This document shows positions 1 through 64,000 of a DNA stretch of 64,000 bases, piece by piece. Made by a program: the position numbers and the translations under genes. The notes beneath the pieces are model-generated. The model made no database searches and was not told where the DNA came from. It saw nothing but the letters and a program-made list of their open reading frames with translations. Each line of letters opens with the position of its first letter. Position 1 is the first letter of the stretch. Source of the stretch: Branchiostoma floridae (lineage: Eukaryota > Chordata > Leptocardii > Amphioxiformes > Branchiostomatidae); the NCBI RefSeq assembly GCF_000003815.2, contig NC_049990.1, forward strand, positions 16,828,075 through 16,892,074, read 5' to 3'.

Positions 1-68
1 CGCATGGTAGAATAGGGGTGATATATTCTAACAACATGTAGAAAGGGGTTTGAGATTGCGATTACGAC

Positions 69-430
69 GCTGCATAGTAGTTAAGACTTACTGCACACCT
101 TGTCTAGCGGATGAGGATATTAAGTTAAACTGCTGGGAAGTCGTGCATGGAAGGACAAGGCGAACATAGCCGAATAACATCTAGAAAAGAATGTCGCCAC
201 CACGAAGCTGCATAGTAGTTAAGACTTACTGCATGCCTTGTCTAGCGGAGGCGGATATTATGTTAAACTGTTTGGAAGTCGTGCATGGTAGGACAAGGCG
301 AATATAGCCCTATATCACCTATAAAAGAATGTCGCCACCACGAAGCTGCATAGTAGTTAAGACTTACTGCACGCCTTGGCTAGCGGAGGCGGATGTTATG
401 TGAAACTGCTGGGAAGTCGTGTTGGCCCTT
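69..430. repeat. 138-bp tandem repeat, about 2.6 copies
   Basis: The phrase gctgcatagtagttaagact starts at 69, 207 and 345, giving an exact 138-bp period. Copies differ at scattered positions, and the third breaks off near 420. No coding signal was seen. The array may begin before the window. Confidence 0.9.
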
Positions 431-988
431 TCGGCATGTACCGATGGTTCGTGCGTCATCAATGACGTCATTCGTCAAACCATAGCAGTTTCCCGTCGCT
501 TTGGTCGAACGGCTCTGCAACTTGGGTACTGTCTACGAATAGACTGATCCTGACTGCCAATCACAATTTGCGATTCAACCAATGATATCATATCAATTAG
601 CGGTTCGACCAATCAGAATGTGGCAAGTTGTAGATACATTTGCATGTCGTCATTTTGACATAAGTGGGCGGAGCTATCGGATCGAAGTCCTTTATGTGTT
701 TTGCCGTCTTGCAATCGATAGATTTAGAGGTCAAAGCTGTGCACTTGGCACACGTTGATAGGTATGAGCGGAAGTCGCCGTGTTACATGCGTCTCACGTT
801 GTACAATGATTAATCGTAACATAAACCGGGCGTTCGCCCAACATTGCGCACACATAAAACGTTGAGCATCGACTGTTGAATAACACGACCTCTCGGGCGT
901 TGACCCGCGCTGTTGTAAATTGTTCGGGCTCACAGTCCAATCGGATAATCCGTCAAAGTTCAACACGTAGGCCTGCTTTCTTGTTGGG

Positions 989-1340
989 NNNNNNNNNNNN
1001 NNNNNNNNNNNNNNNNNNNNNNNNNNNNNNNNNNNNNNNNNNNNNNNNNNNNNNNNNNNNNNNNNNNNNNNNNNNNNNNNNNNNNNNNNNNNNNNNNNNN
1101 NNNNNNNNNNNNNNNNNNNNNNNNNNNNNNNNNNNNNNNNNNNNNNNNNNNNNNNNNNNNNNNNNNNNNNNNNNNNNNNNNNNNNNNNNNNNNNNNNNNN
1201 NNNNNNNNNNNNNNNNNNNNNNNNNNNNNNNNNNNNNNNNNNNNNNNNNNNNNNNNNNNNNNNNNNNNNNNNNNNNNNNNNNNNNNNNNNNNNNNNNNNN
1301 NNNNNNNNNNNNNNNNNNNNNNNNNNNNNNNNNNNNNNNN
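989..1340. other. Assembly gap (352 N)
   Basis: Run of N. The apparent open frames crossing it are artefacts of the unknown bases. Confidence 0.99.
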
Positions 1341-2049
1341 TATATACGAGTTATACATGTACGTGGGGTTATCAATAAGTCCCCGACTTTACCGAGAAAA
1401 AATAAGCACAGCTCAGATTTCGAAGCATAGATGTCAAGTATAAAGTCTTATATAAATATGTACCAAAATTCAAATTAGTGTGATCATTACTTTGCAGGCG
1501 ACACCCAGTAACGTTAGGTGAGGGAGAAGGAAAAAAACGTGGACAATTGACCTGACCTGAGTGTGTGGGTCAATTTGCGCTGCTGGAAGTTAAAAACCCA
1601 ATTCTTTTTGCTTGAAATAGGAAGAGAATCATTATCAAACATTTTGACAACGTCTTTTGTTAATTTATGGCATGGGAAACTAGACCCACACATGTCTGAT
1701 CACAATTCACACAACTTTTTTCTCGCCACTTACCTTCTAATTTAGAAAAAACGAATGCCTGGAAAGTAATGACTCCAATGATTTGTAATTTGGAGGATAT
1801 TGATAAAAGACTTCATACTATGAAGTTGTGCCTGAAAATCTGAGTTGTGCTTGTTATTTCTTGGTGAGGCCAAGAACTTATTGAACCCCCCTCGTATATG
1901 CCTCTCTAACTCTAACTAAGAACCATATGTTTATGCTGCTATTGAGAATGAGCACGGTATATATTTTCCTTACGATCTATGCCTCACCATACAATATACT
2001 AATAATAATACCAGAACGTCAGCGTTATCTCAATAAAGAAGCACACGAA
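1341..2049. other. No gene recognised
   Basis: AT-rich sequence between the gap and a tandem array. I see no exon with splice sites, no RNA gene and no clear repeat structure. Confidence 0.5.
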
Positions 2050-2640
2050 ATTGCCAACTACAGTCTTCCTCAAAATTGAAATGACCAATCACCCACGATC
2101 ACGTAACCTAACATACACGTAACGTCAGCAAAATGCCAGGAAGTTGGTACCGTCCGCTGCCTTTTAATTCATGGCCGGTCGCAAGGCGTTGAATGTCAAA
2201 TCCCAACTGCAGTCTCCCAAAAATTCAAATGAACAATTACCCACGATCACGTGACCTAACGGACACGTGACGTCAGGAAAATGCCAGAAAGTTGATATCG
2301 CCCGCCAACTTTTCTTTCGCTTTGGCCGGTCACGAGGCGTTGAATTTATAATTCCAACTGCAGTTTTCCCCTAAATTTAAATGAACAATCACCCACGATC
2401 ACGTATCCTAACGTACACGTAACGTCAGCAAAATGCCAGGAAGTCGGTACCGTCCGCTGCCTTTTATGAGTTATGGCCGGTCGCGAGGCGTTAAATTTTG
2501 AATTCCAATTGCAGTTTTCCCCTAAATTTAAAGGACCAATCACCTACGATCACGTGATCTAACAGACATATGACATCAGCAAAGTATCAGGAAGTTGATA
2601 CCGCCCGCCGCCTCCGCTGGGTGATGGCCGATTACGTGAC
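2050..2640. repeat. Degenerate ~150-bp tandem repeat, four copies
   Basis: Four copies start near 2052, 2200, 2351 and 2502. Each begins with a variant of CAACTGCAGTTTTCCCCTAAA and contains CACCCACGATCACGTRACCTA, followed by CCGGTCRCRAGGCGTT. Every copy contains CACGTG- or ACGTCA-like cores (E-box and CRE-like). That could be chance or regulatory. Confidence 0.8.
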
Positions 2641-2920
2641 GTCTGTCGCATAGTATGGCGTCATCAAGTTGCATAGTATGGCGTCATCAAGTTGCTTTTA
2701 ATGGATAACTTTCCAGAATATCATATATTATATCGGCCCCATAAAATGTCTAGACGAAGGGTACAGAATATTCAGTCGATGACTTTGGGACCTGTTGTGA
2801 TACGCAGCTTTAAATCAAGCCATATAGCACGAGAGTTTATTGCTCGGCTGTAGAGTTGGTAGTTTTATTATACTGACTGTGGTATATGTCTAGACATTAA
2901 CTAGGGGACACAACCTTGCA

Positions 2921-3270
2921 CAGGGCTTAAAATACTTTTTTTCTGCATACCTGCATGGTGCAGGTAACATTGAGAATTACCTGCACCAGACAAACTTTAC
3001 CTGCAACACTCTGAATTTAGGAGGTATGAATCATACTAAAATTGTTCAGGAACCATTGCTATTTTTTCTTTGAATTTATATTTTATAGGTAGTAACATTC
3101 AATGCAACTAATAACAATCCACATGCACTTACATCATAATTATGACATTTATGTATAAAACCCAGCACATGGACCAGTGCAGGTTAGGTGCAGGTAGACA
3201 CCAGAATTACCTGCACAGCTGCAATTTTACCTGCACTGACCTGCATATGTAGGTGGTATTTCGAGCCCTG
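2921..3270. mobile_element. MITE, TIR CAGGGCTYRAAATAC, copy 1
   Basis: A 350-bp element with terminal inverted repeats: it starts cagggcttaaaatac and ends gtatttcgagccctg. TTGCA directly flanks both ends, which could be a 5-bp target duplication. The interior is built from repeated ACCTGCA words. A related copy lies at 56271-56614, and a different interior with the same ends lies at 13122-13479. Confidence 0.8.
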
Positions 3271-3991
3271 TTGCAATATATACCGTTGAGGTCGGCAGTC
3301 TGTACAGAACCCAGTCATAAATGATTGTTGCTGTCAATGTGCTCTTGAAACATACAGCTCCAACGTTTTAAGATTATATCTAACATAAGTGGTATTCAGT
3401 TGGCTGGTATCTCCCACATTAACGATTCCATGTGCGATATTGCAGGAGTAACTCTATCTCAGATGCCAATAGAAAGCACTTACATGTAGCTCAAATACTT
3501 CTTGATGATGCAAAAGGATGTTGACTTCTGGGAATTAATGACGTAGTCTGACCTGATTACGGCCTAGCGTTTTGAATTAGAATACATTTTTTTAGAAAAA
3601 GGAAAAGTTTTTAAGGGCCACGGGATGAAACAAAATCTTTAGTTTTACTTTAGCTTTTAGCTTTTTTTAAAAATCGCAAACGAGTTTGGGAACTCAATTA
3701 TGATAAAGACATTTGGTATCAAGCTTTGTCATATGCAATGCAAATAACAAATTTTTTATCTTTTTTGTCAACGGATCTAGACCTTCAAAATGTTTCGTTA
3801 TATTGCATCATTTTGTTCTTGCATATGGTTCGTTTTCGGTACAAGTTTGTATTCTAACTATTTTTATTTTTACTCTCATGTCTCTTTTTTTTTTTTAAAC
3901 TGATGACAGCACTGTAATATAAGTGCGTGATAAAGTCCGATGTGATTGTTTTCTCATTTTAATAAAAAAAAACATTTTGTGACCCCCTCAG

Positions 3992-4092
3992 TTGCTGCCT
4001 GATGGTTCGACCCCGTTACACCTGGCCTGTCGAGAAGGCTTCCACGATGTGGTGGACTATCTCATTGTCAAGGGCGCGGATATCAACATCAG
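3992..4092 (+). CDS. BCOR: BCOR-like gene, ankyrin-repeat exon (first visible)
   Basis: The acceptor follows CCCCCTCAG and the donor is GTGAGC. In phase 0 it reads [20 protein letters not shown]..., a textbook ankyrin repeat ending GADINI, and leaves phase 2. Ankyrin repeats at this end are not part of vertebrate BCOR, so fusion to the downstream exons rests on phase continuity alone. Confidence 0.75.
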
Positions 4093-7000
4093 GTGAGCAA
4101 AATATCAAACTTTTTAACCTTCGCATGTGTTAGTAAAGACATTCTGAAAGAAGACCAAAGCTATCGACTTTGAACAAAAAATGTCCTGCATAAATGTTCG
4201 GCTGATTTCACGGGCCCGTCCAGTGCAGCTTCCGGGACGCGGCCAGATAGACACGTGACCGTAGCAATGGGTCGTAAGTGCCAGATAAACTGTGACATTC
4301 CCCGTCTCTGTTCAATGTCGGACGGTTGGTTCTGAAATCTCGTTTCTTAAGTTTGTATGCTGCCAGGAAACCGGAAAAATCTGTTCAAAGCTGCCATAAG
4401 TAAAAACAAAACAAAATAACTTTAAAAAAAAAACAAAATAACTAAAAATAAAAATCACATTCATAGGACATTGAAACGCATTTTACATAAATATTTTAGA
4501 AGTATAAAAAATAGCACATTTATGCGCTTTGTTCAGCTTGAGGACATCAATGTGAGGTGGGAAAAAATCAACTTTTTAATCTTTCTGCATTGTCAGAAAA
4601 CTTAGTATACAAATCTTTGTGAAAAGCTGCTAGAATACAAAGTGGTGATGATAAAGCTACATAATGAATTAGTGATCAAGATAATTCATAAAGTACTAAA
4701 CTACATAACAGTTGAAACATGCCTCCAATAACATGTTCAAACGATACTGTCATACATGAATTAGCATACAGCACAAATTATGGAAAATACCTTTTATGAG
4801 TTATTACTTTTATATTTTCATTTTATGAAACCAAAAAGAGCAGATATAAAATCTGATCATTGCACCTTCCAATATCTTTCTTTTTTTCAGGGATTCTGCC
4901 GGGAAGACAGCTTTGCAATATCAAGCACAAGCTGCAAATAGTACGTTAGCTGCAAATGGATCATTACAAGCATCGGAAGAACAGGTGAATACTGGTTTAG
5001 AATTATATTTGACCATGACACGATTGTTGGATGGCAATGTGATTCCTTCGTGAAACGAAGGTTTGTAGTCAGTGCTGTTTTTATGTCAGTGGGTCGTTTG
5101 TCAGCCTGATAACTGGGGAACGCGTGGATGAATTGTTTTGATATTTGGTATGTGGGTAGGATTAGACATGACAAAGGAATTGTAGGAATTGCTTTACGGC
5201 AGGGCGCTCTGGCGGCGTGTTATGGCACTGCAGCGGAACTTCCGGTTTTGCTATTTTTTTGTATTTTGTAATTGTTATTTTTTTCAATCATTGATGTGTT
5301 CATTTGACGTACACATTTGCAAGATATTTAAAGGCAAATCAATCGCAACAATTTAATAGAAATCAAATATGTACTTTTTGACGTTTTCGAGTGACGATAC
5401 TCTTCTTCAGCGTCAATAGAATGAGCTAGCAGAATATAACAATGATAGTAGAAGTAACTGGAAAGACCAGTTGAGCATGTCAAAGTCACTAAATTATCAA
5501 AACCGTATGCAAATGTCACTCGTATGTAAATTAGAAGAGTGATGTCATTTGAAACGTCCGAAAGTAAATAATAATAGTACAATTAACTAGAAAAAGCAGT
5601 TAAACATGTCAAAGTTACTAACTCGTAAATATCGTATGCAAATGTCACTCATATGTTAATTAGAAGAGTGATGTAATCGAAACTTCCGAAAGTACTATCA
5701 CAACTAACTAGAAAAGCCAGTTGAACATGTCAAAGCCACTAACTCGTAAATATCGTATGCAAATGTCACTCATATGTTAATTAGAAGAGTGATGTAATCG
5801 AAACTTCTGAAAGTACTATCACAGCTAACTAGAAAAGCCAGTTGAACATGCCAAAGCCACTAACTCGTAAATATCGTATGCAAATGTCACTCATATGTTA
5901 ATTAGAAGAGTGATGTAATCGAAACTTCTGAAAGTACTATCACAACTAACTAGAAAAGCCAGTTGAACATGCCAAAGCCACTAACTCGTAAGGATCGTAT
6001 GTAAATGTCACTCATATGTAAATTAGAAGAGTGATGTAATCGAAACTTCCGAAAGTACTATCACAACTAACTAGAAAAGCCAGTTGAACATGCCAAAGCC
6101 ACTAACTCGTAAGGATCGTATGTAAATGCCACTCATGTGTAAATGAGAGACGTTATAAACTCCCAGAAGTAAGTGTCCGATTACCATCCAGCTGTACATA
6201 TTGAGTTGCCTTTGAGACATACCATCCTCAAGTGTTCAATTTTTTTTTTCTTTTCCAGGTGAGATATACTTGTATTAAATTGTTTCTGCCAGTTCATTAT
6301 TGTGGCACTGAAAAAGAGTGATGGGTGTCACTCGAAACGTCCGGAAGTACATCTCCGTTTTAATCCAGTTGTAGAGATTGAATTCTATTTGAATTGGTTT
6401 ACCTGAATGCCTTACCTCTATGAACGTACTTTTGAGACTTATTTGTTCCTGCATTTTGTTTTATAACAGCCAGAGGGCGCTGTAGATGAGGTGAACAACC
6501 AGCTGAAGGCATCAAGGTGCAATGGCCAGGATAGCACTGCAAACAAGAGAACGGCTGAATCATCTACCACCTCCTCGCTGCCACAGGACACCAGGCCGTC
6601 GCTTGCTGCTAGTAGTACTCCCAATCTGATGAAGCTGCATAGCCTAAAACAGGCGCTCAGTACCACGCAGAGCAAGAGAAAGAGAGAAGGGAAAGATCAC
6701 AGCTTCTCAAACAGCAAAAGAATACCCGGTCAGAACGGCGTTCACAGCTATGGCGACAGTGCCAGATCCACTACAAGGTGGTCGCCAGAAGCAAAGCGAA
6801 TCTCTTCAAAAGACGTGAGCGCTTTTAAACACATGGGTGAAGATGATAGACATAGCAGAACAGTTGCTCAATACACGCCAACTCCAATCTCCACATTGAA
6901 CGGATCCAAAGCAAAAGAAACAGAGACAACCGTTCTTGATGATTTGGTAGAAGAGATGCCATCTTCGCCTATGACGGTAACCCTTCCTGGTAGCATCATC

Positions 7001-10000
7001 AATGCCGTATCAAAGGTGAACGGAAATTCGACAATCCGAAGTAGTAGAACTCCAGAGAACGATGAGAGAAAGTCTATGATGGTAAGGCATGAGAGTAAAG
7101 TTGGTTACAGAGATCCACGAATCACATCAAGAGAAGGGAGGCTTGCCGGTATCCATGTAACCAAAGACCCAAGACTCGCATCAAGGAAAGTCGTTTCCCC
7201 GCTGCTGAAAACAGCTTCTGAATCGTCATCTATTAAATCAAGTGCAGCAGTATCTAATTATGAAAGGGTAAAACCTGTAACTGAAGAAAGTCCTCCGGGA
7301 TTTCAGCCAAAGAAAGTGGCAGAGGAGAAAGTATCTGAAAGCAGTGTTAATGATACGGGAAAACTGGCCTCGCAGCAAAATTCACACGGTGTTAGAAGAC
7401 ACCTAAAGGTGTATTCATCAAGAAGAAGCAAAGAGAAAAGAGACGCTTTGGATTCGAAACAAGATGCCCGTAGCATGGCTGAGGAAATAGCAAGAGACTT
7501 GTTGCACATAATTCCCTTGTCTGAAACCAAAGCTTCAGCGGTGACGTTACAGTCTTCAGAAAGTGTGAGATCTGTAAGGACGTTGAAAGATAACAGTGGT
7601 GACACCTCAGATGAAGAGAACTTGCGTAGACCTCCTCCACTTTTACATAAAAGCATTTTGACTGGCATGCCAAGCGATGTGGACGCTGAAAGCCATGACA
7701 TTTCTCCCACAATGACTAGTGGTACAGAATATGGGATGGAAACCCATCGCAAATCCCTGGCAAAGAGCGAAGCTGCCGAAAATGACAACATGTCCGACCT
7801 TACAACTCCGCTCCAGATCCGTATTCCTAAACCGAGGGAAGCCATCTTACAGAGGCACGCCTTGCCTCCTGAACTCAGTCCGCAAGGAGACAGCCACTTG
7901 CTGCAGACTTGCACAGGTGATGAGAACGGACCCTTAGACTTGTCTTTGAAGAGGAATGGTTCCACCCCATCCCATGGACAATCTACAGGAAGCTCGAAAA
8001 TCCGAAATACCTTGCAGCCGCCCGTCCTCTCCCCGAAACCGATTCCTCCGATTCCTTCCGCACTGGAGATGGCTTCACTTCGCACACGTTCCTCCCCAGC
8101 GTTACTGTCCCCTGACATCGCTCGCTCTCCCGTTCCAATCATGCAAGACTCCCCGCTGTCCGAAACAGCACGCCATTCCCCCAACACAGTCATGTACAAC
8201 CCCCTCACCTTGCCAATAGCAAGAGGCCTTTCAGGCCGACCGGAACAGCCTCAGATTTTACCCCCTCTACCAAGGAGTGAAAAGATGAGCCACCCTGGTG
8301 TAACCCCAATTGGAGCCTCAACTGCCCATGGCATTCCCATGGCAACGGTGGTTCCAAGTGTGGTTAGAAACTGGGGAGGGTATACCCAGAATGGCAATGG
8401 TATATCTGAAGGCGCTCCTACTAGCAATGTGTTCATGAGACCATCAGCATCTGATATGATGGGTCTTCTGGCATCAGCCAGTGTGCTCACCCGCAGGACT
8501 CCAACGTTAGAGCAGCTGCTGAAGACGCCATCGATGGTGAACAAATCACAGTCTGCTCCCGTTCTGAGCACTGCTGCCACCCCATCTGCCTCGGTTACCA
8601 CGGCAATGCATCCCATGATGGCAACTTCAGTCCAGAGCACGGCAACGGTTAGTTCTCCACCAATGACAATCTCTAAGCATCTCGCTGAGGCAACACTGGT
8701 CCGGCCTATTGCAACGTCATCCCAGCACGCAACTCACACGGTAACGTCTGCCTTTACTCACGCAGTCCAGCCACTCAAGAGCTCTTCCCAAACTACCGGT
8801 TTGCTGAACGTACAGGCAAACACAATGCCATCCCTTCAAGCAGCTCTTCCATTCGACAAGGAGCCTGTCGTCCACGGAGCATCAACCCTGGTGAAAGCTT
8901 ATTCCAACTTTGAGCACGCTCCAGCCAAAACAGCCACCCAAGTACTAACTTGTCAACAAGATTCTCCTGAGCGATCATTGTCACACGACAGGCCTGGTAC
9001 AGTCAGGAGTACAAAGAGAGAGGTGCAGTTGGAGGGACTGGCTTCTAGAAACAGTGATGCTAAGATCTCTAGCAGTCCTAGTAAGGTACACGAATCGAGT
9101 AAGCTGACAGTACCTGTATCGTCGCCGCACCCTGTTCTCGTGGTGCCACCAATGGTTGTCGATTCCGGGTCCTCACCGTCAGAACGTAACATATGGTCCA
9201 AGTTGATGCCGCTTGGACCTCCTGCGAACAGTCCGAGGAACATAGCCAACAGCCCTCGCGACGCACGCGAACAGGAGGTGGCAGAGATTCTCTCTAACAT
9301 GTCCACCCCCCTGGGGTCACCAGCTCCCCCACCCATGGAGTCACCATCCCCCTCTCCCCACCCCAGCACTCCGCCAAGAGAGGGAAGGGTTTTGCTGGGG
9401 GAGGGAGAGCCCAAACACGTGGGTGCCTTCCCGTGTTTGGAGAGCATGCTCCAAAAACCTCCATTGTCACTCTCAGATAACACACCTGAGGCACCCAAGA
9501 TGTCGACCCCAACTAGGACCTTGTGTGCCATGCAGCAAAGTCAAGTAAAGACCAGGTTCTCCCCTCCAGCTAAAATCAGAATCAGCCCGGACTCAAAAGT
9601 GAGGACAAGCGTGCCTGCAAAGCTACGACCCGGCACTGACTCGAAAACAGAACAACAAGTTTCTCACATGACAGAATCTCCAAACAGAGCAAACGAGCCA
9701 CTCTGTGGAGAAAAACAACCAATGCCAACGATCAAGACAGAACCGACTGAAGCTAAAGCAGGTAAGGAGCAGGCCAATGTCTCACCAATGAGACTGTCAA
9801 GATCACCGCACTCGCGACCACCTTCTACCTGCATCCGAACCACCCCAGCCAACATCGCTGCTATTCTATCGATGAAGTCCAACATCTCTCCGCAACGAGC
9901 TCTGTATCCATTGGTACCCTCCAACACTAACGCCACCACAAATTCCGTCTCGACGTCTGGACTTCCATTCACAAATCTAGGCTTTTCGTTATCGAAAATG

Positions 10001-13000
10001 GGACAATTGAATTCCTCCTCTGGCATTGGACCAAACACCCCGTCTCCTGCGTTTACAAGCAGTACACCTTCGAGCGCAACAGGAGTATCACAACCGTTAG
10101 ACTCAAACGTCAAGTACAGCCACTCTCAAACGAGCACACTTCCAGAGCGCAGACCAAGCGTGGAAGGTAAAGTTGTTTCTCAGTGTACGGATGAAGATAT
10201 GACTCAAAGCCGTGACTTCGACAAAATGTCGAAGAAAGAAGAAAAGTTGGATATCCATCGTTCAGCCACTGATCTCCCTACGACTGAAGCAGTTTCTGTT
10301 GCTTCATCACTTGATGTTTCTGTTGCTTCACCAAGCAACCAATCAGCTAACAGTCCTCCTGCTCCAGTAAGAGAGCCCTCTGATAGGTCAGAAAGTGTGA
10401 CGTCAACACCAGAAGCTATTGTTGTGCTGGATACAACAACAACAACAAATGGGTCTACTAAAAAATTAAGAAAATTCACAAAATTGTCAAACAGAGCAAG
10501 AAGACGAGAAGACAGATTAAAAGAAATCGCAAGCAAATCGCAAAGAACTCCTGAAAAGTTGCCTAAAGAGAAGACTAAAGGTCCTAGAGGTTTGACTGTT
10601 ATTAAAAGGACTTCTGAACAAGATGACCAGGACTGTCAACAAGATATGTCAGACTACTCCACAGATAACAGAAGGTATGCTTTAAGAAAAGTTATACAAA
10701 ACATCAAAACATCGTTGTATCATTATGTAATATTTAGAAGCAGATAGACAGCAGTTTTCACAAAAGTATTGTGCAATCATTTTCAAACTAAAAAGAGACA
10801 AAAATACCCATGGATGATGTAGTGTTGTTTCATGTTTAGAACTTGCTGAAATCTCTAAAATACTCGATGAATGTGTTAGTATGTGGCTGTGTTTTAGTGA
10901 AAGAAGTTCACCATCATGTTGGTGTAAACACTAAGTTTTTTTCTTCTCAATACTTTGTTCAGGGACTCAGAGTCCAGCGCTTTCAGTGACGCAGCTGACA
11001 CTAACATGGGCGGTCTCCAACGCAGGAGGTACGGGAGACGGTCGGGCCCGCTGTCACCGCGGCAGGAGAGGGAGTTCCGCCGGCTGAAGGACTCGGAAGG
11101 GTTCGTCCGAGACAAGAAACCTCCTAAGACGATGAACCTGTATGAAGACACGTCCTTGCTGGGCAGGGAACAGAGATACCTACAGGTATAGATATGTTGA
11201 CCTTGACCTAGAGACCCTGGTTATATTAAGTGGGATTGTTAGTACCCCTACTCTTTACTATAAGTGTGGTGGGTCCTTTAACGTGATTAAGGTGTGGGTC
11301 TCCTTACGGGGCCTGCAGTAGGCGTTTATCGAGTCAAGTGAGGAAATGGTCTTTCCTAAGGGCACAACATCGGGGCCAGTCAGGGATTTCAACTTAAAGT
11401 ACCTCCAACTTGTGAGTCAACAACTCTATTTCACCTAGAATAGGACGCATATAGGAAGTTAAGCTAAGGGCGCAGCCCACCGTACATGCAATTTGTCCGT
11501 ACGTTTTTTTTTTTTTTTTGAGACCACGTCCGCTACGTATTTCTGAAAACGTGGGGAACGACTGGCAAAAGCAGAGAAGGACTACGTCAACGCATGGCAC
11601 ACAAAGTTTTACCTGCACATGAAGTTCTACGGCGTGTCTGCGTGCTCCAAAATCCGTCGGATTCCCTACGAGTTTGTACGGAGGCGGTACTTACCACTTA
11701 CGGATCTCAAAAGATTGCCCACGTTTTGGCACGTAGACAGCACGTATTTTGCACGTACGACTGGTTGTGCCCCTAGCTAAAGAAATGAGTTGACTGAGGT
11801 CGTAATTAGATATAACTTTTTGTATCCTCCCCAAATTCCAGCGTGCCATGATGCGCTTCCAAGAGATGGAACTAGCAGACAAGGGTCTTCCTGTCGAAGC
11901 TGTTGTCAGGAAAACTCCCTCGGCCAAGCCCGTTGGAGTGGCGGGTACCAGAGGCAGAGGCGGGCGGTTCGTCAGTTCACGTCCCCCGTGCGTCACGGTT
12001 CAGCACCACGGTCCAGACCAACCGCCTAAGCCTGGACATCCACGGGGGCGTAGAAGAGGGATGTGGCAACGTGGAGGTCAGTATCATTATAAGAGCTGAT
12101 TTACGTCAATGAAGGTCAGAAGTCCAGGCAATAAGATTCACATTTCAAAACCGTGGCCCGACCGGGCAGCTTTCGGGAACGGAAATATGTGTGATACTAG
12201 AAAGGTAATATTTGCAAGCAAATACAGAATGTTACCTTTACATGCTGTAGTCTAACACTGGCAACTGTTTGTTCATTCTTATTTGAACACATTTCTAAAT
12301 GTAGTGACCCGAGCCCCGCTAGATCTGACATTTGCTACATTATGTAACCGAACACCACATGGTGCCTGCTACTTTACCGGTTACCATGGTGACAGCCGTC
12401 TGGTCCAGGTCGTTGACCTTATTTGTGCGGAGAAGAAGAAACAAAGCAAAAACAATATGTTCCCTTCTGTGAAGGTAACATAATAAAAGACGTGACGCCA
12501 AACTACACAAAACGTGAAGAAAAGATCTCCTCAGACAGTGTCACTGACGAAAGGTAGCGGGTGTTATCTAGAATGTCTGTTTCCAAAACCATATTCATTT
12601 GCTATTTGGCGTTGGCCTGATCTACAGATTCTAAAGAAAATCAAAGGACGTACAACAACAGCGTATGAAAGGGTCCTACGTACGTGGTCAATGGTCAATG
12701 TTTCTGGCTCAGGGAGAAGAGATACTGCTATAATTAGTGTTAGTTAGCCCAGAAGTGGTCCATGTGGACTTGCACTAAGCTCGCCAATAGAATAAAGAGA
12801 TAACCTCTTTGTTTAATGATTCTACAGTTGAACGTCCCCGCAAGAGGAAAAGGACTGTTTCCCGGTCATCAGAGTGCAGCAACACTCCTGTAAGTAAAGC
12901 GTTGATATGTTTTGTGTCATGTTTGGTTCAATGTAAGACCTCGAGAAATACCTTTATGGTTTATCTGGTTTGCTTGTCAGACTTTATTACTTGAAAGGAT

Positions 13001-16000
13001 GATTGTTTGATGTTTTGCCCCTGGGAAAAGCACATTCCACACTCCACTCAGGTAAAAAAAATGGGTACCTGACTTCGGTTGGGTGAAGTAAGTTAAGTCG
13101 TGTAAAGTGCATTTCTCGAGACAGGGCTCGAAATACTGGGGTTTTGTGCACCCAGGTGCACCCAAAATTGGAGCTGTGCACCCAATTATTTTCTGTGGGT
13201 GCACAGAGTGCACCCAAATATTTTCATAGGCTTATGTATGTTAAGATGTCAGTATACTAAGTAAACACCATATTCTTGACATCTATGTGTTAGAAAGATG
13301 ATAAAATGACTGTCATAGTACTTCCGATTTCTGAAGAGCTCCGTTCAAATTACTTATTTAATAGGTTTGCAATTAGGTTATTCTGATATTCTACTTTATT
13401 CTATGTGGTGCACACAAAAATATTTTTCTAGGTTGGGTGCACCAGTGCACCTATTCCCAAAAATGAATTTCGAGCCCTGCAAGAGAACAGGTTCAGTAGC
13501 ATGACATTATTTCAGCTACATTCATTGAAACATAGCGGACAATATCAACGGACAAACTATCATAGCAGTATTAAAAACATCTCTATGTGTATGTTTAGGA
13601 AGCAGCTAGTTGCTCCAACTTGACAAATGAGGCAAGAAACACCACAACACAGCAGCAGAAGACGGCAGCTCACTCCTCAAGCACCATCAGTAGGACTACA
13701 GGGGCAAAAGAAGGTAGGAACAGTAAGTGTACGGGTATATGTTTTTTTGGTGACACAGGGTGGAGATTTTTCTTGTTCTATCATTGCTATAGTTTCAACA
13801 TTCAGATACTTTAAAAAAATATTTATTCTAAGTGTGATCATCTGTACTTGACGAGCTTTCATATTTTATGGATATCAAGTAATGAGATACACCTTTCTCA
13901 CGCGGCGGCCATGATAGATCTAAAACGAGTTCAATGTGGCAAACAAAAGGCTGTCCATCATAATTAGCAGTTCGACCAATGGTAGCCTGCCAATTAGGAA
14001 ATCGACCAATAAGTGAATGGCTGCAAATTCGTTAAAAATTTGCATTATTATGTTTTTATTTTGCATCTCTTAAGCGACTATGGGGTCAGTCTACACTACT
14101 CTGAATTGCTACATCTTTCGGTGCATAACACTTCTTGTAATATTTATTATTCTATCTTATATCATGACAATTTGTGTGGTTTGGGGGAAAACTAAATGGG
14201 ACCTGATTTTAGAAATAAGTTTTGTCTGTTTGCCTCATTGACCTCTTCTTCGATCTATCATGGCCGCCGCGTGAGAAAGGTGTATGGGAGCAGACCTTTT
14301 TGGTCTGTTGTTGTTACACTATTTGTTTTAATGTAGTTTGTTGAAGGTGTGGGTTTTTACTTTCGACAAGGAGATAATGTTTTCAGTTACATTTCGATGG
14401 ATGTATTCATGTAGTTAAATTTGACAAAATGAAATGGTTTATTCGTTAAGAGGGGCGTTGCAGCCAAGGGGCGAATGTTTGGAAATAATATCACACTATA
14501 GCAGCATACATGAAGAATATATGGATGGATTGATGTGAAACTTGGTGTGTGAACATTGTCCTTTCTACAGTATGATTAGATTTGGTGCCCTGATTTGGTA
14601 GTACGGTAGACCGTCTGGTTTTATATAGTGTTGTTTTTTAGCTATGGTTTAACGGTTTTCCGTGATTGTTAGCCCTTGTGCTTCGGAAGAAGTGGCATGA
14701 GTCTAGTGACTTTCTTTGGAACTGAAGGGGGCGTTTCATTTTTGACATGTCTTAATTTTTTCTTCTCCAGATCCGGAACTGTTTCGCCCAGAGATGATCT
14801 ACAGTAGGAAGAACCACCTAGTGGTCCGTAAGCCGGGTTTCCAGGACTTCTACCCGACCATCTTACCCACCAGGACCCGGGGGGTGGCCGCAGGTTAGTC
14901 TTCATTATAAACCACTATGTCACCATACGATGGTTTTCATTAGGGCCGGGCATAGTAATTTACTAAATACAAGTAACTAAATTCTTAGTACACAAACAAG
15001 ACTTTAGTATTTTATTAAACTAATGTTTCGGCGATCAATGCTTTCTTCAACCCCCACCTCCCCGAGCTATTCTTACTGGTTGACTGAAAAAGGTGACACA
15101 GTCACTGCGATGTTGGTGGCAGAAAACTCTTGGTTGTGTACCACAAAAAACTCTTATTCATTGACTTTCCAACCTGTGTACATGTTTGACAACGTGTATA
15201 GCACGTTTTTAAGCAAATTCCCCACGTATTTCTAGTTGTGTCTAGTTTTATCTCTAACTGATAGGAAGAAGGCAAAGATATCTACATAGCTAGTGTAACC
15301 GCCCGTCGGTTAAACTCACCAGTTTTTTTTAAACACTTTACGACCTGTCTGGTTAAAAAAATCAATGAAACTATAGAAAATTTAGCCTAACCTTACATCT
15401 CCTTGTAAATCGATTATGGGCAGTAAATTGTCTTGAATTTGAACTGGACATATGGTTATGTTCTTATTTCATTGCCTTCCTGTCGTGTGCAAATATTGAC
15501 ATTTCAAAGATTATCCTGGCTTTTTGAGCATATGCAGCACTTCTATATGGTAATTCTTTTTTCGCCTTGAATTGCAGCCAATTTCTCCAAGTATGCCCGT
15601 AAGGCCGGCCAGAACGGCACCACCGCCAGTAAGAAGATGGAGGCCCACCGGAGGGCCCGTCGGCACTGGGCTCGCAAAGCCGCCGCCGCCGAGACTGACG
15701 ACGACCCGGAGAAGAGTGGCTTCGTCGACCTCAACAACCTCAAGGTCCGAATCAACCTGAAGGACCTCTACCGATCCAACATGGCACAGCAGCGTAAAAA
15801 GTTGCTGAAGAAATGCTGTTCCAGCACAGCAAACGCCAAGGTCATTCCCGAACAGATCGAAGCACAGCTGTCCCCGAAGATCAAGATCCAGAAATGTTTG
15901 GTAACCGAAGGGCCGTCATCCAAGGGGAGATACTTCGCCCGTCGTACTGGAGGTCACCCGGCGTTCACCTACAAGGTGACGTCATGTAACATGAGCCCGT

Positions 16001-19000
16001 CACCTGTCCCAGAATGCACTGCAGACGTTCCGAAGGAAGAGGCGCAAGAGGTCAGAAAACGGCCAGGCAGGAAGAGGGGTCCGCCGAAGGCTTTGAGGGA
16101 AGACGTCGTGAACTTGTCGACGAAACCAGGAGGGAAAAGGAAATACAAGTCGAGACATCTGGAGCCAGAGGAAGAACCAATACCCACTCCTGCAAGAGCC
16201 AAAGAGGAGGAAATTCCGACTGTTGATGTATGTAATAAACATGTAGAGTTATAGTCATCGAAAGGGCATGCATGTATCATCGCAGTTATTGAGCAAAGTG
16301 ATATAATCATGAGTTATGATTTATGATAAAGACTAATCGTTTGTGTAAAAGACAACTAAATTCGAAACAGGAAACTTACACTGATGCTAAACTTTACTAA
16401 CACCCATCACCGAAGGCTAATTGCAATTACCCAGTATTGCTTATAAAAGTAACACTAAACAAATATGTAAATGTATGTTTGTGTAACAGTTCTAATCGAC
16501 AAGTACACAGCTTTGTTTTGTACAATAAGCACGTTCATGGATTTAATTACACATGCGCAGGTAAAAGGTAAAGGCTCCTGACTTACTTCCAGATCTTGTA
16601 ACAACCATACATGTCCAGATATGTATAGTCAATGTTCAGGCATATTTTCTTAAATGTCTCACGAACCTTAACCTGCACATACGCAATTGAATCCATGAAC
16701 AGGCTTATTTCAGTCTGCATTAAGTTTTTTACCAACTCTGATTTGAACAATCTAGTTATAAACGTAAATCCTCATTTGATAGATGGAGCTGATTCACATA
16801 AAGCAAGAGCCTCTGAGTGATGAAGAAACTGTGGAGTATGATCAACCGGAGGAGGCAGAAGTAGAAGAGGAGGATGAGGAGGCAGTACCACACCCTGACT
16901 TGCCTCCCATGCCACCTGAGATGAAGAAGCTCCTCATACAGAAGAGTTCTGGGGAAACTGTCTTGCACCGAGCTTCTAGACTGGGCTACGAGGTGTGGAT
17001 CTTTTGTTGTTGTTTGTTGTTGTTGTTGTTCTCTTTGTATAGTGTGTACCCAACTGTATTGTCTCTGCAACGTTATGTATTTACGTGCACGGAAAAAGAT
17101 CTAGAGACTCGGTAGCTATAATTTGGATACCAGGCTATAATTAAACGTAACAATATCGCTCAGATAGAAGAAATGCTGTACACGAAAACAACATGCATTG
17201 TTTTGCATCCCTTGCTCTCTTTTTTTCATTTATCCTTGATCCTTGCGACAACTTCAAATAAAGTTCGAACTTAAACTTACAGCACATGTTGAGTGTGAAG
17301 ACGAAAACAACATGTATTGTTTTGCGTTCATTGCTCTCTTTGTAGTACCTTTTCCATTGCAACATCGTAACAATCTCAAATAAAGTACGCACATTTTGAG
17401 TGTGAAGAAAAGTTCGTACTTCATTCGAGTATGATAAAATCAAGTCATGACCAAACTGTTGCGTTATACAGGAGGTAGTGCGTTACTGTCTGGAGACTCG
17501 CTACGTTGATGTTAACTCCCAGGACAACGCCGGTTACAGTCCGCTACATGAGGCGTGTGTCAGGGGCCACATGGCTATCGTTCAAGACCTGATACTGTTT
17601 GGTGGAGACGTGAACTGTAGCGCTCAGGACGGCACAAGGTATGTCATGTATGCCTTCAGCACTTAGTAACCTCAAAATCTGCCAAGGTTTTGTGTTCATC
17701 AGCGTTCGTGTGTGTGTGTTTGTACATAATACATTAAGAACGTCTGGAGGGATTGTCTTGATTTTTGGTATGTGGGTAGGCCTTTATATGTCCTCGAAAT
17801 GATTGGATTTGGGGCCGTTTAGCGGTTTTACAGCATACTACAGTGAAACTTCAAACAAAATATTATAAAAATATTATTGAGAAATCAAATTGCACCAGCT
17901 TGAGATTGAAGCCAGACCAAAAAAAAAGGCCTTTTATCCTATATGCCACGAAGCATTAGTGTTGACAGAGCGTGCTAGTACACTTTAAGTGTACTGTTTT
18001 GCGATAACAAAGACCGTTTCAAAATGCAACAACCGTTTGCGAGATTGAAAACAGCACGTTCACTGCTCCGACTACGCACTTGCAGCGATAGGAATTATGG
18101 GTAATATGTCAAAGGTGAAGGCCCCGGAGACATAAACAAAGCACATCTGGTCAATTTTATACAAATCGAGACATTGGTCGAGACGATAACTGTTTGAAGT
18201 CCGGGGCTTCACCTTTGTGAAACAAACAATTCCTGTAGCTGCACATGAGCACTCTGAACGGTGAACGTGCTTATAGAATTGCGCCACACAGCTATGTTTC
18301 ATTTAATTATTATATGATTCTGTTTTCTTTATTCAGGTTTGATACACTTTGCACACTGCTTTCCAGACGTGCCCTGTACAGAATATCATACACAAGAAAT
18401 AAGATAAACTAAACAATGAACAAACCAAAGTAACAATATATACATAAACATAAATTAAAATCGTAACTCATTAATCATTTTTTATTGCTTTTGTTTCCCG
18501 TAGACCCATCCATGACGCTGTAGAGAACGACCACGTGGAGATAGTGCGGATGTTGCTGAGTTACGGCGCGGACCCGTGCCTGGCCACCTACTCCGGCCGC
18601 ACCATCTCCTCCCTCTGCCGCAGTGAGACCATGGAGAGGTTCATCACAGGTGAATGTTTGTTTATTTATGTATGTATTCATTACAAGAATGCTACAACTA
18701 CAAGAAGTGGACCCAGTGCAAGGAAGGTCAAGACTGTAGTGTAAACTGAGTCTGCTATAGGCAGGCTTGCCATGAGCTAAGGGCACAACCCGCCGTACGT
18801 GCAAATACGTGCTGTCTACGTGCCAAAATCTTTTGGGATCCGAAAGTGGTAAATCCGACGGATTTTGGAGCACGAAGACAAACCGTAGAATTTTATGTGC
18901 AGGCAAAATGTTGTGTGCCATCGGGCTACGGATTGGCGTTCCCCCCTTTCATTCACTACCCTTTCACTTTGTCATGTCAATGACAGTGATAAAGATATGT

Positions 19001-21839
19001 TGAAGAGCAACTAAGAATTTATATTTAAAGGAGGTGTAGACAATTTTAGATATTCCAATAGGGGATAGATGTAAGAAAACGTCAAGACAATGTTTATGCA
19101 CTGAGAGGTCAATTAGCTTCTGTTGTTTGAGTACAGGGGATGGAGCGTCGGGTCCCAAGTACATAGGGACGACGTATTATATGCCATCGGCCTCGTGTAT
19201 TTGGATATCTTTTGTTTACTTTTTTTTTTTTTTACCTCAGAACATTTCCGAGACCTGGCGGGTCGAGAAGAGAACGACAGTAACGAGGGAACTTGGGAGT
19301 TCAGCGGATCGTGTGCCATCATGGGTAAGTGTTGTCATATGCTGCCATTCTGCCGTCATTGACACTGGTGGACTGGCGTTTTTTTTTTTTTTTTGTCTTC
19401 TGCCAACAACTTAACCACGCACAGTTTTCTGATTGCTACCAGATTCGCATAGTTTGCTCAAGGAATACCCTTCCAAAGCTCAGTTCAATAGTAGAAACTC
19501 TGGGGAAACACTGGAAAAACACACCCTGCAGAAGAGGTGATATCTCCTGTGTGTGTCTTCCCTTTTTTTCTAGTCAGAGGGTTCCTAATGTTTGCTTTGG
19601 AGGATATATATCCGAAAGCTTTCCTTATGGCCAATTAGAAACTGTCATTCCAATGTGTTTCTCGTGAGTTTCATGGTAATCAATCACTCACTATACGTAT
19701 ACATGCGTATCTAAAGCATTAAGTAAAGGTGACACAAAACGATTGACATGCTTATTGTGCCTAGGACTGCGTATAAAAATTAATACGGACGTAGTTGATA
19801 CAACGGAAGATATCTAATGTTATAACCCTGTGACGAAACGACTTGTACCATGTGGCGAAACGTCCGTTTAACAACTGTCTCATAACCATGCATTTTTGCT
19901 CTTGCAGAAGACCGGTCGGAAGGGAACGGTATGGACGTCTTTGCCGACATTCCGAAGGAGGAGGAATCTGATCTTGACGACTTGGAGTTTGAAATCTCAG
20001 AACGTCCCCATCTACCATCGTACAATCTTCTTATCGATCTCAGAGAGGGGTAAGAATATTACAAATGCTAGTTTCGATTTCTTTAGTTTTTAACTGATTG
20101 TGACAGTAGTGCTGTTTAATGATCGCTTACATATCAGACATGTACATGTGGTTCTTTTTCCAAACGAGTATCCACATCGCTAACAACGTGGAGTCAAAAC
20201 ACAAAAATGTAAATGTTTGACAGACATGCAGCTTGTCATTGGCCAGGCCACTAATTGCCATACCATCATTGGTTGGACTGCTATGTTTTATGCTATCAAT
20301 GTTTGTTTTTTTATTGACAAGAGTACCTTCTTTTCTCTTAGGTGCCGGAACTACTTACTTGTCGATGACGTCATCACCCAGCTAGAGATCTCACGTGACC
20401 AGCTCATGACCAAACTGGCCAATCAGACTCCCGTGTGCGTGAGTAAGAGCAGCTTCCTCTCACAGATCTCCGAGAGCCAAGTAACTGAAGTTCCCAGCGG
20501 ATTCGTGGCGTGCTCTGGTTCGGAGGAACAGGCGAGAAACAGCCCTCCCCTATCGGCCTCCGATTCAACTTCTCCCGGCGCCGTCCTTGAAAAAGATCAA
20601 GAAGTTCCCGGTGGAACATCCTTCGCTAAGAGCTTCCCCTTTGGAGAACGTAAAGTGCCCGACCAAGCACACGTTGCAGAAAACAGCATCAGTTCACCAA
20701 GTGGTGACGTGGAAACAAAACTGGACAGCGAGACCACGCTTGAATCGTACGACTATGACGTGAACCTAGAGAGAGAAGGTGAGAGAAACTTGTCGGACAC
20801 ATTGCTGACCATTGGCGACTTGAGGGAAGACGCCCGACACACGGGCGACTGTCGTACGACAGTCGTGCAAGAATCACAGGAAAGACAAGAACAGCTTGAC
20901 GTAGAACGTGAAAACGTTGATGGAGGTTATTCAGTTGAGGAGAGCGCTTCAAGTATCCAAGTAGCAAAACGTGAAGGCCAAAACTCTTGTGTATTTGCAA
21001 ACGTCAACGATCAGTCACTTTGCAGAAAGACAGAAGAATACACAGACAATGAAGCAAACCAGCCTTTCAGTACCAAGGACAGTTTTGAAGGATGCGAGAT
21101 ACAAACAGCAAGAAGTGAGGGAAATCTGGATACAGGGAAGAAGATGGTCGACAGGACTGGAGAAACGTACATCGTAACCGAGAACGAAGAATCCTCGGTG
21201 GGTCAAAACACAGACGTCCAGGAAAACCAAGATGACGAAGACGCGCATTGTTCTCAAACTGAAGGAAATTTGGAAAATGATGATGTGTTGATGGAAGAAA
21301 TTGAAAGCGTTGATGAAAGGCAAAGGAGGGCAGAGGAGCAACTGTTCGAAGAAACTCACGAAACAAGCTCTACTTGTGGGTCAAGTTCTGGGACACAGAC
21401 AAACATGACCGACGTGACAGACAATACAGATAACGATACTCGTCATGCTAGCAACAGTCCGCCATTGTCAGACATCGCTGGAAGTAGTAGTAACGGACAT
21501 AATCAGTCGCCTATTTCGTTCGGAACGGAAAATTCCAACGTTTGGCAAGATACAAACAGCAGTAACCAATCGAATGACGTACTTATAGGCCAATCAGGAC
21601 ACGAGCCAGCTGGCAGCCAATCAGAACTGAGCGTTGATAGCGACAGAGCAAATCTATTGGTCAAGCTCGGAGCCAATGAGGATGCGGCACGAACAGAATC
21701 CGTTGTGACGAAGTACGCAGATGGAATGGTGTGCAGTTTTGAGACAGCGTCCAGGAAAACCGAAGAGTCTGTTGTGGAGTTGTTGGAATTGACTTCCGGC
21801 CTCAAAGAACTTCTTGGAATTCTTACCGAAAAGCTGTAG
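3992..21839 (+). CDS. BCOR: BCOR/BCORL1-family transcriptional corepressor (gene span, at least 15 exons, 5' incomplete)
   Basis: This is a nuclear corepressor. Vertebrate BCOR and BCORL1 bind the PCGF1 RAWUL domain through a C-terminal PUFD and recruit the PRC1.1 H2A-ubiquitylating complex. Fifteen exons join with consistent phases and no internal stop, giving 8055 nt (2684 residues plus stop). Visible parts, numbered from the first exon here: ankyrin-like unit 1-50; disordered Ser/Pro-rich giant exon 66-1467 with PLDLS near 553; a linker with [11 protein letters not shown], as in [25 protein letters not shown] leading into ankyrin repeats ~1995-2105; [17 protein letters not shown]; and PUFD starting near 2165. 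The family match rests on the ankyrin-to-PUFD order and on motifs such as [20 protein letters not shown]. The protein is longer than human BCOR (about 1750 residues), mainly because of the giant exon and a PUFD insertion. The start codon is not visible; exon 3 has no in-frame ATG near its 5' end, so upstream exons are required. Confidence 0.9.
4891..4984 (+). CDS. BCOR: BCOR-like gene, second ankyrin-type exon
   Basis: The acceptor is TTTTTTTCAG and the donor CAG/GTGAAT. It completes an Arg codon and reads [16 protein letters not shown]..., the start of a second ankyrin unit that then degenerates. It leaves in phase 0, matching the next exon. Confidence 0.7.
5045..5260 (+). repeat. Dispersed repeat, GGCACTGCAGCGGAACTTCC family
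   Basis: Contains 'gatatttggtatgtgggtagg' and 'cactgcagcggaacttccgg'. The same words recur at 17735-17850, 34285-34470, 35200-35370 and, in reverse complement, 54565-54735. It lies in an intron and is probably a fragment of an old transposable element. Confidence 0.65.
5455..6165. repeat. 121-bp tandem repeat in intron, six copies
   Basis: The word gtatgcaaatgtcactc, or a close variant, starts at 5505, 5634, 5755, 5876, 5997 and 6118. The period is 121 bp after a first spacing of 129. The sequence includes repeated 'cgaaacttcygaaagtacta'. Confidence 0.9.
6470..10674 (+). CDS. BCOR: BCOR-like gene, giant exon (disordered, CtBP motif)
   Basis: A 4205-nt exon with acceptor TTTTATAACAG and donor AG/GTATGC, entering phase 0 and leaving phase 2. 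It encodes about 1400 low-complexity Ser/Pro/Thr-rich residues with no folded domain I recognise. [11 protein letters not shown] (PLDLS codons 7931-7945) is a canonical CtBP-binding PxDLS motif, as described for BCORL1. The ΨKxE-type motif IKTEP lies near 9730. A basic stretch [19 protein letters not shown] near the end may act in nuclear localisation. One very large internal exon also encodes most of the N-terminal half of vertebrate BCOR and BCORL1. The last codons past 10674 before the stop at 10747 are intron read-through. Confidence 0.92.
10963..11185 (+). CDS. BCOR: BCOR-like gene exon 4
   Basis: The acceptor is TTTGTTCAG and the donor CAG/GTATAG, entering phase 2 and leaving phase 0. 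It reads [15 protein letters not shown]... and is rich in Arg ([16 protein letters not shown]), ending EQRYLQ. It belongs to the conserved basic middle region of the corepressor. Confidence 0.85.
11461..11779. mobile_element. MITE, AAGCTAAGGGC family, copy 1
   Basis: Inverted ends: 5' aagctaagggcgcagccca and 3' tggttgtgcccctagct. The interior words (ACGTGCAGGCAAA, CACGAAGACACGCC) recur at 18775-18960 and 43776-44003. It lies in an intron. Confidence 0.7.
11842..12076 (+). CDS. BCOR: BCOR-like gene exon 5
   Basis: The acceptor is CAAATTCCAG and the donor GAG/GTCAGT, entering phase 0 and leaving phase 1. It reads [15 protein letters not shown]..., then a Gly/Arg/Pro-rich stretch. [12 protein letters not shown] looks like a short helical segment continuing EQRYLQ of the previous exon. 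Confidence 0.8.
12828..12889 (+). CDS. BCOR: BCOR-like gene exon 6 (small)
   Basis: A 62-nt exon with acceptor TTCTACAG and donor CCT/GTAAGT, entering phase 1 and leaving phase 0. It reads [21 protein letters not shown] and includes PRKRKR, a likely monopartite nuclear localisation signal. Confidence 0.75.
13122..13479. mobile_element. MITE with CAGGGCTCGAAAT ends, GGTGCACCC interior
   Basis: Starts cagggctcgaaatac and ends gaatttcgagccctg. The interior is made of repeats of GTGCACCCA in both orientations. It is flanked by CGAGA and CAAGA, an imperfect 5-bp duplication. It shares its ends, but not its interior, with the elements at 2921 and 56271. Confidence 0.75.
13599..13713 (+). CDS. BCOR: BCOR-like gene exon 7
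   Basis: The acceptor is TATGTTTAG and the donor AAG/GTAGGA, entering phase 0 and leaving phase 1. It reads [20 protein letters not shown]..., polar and Ser/Thr-rich, with no recognised domain. The acceptor has a weak pyrimidine tract, so this exon is less certain than its neighbours. Confidence 0.65.
13890..14282. mobile_element. MITE with ~31-bp TIRs and TA target site (Tc1/mariner-like)
   Basis: The left end CACCTTTCTCACGCGGCGGC... (13890) is matched by its inverse ...GCCGCCGCGTGAGAAAGGTG ending at 14282. TA directly flanks both sides (13888-13889, 14283-14284). No transposase ORF was seen inside, so it is non-autonomous. Confidence 0.85.
14771..14893 (+). CDS. BCOR: BCOR-like gene exon 8
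   Basis: The acceptor is TTCTTCTCCAG and the donor CAG/GTTAGT, entering and leaving phase 1. It reads [20 protein letters not shown]..., then [14 protein letters not shown]. Conserved-looking and ordered, but not a domain I can name. Confidence 0.85.
15578..16227 (+). CDS. BCOR: BCOR-like gene exon 9 (conserved linker)
   Basis: The acceptor is GAATTGCAG and the donor GAT/GTATGT, entering phase 1 and leaving phase 0. It holds [16 protein letters not shown], corresponding to the LKNLKVCIEL region of BCOR, then several basic tracts ([24 protein letters not shown]). VVNLSTK is a possible degenerate CtBP-type motif. Confidence 0.9.
16783..16992 (+). CDS. BCOR: BCOR-like gene exon 10 (acidic segment into first ankyrin helix)
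   Basis: A 70-codon exon in phase 0 with acceptor GAT/AG and donor GAG/GTGTGG. It starts [29 protein letters not shown] fits a sumoylation consensus followed by acidic residues. An acidic run follows, then [18 protein letters not shown] and [12 protein letters not shown], aligning with the entry to the BCOR ankyrin domain. Confidence 0.92.
17472..17638 (+). CDS. BCOR: BCOR-like gene exon 11 (ankyrin repeats)
   Basis: The acceptor is TTATACAG and the donor AAG/GTATGT, leaving phase 2. It reads [20 protein letters not shown], then [16 protein letters not shown] and [12 protein letters not shown]. These are ankyrin repeats nearly identical in pattern to human BCOR. Confidence 0.96.
17735..17850 (+). 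repeat. Dispersed repeat fragment (same family as 5045)
   Basis: Contains 'ttgatttttggtatgtgggtagg' and a decayed 'gcatactacagtgaaacttc'. Intronic. Confidence 0.55.
18504..18649 (+). CDS. BCOR: BCOR-like gene exon 12 (ankyrin repeat)
   Basis: The acceptor is TTTCCCGTAG and the donor CAG/GTGAAT, leaving phase 1. It reads [20 protein letters not shown], then [19 protein letters not shown] and ETMERFIT. This is the last BCOR ankyrin repeat and the start of the linker to PUFD. Confidence 0.96.
18775..18960. mobile_element. MITE fragment, AAGCTAAGGGC family, copy 2
   Basis: Starts gagctaagggcacaacccgc and runs through acgtgcaaatacgtgctgtc, as in 43776-44003, but lacks the far inverted end. A truncated copy in an intron. 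Confidence 0.65.
19241..19324 (+). CDS. BCOR: BCOR-like gene exon 13 (linker)
   Basis: The acceptor is poly-T then ACCTCAG and the donor ATGG/GTAAGT, entering and leaving phase 1. [20 protein letters not shown] then FSGSCAIM aligns with DLQGRNDDDASGTWDFYGS of human BCOR. Confidence 0.95.
19908..20049 (+). CDS. BCOR: BCOR-like gene exon 14 (start of PUFD)
   Basis: The acceptor is TCTTGCAG and the donor GGG/GTAAGA, entering phase 1 and leaving phase 2. It contains [20 protein letters not shown] and [11 protein letters not shown], matching the acidic lead-in and first strand of the BCOR PUFD. Confidence 0.95.
20342..21839 (+). CDS. BCOR: BCOR-like gene terminal exon (PUFD with 411-residue insertion)
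   Basis: The acceptor is TTTTCTCTTAG; the stop TAG ends at 21839. [20 protein letters not shown] continues the PUFD and runs to SQISESQ (20480). The next 411 codons (20481-21713) are an acidic, Ser/Thr/Asn-rich segment absent from vertebrate PUFD. The exon closes with [20 protein letters not shown] and [15 protein letters not shown], which aligns with the last strand and helix of the human domain ([20 protein letters not shown]). Confidence 0.93.
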
Positions 21840-22649
21840 AGTTGAACAAGTCAAATTATAACTGTTTTGTTACGTATTCTGTTATTAAAGGCATATATAG
21901 GTTAAAGCACACAACACACGGAGAGTCATCTTGTTGTTACAGAAGAGGTTGGACTAACCGTTGGAGTATATAGATACTTGTATCTAACTCTACTTCACCT
22001 TTTTCCGCGGGGTAACCTATATCCGTTGTTTTGAAAACGGGTTCTTCAGGGATATTAGGTTGACGAACGGTGGAGTCAAATTGCCATGCAACAATATGTA
22101 TCCCAAAATACCCTATCTAAAAAAGAACGCATATAGGTTACCCCATGGACAAACGTGAACTAGCGTTACTAGGAGTGGTCTCAGTGGTGCATTTTCTTAG
22201 TATTTCCATTTAACGTTTCTTGACATTAGCACATAGTGTGTGTATAAACGTATACACGAATAATTGTACATGGCTGCTTTGGTTCACTGCCCGTAGTATA
22301 CTTTAACGTGTATATTTTTGGTGTGTTTATTCCGGAGTTGGTTTTCAGCTGTAAATATTCGCGTTTGGTGTTTTGTTTGTTTATTATAGTTTCAATAGGG
22401 CAGTGAGGTTGTACAAATATTGTACATAATGTTTATGGAAGGTACAAGTAAATCAGACACGTTATTAGAAAGAAGAGTACATAGTGTAAAGATTTCTATG
22501 AGAGATTTTTTGACTGAAAATATATAAAAGGTACAGCTAAAAAGTTCTTGTATAGAGGGCAGTCTTCCGAAGGATTCGAAAGTGGTTCCACGGAAAAGCA
22601 GAGGTTATATTGTTACATTTGCGAGAACGTATTACAATCAGACAATAAA
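21840..22649 (+). other. Probable 3' UTR of the BCOR-like gene
   Basis: A long AT-rich stretch after the stop. AATAAA lies at 22644-22649, and another at 23561-23566 could serve a longer form. A MITE (21990-22163) sits inside. The true cleavage site cannot be set from sequence alone. Confidence 0.45.
21990..22163. mobile_element. Foldback MITE, TTCACCTTTNTCCG family, copy 1
   Basis: The left end ctacttcacctttttccgcg, then gggtaacctatatccgttg, pairs with the right end atataggttacccc...aaacgtgaactag. Related copies lie at 33982-34190 and 37824-38023. Confidence 0.75.
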
Positions 22650-22752
22650 GAACACATACCAGCTTCCTTGTGATTTCAACATTACGTAGCTAGTACATGA
22701 CCAGGCCTAGTAAAGTTGATATTGTGTTTCCCATCAAACCATTCACCATCCC

Positions 22753-22903
22753 AACTGCGCATGAGCAGGTCAAAGGTGAAGGTCCAGTAGACATCAACAA
22801 AAACGCGTTATGCAAATTAGCCGACGAAGGCCACACACATCCGGGTATGCATAAACCAAGGTCAAAACAAGGGCATTGACCTTTGACCTTGCGCATGCGC
22901 AGT
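22753..22903. mobile_element. Short MITE with ACTGCGCATG ends
   Basis: Starts actgcgcatgagcaggtcaa and ends gacctttgaccttgcgcatgcgcagt (last 26 bases). The ends are inverted repeats, each also carrying an AGGTCA-type half-site. No coding content. Confidence 0.7.
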
Positions 22904-24244
22904 ATGGAAGGCTAACGAGACGTGTGTTGCACGCCAGTATGCCCGCAAGGGAAAGTTGGTAAAAAGTTGCCGCTAAACCTTGTCTCCAATAGGCGTTCCC
23001 AGTGTGATAGCAGCTTTTAAAAGCTCACGGGCGCCGGCTAACTCAACTCATGTCCACTCTTTGATAATATGACCACTCTTTGATGGTAAAGCTTCCTAAA
23101 ATGAGTCGTTTTTTTGTTTGGATGCACGCAAATTGTGGGCCTGTAATTACGCATATTGTTATGATTATTCGAACTAAGCTTTAATTTTGAGAAATCAAGG
23201 GGTGATGTGTTCAAAGTCCTTACAAAATAAGTCTTTATTCTGGTGACTTCAATGTCTTAGCAACATTGTACCTTTAAATTTTAGAAGTCGTCTTTTTCTC
23301 TCTATGTTCCATGTAGCAATTACCATAACTTGTATGTAAAGTAGGCGCCACGGTGCCATTTTGTGTTACCTTAATTAAATCGGTCAATAGCAGGCATGTT
23401 AAATTTTCTTTGTATTTGCTGCAATTCGGTTATAAAGCGATAGATGTCGTGACTACAGGGCGTCAGGGCCCAATGTTTGGGTGTTTATATCTCTTTATAT
23501 TTCGTTGTTTTGACGGTTGGTTTAACCTATATTTTCTCTGGTTAGTTGGAATAGTGTTCCAATAAATGTTGCAAATATGTTATATACTTGTGTTATGACT
23601 ATTTTTTTCATTTTTCTCACTAAAATGACTTAGAAAGAATATCAAGTAGTCATCCTCACTTGCCGAGAAGCATATTTCGTTTTCAAGTAGCTAGAAGTAG
23701 TGCAATGAAGCTTCGGTACGGCTTGTGTTTAGCCAAGCTCACTGGGGCACCCCTACTTTTCTTGATAAGTGTGTTGGGCTCTTTTACGTGCAGAAGTTTC
23801 AAGCCTAACGCTAAAAACTCTCTCATTATTACCAGGGCTGGCCCTTGATAATAGCCTCCGGCTAGTTGGGTTGCCCTGGCTGTATTTCTCTCTCTATATA
23901 TATGGCCTCCTTCGGTCAATATTGGCCATGGTAAAATCCTAATTGATATCAGCCCTACAGCGTCGGCTGTGGCTAAACAATCGTATATGAGAATGACAGT
24001 CTCTGCCACATAGGGCACATCTGTAAGCTGACTCAGGTCTGTTGCAGAGCTCTTTTCGCAGGATCCGCTTTTCTTCTTTCTCTCTATACTAGCCGAATAA
24101 AAAAAATCCACGGGGATTTATTCTTAGCTTCATGTCACCATCGAAAATGAAGAATGTAATTCCTTACAACATATCCGAGCTGAGCCCGGTCATAAGATAA
24201 AACTCTGCCTATTGTGAAAGGATCGATGGTATTTCATCCGTAGA
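22904..24244. other. Intergenic, no gene recognised
   Basis: AT-rich; includes AATAAA at 23561. The stretch 23840-24110 shares words such as 'ccagggctggcccttgataatagcc' with 39110-39165 in reverse, pointing to a dispersed repeat. No exon seen. Confidence 0.4.
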
Positions 24245-24720
24245 TAGCAAAGCGTGGGACCGCGTGGCACGATCGGGAGCGCGTTGGTCTCAGGCCCGAG
24301 AGGTCCGGGGTTCAAATCCGCTTGCCGTGTCATCGATCTTGTGCCCTTGGGAAAGGCACTTTACACGACTTTCCTCACCTAACTCAGGTGTAAATGAGTA
24401 CATAGCTGCGGCTAGTGGCAGTGACAGGCCTTTGTGGTGGCGACAGGCCATAGGGGCATGTTCGGGCATGACGCACCCGCCATGACACATGAGTCAGGGG
24501 TAGGAGGAATCCCTTGCATCCTTGGTCGGAAATCCTCTTAGGAGACGGAAACTCCAAACAACAAACCTGCATCTGCTGGGGCCGTCTTACACGTTGCATA
24601 CAGTTGCCCCTGTAGGACTAGTGCGCCAGTGGACGAGAGGGTGGAGAAGGACGTGCACACCCCTTCTTCACCTTAAAAACCCAAGTGCAGGCCAGGCAGA
24701 CGGGTCGCCTTAAACCTTCC
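24245..24720 (+). mobile_element. tRNA-derived SINE, plus strand
   Basis: The tRNA-like head has an A-box-like tggcacgatcgggagcgcg and a B-box-like ggggttcaaatcc (24308-24320). It is followed by a non-tRNA body with cccttgggaaaggcacttta, a phrase shared (often inverted) with 25185-25210 and 27205-27225. Confidence 0.7.
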
Positions 24721-25134
24721 ATTGTCTTCTGAGACAGACGGATGCCAACTAACTAACAACAATCGGATAGCAAAGCATATGGTTACGTTTCCTCTTACGC
24801 TATTAAAGGTGACAACATACAGTTCATTTCAGTCCATCCTCGGGGAGGTGACACCAGTGTCTCCACGTGTTCCTGTCCAGCATGATCGAATGGACGACAC
24901 ACATTGATGAAAAATATCGTGAGAAAGAATTAATTAATATTTAATAGTATGGATGAAAGCTTGCATGGATCCAGGTTCGTCCTATTGGGTGTGGGGCACA
25001 ATTGGGTTTGAACCCGAGTTTTGTTGTTGTTTTTTTGCGAACAGACGAGGACAGTGTGGCACTGCACTAGTAACTAATATTAACAGTATACGGTATAGAC
25101 AGACGGTAAAGGTAGTATTTTTCTTTTACATCCC

Positions 25135-25290
25135 CAACCAAAGTCAAGGTACCCATTTTGACACATGGGTGAAGTGAGGAAAGTTAGTGCCTTTCCCAAG
25201 GGCACAACGTCGGGGGCATGGTGGGTATCGAACTCGGGACCTCTAGATTTCGAGCCGAACACTCAACCACGACGACGGGCGCTGTAACCA
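25135..25290 (-). mobile_element. SINE-like fragment, minus strand
   Basis: Contains 'gcctttcccaagggcacaac', then 'gggtatcgaactcgggacctc', the reverse complement of a B-box and tRNA-like head. Confidence 0.6.
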
Positions 25291-25942
25291 CGACGACGCG
25301 TATGTGCATGTGGGAGTCTTACGTAGCGGTAATACTTTCATAGATGACGAAAGAGATATAGAATCGGCAGATCATATCAAGCTTAGATATGTGGCTACGA
25401 AGTCACGCACAAGCTATGATAAACAATGCCTCTGCGTTGTTAAAAGAGCGCATCAGTTACGCAGCGCCACCACGCGACATTTCTGGGTATCGGATTACTC
25501 CTAATGCTTTCCACCTGAGAAAATAAAGTAGCGGTGCGCGGGAGTTGGTCTCCGTGACCTCCCGTGACCCTGGGTACCGTGGGAGGAAACCGTGCTCTAC
25601 AATGTTGCAGCGGGGCCTGTATGCCGTTTCGTAACTCGAGTTACAGAATACATCGCTGTTGGCAATTCTTGAACTAGTTAAACAGCAATATTATAATACC
25701 CAACACCAAAATTGTACTCACCCAAATTTTCGACCAAGCACCACCAGTGTTTGACAAGGAATAAACAAGCAACTGCTGCCGTGACGTCACGTTACTGTGT
25801 GTAGATAACTGTTAGGGATCATTTGAGCGCATGTATGCCCCTTTTAGCAAGCCGCAGACAGGCATTTTTGATTTTCCGTAATTCGTATGGGAAGTCTTCT
25901 TACACGTGGTATCAGTAGCGGACGATTTTGCGTAAAGAGCGA

Positions 25943-26260
25943 GGCTATTGACACACCCATTGTGTCAATAGCCTAAACAGGCTATTGCCACACTCAGTGT
26001 GTCAATAGCCTAAACGGCTAACATAGACAATGAAAGCCGGCATTAACAGGTATCCAAATGTAGGGCATAACTTGAATACGCCTGTTCATTCGAAGATTCA
26101 AAGATTCCAATGTCTAATCTTCCGAACAATGTCTAATCAACTGTTGCTTGTGTAAAATAATGTCGGGAAAGTCATGTTACAAGCTCTGGTTGGCTGGTTG
26201 GCATCTCGGTGTGTCAATAGCCTGTTTGGCTATGGGCACACTCAGTGTGTCAATAGCCAC
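25943..26260. repeat. Cluster of short palindromes GGCTATTGACACAC/GTGTGTCAATAGCC
   Basis: Hairpins occur at 25943-25973, 25980-26010 and 26208-26259. Each pairs ggctattg(a/c)cacac with gtgtcaatagcc around a 3-7 base loop. The unit is repeated and spaced, not a simple tandem. Confidence 0.75.
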
Positions 26261-26727
26261 AGCGTTGCGGAGATGTCTTCATTGATTTGATAGCGCAGCA
26301 CGTACAGTTTTCTTCTGAAATAAGCGTAAAGTAGACCCTCTTTAGGCTCTTATTAGGCTTGACCAGTGGAGGGGCTACTACTTACAAGTCAGTGTATCTC
26401 TTTTCCAAAGACAGTTGTACTGTAACCGCAAGGAACCTTAATCGGACACATTGAGCAAACGCAAAATTGAATTATAAATTAACAAGCGGCCTTTTAAGTA
26501 TTCCAACAAGCATTGAGGTTATCATATACAATATTCTTACCGTCATTACTACATACGTGTGTGTCACTCTCCCATTCATTGAGATATCTGGGGGAAATTA
26601 CGTCAGCGATTCGCGTTTCTTTTTTTTTTATTATTGTTATTATTGGGTGGGCCGACTACTCACTCTTTGCAGCCAGGGGCTGAATTGCGAGGAGCTTACA
26701 ATAGGCGGGGCTAGATCGCAAGCAGGG

Positions 26728-27016
26728 TCTGGAGCGAGCTGCCATTCAGCGCCACTCAGGTGACCTCAATACGACTGTCGCAAGTGTCTGGAGCGAGCTG
26801 CCTTTCGGCGCCACTCAGGTGACTTCAATACGACTGTCGCAAGTGTCTGGAGCGAGCTGCCATTCGGCGCCACTCATGCAGGTGACTTCAATACGACTGT
26901 CGCAAGTGTCTGGAGCGAGCTGCCATTCGGCGCCACTCAGGTGACATCAATACGACTGTCGCAAGTGTCTGGAGCGAGCTGACATTCGGCGCCACTCAGG
27001 TGACCTCAATACGACA
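26728..27016. repeat. 59-bp tandem repeat, five copies
   Basis: The word tctggagcgagctgccattc, or a close variant, starts at 26728, 26787, 26846, 26909 and 26968. The period is 59 bp; one copy carries a 4-bp insertion. Copies are nearly identical. Confidence 0.92.
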
Positions 27017-27054
27017 GTAATTGCCCCAGGTGCGGCCAAGGAACTGTAGGTTTT

Positions 27055-27300
27055 GAACCACTCACACCGCACCATCGCACATGTGGCGGGTTCTTTAACG
27101 TGCTGGGGTATGGCTCTCCCCAGACACGGGACCATTTAACGTCCTATCCGAGGGACGACTCATTTCCACCTGAGTAAAGTGAGGAAAGTCGTGTAAAATG
27201 CCTTTCCCAAAGACACAAGACCGGCAGCACGGCAGGCGGATTTGATCCCGCGACCTCTCGGTCACGAGGCGAACACAATACCACTGTGCTACGCGGTTTC
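27055..27300 (-). mobile_element. tRNA-derived SINE, minus strand
   Basis: Read on the minus strand, the head is cgtagcacagtggtattgtg, then a B-box in cgagaggtcgcgggatcaaa. The body includes 'aaaatgcctttcccaaagaca', the family phrase also seen at 24350. Confidence 0.7.
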
Positions 27301-27389
27301 GTTTTTAGCGTAAAAAGAAACCAGGTAGCCGACTTCGATGTAATTCAGTTGCTACCTCTGTCTTTTTGTACAACGTCGACTTTGAGTTT

Positions 27390-27870
27390 GACACCCCCCA
27401 ACTCACCATACAGGCTCCCTTACAAACTTGCACCCCTGTATGACCCTCCCCTGACCTGTGATGACAGAGTTGTCTATATCTGATTCATGGGTCAAGTTGA
27501 AGGTCAACTACGGGTGTTTTAACAGGGGTCAAGAATGGGTCAACCGTGAACGCTTCTTCAACCGACCGCATACCCAGCTCTTCAAACATACAAACTCCCT
27601 GCCCCCGAAATGTAATGACTAAGGTGTCTATATATATATCGGGCTTATAGGTCAAGTTGAAGGTCATCTGAGGAACGTTATGACAAAGGTCAAAGATAGG
27701 TCAAGAGATGTCAATTGCATGACCTTTACAACCTCACATACCCCCCTCCCCCCTGACCTGTGTTGACAGAGGAATGTAAATCGGATTCGTGGGTCAAGTT
27801 GAAGGTCATCTGGAGGACGTTTTGACAGGGGTCTTGTCTAGGTCAAGAGATGCCATTTCCAGCTTTACAA
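27390..27870. repeat. Degenerate ~140-bp tandem repeat (GGTCAAGTTGAAGGTCA)
   Basis: The word gggtcaagttgaaggtcaac, or a variant, recurs near 27489, 27649 and 27792, with 'ccctcccctgacctgtg' between. Unit lengths are uneven. Confidence 0.7.
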
Positions 27871-28840
27871 ACAGACCTCTGATTGACGAAAAACAGTTTG
27901 TTTGGCCTTAGGTGACAACGAAATCGTTTGTAGTACCCACCGAAAAACTTGTTACTTGGTTTGTTTCCTTTTGGAACGGTGAAATAAAATAAAGTAAAAG
28001 TTAACACAACATTTCTTAGAATGCTATTTTGCTGGATACTGTTAGTAGTTTTTATGTTTTTGTTTTTTATAGTGGGGAAGGGGCTATAGGAGTACGTACT
28101 ATGAGTTCATGAGTTTGACTGATCTTGACTGTCTACTGATCCCTGTTTGCTATATCCCTTCGCAAGGCCATGTTAATTTAAAGCCAAATATTCTCGATGA
28201 ACCCTCAAACTGCGTGCGCCGCAGTGGTAAGCAGGGTGATAAAGAAGGTTAGAAAGTGTAGCCTCCTTCGCAGACTTTCGCGGAGGCGGTAAAAGTCCTT
28301 CTTTTGCCATGGCTAAATCCATTCACCGCGTACCGGCAAAAAGAACCTTAACCAAAGTGTTGAAAACCCCGATTCAGCGCTCCCTCCAAAAATAAGGACA
28401 TCCTCTTCGAAAGAGTATGGTGTACTGAACAAGAGAACCTTTTAAAGTCTTGCTGTTAAACATCTTCTTGTCAATTTTGTACTTCGGTTTTGGTTTTGAA
28501 ATTCTACGACTTTAGTACCCGTTTTCCGATCCTATTTTTACGATTTACATATACATATATGTAAACATATACATGTTCATTTTGCAGCTGCTTTGTACGA
28601 TATACAGTATGGTTCAAACCCTTTTTTCCCCGGAAACGGACGAAAATTGACGCGCGCGTGGATGCAATACATCTTTTTAAAATCCACATGGCCTTAACTT
28701 CCTAACTTTGATTGATGATAAGACAGCGCCTCCCCCTTTCTTCCCAATTTGTTTCAGCCTGTTTATACGCCGTTTCAATTTGCCACACACTGGAATAATT
28801 TTCCATGGTGTCGATACCCCGCCCATCCCCCTACATACTG

Positions 28841-29080
28841 GGAGCCGGACAGGACCGGGTAGCTAGCGAGTTTTGTTCGGGGGGCCAAGGCAGTCAGCCC
28901 GCCGATCTCACATTAGCGCCCCGGGGAGTTTAAGCCCGAAGGAGTTTAATATCGCTACTCATTTCAGGTGGACCTCCTGCATCGGGCTTTTAAACTCCCC
29001 GCGGCGCTAATAGGAGGACGGTGGGCCAGACTGTCTTGGGCCACCGAATAAACTGTCCTAGCTGCCCGATCCCGGCTGAC
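28841..29080. repeat. Imperfect ~240-bp foldback
   Basis: The left arm gagccggacaggaccgggta ... ttagcgccccggggagttta pairs with the right arm taaactccccgcggcgctaa ... gcccgatcccggctg. The centre lies near 28957. The arms have diverged by roughly a quarter. Confidence 0.7.
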
Positions 29081-29516
29081 CCCAGGGAACCCCCTACATT
29101 GCGAAGTCTTGTGCGTTTTGGAACAAACTAAACCCACAGTACCACAGTTAGCGCATTTGCACATATATAAACTAAAATCAAGGCTTATGTCCTGAACTAC
29201 TAAAATTCAAAAATCATGTCTTAATGCCGCATTGTTGCAATTGGGTTTGAAATATGGGTTCTTCGGCTCTTGTCCTCTGGTGAGATGGTCGACAGCATCA
29301 GTCAGTCAAGGCCTCAGTCGTTACTGGTTACAGTTCTCGCCTGACAGTGCCTTAATATATGAAATATGGGTTACCACGGTAGAAAAGTCTCTACCAAAAA
29401 AGATGACCTTACAGACCCTTACACTTCATGATGAGGTAACCGTACCCCCATTAGATAGTGGAATGATCGACAGCTGGCTATTTTGAAACTACTGGACTAA
29501 TCCAAGGGCTCTGATT

Positions 29517-29532
29517 GGGGGGGGGGGGGGGG
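29517..29532. repeat. Poly-G run (16 G)
   Basis: A homopolymer of G, prone to length variation and sequencing error. Confidence 0.9.
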
Positions 29533-29989
29533 TGGCGGTTACTTGCGGACTTGCCTTGAATTATTTTTTAATGATATTTTTCCCCTTACACTTTCCCATA
29601 GGATTAAATGTGTTACAGATACTAGTATTTTACAAGAACAATGCTGTCCCTCTTTCTAGTGCAACTTTATATTAAAGTAGGTCAGTGGCACTCCGTCCCT
29701 TAACGGAAATTGAGGTTGTTGTTGTTTGTATATTTTTCTGACAGTGTATCGGAGTCCATTGTCGACACCACAATTTTCTTCATGACCACCTCCCTAACGA
29801 TTTTCCCATGACCCCACCCTTTGTCGCCTGGCTCTCCCCGCTAAATCTCTCCCTGCCCCCTACACCTACAGTGGACGGTCCCTTGGGTTCAGGTAAAGTG
29901 TCACACAGTAAACGGTTAGTATCTGCTAGCCGTCCACAGAGCACCACACGACAGATAAGCCAGCACAGTGTTTGTTTACGTTGAGCGTT

Positions 29990-30115
29990 CAACACAGCAG
30001 CTACGTGTGAGAGAGAAACATAGGCTAACCCCACCGGACTTTGATTGAGACTGACAGAAGAGGGACAAACAGAAGATTTGACGGCCAAAACCACAACACA
30101 CGAAGAAGAACTAAG
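29990..30115 (+). other. Possible non-coding first exon of the IRBP-like gene
   Basis: The next + strand coding exon (33449) begins after a strong acceptor, with its ATG only 12 bases in, so a 5' UTR exon upstream is expected. GAACTAAG/GTAAGG at 30115 is a good donor with purine-rich sequence before it. This is inference; transcript data are needed to place the exon. Confidence 0.3.
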
Positions 30116-30984
30116 GTAAGGTATAGATTTAGGATCTCGTGTGGTACGACTTTGCTAGCATGGCGTATAGGTTTCGTCTTCAAGTACATGTGTGTATGTA
30201 GTATTCTAATAGACAGCGGATTCTTTTAAAGAAGGCGTGACTGAAAAATGAGTTTTAGTACAGTTCGCATAGCGGGTTGTCCTGTCACACGATATCTGCA
30301 GTCTGACTTTCCTGACCTAAACGAATCTTGAGGGCACGCGGTCAGATTTGCAGGCTCGGTCATAGTAAATTATCTTCTACTAGAAACAGAACAGTTTTGG
30401 TTTTGGACTACGAATGATATTTGTAGCATATTTGACATTAGCTAGGACCACTCTAGTAGTAGTAGCCCCCACCAGGCCTCAATCCTACGGGGTTACGGAT
30501 TGTAGAATTCGGCAAAAAAATGAATAATTTTCCAGGAGGGTCAGCAGTCTATGCAAACATATGTCGGCAAATGAAACACTCTGGTGGCCCAACTCCCCTG
30601 AAAAAAATATATATATATATATTGTCTGTTAGCATGAAAGTTCATTTGTGTTGGTAGAATACATTATAGAAAATGATAACTCTTTACTTCCAACACTGAA
30701 TTAAACTATAGGGACTTACCCCTCTAAATTTTCGGTCAATCTCCGTCGACCTTGTTCACAGAATGACCCTTAGAATCTATTCTATAACTATTGTCTCTAT
30801 TGTCTGTGTAGTTAGTCTGACCAAGGAGGTTATCGCCCTACTGTCATTGTTTGATCTTGTCTGTCATGATGTGTGTTTCCTTGGTTAAATCTAGCCTCGT
30901 ATTCCGGGCTTTATACAGGTTTTATAGGTCTGGTAGATTTCCAACTGGAGTGACAGACGGGAAGGTGACCTAATTTAACCCTCG

Positions 30985-31560
30985 CAAGGCTTGATACTAG
31001 GCTAGGGTTACTAGCTTCAAGGCTGTTGAAATAGTCTGGTATCAAGGCTTGTTGAGCTTTCTGCCCCGCTAGCTTTCAAACAAGAGTAAAGGATGGGTAG
31101 AGGACTTAACCCGTAACCCTCACAAGGCTTGAAACCAGGCTAGGGTAACTAGCTTCAAGGCTGTTGAACTAGTCTGGTGCCCAGGCTTGTGCAGCTTTCA
31201 GTCTCGCTAGGTTTCAAACAAGACGGTAAACTATGGGAAGAGAATAACCTGTACAAGGTTCAGTACTTGATACCAGGCTAGAGTTACTAACTTCAATGCT
31301 GTAAAAAATAGTCTGGTATCCGGGCGTGTGGGCCTTTAGTCCCGCTAGCTGTCAAACAAGAGTAAAATAAGGGGAGCCGGAGAGGTCCTAACATGTACAA
31401 GGTTCAAGACTTGATACCAGGCTAGAGTTACTATAACCAACGCTACTGAAATACTGTAGTCTGGTATCAAGGGTGGATCTTAGGTCCGGTCCGAATTTCC
31501 TACCAAAAGTGACGGATGAGCCAAAGCTGTACAAGATTGCTGGATACTAGACGAAGATTA
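30985..31560. repeat. ~138-bp tandem repeat, four or five copies
   Basis: The word ttgataccaggctagrgtta, or a variant, starts at 30991, 31129, 31267 and 31411, giving periods of 138, 138 and 144. A diverged fifth copy begins near 31545. Its sequence is unrelated to the 138-bp array at 69. Confidence 0.88.
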
Positions 31561-31710
31561 CCAGTGTCAAGGTTACCGGCGTTAACTGACCTAGTCCAGA
31601 TTCAAGTCCAACCCATACTTCTGTTACAACACATGTTGTCACGGTTCATATAGCGGGGCGCGTTACCCAATTATAAGACAGACAACGTACATGTATAAGT
31701 ATACAGAGAG

Positions 31711-31806
31711 TACACGTATTTCTGTTCAACAAAGTCTTGACTGCAAAGAAGCAAAATATACACGTATTTCTGTTCAACAAAGTCTTGACTGCAAAGAAGC
31801 AAAACA
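31711..31806. repeat. Perfect 48-bp tandem duplication
   Basis: The unit starting tacacgtatttctgttcaac at 31711 is repeated at 31759, with a single end difference. Confidence 0.9.
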
Positions 31807-33436
31807 TCACCATCTGGGATTGTTAGGTTCAGACGGAAACGGTTTTCTTTTTTTCTGTCTTGTTTTCGTGAAAGAAGACATACGATTCGCATTAGAATCC
31901 CGTAGTGTTGTGTTTCCTACATAGCTAGAATGTGTCAGAATGTGCGTACGAACTCCGACGTTTCTTGCAAAATAAACAACGCAGAGCACGATTGGGTGTG
32001 CTGATCACTTACAGTGACGTGAATAACACAGCTGACATAAACAAACTTGTCAGTCTTTTGGATATAAAAAAACAGAGTCTATATGAGGTCAGATTATTCT
32101 TATAAAAATATGTGCGTTGTTTACTCTATCATAAATTAATGTTTAGTCTATAGGAACTCAACCAAATATACCCTTGTCGAGTTTAATATATAAATATTTT
32201 ATTTTGTATGATTGCTTTATCATGCATAGGGGGCCTGCATGGGGCTTTAGTGAATACCTCTGCTTTGAAACTAGAGTCACGCCAAGCTTCTAAGGCCCTT
32301 CTTTATCTGAATAATCTCTAAGCAGATCTTAGGGGGGCAAAATAGTGGTGCTTTTCTGGCTCCCTCTGTAACAAGTAACGATTTTGCCCTGCGTACATCT
32401 GCTTGGAGATTCGCGTGACCTGACCGCAGCTGTCCGGATTTTGACAGCATCAAAACGTGACAATTTTTCTCCACGGTAACTAACCGGGGACTGGCGATTT
32501 CCGGTGGGAGCTCACCCCTATTTCCGGTGCCTGAAACCCACACCTAGCGTGGTGTCTTATCTGTCGTGTCAGGGCCACTGATCTTTCCTTCCTTTTGGAA
32601 CCTTAGACAGGACGCTCTCTTTTTCTTCTTTTGTATGGTCCCATACGTCAATCAGGCTGAACAATTTGATTCATTTTCAAAACACACACCTTGGAACAAA
32701 TTGCCGTAATCAATTTTGCAATTGAAGCGCTTACGGACACGGAAAATATAGCGCAAATATTGTGACAAACGGGAACATAAAACATGATTCAAGCAAGTAA
32801 ATAATAATGAATTAGTGGATAATGTGTAAGTTACTGTAATTCCGAAAAAAAAAAAAAAACGTTTACATTTCTTATAGCACTTGTATCGCCCATGGCCAGT
32901 GGCACAAAGGTCAGCAAGTTTCCTTGTTGTTTTTTTTCAGTAGTAGGGTATATTTCTACAAGGAGAGGTTGCTAGCCTTTCCCATTTCACGTGCCCCAGG
33001 CACCTAGGTCCTGCAATATCGACGTTGGGATCCAATTTTACGTCCCCTTCAAAGGCGGAACTGACTGTACATGTATAACACCTGTTAATAATATTTCTTC
33101 CTTTTTTTCAAAATCTGGACGCGTAAAAGAGTAACATGTATTGTAAATCGTATTATATTACTTATCCATTGCTTACCTAGGCACATGTCATATCTGCATA
33201 AAGTGACGAAGATAGTTGCTGTTCTGTCTAGTATTTTTTGTAAGTTTAATTTATTTCGTTGTAAGCAGCAGTTGAAACTTGCTTCAAAACAGTTGTAATC
33301 TCACAGACTGCCAAGGTATCAGCTACCGTAGCGTTATCAATCTATATTTGAAGACTAAAAGACACTGTACTGAGATACGTACTGAGAACATGACAATAAC
33401 TGTCTTCCTCTATTGACCCCCTCCCCCTTCTATCTA
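31807..33436. other. Intergenic or first intron, no gene recognised
   Basis: AT-rich with short homopolymers; no exon with convincing splice sites or coding pattern. It probably lies within the first intron or promoter region of the IRBP-like gene. Confidence 0.4.
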
Positions 33437-33448
33437 GTTTCCATTGCT

Positions 33449-33634
33449 ATGGCACCTACGGCATACATCGTCTTCGTCGCTCTCGTTCCCACCGTCCTAT
33501 CCGTTGATTGGTTGGACGTTGTCATGGGGATAGGTGACGTCATGGCGGATCACTACCTGGACCAGGACCTGCGGGCGCTGAACGACCAATCATTGTTACA
33601 GCGGTGGAACCGGACACTGGTGCACCGGTTTCAG
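33449..33634 (+). CDS. IRBP-like gene coding exon 1 (signal peptide)
   Basis: The ATG at 33449 lies 12 bases after acceptor CTTCTATCTAG. It is followed by a hydrophobic signal peptide and DWLDVVMGIGDVMADHYLDQ; the donor is CAG/GTAAAT. I chose this ATG because it starts the signal peptide. Confidence 0.85.
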
Positions 33635-36380
33635 GTAAATTAGGGCAGGGAGAGTACTGGTAAGGTTAAGATCACATTTCCACAACGGGGCCAGGTCGGA
33701 CAGCTTTCGGGAGCGAAAAAAGGGACACAAAATACATCAAAATACACAAAATATCAGAATAAGATTCGTGGGTATGATTTGTATATATTTCTAGATATAC
33801 ATTTAATGTTTCGTCTCTTAAAACATTCCGGTCGGGCCCCTTTTTGAAAATGTGAACTAAGCTTAACTGTAGTCTTTATTCAAGATAGAAGGCCGTACTT
33901 ATTTGATTGTATGCATTACATTCTTCGTGCTAACCAGTCTTTTGCCGGTCCTCCGATAAAAGAGGGAAAGCCTTCTCGAAACTAGTCTTATGCGTGGTGT
34001 AACCAATATCCGTTGGTTTTTAGAAATATGGTATTTAGGGATATAATGTCGACGGAACTGCGTTTCTAAACTGCGACGCATGTGTAAGTTGAGAATATTG
34101 CAAATTGAAACCACCGTAGAGGCATCTCTAAATACCATGTCTTTCAAAAAAGCAACGGATATAGGTTATCCCCCGGATAAAGGTAACTATCATTATCGAC
34201 TCATGGTGCTGGAAAAAGGCTAGCGTAAGCAGGTTTGTTACCTTCGCCGAGAAGGTTATATTTTGGGTAGCGTTTGTATGTTTGTATGTATGTAGAAGAC
34301 CAGCATAACTCAAGAACGCCAGAATGGATTGTATTGATATTTGGTATGTTGGTACCGGGGTAGGTCTTGGTGAGACCTGGAAACGATTAGATTTTGGCCC
34401 CCCTAGCAGTCTGTTACGGTACTGCAGCAGAACTTCCTGGTTTGATATCTCAAGTTCTGAACATGCTGCAGCTATGATTTTTTAGTGGTAGACAGCTCTT
34501 GATGCCGAGAGTAAGTGGTATATGTTTGGGCCCCCTAGCGGCTTGTTTTAGAACTGCAGGGCAGGTTTAGTGTCAGACTTTGAAAGGGAATAACTCAAAA
34601 AGGGGTAAACGAATTGTCATGATTTTTGGTATGTAGATAGCTTAGGTGATGCTTCATATAATGACATATCAATTATCCAAATTGGTATCTAATTTGCATA
34701 ATTAATGAGGAAATTTTATGATCACGCTCAGTTCCATTATGGGACCATTGCAACGTCTGACATTTGTAACTGAGAAGGAGAAGAATATTGATTGATATAT
34801 ATTATGCAAAATAAAGACCTAAGTTGCATAATAATGAGAAAATGCTATAATTTCATTGTGGTAAATGACAGGAAATTTTTACTTGTAGCATTTGGAAGTT
34901 ATGTACAGGTGAACATTGTTGAACATCAATTATGCAAATGAGATCCTCATTTGCATAAATTAGCAGAAAATGCGATAAAGCCTTCTTACTTAACATAGAT
35001 TGTGCACGTCTGCTGTCTGGTGGAGGAGATGATCAGCTGATGTAATTTATGCAAATGAGAACCTTATTTGCATAATCAATGACAAACACAATTAATACAG
35101 CAGTTGTAAAGAAAGGTAGGCTTATTTGGCGAAGGTATGGGGTCGTGGAACTCTAGTGTTTTGGGTAGCGTTTGTTTGTTTGTTTTTATGTATGTAGAAG
35201 ACCAGAATAACTCAAGAACGCCTGGATGGATTGTATTGATACTTGGTTTGTCGGTAGGTCTTGATGAGACCTGGAAACGATTAGATTTTGGGCCCCCTAG
35301 AAGCCTGTTACGGTACTGCAGCGGAACTTCCTGGTTTGAAATCTGGAGTTCTGAACATGCTGCGGCTATGATTTTTGAGTGGTAGACAGCTCTTGATGCC
35401 GAGAGTAAGTGGTGTAGGTTTGGGCCCCCTGGTGGCTTGTTTTGGAACTGCAGGGCAGGTTTAGTGTCAGACTTTAAACAGGAATAACTCAAGAAGGGGT
35501 TAACGAATTGTTATGATTTTTGGTATGTGGATAGCTTAAGTGATGCTTCATATAATGACATATTAATTATGCAAATATTTATCTAATTTGCATGATTAAT
35601 TATGAAATTTTATGAACATGCTCAGTTCCAGTATGGGACCATTGCAACATGTGACACCTGTAACTGAGAAGGACAAGAATATTGATTGATATATATTATG
35701 CAAAATAAATACGTAATTTGCATAATTAATGAGAAAATGCTACAATTTTATTGCCGTAAATGACAGTAACTTCTTACTTGTAGCATTTGGAAGTTATGTA
35801 CGGGTGAACATCGTTGAACATTAATTATGCGAATGAGGGTCTAATTTGCATAAATTATCAAAAAATGCCATAATAGATTGTGTACGTCTGGTGTCTGGTA
35901 GAGGAGATGATCAACTGATACAATGTATGTAAATAAGAACCTTATTTGCATAATCAATGATAAACAATTAAAGCAGCAGTTGTAAAGAAAGGTAGGATTA
36001 TTTGGCGAAGGTATGGGGTCGTGGAACTCTAGTTGTAAAATGTCTCATGCGCTCTACCGCAAAACATAACACACTTCTTTAGTTATGCTCTAAAAGTCTA
36101 TGGTTCAATAATATGTGTTGCCAGCTTTGGATTTCTGTAGTTTGGGACTTTTTAAAAACGTACATCACTGTCCTTACTATGAGATCAATGTAATGAAGTT
36201 GACGTTCTACGCTCCTTGTTTCATCTCAGTCGTGGCCACAGGATGACATGAGCGACTCCTTGCGGATGGAGGCAGGACTGACCTCAGAACTACGAAACAT
36301 CACAGGAGATGAGACTATGAAGGTGAGAGGGTGTCGTTTTGTTATCTTCATAAAAATGTGTGTGGCTGAGTCAGTCTCTC

Positions 36381-36411
<31 letters not shown>

Positions 36412-39400
36412 CTCTCTCTCTCTGTCCTCTCTTTAACTTTTCATAATTGATAAAGGAAAATCCAGATTTGCTTTATTGCTTACGTTGTAACGTATTCCGA
36501 GGTGTCATAGACATATTACAACTTGTAACGTATTCCGAGGTGTCATATTACAACTTAACGCTACGCAACGGTACATACATTTTTCTTCACAAGGTTTGTT
36601 TTCGCTATCTACAATATCTTTTTTCTTTCATACCCGAGGTCTGGGACTTCGGAGTCTACGAGAACACTACTCAAGAACCGGTACCAAGGGAGTTCTTCAA
36701 CTTCAGCACTTTTGTAGACAACTTCAAGTGTGTTTGACTGGTTTTCTTCTTTTCTTTTTTCTAACAATAATGTAATACTACTAGTGTCCGAATTGATATA
36801 CATTGTTAATGCGCCAATTATATGTATGTATTTTTTTTATCTAACCCACAATGCACTACGCTGCACATGCGCAATTGGAACTGTGAGAAAACTTATGGAT
36901 AACCTCATATGTTTTCTTTTAACTTTTTCTAACAGGAAAAATAGAGAGAGGTACATCAACGTCACCATGCTGGAGGGGAATATCGGTTACGTGTCCATTA
37001 GGTCTATGTCACATATCGTTGACATCATCTTACCGGATCCGGAAATGACGGAGTTCTTCCTCAGCAAGATGGCGGCACTGAATGAGTCAAAGGTGAAACA
37101 CGTTATCTTTTGACATTACTGTATCTAACGCCTTTTTTAAACATCCCTGTATCAAACGGCTTTTGACATTCTTTTATCTAAGCTAGACCGGCTTTGTACA
37201 TTCCTGTATCTAACGGCTTTTGACATTCCTGTATCTAACGGCTTTTAACATACATGTAATATATAACGGCTTTTAACATCCCTGCATCTAACGGCTATTG
37301 ACATTTCTGTGCCTAACGGCTTTTAACATCCCTGCATCTAACGACTATTGACATTTCTGTGCCTAACGGCTTTTAACATTCCTGTATCTAACGGCTTTTG
37401 ACATTCCTGCATCTAACGGCTTTTGACATTCCTTTAACTAAGATCTAATTTCTGTAAGAAAATAGATGTGATTTAGCAAGTAAACGGAATGAAATCATAT
37501 TGATAAAACTAAAGTTAGGGAAAATTCCGTAAAATTTGTCTGTCAGAAATCCGAACATATCTCCTTTTCAAATATTCTCATTTTACAGTTTTGAAATGGA
37601 ACAAAAGAGTTCAGTTTTAAAGGTTAGAAATATAACAGCGTAATTTTGTAACTGCCTGATGTTACAGGCTATCATATTGGACCTTCGCTACAATCTGGGC
37701 GGAGATAGAGAAGGTGTGGTCCACTGGGCATCCTTCTTCTTCAACGCCACCCCATCCGTGCCGCTGTCGGACGTGTACTACAGAGACGGCGTCAACCAGT
37801 ACTGGACATTACTGGAGGTAAGGCTAGTTCACCTTTATCTGCGGCCCGGTAACCTTTATCCGAAACAAATATTTAGGAATATAAAGTTGACGGACGGCGG
37901 TTTCAAATTGTAATATTTTTTGATAATGCAGTTTGAAACCAGCGTCCGTTGACTTGATTTTCCAAAATACTAGGCTTCTGAAAACAATGGATATAGGTTA
38001 CCACACATATAAAGGTGAACTAGCATTAAATTATATACATACATATGTATTGCCAAAAGAATCGAGCAACTGGAATAAGCACTCTCTCTTTAGATCCAGA
38101 CGTAAATATTTAAAGATAGCAATCATTACATTTCACCAGTGTCTAATAATTTCATATTTAACGCAATTTTTTACTCGGATGTCTAACCTACATCGACTTA
38201 CTTTGGTAATCGTACAGTCCTTAGTGCGCATGTGCAGTCGAGATGCCATGTGGTGTAGGTCAAAGTTCAAGATCACTTCAATTTGCCTACACATTTGTAT
38301 ACATATGTTCATTATTTTTTTTGCTCCTTTACATGACCCAAACCTAATAGTTTTACGACATTTCCGCAAATCAACGATCACCCTGTCGCAAAGCATTATG
38401 GGAAATCTAAAAAGCTTACTTTTTTTCTTCTCAGGTTCCAGGGGGTATCAGATTTCCCGACATGCCCCTGTACCTGCTGACGAGTAACCGGACCAGCAGG
38501 GAAGCGGAGGAGTTCGCCTACGCCATGCAGGTGGTCAACAGGACAACCATCATCGGGGAAACTACGGGTAGGGCCATATAAAAGAAAAACAATGTTGCCC
38601 GTACATCTGTACAGTCTCATGCTTAGGCGTGGTGCCATCTCCATTTCTGTAGCCCTTGAGCCACACATTTGTGGTCACTACAGCAGGGGGCTGGGACGCT
38701 GGTAGTGATGTGTGTTAAACTCTGATACTCAGCAAGTACCTAAAAGTCTTTTTTGTAACTCGGCCGGGGATCGAACTCGCGACCTACAGAATGCAAGAGA
38801 ACACCATTGCACCGGTGTAGGTCCATATGGATATTATGGCATTCACGATTGCATTAATTTTGGACCGTTCCCAAACGTAAGAAGAATTGATACAAGGCGA
38901 CTTTTTCAAATGGCGACAACCGTTTACAAGACGAACAACTTTAAAGGTGTTTCTTATAAGTTTGAATTATTCGAATATGATGCAAGTGAAAGTACACATG
39001 ACACAAACTTGACAGGTTCTACATAGGACGGGATGTTTATTCGGGAATTTGCCCAATACAATGTAAAAGTTGTATTTATTATTTGTTTATTGGTTTGGCT
39101 GTTCAGCACACACAGCCAGGGCTACCCAACTAGCCTGTGGCTATTACAAAGGGCTAGCCCTGCTGACAATAATAGAGACATTACAAATTGAATTGAACAA
39201 GGACATGATACTTATCAATAACAACGTTCCAAGTACCAAAAAAGACAAAAATTGTAAATGTAAATTTTGTATACCTCTTGCATTTGTCTTCTCTGTCACG
39301 AAGATCTATTGAACAGCAGATTTTATACCCTGAATTGAAATTTTTTCATATGTTTATCTTTTACCACCTCTTCATAAAAGCCGATAAACAGTATAACTTC

Positions 39401-40297
39401 GTCTAATCTCTCTCCGTAGCCGGTGAGGAGTTTACAGGAATGTGGTTCCCGATCGACCAGACGGACGTTCACCTCCTGACCCGGACTAACGTAGTGAGAA
39501 ACCCTATTACCCAGGACAGCTGGAGCGGCAAAGGTAACGGATTTATTCGAATCAAAAAACTCATTTGTGTTGTAACGGAATTATTTAAATCAAGGTTTAT
39601 CTGTGTTGGTAGAATCCATATTTGAGTAACTTTAAGCTTTGTTCCAACACAGGGGAAACACTTAACATAAAAAAAAAACACTAACTCATTCTTGAACTAG
39701 CTCAACTGTAATATCCAACAGAATCCAAATAGAACACGTGACTCAGTGAGCAGTGCATCATAGGTTGCAGGAAGTCTATGGCGCCCACCGTCTCTGTTCA
39801 GGCATAGTTATAAGGCTTAAGCGAAAAAAATCAAGAAAAAATTAAGTTCCAGAATGACAACACAGATAAATTTTCAAGTTAAAATCCGTAACACCCCTAG
39901 TAGCAATATACATCAGAACGCATCAACACTCACTGAAACCTGAGGGTCGTAGATTCCGACTAAAAGTCTTGTTGAGAGTTTCCCCTGTGTCGTACCAAAA
40001 CAAAACTGTTCGAGTAATGGATTGATCTCCTCTCTCTTCTATCCAAAAGTCACTGCTACACATAGTTGACCATGGCCTCTTTTCTTTTTTTTATTCGTTT
40101 TCTTATTTGCAGGTGTTACACCAGACATCATCGTACCAAGCGAAAAAGCCCTAACTGTGGCCCTGCGGAAAATACGTGGGAGCGAGGACACCAAGATGGC
40201 CGCCAGTTCCGGGAATATAGAACCTCCCAGATGGACTGTCTATCTGGTATTTATTTGTACATCGATAGCCATTCTCACATACCCAACCTTCATGTAA
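33449..40297 (+). CDS. Secreted IRBP-like S41-family protein, probably GPI-anchored (gene span, 8 exons)
   Basis: Eight exons give 1107 nt (368 residues plus stop) with consistent phases. The signal peptide is MAPTAYIVFVALVPTVLS. An N-terminal helical region follows, then the S41/IRBP core: EGNIGYVSIRSM, AIILDLRYNLGGDREG (176-191), YLLTSNRTSREAEEFAYAM (238-256), IIGETTAGE and GVTPDIIVPSEKAL. Vertebrate IRBP (RBP3) carries several such modules and binds retinoids in the interphotoreceptor space; this protein has one. At least eight N-x-S/T sequons fit a secreted glycoprotein. The last ~20 residues are hydrophobic and end at the stop, with small residues (AASSGN) before them, as in GPI signals. 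Against S41 peptidases, the nucleophile Ser falls at Arg247, so proteolysis is doubtful. Ligand unknown. Confidence 0.85.
33664..33856. mobile_element. MITE in intron 1, CACATTTCCACAACGGGGCC ends
   Basis: The left end gatcacatttccacaacggg pairs loosely with the right end gtcgggcccctttttgaaaa...tgtgaac. A partial relative lies near 12138-12180 (ccgaccgggcagctttcggg). Confidence 0.55.
33982..34190. mobile_element. Foldback MITE, copy 2 (family of 21990)
   Basis: The left arm has gtaaccaatatccgttgg; the right arm has caacggatataggttatccc, then ccggataaaggtaactat. Intronic. Confidence 0.7.
34261..36034 (+). repeat. ~0.9-kb repeat present as two tandem copies
   Basis: Copy 1 is 34261-35157 and copy 2 is 35159-36034. 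Both start ttttgggtagcgtttgt and end ggtatggggtcgtggaactctagt. They include the 'gcagcggaacttcctggttt' family motif and several ATTTGCATAAT words. Copies have diverged by several percent; each is probably a TE-derived repeat. Confidence 0.85.
36230..36322 (+). CDS. IRBP-like gene exon 2
   Basis: The acceptor is TTTCATCTCAG and the donor AAG/GTGAGA; 31 codons in phase 0. It reads SWPQDDMSDSLRMEAGLTSE, then LRNITGDETMK, part of the N-terminal helical region. Confidence 0.8.
36374..36423. repeat. (CT)n microsatellite
   Basis: An imperfect CT run about 50 bases long, starting 51 bases after the exon 2 donor. Confidence 0.95.
36639..36727 (+). CDS. IRBP-like gene exon 3
   Basis: Acceptor TTCATACCCGAG follows a pyrimidine tract and the donor is AA/GTGTGT, leaving phase 2. 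It reads VWDFGVYENTTQEPVPREFF, then NFSTFVDNF. An alternative acceptor at ~36592 in the same frame would add 15 or so residues; the pyrimidine tract favours the one chosen. Confidence 0.72.
36936..37092 (+). CDS. IRBP-like gene exon 4 (start of S41 core)
   Basis: The acceptor is TTTTTCTAACAG and the donor AAG/GTGAAA. It holds RYINVTMLEGNIGYVSIRSM, the first S41/IRBP core strand, and FFLSKMAALNESK. Confidence 0.88.
37121..37440. repeat. Minisatellite, ~24-29 bp unit, in intron 4
   Basis: About ten copies of variants of taacggcttttgacattcct in direct orientation. Confidence 0.9.
37668..37817 (+). CDS. IRBP-like gene exon 5 (LDLRYNLGG motif)
   Basis: The acceptor is GATGTTACAG and the donor GAG/GTAAGG; 50 codons. 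AIILDLRYNLGGDREGVVHW matches the LDLRxNxGG hallmark of S41 and IRBP modules. Confidence 0.92.
37824..38023. mobile_element. Foldback MITE, copy 3, adjoining a splice donor
   Basis: The left end ctagttcacctttatctgcg and the right end atataaaggtgaactag (to 38023) are inverted repeats. The element starts six bases past the last base of exon 5. Confidence 0.8.
38435..38567 (+). CDS. IRBP-like gene exon 6 (nucleophile-region exon)
   Basis: The acceptor is TTCTTCTCAG and the donor CGG/GTAGGG, leaving phase 1. It reads VPGGIRFPDMPLYLLTSNRT, then SREAEEFAYAMQ and IIGETT. The serine nucleophile position of S41 aligns with Arg (AGG) here; Ser lies one residue earlier. Confidence 0.92.
38640..38830 (-). 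mobile_element. SINE-like fragment, minus strand
   Basis: Read on the minus strand, 'caatggtgttctcttgcatt' is followed by a B-box-like gtcgcgagttcgatccccgg. It lies in intron 6. Confidence 0.5.
39420..39533 (+). CDS. IRBP-like gene exon 7
   Basis: The acceptor is TCTCTCCGTAG and the donor AAG/GTAACG, entering and leaving phase 1. It reads AGEEFTGMWFPIDQTDVHLL, then TRTNVVRNPITQDSWSGK. Confidence 0.88.
40113..40297 (+). CDS. IRBP-like gene terminal exon (C-terminal hydrophobic tail)
   Basis: The acceptor is CTTATTTGCAG; the TAA ends at 40297. It reads GVTPDIIVPSEKALTVALRK, a polar stretch with AASSGN, then a terminal hydrophobic WTVYLVFICTSIAILTYP ending three residues before the stop. This suggests GPI attachment, or else a C-terminal transmembrane anchor. 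Confidence 0.88.
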
Positions 40298-40478
40298 TAT
40301 GTGACAAAACTGCAATGATTTGAAGCAAACACTATATTAGAAGGCCTGGAAAGATTACAGATGATGTAATCAAGAGAATTAGTTGATTGTTCGACAGACA
40401 AGAAAAGGTCGCAAACTGTTTAGAGATGTACAGTTTGATTTCTAATATTCCGCCACCATTTTATGCAATGGTGGGTAT

Positions 40479-40905
40479 TAGGGGTGGGTACCGGTACAGA
40501 AAATTCAGGTCCAGGTCCGGTTCAGGTCCAAAGGATCAGGTCCGGACCTGAACCTGGACCTGATGCAGTATGACTCATACCAATGGTCCATTTCACTACA
40601 AAGAGATCTGTTTGGTGGAGAATTAGACTTACACTGGCGTTTTAAAATCCTTCAACGCTAACTGCACCTGTACGATTGGCTGTAAAACTTGGTAGGAATT
40701 ACTATAAACTCTTCTCTACTTCACTCTTTTTATTTTCTTCCACCTGCAAGCGCCAAAACGTGTGAATGCCTGATTGAATAATCTGTTAATTTTCTAATCG
40801 GTCCAACATCCGGTGCACCTAATTTTTTCAGGTCCGGTCTTTCTTGACCGGTCTAATAAGAAAAACCGGTTTTGTACCGGTACGCTGTACCGATACCCAG
40901 CCCTA
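40479..40905. mobile_element. hAT-type MITE with 8-bp target duplication
   Basis: The 427-bp element starts TAGGGGTGGGTACCGGTACA, and its end, reverse complemented, starts TAGGGCTGGGTATCGGTACA. GTGGGTAT flanks both sides (40471-40478 and 40906-40913). The 8-bp duplication and GGGTA-type ends fit hAT. No transposase is present. Confidence 0.92.
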
Positions 40906-41789
40906 GTGGGTATCAATCACATCCGACTTTATTACGCTGATGTTCCTATGGAACTCGCTAGGTGTCGCTACTGCGTGGTCACTTGACTAGATTTTTTTGC
41001 AGTCTCTTACAAGACTGATTACCATTTATGAAGATCATCGGAGATCACAAAGGTATATATTTTCTGTGACTTTAAACGTTACTAATTACTAAAATACCAC
41101 ATATAACTGTTCGTATTTATAAGAAAAACTAAGTTAACGGTTTGTATAAATGTTGTCAATACTGTTTTACATAATAGCGTTTAAATTCTTGTATACTATA
41201 CTACTATCTTTTATTCTATTTTATGCTGTTCAACATAACCTAAGTAAACTTTAATAAAACGTTTCTTCTTAATGTGTAATGTTTGGATGAATGGTCTGGA
41301 TTCTTGATTTCTAAAAGCGCAAGCCAGTTGTGACATCTTTAGTCCCGCCATTATTGTACGAAATGAAGGGACAACACAATCTGTCAATCACGCTGAACTT
41401 TCTCAACAAACCGCTAGATGTCGCAACTGTGTGGTAACTACCAAGCCAGGTTACGACTCTAATATCAGAGTCACGGTGGTGTAAACTGTTGCTGGCATAC
41501 CTACCTGTTTGCTTTTTTGTGTTTTTACAGTTTCATTTGACACCAGGGCAAGTTAAGATACAAGAGAGAAACTTGTTATTCTATTTTGATTTTTTAAGAA
41601 ACTTTTCTTGTTAATTTCTATTGAAACTATACTGATAAAACGATCTATAAGGATTTTACCAATATTGACAAAAGGAGGTCATATTGATAATGATAGCAAA
41701 TATTTCAAAGTAAACATCGATATCAGCAAGACCTACATTACGATCATTACGATATCCATAGCTTCTTGAGTTATAATTTTTACAAAAAT

Positions 41790-41932
41790 ACACTCACACA
41801 CACAGATACACAATCACACACACACAAATACACACACATAGACACACAAACACACACACACACACAAGTACACACACACTCACATACACACAAACACATA
41901 CACATACTAGCACACACATGCTCACGTACATA
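41790..41932. repeat. Imperfect (CA)n microsatellite
   Basis: About 140 bases of CACA with interspersed ATA and AAA triplets. Confidence 0.95.
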
Positions 41933-42245
41933 CAGTGTGACTTGCTTGCACGAATGGGGGAAGAATTTTGCTTCGTCATGTAACCACCACTCAGTCCATA
42001 CGATAACATGTTAAGTCATAAAGCATTACGAGTCAAAATGAGACAGCATGAACTTTGCAGTACATATGAAAAACCATTCTGCTAAGTCATGTAACTCAGC
42101 AATACTTAAACACAATGCTCTAAAGCCTTCTGTTGACACAATGATCTTACCTGTGCCCGTGTGGTCGACAACTGAGCAAACATTTGTTCGTACAGCAAAT
42201 CCTTAGTTTGTTTTTCACGTAGCATGACGAAGCAATTTTGCTACA

Positions 42246-42253
42246 TATATATA
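42246..42253 (+). promoter_or_regulatory. Candidate TATA box of the sulfotransferase gene
   Basis: TATATATA lies 61-68 bases before the start codon at 42314, so transcription might begin near 42275 with a ~40-base leader. The spacing is right, but AT-rich runs are common here. Confidence 0.35.
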
Positions 42254-42313
42254 CATAACCAGCATCTAGAGAAGCGATACCAGTCTTTCCAGTCGTCCCT
42301 GTAACAATTAAAC

Positions 42314-42467
42314 ATGAGTGTCAACATTTCCCCGGAATCTTTCAGCCCGCCTTTCCATTTTAAAGGCGTCAGGTTCTTTCCCGCTGCCGACCTTCGGGCG
42401 GTGGAACTAGCGGAATCGTTTGAAGTCAGAGACGACGACGTTTTCGTGTCGGCCTACGCCAAATCAG
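42314..42467 (+). CDS. SULT gene exon 1
   Basis: The ATG is at 42314 and the donor is TCAG/GTAATG, leaving phase 1. It reads MSVNISPESFSPPFHFKGVR and ends VFVSAYAKSG, just inside the PAPS loop. This is the first ATG and gives the normal family N-terminus. Confidence 0.93.
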
Positions 42468-45400
42468 GTAATGATTTTGCTAAGTTTGAAGCAGTCGAGA
42501 AAATTTAATAAGTAATCTTTTTTTTTTTTGCTTTTGGGGTAAGGCTAGGGTTGAGGTTAAGGATTTTTGGAGACTTTAGGGGCAGTGGGCTGTTATCCAC
42601 GGTGTCCAGAGTACTGTGTTGGGAGGTCAGATCCCTACATCCTCTCCTTAAACAATCTTTTACCTCCCCAACCAGCCTTAAAGTACTACAGTTCCCAGCT
42701 CCACATGTAGAATGGAGAAAGAATGGTGCAGTCTAAAGTCCATGCTAATAGAAAGCTGTATGAATAGCCTTTTTTTCATACAGACTACGACGTTACATCG
42801 TTAGGGGTTATAACTTAGGCATTTTGACTCGTTGGAACGTTAAACTGAACTTTGACCGTTTATATCCCTGTAGCAGAGGCATTTCGGCGTCGCTACGTCC
42901 TAAAAGTAGATTTGAGTTACCCATGAATTTTTTAAGGGAATATCATGTAAAACGTGAAAGCATGACTTAAAATCTAACAAAACACCATAAGCATAGAAGG
43001 CATCGTTTTAAAGGCAACTTAAGCAATATTAGATCGTTGAAAGTGGAATTATGCAATCTGTATAATATTGACATTTAATGCACTAACTTAGCACATTTAC
43101 GTCATCATTTCATAAACTGAGTCATTAAAAACGGCGCATAAACAAGTCGCACAAGGGGGGGGGCAATAACAAAGAATATCCTCGTACAACTTGTCTCTGC
43201 TAGGCCATTTTTAACCGCTCAAAGTATGAAATGATGATGTAAATGTTAGAATACAATGCAGTAGATATCAATTTCATACAGATTGCTTTATCCTGAATGT
43301 TTCCTCTTTTAACGCTGTTATATTGCTTAGGTTGCCTTTAAATTGGTGAAACTCAAGATGATCGCTCCGTTTCATCCGGCCCCAGCGACGCAGCAAACGT
43401 ACCACAGCTTTTATTAGATACCAGTGACCGCTCGTTAAGAATCCCTGATAAAATCTAAAATACTTTTATCGAGTATTCTATGCCAGGTAAGGTAAGGGCC
43501 TCATAGCCATTTAGAGGATGCAGGACCAGTGTGTTGTTATCTACCATCATGTTTAGGGCACAGTATTGGAAGGTGGGGCCAAACCCTCTCTTTTCACTAC
43601 CTTTTACACCTCCCCGATCGAAGTCAGGTACCCGTTTTAATTTACGCCCGAATGAAGTTCTTCATTCAGGCGTAAATTCGAAGATAATTTCGCAAGGACT
43701 AGTCAGGAATCGAACTCGTGCCCACTCGATCCTCCCGTTTCCACTAGCGCTGTAGCATAACCTTTCATCTATCTAAAGCTAAGGGCACAACCCGCCGTAC
43801 GTGCAAATACGTGTTGTCTATACGTACGAACTCCGACGGGTTTTGTAGCACGAAGACACGCCATAAAACTTTACGTGCAGGCAAAAATTGTCTGCAATCG
43901 GGCGGCGGATTTTAGAAATACGTGGCGGACTTGGCCTCCCCCCCCAAAAAAAAACGTACGGACAATTGCAAATTGCACGCACGACGGGTTGAGCCCTTAG
44001 CTTTACACAACAAGAGGCTTGAATTTGTGTCGGTAAAAGTCATTTTGTAAAGCTAAACTGCGACTCCAATGCAATGGATTTCGACTATCAAACTCTAGCC
44101 AATGAATGGCGGTCTAACGCTTCTGTGACGTCACGTTTTGTAGATAGGACACCTAACTCGGTATTAAAAAGGCTGTGAGACTATCTTTACTTTTTATACC
44201 ATTTTTACCAGGCACAACATGGGTACAGCAGATTGTGTCTTTACTCTCCACCGAGGGTGATCTCAGCGAAGTGAACAAAGTCCCGATCTTCGTCCGGGTG
44301 CCATGGTTTGAGACTATGGACATGTCTGGGACGGGGGAGCCGCTTCCCAAGATCCTGAAGGACGCCCCCTCTCCCCGCCTAATGAAAACACACCTGCCGT
44401 ATCGCCTGCTACCCAAGGATGCTCGGGAGGGGAAGGGGAAGGTTTGTACAGTAGACCCTAATTTGCATAGTTTATCTGGTAAATCATAGGGGCTTCATAC
44501 TTGTGACATTTGCTAGTTAGTCATATACATAAATTATATAGATGTCGAATCAATTTGATTAAACTGTTTCATGGAGGTATAAGGGGACAAAAACTTGGTA
44601 GTTTGGAACGTAAGAAGAAATGGTAATAATTGTGTATACCATCCTCTACGCANNNNNNNNNNNNNNNNNNNNNNNNNNNNNNNNNNNNNNNNNNNNNNNN
44701 NNNNNNNNNNNNNNNNNNNNNNNNNNNNNNNNNNNNNNNNNNNNNNNNNNNNNNNNNNNNNNNNNNNNNNNNNNNNNNNNNNNNNNNNNNNNNNNNNNNN
44801 NNNNNNNNNNNNNNNNNNNNNNNNNNNNNNNNNNNNNNNNNNNNNNNNNNNNNNNNNNNNNNNNNNNNNNNNNNNNNNNNNNNNNNNNNNNNNNNNNNNN
44901 NNNNNNNNNNNNNNNNNNNNNNNNNNNNNNNNNNNNNNNNNNNNNNNNNNNNNNNNNNNNNNNNNNNNNNNNNNNNNNNNNNNNNNNNNNNNNNNNNNNN
45001 NNNNNNNNNNNNNNNNNNNNNNNNNNNNNNNNNNNNNNNNNNNNNNNNNNNNNNNNNNNNNNNNNNNNNNNNNNNNNNNNNNNNNNNNNNNNNNNNNNNN
45101 NNNNNNNNNNNNNNNNNNNNNNNNNNNNNNNNNNNNNNNNNNNNNNNNNNNNNNNNNNNNNNNNNNNNNNNNNNNNNNNNNNNNNNNNNNNNNNNNNNNN
45201 NNNNNNNNNNNNNNNNNNNNNNNNNNNNNNNNNNNNNNNNNNNNNNNNNNNNNNNNNNNNNNNNNNNNNNNNNNNNNNNNNNNNNNNNNNNNNNNNNNNN
45301 NNNNNNNNNNNNNNNNNNNNNNNNNNNNNNNNNNNNNNNNNNNNNNNNNNNNNNNNNNNNNNNNNNNNNNNNNNNNNNNNNNNNNNNNNNNNNNNNNNNN

Positions 45401-48400
45401 NNNNNNNNNNNNNNNNNNNNNNNNNNNNNNNNNNNNNNNNNNNNNNNNNNNNNNNNNNNNNNNNNNNNNNNNNNNNNNNNNNNNNNNNNNNNNNNNNNNN
45501 NNNNNNNNNNNNNNNNNNNNNNNNNNNNNNNNNNNNNNNNNNNNNNNNNTCATAAATATTAATGAGCTGACCCTTATACATGCGAGACAGCTTTTGAAAA
45601 CGGAAAGCCTGTTCTCTGATTGGCTGACAGCTGGTTTTTTTTTGGGGGGGGGGCGTCCACAGCAACTAAGAGTGACGGTTGAAAGAGCAGGGCACATCCA
45701 GACAGGCAGTTTGGGTGTTGGATGTCCCTGCGTAGGACTAGGAGGATGGTGTATACATGATTGTGTACATCTGTTTTGTGCATTTGCATTTGACAGTGTC
45801 CTTTTTGCCGAGCCATATTAGGGACCATACATGTCGGTCATCTAAATAGACTCAACTCAACGGCAGAAAAACAACATGTTCCCCTTCCTTGAGGATAAAC
45901 ATAATAATTCTCACTTTCCAGATCATCTACTGTGCAAGAAATGTGAAAGACGTGGTGGTTTCCTGGCACAAGATGAGAGAGGGCTTCAAATTCATCCCAT
46001 CTGGGACGTTTGATGAAAACTTCGAAGAATTCATCAACCCTGAGCAAGGTTGATTACAATAACAATACTTTAAGCACTGTGTATGTATAGTAGCAATTGT
46101 ATTTAAATGCACAAACACAAGTAAATTTATTTTATGTTTTTTTTTCTTTATTCCTCTCCTTTATTTGATTTTGATATAATATTATAATAAGAGGGCTTTG
46201 GTCAGTAATTTAAATAGAATAGAATAGAATAGAGTAGAATAGACAATAATATAATATAATATAATATAATATAATATAATATAATATAATATAATAGAAT
46301 AGAATAGAATAGAATAGAATAGATAAGTATAGAATAGAATAGACTAGAATAGAATAGAAAAGAATAGAATAGAATAGAATAGAATAGAATAATATATGGT
46401 AGACTAGAATAATGCTTTTCCATTGTTGTTGTTATCACAAATTAATGCAGCGAGGTTGCGAATGTGCCGCATCTACAGAATGGAATTTCGTATCTCGCAA
46501 CATTTCGCAGTTTAAATTTTGAACAGTCCGCTTTTAAATTAACAACTATACTTGTTCCTCCACAGCTGCCTTTGGATTCTGGTGGGACGTCGTCCCGGAG
46601 TACTGGCGTCACAAGGATGACAACAACGTGCTCTTCCTCAAGTTTGAAGACTTGAAGCGGGTAAGCTTGACATATCTAAAATAATATATCTAAATACAGC
46701 TGCTGCTCTTTCTTGTTATATGCAACATGCAAAACGCCAACTTGGGGCCCTGTGGCGTAATGGGCGTAATGGAAGGTCGTTTTGCACAAAACCAAGATTT
46801 CTTAGGTTGGAATCTGTTGATACATGATCTTTGGGAGAGGCGCTATACACACTTGGAATGAGTACCTAGCTTCGGTTTGGGACGTCCCTCTAAAAGGACA
46901 CTAAATGGAGGTCCCGTGTTTGAGGTGATTGTAAAAGCCTTCAATGATTGTAAGAAACGTATCCCACACTACAACTCCTTTGTTAGTTAGATAAGCCTTA
47001 AGTTAAGCTATAGGACTGTAGTTATGTAGATGCCATACTTTGTACCCCGTACAATTGTTTTGCAATAGTAAAAAAGTAATTATCATTATAATAAAATAAC
47101 ACAACAGTGCCACAGTGAACGAACACCGCATTACCGTACCGGTGCTCCAAGTGCAGTGAGATATCACCTTTATTTTAGTAATTTTTACCCCTGATTAGAA
47201 AATCCATTTTTGTTGGAAATCACAACATTGATTTTGTATTCTCTTCTTTGGGAGGACCTACGTGGCAACGTGGTGAAGATTGCTGACTTCCTGGGCAGGA
47301 CTCTGTCCGACCAGCGCATTGATGAGGTGGTGGCCAACTGTACCTTCTCTGCCATGAAGGACAACGACGCTACAAACTTCTCTCGGGATGAAGCGTTCAA
47401 GGACCAAAGGAAAGATGGTTTTGAGTTCATGCGAAAAGGTATGTTTGCCGTGTTTTATTTTTTTTCTTCTTCTTTATTGGTCAATATGTAATATTTACCT
47501 CTCAGAAAGCAAAATACCCTTGGAACAAATATTGTAATTTCTAACGCACCGAAAAAATGGAAGTTCCATAAATTTTTGACAAGATATTGAGAAATCCGAA
47601 TAGATCAATAAATGAATGATTTATCAAAACGTGATACTTCACAGCCAGGAACTGAAATGCATAAACAGTACAATACAAGTGTGGTGAAAACATATTTCAA
47701 CTGAGCATACACTTTAAAACATCAATATGAAAAAATGTACGTTTTTAATACAGCAATAATTAAATTAATGTAAGACGCACCTTTTTAGAAACGACAATTG
47801 ATCTTAATTGAAACTAGATTAAAAAGAAATGGCTATTCGCACTGTAATCATTTGTTGTTTAGGAGGTTGTTCTATGACGTCACATCATACACGTGACCCT
47901 ATAAGCAGTAGAGCAAAAGGTGGAGAAATTGTGGTCAGGCCCCTTTTTTACTCCAAGCTCTTGCAAAACACGATTTAAGCAATTTTTAAAGAGCATACGT
48001 CACCTATGACACCAAACCACATGTATCTAAATAATATGTACATTGAATAATACTGTTATGGCTACATGTAATCAAGAAAATGTTGAATTTTGGTGATGTA
48101 ACCACTTTAATCTTGGCATTACAAAGTCTCCCAGTATTTTGACAAATGTACTACATGTATTCGTCTTTCCTGACTGTTCCACTGCCCATGTACTGCATGT
48201 TAAGTTACACATGTAATTCGTCCAGGCACACCAGTATATGTTATCCCTCCATCTGCAATAGTACTCGACTGTACAAACACTAGTCTTAGTGGTTGACAAA
48301 TGTACCATTGTTGTTGTTGTATAAAAAAAAACAGTTATATGAATATGTACATTGCAAGTGTATTTGATGTTTAAGCAATTGGAAGATAAAGAGGTGTGCA

Positions 48401-48584
48401 AAAAAAAAAGTCTCCCAAAGATTGAAACAGTTTCCTTATAATTCATTGATAGCTTGTTGATGCCGTTTCTGCAGGAAAAGTTGGAGACTGGAAAAACTCC
48501 CTCAGTCCTGAGCAGAGTAAAATCCTGGACGACATCAACAGAGAGAAAATGGCGGGCGTTGATTTGTCCTTTGAGTTCGAGTAA
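42314..48584 (+). CDS. Cytosolic sulfotransferase (SULT family; gene span, 6 exons)
   Basis: Transfers a sulfonate group from PAPS to a hydroxyl or amine of a small acceptor in the cytosol. Six exons give 900 nt (299 residues plus stop), the usual SULT length, with no signal peptide. PAPS-binding and catalytic parts are all present: YAKSGTTWVQQI (48-59, 5'-phosphosulfate loop, with Ala where most members have Pro), catalytic His112 in LMKTHLPYRLLP, IIYCARNVKDVVVSW (129-143, 3'-phosphate site), VLFLKFEDLKRD, and RKGKVGDWKN (262-271). Phases join exactly, and the assembly gap lies wholly in intron 2, so no exon need be missing. The substrate cannot be told from sequence; the family resembles SULT1 or amine-sulfotransferase types. 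Confidence 0.95.
43776..44003. mobile_element. MITE, AAGCTAAGGGC family, full copy
   Basis: Starts AAGCTAAGGGCACAACCCGC and ends GACGGGTTGAGCCCTTAGCTT, flanked by TA on both sides. It lies in SULT intron 1. Relatives lie at 11461-11779 and 18775-18960. Confidence 0.85.
44212..44441 (+). CDS. SULT gene exon 2 (PAPS loop and catalytic His)
   Basis: The acceptor is TTTTTACCAG and the donor AAG/GTTTGT, entering phase 1 and leaving phase 0. GTTWVQQIVSLL completes the PAPS loop; RLMKTHLPYRLLP carries the catalytic His. Confidence 0.95.
44653..45549. other. Assembly gap (897 N) in SULT intron 2
   Basis: Run of N. The flanking exons join in phase 0 and in family order, so the gap is intronic. Confidence 0.99.
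45922..46048 (+). CDS. SULT gene exon 3 (3'-phosphate site)
   Basis: The acceptor is CTCACTTTCCAG and the donor AAG/GTTGAT, leaving phase 1. It reads IIYCARNVKDVVVSWHKMRE and ends FEEFINPEQ. Confidence 0.95.
46216..46395. repeat. (AGAAT)n/(ATAAT)n microsatellite
   Basis: About 180 bases of pentamer repeats switching between agaat and ataat. Confidence 0.95.
46566..46660 (+). CDS. SULT gene exon 4
   Basis: The acceptor is CTCCACAG and the donor CGG/GTAAGC. It reads AAFGFWWDVVPEYWRHKDDN, then NVLFLKFEDLKR. Confidence 0.95.
46740..46990 (+). mobile_element. SINE-like repeat, plus strand, in SULT intron 4
   Basis: Starts ccctgtggcgtaatgggcgt (tRNA-like A-box region), with a decayed B-box in taggttggaatctgt. 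The body 'tgggagaggcgctatacacac' resembles the SINE body at 24350. Confidence 0.5.
47255..47438 (+). CDS. SULT gene exon 5
   Basis: The acceptor is CTTCTTTGGGAG and the donor AAG/GTATGT, leaving phase 1. It reads DLRGNVVKIADFLGRTLSDQ and ends GFEFMRK, the first part of RKGxxGDWK. Confidence 0.93.
48475..48584 (+). CDS. SULT gene terminal exon
   Basis: The acceptor is CGTTTCTGCAG; the TAA ends at 48584. It reads GKVGDWKNSLSPEQSKILDD and ends VDLSFEFE, a normal SULT C-terminus. Confidence 0.95.
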
Positions 48585-49510
48585 TTTGAATACGTACCGA
48601 CTGCACGTTTAATGTCAAAACAATGACCTTGAGTTGTTTGTGTTCAGCTGTGCTTCCGCCTTTGTGAGATCTTAAAAACACCGATATGTTTATGATCACG
48701 GCCCTGAAAATGGACTTTAAGGCAGAGATTCTTTTTCCTTCTTGTTTTGGATTTTGGCCGAAAATAAGTCATCCAAACTAATCATGGATTAGGAAATTAG
48801 TAGTTCCAACATCGTATTCTAACGATATAGATATACTTATGGTAAGTAAATACAGTTTTCAATGCTTTATGAACTAAGGAAAACTGCTGGAAAACGATTC
48901 TACAACATTTTTGTTACGAAAATTTTATATCCCTAGCCTTGCTATAGTGTGACCGGTCAACCAAAAAGGCTAGGGTCGGCAGGATTTTGCTGTGGAACGT
49001 CGGCAAATCGGAAATATAGTATTTTCTTTCTAGGCCTGGGCCAATATCGACAATCTTAGTCGATATTGTCATAACAGAAGTTCCAGATTGACAATGTTTC
49101 TCCCCAGCTCTCTGTATTACCCGGTAAAGATATCATGATAGGATATTGAAATTTGAATCAGCTTCGGTTTTGATAGACCTATCTATAGCTACGTTGCATG
49201 CATATTACACACAGCAAAAACTCTGTTACTCCAAAAAGCGATTATCACAAGTAACTGGATATGATTTTGGAAGCGGTCAGACGTTTCAGAAAGCATTCAC
49301 TGCCTTTCGTTAGGAAAACTGAAGATATCTGCTGGAAAACAGGCTACATAACGTAAGTATGAATCGATATGCAAAGGGCTAGGATGTAAAGACGAATTAC
49401 AACTCCGTTATACTTTGAATTTTGTGAACCTTGTTGTGATTACATGTCAGCAAGATATCGTGTTCTTGTCTGCTAGGATTCTAATATGAATAAACTTTTA
49501 AAAAGTAGGT
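48585..49510 (+). other. Probable 3' UTR of the SULT gene
   Basis: AATAAA lies at 49489-49494, about 905 bases past the stop. The part from ~49060 to the end resembles 52150-52420. A phrase 'gcggtcagacgtttcagaaagcattcac' near 49273 resembles the dispersed 'agacgtttcaaacggcatcc' at 52500. Confidence 0.5.
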
Positions 49511-51389
49511 TTGCCACTCACACGACTTCATGTTTGTTTTCTTGTTCATTTATTTACTTTTCAATATCGAGCGGATCTGAAATTCTCCTGATGTTTTTAT
49601 ACAAACCGCTAGATGTCGTTAGTGCATAACGAGGCTCCAGTGATTATCTTGCGATGTATTACAAACGTCATTTATGTTGAAAAAAAAAAGAATATTGTTT
49701 CATAATCTGTTAGGGATGTTTTTACTTGATTTGACATAGATAATTAGTGCTAATTAAGATAAATCATGTAAGATAAGGAAAATTCAAGTTTCGCACTAAA
49801 TACAAATTCTATTTCAAAAAATTTCTGCGGAATTTTGTTTTGCTGCTAATTAAGGTGGAGAATTCCTTTTATTGAATAACAATATCTTCAGTTTGGTATA
49901 CAAGGCATGATTTGTTGGTATACATTTAAACCGAACCGAATTAGACCCCCAGAACACTGGCGCCGGAAGCAGCTGGCTAACTGGCCTATGACACTCCAAG
50001 GACGTTATATGAGACGTCCTTGGACGTTCCAAGCAGAGGTTGGTGTAGAAGAGGGTCAGACCCTTCTTCAATGTCACTTTTTCTCGATGGTCCTACCGAC
50101 ATGGTATACGTAGAAAGTCACCAACCTGTACATGCAGGCTTGGAGAGTGGGTCATATACATGTAGTCCGGTAGCGTGATAAAGTCAAAGTACAATTTGCT
50201 ATCTATAAATCTTAAACTTTAAGGTTTTGATATCCAACCCTTGGTGAGTACGAGCAAGGGTTGAAGAAGGTGAGAGTTTTGCAACAACAGCCATTATGTT
50301 GGATACTCAGTTTACTTCTTGCATACTGTTATATACCAAGGATCTTTATATACCGATTTGCGGAGATTAGTAGTAGTCAGAAAAAGAGCGTCCGTGTAAT
50401 TTTTCCGACTACTACTCCGCGACTCAACCTCTACTTGGAGAGTAGATGAACACCCCATCCAGGTGTGTATTTGCCTGTTTCGGTTTTTCCACTTAGACGT
50501 ACCTGCAGGGGTTTTATACAGATATTATTACCTTGCAGATGTCCATACTACGATATTACCTTTGTTTTATCCATTTTTCCAATCGATATTTCTCCGCAGT
50601 ATCTGTATGTCCGTAGACATTAAAGTGAAAAACAACATGTACGTGTTGTTTTTGTGTGTTCGTCAGAATTGGCACCCCTTTGACAGAATGGAGCCATCCC
50701 CAGTAAAAGTTACTCGGCTGGTCTACATTTGTTTGGCATACTGTCTGTGAGCGTTATCTCGTTTTCATTCATACAGTTGGAAATTGGTACATTTTTGTCA
50801 ATATGTAATTAGCAAAATATGCACCACGAGTTTCTTTTCTCTTCGTCTGCTTCTTTGTTCTTCGTTCGTTCTACCCGTGCTTGATCGCACAAGAGACATG
50901 TGTTCTAAGCACATTTCGTTTATGCAAGTTGGGAACCTGGACCGAAACAAAATGACAGCTTTGGATTCCATAAAGTTTTATTTGTGGATTTATTAGCCCA
51001 CAATCTAAACCTATGGCTTCTTTGCGGCGCTGCGTAAGAGCGTGGGTAACAGCACGGATTAGCATGGAAGTGCGAATTTCCGCGCATTCTGGCATACAAA
51101 CAAAATTATGTATTCTTTTGAGATAGGGCCCCTGGGAGGGAGCGAGCCGATAACTTCCGACTACTTATCCCCCTCCAATCTCCAAGCAGACGGTGCGATA
51201 AGATAGTATCAAAGCTGGCCAAGGAGTATAGCCGGCTAAGGGAGTCAAACCTACGGTACGGTAAGTTTGATACTATACATTACGCACCGTGGATCTGGTT
51301 GGAGATTATCCCCCTCTCGCTATTCCGCGATCCAACATCCGTTGAAGAGAAAAAACATTTTCTTGGATATAGTACATGTGATAGTACCA
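49511..51389. other. Intergenic, no gene recognised
   Basis: It includes a short palindrome around 49998-50024 (ccaaggacgt...acgtccttgg) and a foldback at ~51160-51310. The foldback pairs ctccaatctccaagcagac...atagtatcaaa with tttgatactat...ggttggagattatcc. No exon is convincing. Confidence 0.45.
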
Positions 51390-51720
51390 CCAATTTGTTG
51401 AAGGTGACGTGAGTAGAGTAGAGTAGAGTAGAGTGAACCAAATTGTTACATTCATAGTGCGTAGGGTTGCTCGCTCAGCCCTGCGCTCTGTGTATGTCTG
51501 TTCATTACGATATCTCCTAGAGCCCGACTACCAATTTGTTGAAGGTGACGTGAACCAAATGTTTACATTCATAATGCGTAAAGGTAGCTCGATCGCTCAG
51601 CCCTGCGCCCTGTGTATGTCTGTCCATTACGATATCTCCTCGAGTCCGACTACCAATTTGTTGAAGATGACGTGAACCAAATGTTTACATTCATAGTGCG
51701 TAGAGGTAGCTCGCTCAGCT
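51390..51720. repeat. ~125-bp tandem repeat, about three copies
   Basis: The word accaatttgttgaaggtgac starts near 51390, 51530 and 51650. Each is followed by tttacattcata(g/a)tgcgta and a 'gctcgctcagccctgcgctc' variant. Confidence 0.85.
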
Positions 51721-51863
51721 CTGCGCTCTGGGTATGTGGAGCTGGAGGGCTGCACTAGCAACCTCCATGAGGGAGCTCTGTGGAGCTCCTCCATGGAGGT
51801 TGCTCATGGAGGTTGCTCGTGCAGCCCTCCAGCTCCAAGGAGCGAGCTCTACGCACTATGAAT
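51690..51863. repeat. Large palindrome ending the tandem array
   Basis: The left arm attcatagtgcgtagaggta, then gctcgct...ggagctggagggctgca, pairs with the right arm tgcagccctccagctcc...gagcgagctctacgcactatgaat. The centre is near 51780. The arms are nearly identical. Confidence 0.85.
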
Positions 51864-52149
51864 ACAAAAATTTGGTTCTCGTCAACTTTATGAAATTATT
51901 AAAATTCCATTCAAGAGCTTCTTAAATATAAACAAATTGGTACTTGGGCTCTAGGAGTGGGTACAAAGCATGGCTTATATGTGACAGGGACGGTTTTCAG
52001 TTGAAAAATGCCCGCAACTATCAGTCGATCTTAAATATGACCGATCTTCCATCGATACGCCCGAAGATCGTGGATAATAATGTGACAGGGGTATATAAGG
52101 ACGGTCGTATAACCGGAACTAATACACGTTTCTCCTTGGTTTATTTTTG

Positions 52150-52420
52150 TAGATAGTACACACAGTAGTTCTAGCTTGATAGTGTTTCTCTCTAACTCTC
52201 TGCTCTTGTCCGTTAAGACATTATGATATAACATTTAAAGCGACCAATCAATAAATTCAGAGCAGCTTCAGTTTTCATATATTTCCCTACGTTATATTGT
52301 TGTTATACACATTACAATTCCGTTACTTTGAAATTTGCAAAACACGTTTTGATTACATGTCTGCAAGACATCCATTCTTGTCAGCTACGATTTAAAGATG
52401 AATAAATTAAACTTACTGAA
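52150..52420 (+). pseudogene. Decayed second copy of the SULT 3' UTR
   Basis: The order of short matches with 49080-49500 is kept: tagtgtttctct...ctctctg, cagcttc(a/g)gtttt, ctacgtt, acaattccgtta/acaactccgtta, gattacatgtc(t)gcaaga, ttcttgtc and gatgaataaa. No SULT coding exon was found just upstream, so only the 3' end survives, or both are copies of a repeat. Confidence 0.5.
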
Positions 52421-52479
52421 AGGTTTGTTCACAACTCATATAACATTAAAGAATAGATGAAAGTTGAATCTCTTCTTCT

Positions 52480-52970
52480 GGATAAATCAAATTTAATTCA
52501 GACGTTTCAAACGGCATCCGCCGTTCTTCTTCAGTGAAATAAAAATAAAAGTTTACAACTCTGCGGAATAAGGAATACTTCTTACGTTCTAAATAAACAA
52601 AAAAAGTAACGGCTAAGGTGTTCTAAAGTAAACATGGTAGGTAACTACAGAGGTATTCTAAACAGTGTTCTAAATAAACAAAAAGGTAACTGACAAAGGT
52701 TCTGTGATACATTCTAGCAAAATAAGAAAGGCTAACAAGGGATATAATGCAGAGGAGGCATCCGGGGTTACCCAGAATGCAATTTAACCTTTGACCCCTG
52801 ACTTCCGGTTGTGTGTCATGTGTGGCTGAAGGTGATTTCCAGTCTTGCCCACTTTTAGGGCTTTCTGCTCCGTGGCTGTGCAGTTTTAGGGGCCTATTGT
52901 TTTTTAGTGTCTTCGTAGAGGCAATGAATATTCTATTTATGTGTTCCTTTGGAGGCAACATGTATTTTAT
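52480..52970 (-). mobile_element. Possible retroelement 3' remnant
   Basis: The phrase 'cagacgtttcaaacggcatc' resembles sequence near 49273. The minus strand is open for ~110 codons (52623-52961), starting MLPPKEHINRIFIASTKTLK. I do not recognise a domain; retroelement origin is a guess from the repeated phrase. Confidence 0.25.
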
Positions 52971-54560
52971 ACGTTAGAATTGGGCATTTTATCTTCGAAC
53001 AGCGTTACGTAAACATCAAGATATTTGCTAATTTCATGACGCTCCCGGACGGAATCTTCGCCTCGGTTACTAAAAATCGTGGGGACCTTAGGTTTTCAGT
53101 ATGTTTAACATGTACTATGATGTCTTAGCTTGCGTTGGGTGCCGTGATAATCTAAAGTCCCCACATTTTGCTGAGAAATTTGAGATTTGGGGGAGGGGGG
53201 CTATGGCTGCGTTGTGTAAACGATATCTACACGGTTGTTCACTGTCGGCGTTGATGTCTCCCTGGCACGTAGCTTTAATAGATAACTATTTTTTTGTGAT
53301 TTTCAGTTGCATGTCGCACATTTTAAGTTATGTCTGGCCGGTTTTGTGACAGCTTAGCCATAGACAACACGGTCTTCCGTATTTTTGTGCTCTTTTCAAC
53401 CCGGGCCCATATAGGAGAACAACACGTAAATGATATACCCTTGTTGAGATGTCCACGTCCACACAGCCAGAAGACAGCTGTACAGATGCCGCTAGTTCTA
53501 ACTCAGAGATCCCATAGTATCTATATAGTGTCTAATGTATGGATATACCAATGTTTGTGTATGCAGATTTTAATTATGGAATATATGGATAGAGCAGAGA
53601 TTCCACAAATTTGCAGTGGGTGTGCCACCAGTGAATGAAGATACAGGTGCACATTCACGTCTACTGAACAATTCTTATATTTTGAACTCGACACGTGTGT
53701 ACATATTTTGATATATACACAAACATACAAGTACCCCTTGTTTTCTTGAATAATATACGCAAAACTATGCACATTGTTTTCAACCTTCTTTCTACATTGG
53801 GTGGTGTGAAGACTTTAAGCAGTGTTGTGTAACAAGTTCTGTTTTTTGACAAATAAATAATAAAATGAAGACAATTTCACAGAATGACTTCAATTATTTA
53901 TTGCCGTAATACAATCAAGTGCACTTTTTCAATGTAGGTTGTTTCCATACACTTATCCCCAACAACAGTTGGAGACTGACAAGTGTATGTGTATCAGTGG
54001 TTCTAGTTAAGATAGACATGTTGTATTTACAGAGGCTTTTACATCTCATGTTCTTCCTTTATTGGTACAACACAGTAGTATATTTAAAGCTATGCCACAC
54101 TGATATGTAGGGGTTGCAATCATTCAGTACAGTTTTCTCTGTTGCTTCATATTCTTGAGATTTTATGTAAATATTGTGATTGACGGTAACACAGTATATG
54201 TTTAACGGTTGTTCAACAGTACAATATGAATTGGTTGCTTTCAACTGTATTTGTATCAAAATCTATATACTGTACGGAAAGCTCAAGTAAGATGTTACAC
54301 CTGTAATACTGTATGTTGCAATGTACAAGAAACATATTTACAAGACAAACCCTCTATGTTTCAGTATACAAAATATACATACAGACTTGACCCACTTGCA
54401 CAGGAATGTTAATTTTTGTGCTGCAACATTGTCAGTTTGTACTGTGTCAAGAAGGCTATTCCTGACAAAAGAAATCCATATTTCTCTGGCTACCTCAATG
54501 GGACAGTAATATTGAGCAAGTCACATTTTCCTGATATAACATATATAATGTAAGCTATCA
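52971..54560. other. Intergenic, no gene recognised
   Basis: AT-rich; only short frames on both strands without splice-consistent coding pattern. Confidence 0.45.
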
Positions 54561-54564
54561 ACAC

Positions 54565-54735
54565 TAAATTGGCCCCTGTAGTTCCAAAAGAAGCCACTAG
54601 GGGATCAACACTTCACCAATTACTTATAAGATATACCAAATACACTATTTGAAAAGGATAGCCATATAGCATGTCCAGAAGTTAAGATATCAAACACGGA
54701 AGTTCTCCTGCAGTGCCGTAACAACTGCAATATGC
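54565..54735 (-). repeat. Dispersed repeat (family of 5045), reverse orientation
   Basis: Contains ggaagttctcctgcagtgcc and 'ccactaggggatcaaca', the reverse complements of motifs in the copies at 5200, 34430 and 35320. Confidence 0.6.
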
Positions 54736-54816
54736 ATATGGGAATGGGAGCACATCACAAAAGTCCCACTGACTGTGCCAACTCTTAGTCAGTCTGGCAT
54801 CCATACCCCTGAGAAC

Positions 54817-55290
54817 ATGCCGGTGCTGGATTATGGAGACTGTCCATATTGCTGCCCAGCTAGTGGCTCCCTCACTCCTGCATCAGCCACTTCCCATCCA
54901 TCTCCAGTAGAGAGTGAAGACAGTGATGATGATGAAGAATTGGAGGCAGCCACCATTGAACAGCGCGGCTTGACACGAGAAAGGAAATACCAAGACACTC
55001 TTGCAGCTGTAAAAGACAAAATGTTAGTCAACATGAGGCCTGTTCCAGTTAGATTGGACTTTGAACCGGACAACCATTAGGACAGAAATGCTATTAAAAT
55101 CGATGCCTTGGTAAACCACTGGAAAGTTATTGGTTACATGCCTGTTGAGATGATTCTGAAAGTTACAAAAGCAATGAAGAGAGAAGAAATTGGATCTGTT
55201 ACATTACCATCTACACCCAAGTTTGAACTACACCCTGTACAGAATGGGTTTGGAGCTTCAATAGCAGTTGTGAAGAAAGGGAGCAGATGA
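54817..55290 (+). pseudogene. HIRAN-like gene remnant with one in-frame stop
   Basis: An open frame from ATG 54817 runs to TAG at 55078-55080 and then continues in the same frame to TGA at 55290. It holds a CPYCC motif, a Ser/Asp/Glu-rich linker (ESEDSDDDEELEAA), then VRLDFEPDN-H-stop-DRNAIKI and HWKVIGYMPVEMILKVT. This pattern (EPDN..D.NAI....IGY.P) is that of a HIRAN domain. In animals such domains occur in HLTF-type proteins and in transposon-associated genes. The stop replaces a residue inside the motif. No intron fits there, so it is most likely an inactivated copy. Confidence 0.6.
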
Positions 55291-55839
55291 CAAAAACAAT
55301 GTGTATAATAGTGATTTGTCTTCTCTGTAAATTATGACAGATACAACATGTTGTACCACAATTACTACTATATCACTAGTATATACTATAGACAATAGAG
55401 TTATGCAACTTCCTTTACTAAGGCTTTAGATATCACCGTCTTGAGCTTTCCATACGGTGTACCGTGTATATACAGTATTACAGTTGCAACATCTTACATT
55501 TTCCATAAAGTGTATTAGATACTACTGAAAGACTGCAATCACCACATATTTTTATTATTATTCTGTGGCATAATCTTTAAACATGTTACTGCTTCACAAC
55601 TCACTGTCTTCATCACTGTAGTCCAAGTCATCAAGGCTGTCTGCAGTGGTTGATGGGGGTCAACTGACGAAGGTGTGATGCCTTCCCACTCCCATCTCTA
55701 AGGTGTGCTTTAGAATTCACCGCCCTCGTCGAACCACTGTATTGAGGGATAAGATTGAATCCATGACACAGAAATAACAATAGGCACACTTAAATTTTAA
55801 TCATGATTAGTCCTGTGAAACGCTAGAGGCGAGTAGAAC

Positions 55840-55960
55840 AGTTTTTACCGCAAGCTCAACCCCGGGATTCGAATCTGCGACCTATCACACTGGACCCGGG
55901 CAGCCAAACTCACAAAACCAAGTGCGCAACTGATTATGCCAAAAGGCTCAAAGCCATTTT
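55840..55960 (-). mobile_element. tRNA-derived SINE head, minus strand
   Basis: The minus strand reads ggcataatcagttgcgcact ... gtcgcagattcgaatcccgg, that is A-box-like and B-box-like sequences about 85 bases apart in total. Confidence 0.55.
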
Positions 55961-56270
55961 GCATGGTCGGTTGGCGGTACTTGAACAGTACTGTTACACC
56001 TGGATGACGTATGAATGGGTTGGCATTTTTGCAGGAAAATTTTACATTTACATTTACATTGCCATCCTTGTAACTGTAAAGGTTTCCAGCAAAAATGCCA
56101 GCCCATGCATACATCATCCAGGCCTAACTGATGATAAGATCAGGACATTACTGTAACGGTTTACTATTGTCCATATCATTACAAGCAGGAAAATTAGACT
56201 TGACTGATTTTAAGTATTGGCCCTGCTAAAAATTAGCACAGCAGTGTACACACGACGCTGGATCTAAAAC

Positions 56271-56614
56271 CAGGGCTCGAAATACTTTTTTCTGCATACC
56301 TGCACTGGTGCAGGTAACACTGAAAATTACCTACACCAGACAAATTTAACCTGCGCCATTCTGAATTTTGAAAGTATGGATCATACTAAAATTGTTCAGG
56401 AACCATTTTTTTATATATACTTAATAGGTGGTAACAGTCAATGCTGAGCTAATAACAATCAAATCCACCTACATCTCCAGGACATTTATGTATAAAACCT
56501 AGTATATGGACCAGTGCAATTTTAATATAGGTGCAGGTAGACACCAGAAATACCTGAAAAAACTCCAATTTTACCTGCACTAACATGCATATGTAGGTGG
56601 TATTTTGAGCCCTG
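56271..56614. mobile_element. MITE, CAGGGCTCGAAATAC family, copy 2
   Basis: Starts cagggctcgaaatactttt and ends ggtggtattttgagccctg. It is collinear with 2921-3270 in the same orientation, including the AACCATT and GTATAAAACC interior words. Confidence 0.85.
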
Positions 56615-56703
56615 AAACAGATTTGTAGCACAATTTTGTCGCCCCTCCCAGATTTTCAATCCAATCAAAATTGAAACATATGTTATAATATTGAAATTCT
56701 ACG

Positions 56704-57138
56704 TTGGTTTTGTTAAAAACGTCATGGTATTTGCGGTTCATGTCTCCTCCGCACAAAACAAGCTTTGCCCCCCTCCCCCCAACAACTTACATAAATTTCG
56801 CCCCGATACGGCGACTGTTTGTAAGAAAATACGGAGAAAATAGTTTACCAAGGAGGTTGAGTTTACAAAGGATGCCAGAGACACAAAATTGTGCAAGGAT
56901 AGATGGTAGAGACTCACCTTTGCCACACAATGTCTGGCCACTCCAAGCAGCTTTGGTGCGGGGAATTTTTGGTGACCTTGCGCTGGCACTTGTGTTGTTT
57001 GTCGGCAGCCCCGGGATTATCGCTGTCAATTTGAAGCTACCAGAGAAAATCGGCCGCACCGCAGGTTGGCAGACACAATATCAGCTTGTAAGCATTCCCA
57101 TGTCAGGAATAGCGACTTATCGATACGGTACAAACTGA
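56704..57138 (+). other. Long open frame of unknown status
   Basis: 144 codons are open on + (56704-57138), while the minus strand is also open in two frames over 56738-57059. It contains FAPIRRLFVRKYGENSLPRR and LALALVLFVGSPGIIAVNLK. I recognise no family. Coincident openness of both strands makes a coding call unsafe. It directly precedes the A/B array. Confidence 0.3.
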
Positions 57139-57187
57139 CAAATTATTTGATATCCCTGTTTTCCGTGAGGCTGGTTCCGTCTACTGT

Positions 57188-57400
57188 ATGAAGGTCTCAG
57201 AACACAGTTTTTCGGGTATGGGGATTTACATGGTTAAGGACCCCAAAGTGAGGTGGTTCGACGACTCAAAACCTATAGTAGGGTGCAGATACAATTCACA
57301 AGAATTTAGTATGTTGAAGTTGAGGGTACAAGCTACAAAATATCTGAAGATGAGCATAGATTTGCCGGCTCGTTTTTCTATAACAGACACTTTGATTTGA
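57188..57400 (+). CDS. Short ORF of B unit 1 (70 codons), hypothetical
   Basis: Starts ATG at 57188 and ends TGA at 57400. It reads MKVSEHSFSGMGIYMVKDPK and ends ARFSITDTLI. The same frame is present in B2 (59693-59905), B4 (61656-61868) and B5 (63149-63361). B3 keeps only the part after the junction at 60735. The N-terminal ~30 codons align without indels to the diverged ORF at 63798. No domain is recognised. It may be an exon remnant rather than a gene. Confidence 0.3.
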   Translation: MKVSEHSFSGMGIYMVKDPKVRWFDDSKPIVGCRYNSQEFSMLKLRVQATKYLKMSIDLPARFSITDTLI

Positions 57401-57670
57401 CCCCCAGCGGAGGTCATGGAACTGCAGCCGGCGAACAGGAAGTGCCGGTAACATATCAAGGCGCAAATTCCCGCCCGCCGAAAAAGCGACGTAATCCAAC
57501 TTATACAGTATGAACGCCGATGTATTCCTCTACTATTCACCACAGATTCCACCTCGCTGTCGTGCACGGAAGAATAAATACGGCCTTTGCAAGTACCGCG
57601 ATGCACTATTTTAACCCGAACTACTTTTGGGGACGGGGGTCGCGGATAATTACTGTGTTATGAGACCTTA
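57193..57670 (+). repeat. B unit 1 (478 bp)
   Basis: Starts ggtctcagaacacagttttt and ends tgttatgagacctta. It holds the short ORF, an ETS-like acaggaagtgccgg and an E2F-like aattcccgcccgcc (57466-57479). Confidence 0.95.
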
Positions 57671-58177
57671 AGCCAACTTGACCTTGGATTTCTTTACGTT
57701 CATACAATAAAACTAGTCAAGATACAAAACCGTACCAAATTTTAGAGCAGAAATCCAAATGGTTCCTGAGATATGGCCAACTTTGCACTTTGGCGCCTAG
57801 CACAGGTGTCGGCACTGTACAAGGACTATCTGAGGGGCCGCTAATTGGTCTCATTATCTCAACAAACTTGATATTCTGGTTGACTTTTTCTGTTATAAGG
57901 AGCTTGCCAGACCACATTCTACCGTTCTGAGTGATTGGGGTTGGAGGTTTGTCTTTTTTAGGGCGGAAAAAGGGGGGGGGAGTCGAGCGGGCTTTAGACC
58001 GCACTAAGTCCTATACTTAAGCATAGGGAGCGGTCTAGGCGGCCGTTGCCATGGTAACGGCGGGTCAGATGGTAACGACAATGTTACAGTTCAAGTCAGC
58101 CGAGATCAATTACCAACATATCGGTCAAATTTACTGTGCTTGTCCGTCCCTGGGGAATTCACGCTGTGGATGAATTA
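57671..58177 (+). repeat. A unit 1 (507 bp)
   Basis: Starts agccaacttgaccttggatt and ends cacgctgtggatgaatta. X-box GTTGCCATGGTAAC at 58045-58058; poly-G of 9. Confidence 0.95.
58045..58058. promoter_or_regulatory. RFX X-box palindrome (first of eight)
   Basis: GTTGCCATGGTAAC fits the RFX consensus GTNRCC-N(0-3)-RGYAAC as a perfect palindrome. It is repeated in A2, A3, A4, A5, A8 and A9, with one variant in A7. Where A precedes B, the site lies about 115-125 bases before the B ORF start. Confidence 0.6.
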
Positions 58178-58682
58178 AGCCAACTTGACCTTGGATTTCT
58201 TTACGTTCATACAATAAAACTAGTCAAGATACAAAACCGTACCAAATTTTAGAGCAGAAATCCAAATGGTTCCTGAGATATGGCCAACTTTGCACTTTGG
58301 CGCCTAGCACAGGTGTCGGCACTGTACAAGGACTATCTGAGGGGCCGCTAATTGGTCTCATTATCTCAACAAACTTGATATTCTGGTTGACTTTTTCTGT
58401 TATAAGGAGCTTGCCAGACCACATTCTACCGTTCTGAGTGATTGGGGTTGGAGGTTTGTCTTTTTTAGGGCGGAAAAAGGGGGGGGGGGAGTCGAGCGGG
58501 CTTTAGACCGCACTAAGTCCTATACTTAAGCATAGGGAGCGGTCTAGGCGGCCGTTGCCATGGTAACGGCGGGTCAGATGGTAACGAAAATGTTACAGTT
58601 CAAGTCAGCCGAGATCAATTACCAACATATCGGTCAAATTTACTGTGCTTGTCCGTCCCTGGGGAATTCACGCTGTGGATGA
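58178..58682 (+). repeat. A unit 2
   Basis: X-box at 58554-58567; poly-G of 11. Otherwise nearly identical to A1. Confidence 0.95.
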
Positions 58683-59191
58683 AGCCAACTTGACCTTGGA
58701 TTTCTTTACGTTCATACAATAAAACTAGTCAAGATACAAAACCGTACCAAATTTTAGAGCAGAAATCCAAATGGTTCCTGAGATATGGCCAACTTTGCAC
58801 TTTGGCGCCAAGCACAGGTGTCGGCACTGTACAAGGACTATCTGAGGGGCCGCTAATTGGTCTCATTATCTCAACAAACTTGATATTCTGGTTGACTTTT
58901 TCTGTTATAAGGAGCTTGCCAGACCACATTCTACCGTTCTGAGTGATTGGGGTTGGAGGTTTGTCTTTTTTAGGGCGGAAAAAGGGGGGGGGGGAGTCGA
59001 GCGGGCTTTAGACCGCACTAAGTCCTATACTTAAGCATAGGGAGCGGTCTAGGCGGCCGTTGCCATGGTAACGGCGGGTCAGATGGTAACGAAAATGTTA
59101 CAGTTCAAGTCAGCCGAGATCAATTACCAACATATCGGTCAAATTTACTGTGCTTGTCCGTCCCTGGGGAATTCACGCTGTGGATGAATTA
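58683..59191 (+). repeat. A unit 3
   Basis: X-box at 59059-59072; poly-G of 11. Carries gcgccaagcac where A1 and A2 have gcgcctagcac. Confidence 0.95.
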
Positions 59192-59697
59192 AGCCAACTT
59201 GACCTTGGATTTCTTTACGTTCATACAATAAAAATAGTCAAGATACAAAACCGTACCAAATTTTAGAGCAGAAATCCAAATGGTTCCTGAGATATGGCCA
59301 ACTTTGCACTTTGGCGCCAAGCACAGGTGTCGGCACTGTACAAGGACTATCTGAGGGGCCGCTAATTGGTCTCATTATCTCAACAAACTTGATATTCTGG
59401 TTGACTTTTTCTGTTATAAGGAGCTTGCCAGACCACATTCTACCGTTCTGAGTGATTGGGGTTGGAGGTTTGTCTTTTTTAGGGCGGAAAAAGGGGGGGG
59501 GGGAGTCGAGCGGGCTTTAGACCGCACTAAGTCCTATACTTAAGCATAGGGAGCGGTCTAGGCGGCCGTTGCCATGGTAACGGCGGGTCAGATGGTAACG
59601 AAAATGTTACAGTTCAAGTCAGCCGAGATCAATTACCAACATATCGGTCAAATTTACTGTGCTTGTCCGTCCCTGGGGAATTCACGCTGTGGATGAA
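59192..59697 (+). repeat. A unit 4
   Basis: X-box at 59568-59581; poly-G of 11. Carries gcgccaagcac and aaaaatagtc. Confidence 0.95.
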
Positions 59698-60175
59698 GGT
59701 CTCAGAACACAGTTTTTCGGGTATGGGGATTTACATGGTTAAGGACCCCAAAGTGAGGTGGTTCGACGACTCAAAACCTATAGTAGGGTGCAGATACAAT
59801 TCACAAGAATTTAGTATGTTGAAGTTGAGGGTACAAGCTACAAAATATCTGAAGATGAGCATAGATTTGCCGGCTCGTTTTTCTATAACAGACACTTTGA
59901 TTTGACCCCCAGCGGAGGTCATGGAACTGCAGCCGGCGAACAGGAAGTGCCGGTAACATATCAAGGCGCAAATTCCCGCCCGCCGAAAAAGCGACGTAAT
60001 CCAACTTATACAGTATGAACGCCGATGTATTCCTCTACTATTCACCACAGATTCCACCTCGCTGTCGTGCACGGAAGAATAAATACGGCCTTTGCAAGTA
60101 CCGCGATGCACTATTTTAACCCGAACTACTTTTGGGGACGGGGGTCGCGGATAATTACTGTGTTATGAGACCTTA
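59698..60175 (+). repeat. B unit 2
   Basis: 478 bp, essentially identical to B1. The preceding A unit ends in atgaa, supplying the ORF start at 59693. Confidence 0.95.
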
Positions 60176-60682
60176 AGCCAACTTGACCTTGGATTTCTTT
60201 ACGTTCATACAATAAAACTAGTCAAGATACAAAACCGTACCAAATTTTAGAGCAGAAATCCAAATGGTTCCTGAGATATGGCCAACTTTGCACTTTGGCG
60301 CCTAGCACAGGTGTCGGCACTGTACAAGGACTATCTGAGGGGCCGCTAATTGGTCTCATTATCTCAACAAACTTGATATTCTGGTTGACTTTTTCTGTTA
60401 TAAGGAGCTTGCCAGACCACATTCTACCGTTCTGAGTGATTGGGGTTGGAGGTTTGTCTTTTTTAGGGCGGAAAAAGGGGGGGGGAGTCGAGCGGGCTTT
60501 AGACCGCACTAAGTCCTATACTTAAGCATAGGGAGCGGTCTAGGCGGCCGTTGCCATGGTAACGGCGGGTCAGATGGTAACGACAATGTTACAGTTCAAG
60601 TCAGCCGAGATCAATTACCAACATATCGGTCAAATTTACTGTGCTTGTCCGTCCCTGGGGAATTCACGCTGTGGATGAATTA
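60176..60682 (+). repeat. A unit 5
   Basis: X-box at 60550-60563; poly-G of 9. Shares gacaatgtt with A1 only. Confidence 0.95.
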
Positions 60683-61156
60683 AGCCAACTTGACCTTGGA
60701 TTTCTTTACGTTCATACAATAAAACTAGTCAAGATGAGGTGGTTCGACGACTCAAAACCTATAGTAGGGTGCAGATACAATTCACAAGAATTTAGTATGT
60801 TGAAGTTGAGGGTACAAGCTACAAAATATCTGAAGATGAGCATAGATTTGCCGGCTCGTTTTTCTATAACAGACACTTTGATTTGACCCCCAGCGGAGGT
60901 CATGGAACTGCAGCCGGCGAACAGGAAGTGCCGGTAACATATCAAGGCGCAAATTCCCGCCCGCCGAAAAAGCGACGTAATCCAACTTATACAGTATGAA
61001 CGCCGATGTATTCCTCTACTATTCACCACAGATTCCACCTCGCTGTCGTGCACGGAAGAATAAATACGGCCTTTGCAAGTACCGCGATGCACTATTTTAA
61101 CCCGAACTACTTTTGGGGACGGGGGTCGCGGATAATTACTGTGTTATGAGACCTTA
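60683..61156 (+). repeat. Hybrid unit: first ~52 bp of A joined to B from base ~60
   Basis: The first part is A (agccaacttgaccttggatt... to tagtcaagat at 60734). It then switches to B at gaggtggttcgacgac (60735), dropping the first ~60 bases of B including its ORF start. The rest is normal B. Confidence 0.93.
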
Positions 61157-61660
61157 AGCCAACTTGACCTTGGATTTCTTTACGTTCATACAATAAAACT
61201 AGTCAAGATACAAAACCGTACCAAATTTTAGAGCAGAAATCCAAATGGTTCCTGAGATATGGCCAACTTTGCACTTTGGCGCCTAGCACAGGTGTCGGCA
61301 CTGTACAAGGACTATCTGAGGGGCCGCTAATTGGTCTCATTATCTCAACAAACTTGATATTCTGGTTGACTTTTTCTGTTATAAGGAGCTTGCCAGACCA
61401 CATTCTACCGTTCTGAGTGATTGGGGTTGGAGGTTTGTCTTTTTTAGGGCGGAAAAAGGGGGGGGGAGTCGAGCGGGCTTTAGACCGCACTAAGTCCTAT
61501 ACTTAAGCATAGGGAGCGGTCTAGGCGGCCGTGGCCATGGTAACGGCGGGTCAGACGGTAACGAAAATGTTACAGTTCAAGTCAGCCGAGGTCAATTACC
61601 AACATATCGGTCAAATTTAATGTGCTTGTCCGTCCCTGGGGAATTCACGCTGTGGATGAA
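61157..61660 (+). repeat. A unit 7
   Basis: Variant X-box GTGGCCATGGTAAC at 61531-61544; poly-G of 9; 'tcagacggtaacg' and 'gccgaggtcaatt' variants. Confidence 0.95.
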
Positions 61661-62138
61661 GGTCTCAGAACACAGTTTTTCGGGTATGGGGATTTACATG
61701 GTTAAGGACCCCAAAGTGAGGTGGTTCGACGACTCAAAACCTATAGTAGGGTGCAGATACAATTCACAAGAATTTAGTATGTTGAAGTTGAGGGTACAAG
61801 CTACAAAATATCTGAAGATGAGCATAGATTTGCCGGCTCGTTTTTCTATAACAGACACTTTGATTTGACCCCCAGCGGAGGTCATGGAACTGCAGGCGGC
61901 GAACAGGAAGTGCCGGTAACATATCAAGGCGCAAATTCCCGCCGGCCGAAAAAGCGACGTAATCCAACTTATACAGTATGAACGCCGATGTATTCCTCTA
62001 CTATTCACCACAGATTCCACCTCGCTGTCGTGCACGGAAGAATAAATACGGCCTTTGCAAGTACCGCGATGCACTATTTTAACCCGAACTACTTTTGGGG
62101 ACGGGGGTCGCGGATAATTACTGTGTTATGAGACCTTA
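61661..62138 (+). repeat. B unit 4
   Basis: 478 bp; differs from B1 by compensating-looking C/G swaps (tgcaggcggcg, ccgccggccg). Confidence 0.95.
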
Positions 62139-62646
62139 AGCCAACTTGACCTTGGATTTCTTTACGTTCATACAATAAAAATAGTCAAGATACAAAACCG
62201 TACCAAATTTTAGAGCAGAAATCCAAATGGTTCCTGAGATATGGCCAACTTTGCACTTTGGCGCCAAGCACAGGTGTCGGCACTGTACAAGGACTATCTG
62301 AGGGGCCGCTAATTGGTCTCATTATCTCAACAAACTTGATATTCTGGTTGACTTTTTCTGTTATAAGGAGCTTGCCAGACCACATTCTACCGTTCTGAGT
62401 GATTGGGGTTGGAGGTTTGTCTTTTTTAGGGCGGAAAAAGGGGGGGGGGGGAGTCGAGCGGGCTTTAGACCGCACTAAGTCCTATACTTAAGCATAGGGA
62501 ACGGTCTAGGCGGCCGTTGCCATGGTAACGGCGGGTCAGATGGTAACGAAAATGTTACAGTTCAAGTCAGCCGAGGTCAATTACCAACATATCGGTCAAA
62601 TTTACTGTGCTTGTCCGTCCCTGGGGAATTCACGCTGTGGATGAAA
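62139..62646 (+). repeat. A unit 8
   Basis: X-box at 62516-62529; poly-G of 12; gggaacggtct breaks the long hairpin arm by one base. Confidence 0.95.
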
Positions 62647-63153
62647 AGCCAACTTGACCTTGGATTTCTTTACGTTCATACAATAAAACTAGTCAAGATA
62701 CAAAACCGTACCAAATTTTAGAGCAGAAATCCAAATGGTTCCTGAGATATGGCCAACTTTGCACTTTGGCGCCTAGCACAGGTGTCGGCACTGTACAAGG
62801 ACTATCTGAGGGGCCGCTAATTGGTCTCATTATCTCAACAAACTTGATATTCTGGTTGACTTTTTCTGTTATAAGGAGCTTGCCAGACCACATTCTACCG
62901 TTCTGAGTGATTGGGGTTGGAGGTTTGTCTTTTTTAGGGCGGAAAAAGGGGGGGGGGGGAGTCGAGCGGGCTTTAGACCGCACTAAGTCCTATACTTAAG
63001 CATAGGGAGCGGTCTAGGCGGCCGTTGCCATGGTAACGGCGGGTCAGATGGTAACGAAAATGTTACAGTTCAAGTCAGCCGAGATCAATTACCAACATAT
63101 CGGTCAAATTTACTGTGCTTGTCCGTCCCTGGGGAATTCACGCTGTGGATGAA
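62647..63153 (+). repeat. A unit 9
   Basis: X-box at 63024-63037; poly-G of 12. Confidence 0.95.
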
Positions 63154-63631
63154 GGTCTCAGAACACAGTTTTTCGGGTATGGGGATTTACATGGTTAAGG
63201 ACCCCAAAGTGAGGTGGTTCGACGACTCAAAACCTATAGTAGGGTGCAGATACAATTCACAAGAATTTAGTATGTTGAAGTTGAGGGTACAAGCTACAAA
63301 ATATCTGAAGATGAGCATAGATTTGCCGGCTCGTTTTTCTATAACAGACACTTTGATTTGACCCCCAGCGGAGGTCATGGAACTGCAGCCGGCGAACAGG
63401 AAGTGCCGGTAACATATCAAGGCGCAAATTCCCGCCCGCCGAAAAAGCGACGTAATCCAACTTATACAGTATGAACGCCGATGTATTCCTCTACTATTCA
63501 CCACAGATTCCACCTCGCTGTCGTGCACGGAAGAATAAATACGGCCTTTGCAAGTACCGCGATGCACTATTTTAACCCGAACTACTTTTGGGGACGGGGG
63601 TCGCGGATAATTACTGTGTTATGAGACCTTA
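63154..63631 (+). repeat. B unit 5, end of array
   Basis: 478 bp; followed by a new poly-G run and single-copy sequence. Confidence 0.95.
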
Positions 63632-63671
63632 AAGAGGGGGGGGGGGCAGGGGAGTCAGGAAGGTCTCGTGC

Positions 63672-63786
63672 TCTCGCGAAACTAGGTTACTCTTGCGAGG
63701 CTAGGTCACTCTCGCGAGACTAGGTCACTCTCGCAAGGCTAGGTTATTCTCGCGAGACTAGGTCACTCTCGCGAGACTAGGTCACT
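63672..63786. promoter_or_regulatory. Six 19-bp repeats of the TCTCGCGAGA decamer
   Basis: Decamers start at 63672, 63691, 63710, 63729, 63748 and 63767, exactly 19 bases apart. Those at 63710, 63748 and 63767 are perfect TCTCGCGAGA; the others carry one to three changes. The linker is ctaggtcac. This palindrome is a known animal core-promoter element, found mostly at TATA-less, often bidirectional, promoters. An ATG follows 12 bases after the block. Confidence 0.7.
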
Positions 63787-63797
63787 CCGTGAACAAG

Positions 63798-63941
63798 ATG
63801 GACTGGGAAGAAGTTACGGTAGCAGAACACAGTTTTCGGCCTATGGGGATTTCTATAGTTAAGGACCACAAGGTGACTGACATCGACGCTGATAAAATCA
63901 TAGCAGGGTGCAGTTTTCAAGCACGACAAACTAATATGTGA
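63798..63941 (+). CDS. Diverged single-copy relative of the B ORF (47 codons), hypothetical
   Basis: ATG 63798 to TGA 63941 reads MDWEEVTVAEHSFRPMGISI, then VKDHKVTDIDADKIIAGCSF. It aligns with the B ORF (VSEHSFSGMGIYMVKDPKV...IVGC) without indels over about 30 codons, then diverges and stops. It sits right after the TCTCGCGAGA block, so it could be a first coding exon (a donor would lie before the stop) or a remnant. The window ends soon after. Confidence 0.4.
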   Translation: MDWEEVTVAEHSFRPMGISIVKDHKVTDIDADKIIAGCSFQARQTNM

Positions 63942-64000
63942 AGTCGAGGGTATAACCTACCAAAATAATTGAAAAACAGAAAAGGTTGTCGTTTGTTTTT

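Follow-up and report, generated by a model that had tools for sequence, protein, structure and literature searches.

RESULTS

Organization of the array

What kind of sequence is the array of two alternating modules, A and B, found in the window (the whole 64,000-nucleotide stretch of Branchiostoma floridae DNA analyzed here)? The initial annotation had described a young array whose modules were amplified together in one orientation, neither a simple satellite nor a known transposon pattern. All of this but the last point is supported by our analysis, and the module order that it gave, B-A-A-A-A-B-A-(a|b)-A-B-A-A-B, is exact, with every unit on the + strand. The array spans positions 57193–63628: its start had been correctly placed, but its end does not lie at 63631, and the complete B copies, said to be exactly 478 bp long, measure 475 bp each from GGTCTCA to TGAGACC (479 bp with AA/TT counted).

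Module B serves as the long terminal direct repeat (LTDR; 475 bp) and module A as the internal region (INT; ~507 bp). From left to right on the + strand, B1 (57193–57667), whose inverted termini are GGTCTCAGAACACAGT and GGTCTCATAACACAGT, is preceded by TGAA (57189–57192), the same bases as the 3' edge of INT. Next comes A1 (core at 57672–58172, with a TTAA edge before it and AA after it), followed by the cores of A2 (58179–58681), A3 (58684–59186) and A4 (59193–59695); the successive joints carry no LTDR and read AATTAA (58173–58178, both INT edges kept), AA (58682–58683, 4 bp lost) and AATTAA (59187–59192). B2 (59698–60172) is 100% identical to B1, and A5 (60177–60677) is identical to A1. Indeed, B1, A1 and the start of A2 recur at B2-A5 as an exact 1,043-bp duplication, and the AATTAA joint that follows A5 (60678–60683) lies within this copied block. 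The joint leads into the a/b hybrid (60684–61153), which consists of 52–53 bp from the start of an INT (~52 bp in the feature map) fused to an LTDR without its first ~56 bp, i.e. an internal deletion. The array continues with A6 (61158–61658), the fourth LTDR (61661–62135; 475 bp, 2 substitutions), A7 (62140–62643), a joint AAAA (62644–62647, 2 bp lost) and A8 (62648–63151), and ends with the last LTDR (63154–63628; 475 bp, 100% identical to B1). On its right stands TTAA (63629–63632), the same as the 5' edge of INT.

The near-identity of the copies, already noted in the initial annotation, was confirmed: they are 98–100% identical to the first unit, far beyond chance. The eight complete A copies (cores of 501–504 bp, with adjacent A starts 505–509 bp apart) vary at 8 substitution columns and in a poly-G of 9–12, and the four complete B copies at 2 columns.

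The inverted termini of B are imperfect, 16–18 bp long, with GG..CC ends and a match at 17 of 18 positions; none of 100,000 random end pairs drawn from the window (draws falling in the array or in N were skipped) exceeded 13 matches. These ends bear on whether the array could be a multimeric TRIM, a nonautonomous LTR element, a reading that would account for a short internal region between direct repeats and for tandem forms that share repeats. Such an element would be expected to end in TG..CA, and neither the ends of B nor the B-less INT–INT joints with small losses conform to it; no primer-binding site was seen by eye. We give the TRIM reading next to no probability.

Scans of the whole window returned no Rfam match at gathering scores and no tRNA gene. 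Folded as DNA, A did not surpass its shuffled versions (z 0.04); B gave z −1.88, a score that perhaps comes from its inverted termini. The 190-bp spacer to the right of the array was compared with A: 45 of 500 shuffles did as well with the poly-G and 300 of 500 without it. Matches of the left flank to A or B did not rise above shuffles, except for B on the minus strand (3 of 200 shuffles).

Copies elsewhere in the genome

The initial annotation had proposed to check whether A and B occur elsewhere. They do: the genome holds scattered B-A-B insertions, flanked by 4-bp target-site duplications (TSDs), and single B copies. At least 132 matches to A/B units were found on at least 18 contigs of the same genome (40 of 776 candidates scored), and exact B termini number 425, compared with 2 for a reversed control. 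Among 39 fetched loci, 10 are exact B-A-B and 9 are multimers with a complete B at both ends; A-A joints are present in 13 of the 39. A flush 4-bp TSD brackets 13 of the 19 monomers or multimers with complete outer B copies and 9 of the 11 single B copies read, leaving 8 of these 30 loci without one (a twelfth single-B locus, L055, was left out of the count because its B adjoins an INT). TTAA, one of the INT edges, is also the commonest ordinary TSD.

These copies speak against two further readings. Within the window alone, every complete B sits exactly in AA|TT and the AATTAA joints look like empty sites, as if A were a tandem satellite and B a target-specific MITE without TSDs that had entered its joints precisely, with AA on one side and TT on the other. 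This would resemble the Spy group of PHIS transposons, which are described as making no TSD and preferring AAATTT (PMC4482050), and which likewise have an AT-rich target between runs of A and T. Elsewhere in the genome, however, B makes flush 4-bp TSDs, with 11 different 4-mers among the 22 flush loci. Furthermore, all 53 A matches recorded with 40 of 223 candidates scored lie in the window array or in fetched loci that hold B as well. The Spy-like reading was set aside because of these TSDs, and we regard it as extremely improbable. The other reading takes the array for a higher-order satellite or minisatellite repeat that does not descend from a transposon, a view that would explain the tandem, homogenized copies and the unit-scale duplication. 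Given the inverted termini and the dispersal of B-A-B monomers and single B copies with TSDs, we consider that there is almost no chance of its being correct.

The family is young and abundant in this genome, as judged from the 425 exact termini and from between-locus differences of only ~1.7% (A) and 0.7% (B) in subfamily 1. In that subfamily, divergence is lower within arrays than between loci, both for A (0.0073 vs 0.0169) and for B (0.0026 vs 0.0074), and 32 of 45 A copies have their nearest relative in their own array (permuted mean, 1.4).

To the right of the array, a segment D (63818–64000, + strand), ~74% identical to B, runs into an assembly gap and is probably the LTDR start of a second, diverged family. 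D could alternatively be exon 1 of a host gene, the array being a promoter or regulatory module whose duplication was driven by selection; a short ATG-started frame seen by eye in D, and the motif-like words reported in A and B by the initial annotation, would be in keeping with this. On the other hand, the homology between B and D begins exactly at the B terminus, their differences are spread evenly across codon positions (4, 6 and 5 over 63 nt), and D is itself dispersed: 40 of 841 candidates were scored and gave at least 40 matches, and among the matches listed 39 of 40 start at D position 1. A regulatory origin is thus very unlikely.

Probable assignment to KolobokP

KolobokP is a Kolobok lineage described in 2022 by Kojima and Bao, with an LTDR-INT-LTDR architecture and, among chordates, reported in that description only from amphioxus (Branchiostoma) (PMC9587614). 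Its hallmarks are given there as LTDRs of about 450 or 660 bp with their own 11–18 bp inverted termini and 5'-RR..YY-3' ends, TSDs of 3–5 bp, solo LTDRs, multimers of the form (LTDR-INT)n-LTDR in which LTDRs are absent between some INTs, and an INT encoding a DDD/E transposase together with a His-Me nuclease on the opposite strand (PMC9587614).

The array is very probably a nonautonomous KolobokP DNA transposon in multimeric form, with B as the LTDR and A as a short INT, an assignment made by anatomy as published for the lineage, of which 228 families have been described (PMC9587614). The array has long terminal direct repeats of the right length class with inverted RR..YY termini, and the family shows 3–5 bp TSDs (22 of 30 loci flush), solo LTDRs, multimers and small losses at its joints. 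The family shares with published nonautonomous families and multimers a Branchiostoma host, solo LTDRs, an LTDR of the ~450-bp class with short inverted termini of its own and RR..YY ends, and 4-bp TSDs (at most of the insertions read here), as well as (LTDR-INT)n-LTDR and LTDR-(INT)n-LTDR forms with small INT–INT losses (PMC9587614). The initial claim that no known transposon pattern applies must therefore be revised, since the array fits published KolobokP multimers in which some LTDRs are missing between INTs (PMC9587614).

Three features differ. The monomer, at about 1.46 kb, is shorter than the nonautonomous KolobokP families reported from oyster (1,738–3,261 bp; PMC9587614), some INT–INT joints lose nothing, and the 4-mers on either side of the window array are INT edges instead of a TSD: no perfect TSD flanks it, TGAA on the left matching TTAA on the right at 3 of 4 positions. 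No gene was detected in A, and a Pfam scan of nine window frames gave no match for the A-to-B frame or for the long minus-strand frame of B. At ~507 bp, A is too short to hold the transposase and nuclease, as expected for a nonautonomous family.

Transposase-bearing elements in the same genome

Autonomous KolobokP was found in the genome that holds the array. The nuclease domain PF05551 has 32 matches there and none in 14 control genomes, and the transposase has at least 64 (61 of 86 candidates scored); comparison of the two lists places an opposite-strand transposase match within 1 kb of at least 16 of the 32 nuclease matches. Four transposase-bearing loci (L051–L054) were read. L051 matches transposase PF20700 with E 3.7e-60 and nuclease PF05551 with E 3.3e-13 (a PDB search with this nuclease returned 0 matches); LTDR boundaries could be set in neither L051 nor L052. 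L053 and L054 each carry two LTDRs, of 481 and 474 bp, respectively, a frame of 728–748 aa at the transposase match and an opposite-strand frame at the PF05551 match.

L053 and L054 resemble the window family in LTDR length (481 and 474 vs 475 bp), direct-repeat layout and, at BLAST boundaries, RR..YY ends. They differ from it in carrying transposase and nuclease frames and in showing no flush TSD at these boundaries, where their inverted termini match only partly; their matches to A or B are short and at chance level (best E, 0.09). None of L051–L054 has LTDR sequence in common with B, so that none could be designated the trans-acting partner, and no autonomous partner with the termini of B (GGTCTCAKAACACAGT) was found.

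INT–INT joints and insertion sites

Kojima and Bao report a loss of 3–4 bp at INT–INT joints almost always in KolobokP (PMC9587614). Of 18 such joints in the present family, 6 lost 5 bp, 5 lost 4, 1 lost 3, 2 lost 2 and 4 none (the L016 row was set aside, and L024, L033 and L037 were excluded, each having one larger or irregular loss). Three of the four joints without loss lie in the window, where 3 of the 5 joints are AATTAA and the others lost 2 and 4 bp. The A-A joints that have no B resemble scars left by LTDR excision: the footprints are observed, and excision would be the event behind them.

The presence of INT edges outside the window array recurs at other non-duplicated insertions. Among the 8 non-flush loci of the 30 described above, which were not chosen for this feature, 4 have TGAA (the INT 3' edge) and 1 has TCAA (the subfamily-2 edge) on the left; at 2 others TTAA (the INT 5' edge) follows on the right, whereas L059 has neither. 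Eight further loci were picked for carrying TGAA; in three of them, L071, L069 and L068, the TSD lies outside 4, 3 and 1 extra bases, respectively. An offset test on a partly selected set was weak (4 of 14 non-flush loci vs 1.77 expected, P 0.042). The INT-edge 4-mers hint that an element carries bases of its donor edge along. We tentatively propose that a departing LTDR, or an LTDR-bounded block, takes 1–4 bases of the adjacent INT edge to its new site; these bases would, if the idea holds, which we rate somewhat below even, stay beside the TSD or in its place. Gene conversion from internal LTDR edges may be an alternative source of such bases. In one narrow search of the open literature, no title among those listed dealt with carried donor flanks.

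DISCUSSION

The history of the array may be pictured as follows. A B-A-B monomer or multimer would have inserted at the window site by cut-and-paste, with a transposase presumably supplied in trans, and the array would then have grown in situ via recombination between direct repeats. Within-array similarity supports growth in situ, but local gene conversion would also raise it. Single LTDRs would later have been excised from between INTs, giving joints that lack 0, 2 or 4 bp, and one further deletion would have made the a/b hybrid.

Bacterial composite transposons and IS3-type circles are alike in that mobile repeats bracket an internal part and a few bases of the donor flank may travel (PMC9587614); the present element differs from bacterial composite transposons in being eukaryotic, and no gene was found in its repeats.

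The KolobokP reading places the array in a known but little-studied lineage, with the warning that such arrays can mimic novel satellites or regulatory modules. Scars of LTDR loss of three sizes coexist within one array, and single, monomeric and multimeric copies coexist in one genome, so that excision, reinsertion and multimerization of composite-like eukaryotic transposons become testable by counting. Kojima and Bao raised the idea of a circular intermediate from donor-site scars (PMC9587614); carriage of donor edges, if true, would provide evidence for it from the recipient site.

The array and its dispersed copies have the anatomy of KolobokP

The array (57193–63628, + strand) had been described in the initial annotation as two modules in the order B-A-A-A-A-B-A-(a|b)-A-B-A-A-B, and the landmark positions of B and of the A cores bear this layout out: B starts at 57193, 59698, ~60736 (truncated), 61661 and 63154, and the A cores start at 57672, 58179, 58684, 59193, 60177, 61158, 62140 and 62648, the copy number being that given by the genome assembly. 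B spans 475 bp from GGTCTCA to TGAGACC, and its ends form inverted repeats that match at 17 of 18 positions (adjoining AA/TT included), as against 13 positions for the best random end pair within the window. Among the A copies of the array, 8 columns show substitutions and a poly-G tract ranges from 9 to 12 bases; among the B copies, 2 columns vary. Since B1, A1 and the start of A2 recur exactly, over 1,043 bp, as B2, A5 and the start of the hybrid, the array was probably duplicated in part as a block. The hybrid unit is a deletion in which ~52 bp of A run directly into a B devoid of its first ~56 bp.

DNA searches of the genome that holds the window (513 Mb, 431 contigs) scored part of the candidates. 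The leading 1,508 bases of the array, used as a query, gave at least 132 matches on 18 contigs (40 of 776 candidates scored), and the exact B terminus occurs 425 times, versus 2 for the reversed control. We fetched 39 matching loci in addition to the window and compared them with A and B by BLAST: 10 are exact B-A-B monomers, 9 are longer forms with a complete B at each end, and the others are cut or decayed; A-A joints are present in 13. Two subfamilies were recognized among these loci, with ~97–99% and ~92% identity to the window copy. A perfect 4-bp target-site duplication (TSD) lies flush with the termini in 13 of the 19 loci bearing a complete B at both ends (TTGT, TTGT, ACAA, TTGA, TCAA, TTAA, ATAA, ACAA, TTAA, ATAT, TTAT, TTAA and ATGT). 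Twelve more loci (L050 and L055–L065) were read as single Bs, over at most ~170 bases per side; once L055 was left out because B adjoins A there, 9 of 11 showed a flush 4-bp TSD, the exceptions being L059 (internally shortened, ATAA/ATAT) and L065 (TTGT/TTAA).

The array and the dispersed copies thus have the anatomy of KolobokP, B being the long terminal direct repeat (LTDR) and A the internal region (INT). PMC9587614 describes KolobokP as LTDR–INT–LTDR elements with LTDRs of ~450 or 660 bp, inverted termini of 11–18 bp, RR..YY ends, TSDs of 3–5 bp, solo LTDRs and multimers, found among chordates in three Branchiostoma species only.

A second family is represented in the window by the probable start of an LTDR at 63818–64000, which is ~74% like B, with homology beginning exactly at the terminus, and directly precedes the assembly gap that starts after the last base of the window. 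As copies of this element are dispersed in the genome (40 of 841 candidates scored) and include pairs ~1,000 bp apart, and one pair 1,532 bp apart, it fits another short nonautonomous KolobokP. Between the array and this LTDR lie about six 19-bp copies of CTCTCGCGAGACTAGGTCA (63671–63787). Elsewhere, the window contains further tandem repeats of period 121–151 bp (64–421, 2048–2613, 5455–6148, 30976–31366 and 51433–51721), N runs (989–1340 and 44653–45549) and long + strand frames at 6467–21839. One of these frames matches PUFD (BCORL-PCGF1-binding) weakly, with an E of 0.0002 that does not reach the curated cut-off, so that a BCOR-like gene may lie here.

Transposase-bearing relatives in the same genome

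Transposase-bearing relatives are present in the window's own genome. A search for the nuclease family PF05551 gave 32 matches there, versus none in 14 control genomes, and a transposase frame from a further locus, L051, matches PF20700 (E 3.7e-60) and, used as a query, gave at least 64 genome matches with part of the candidates scored. Comparison of the two match lists placed an opposite-strand transposase match within 1 kb of at least 16 of the 32 nuclease matches. Two loci display direct repeats enclosing frames on both strands: in L053, two 481-bp repeats, 99.4% alike, enclose frames of 748 aa and, on the opposite strand, 145 aa, and in L054, two identical (100%) 474-bp repeats enclose frames of 728 aa and, on the opposite strand, 185 aa. 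No flush TSD was seen at their BLAST boundaries (TTTT/TTGA and TTTT/TTAC, respectively). Neither has LTDRs similar to B, and these loci therefore did not yield the transposase acting on B. In L051 itself, copies 99.9% alike follow one another in tandem every 3,952 bp; they carry transposase and opposite-strand nuclease, with no LTDR that could be delimited. At G000:C8:25221437-25222687, 417 aa 99% like the L051 transposase lie within an open frame reported as 2,881 aa long, which could be a read-through of Ns or a fusion.

Insertions without a flush duplication

Some results go against the simple picture. Among 30 loci not chosen for this feature (19 complete-ended and 11 single B), 8 lack a flush TSD, and the window array ends in TGAA and TTAA with no TSD. 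TGAA stands on the left at non-flush L021, L023, L024 and L027, with TTAA also on the right in L024 and L027; TTAA stands on the right at L020 and L065. L035, of subfamily 2, shows TCAA, the INT edge of that subfamily, and L059 neither pattern. Over the 19 complete-ended loci and the window, the left flank was the INT 3' edge in 6 of the 7 non-flush cases versus 0 of the 13 flush ones (Fisher test framed post hoc, 0.00018); a permutation test on 14 non-flush loci, a partly selected set, gave a weak P of 0.042. TGAA abuts the terminus outside its usual INT context at 15 genome places, including the window and six in fetched loci. In the eight newly read TGAA loci, a TSD lies outside extra bases in L071 (4), L069 (3) and L068 (1); L070 can be read as having a 5-bp TSD, L072 and L073 have identical flanks and no TSD, B is cut in L067, and L074 is an INT with one changed base. 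These observations hint that bases of the donor edge travel with the element, the main alternative being local gene conversion of the LTDR edges.

INT edges and A-A joints

All complete Bs of the array are preceded by TGAA and followed by TTAA, at internal sites and at both outer ends; the truncated third B has no left edge. Given INT edges TTAA...TGAA, the five B-less A-A joints of the window, AATTAA (three), AA (one) and AAAA (one), have lost 0, 4 and 2 bases, respectively. The AATTAA joints at A1-A2 and A5-hybrid are probably a single event because both sit in the copied block. Family-wide, 19 A-A-like joints fitted our search patterns, or 18 once L016 was set aside because BLAST of A and B shows a B with a lost end there. 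All six subfamily 2 joints are short by 5 bases, and the 12 of subfamily 1 have lost 4 bases (five joints), 3 (one), 2 (two) or none (four, three of them from the window and the fourth from L027). L024, L033 and L037 each have one joint with a larger or irregular loss, outside the joint pattern. Since 3–4 bp are almost always missing from KolobokP INT-INT joints according to PMC9587614, the loss-free joints represent a mild difference from the elements described there. Note that L027 (C12:15164300-15170300) also contains two adjoining LTDRs, 5 bp apart, the reverse of INT-INT joints.

Growth of the arrays

Finally, we compared divergence within and between arrays, on complete copies only and with the window copies counted in. 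In subfamily 1, mean divergence is, for A, 0.0073 between copies of one array versus 0.0169 from copies elsewhere, and, for B, 0.0026 versus 0.0074. In this subfamily, 32 of 45 A copies (permuted mean 1.4) and 30 of 71 B copies (0.4) have their nearest relative within their own array, as do 8 of 29 A copies (1.8) and 12 of 27 B copies (1.0) in subfamily 2. Gene conversion inside an array would have the same effect on within-array similarity. This higher similarity speaks for copies multiplying in situ, through unequal exchange or some comparable process, rather than for the insertion of ready-made multimers.
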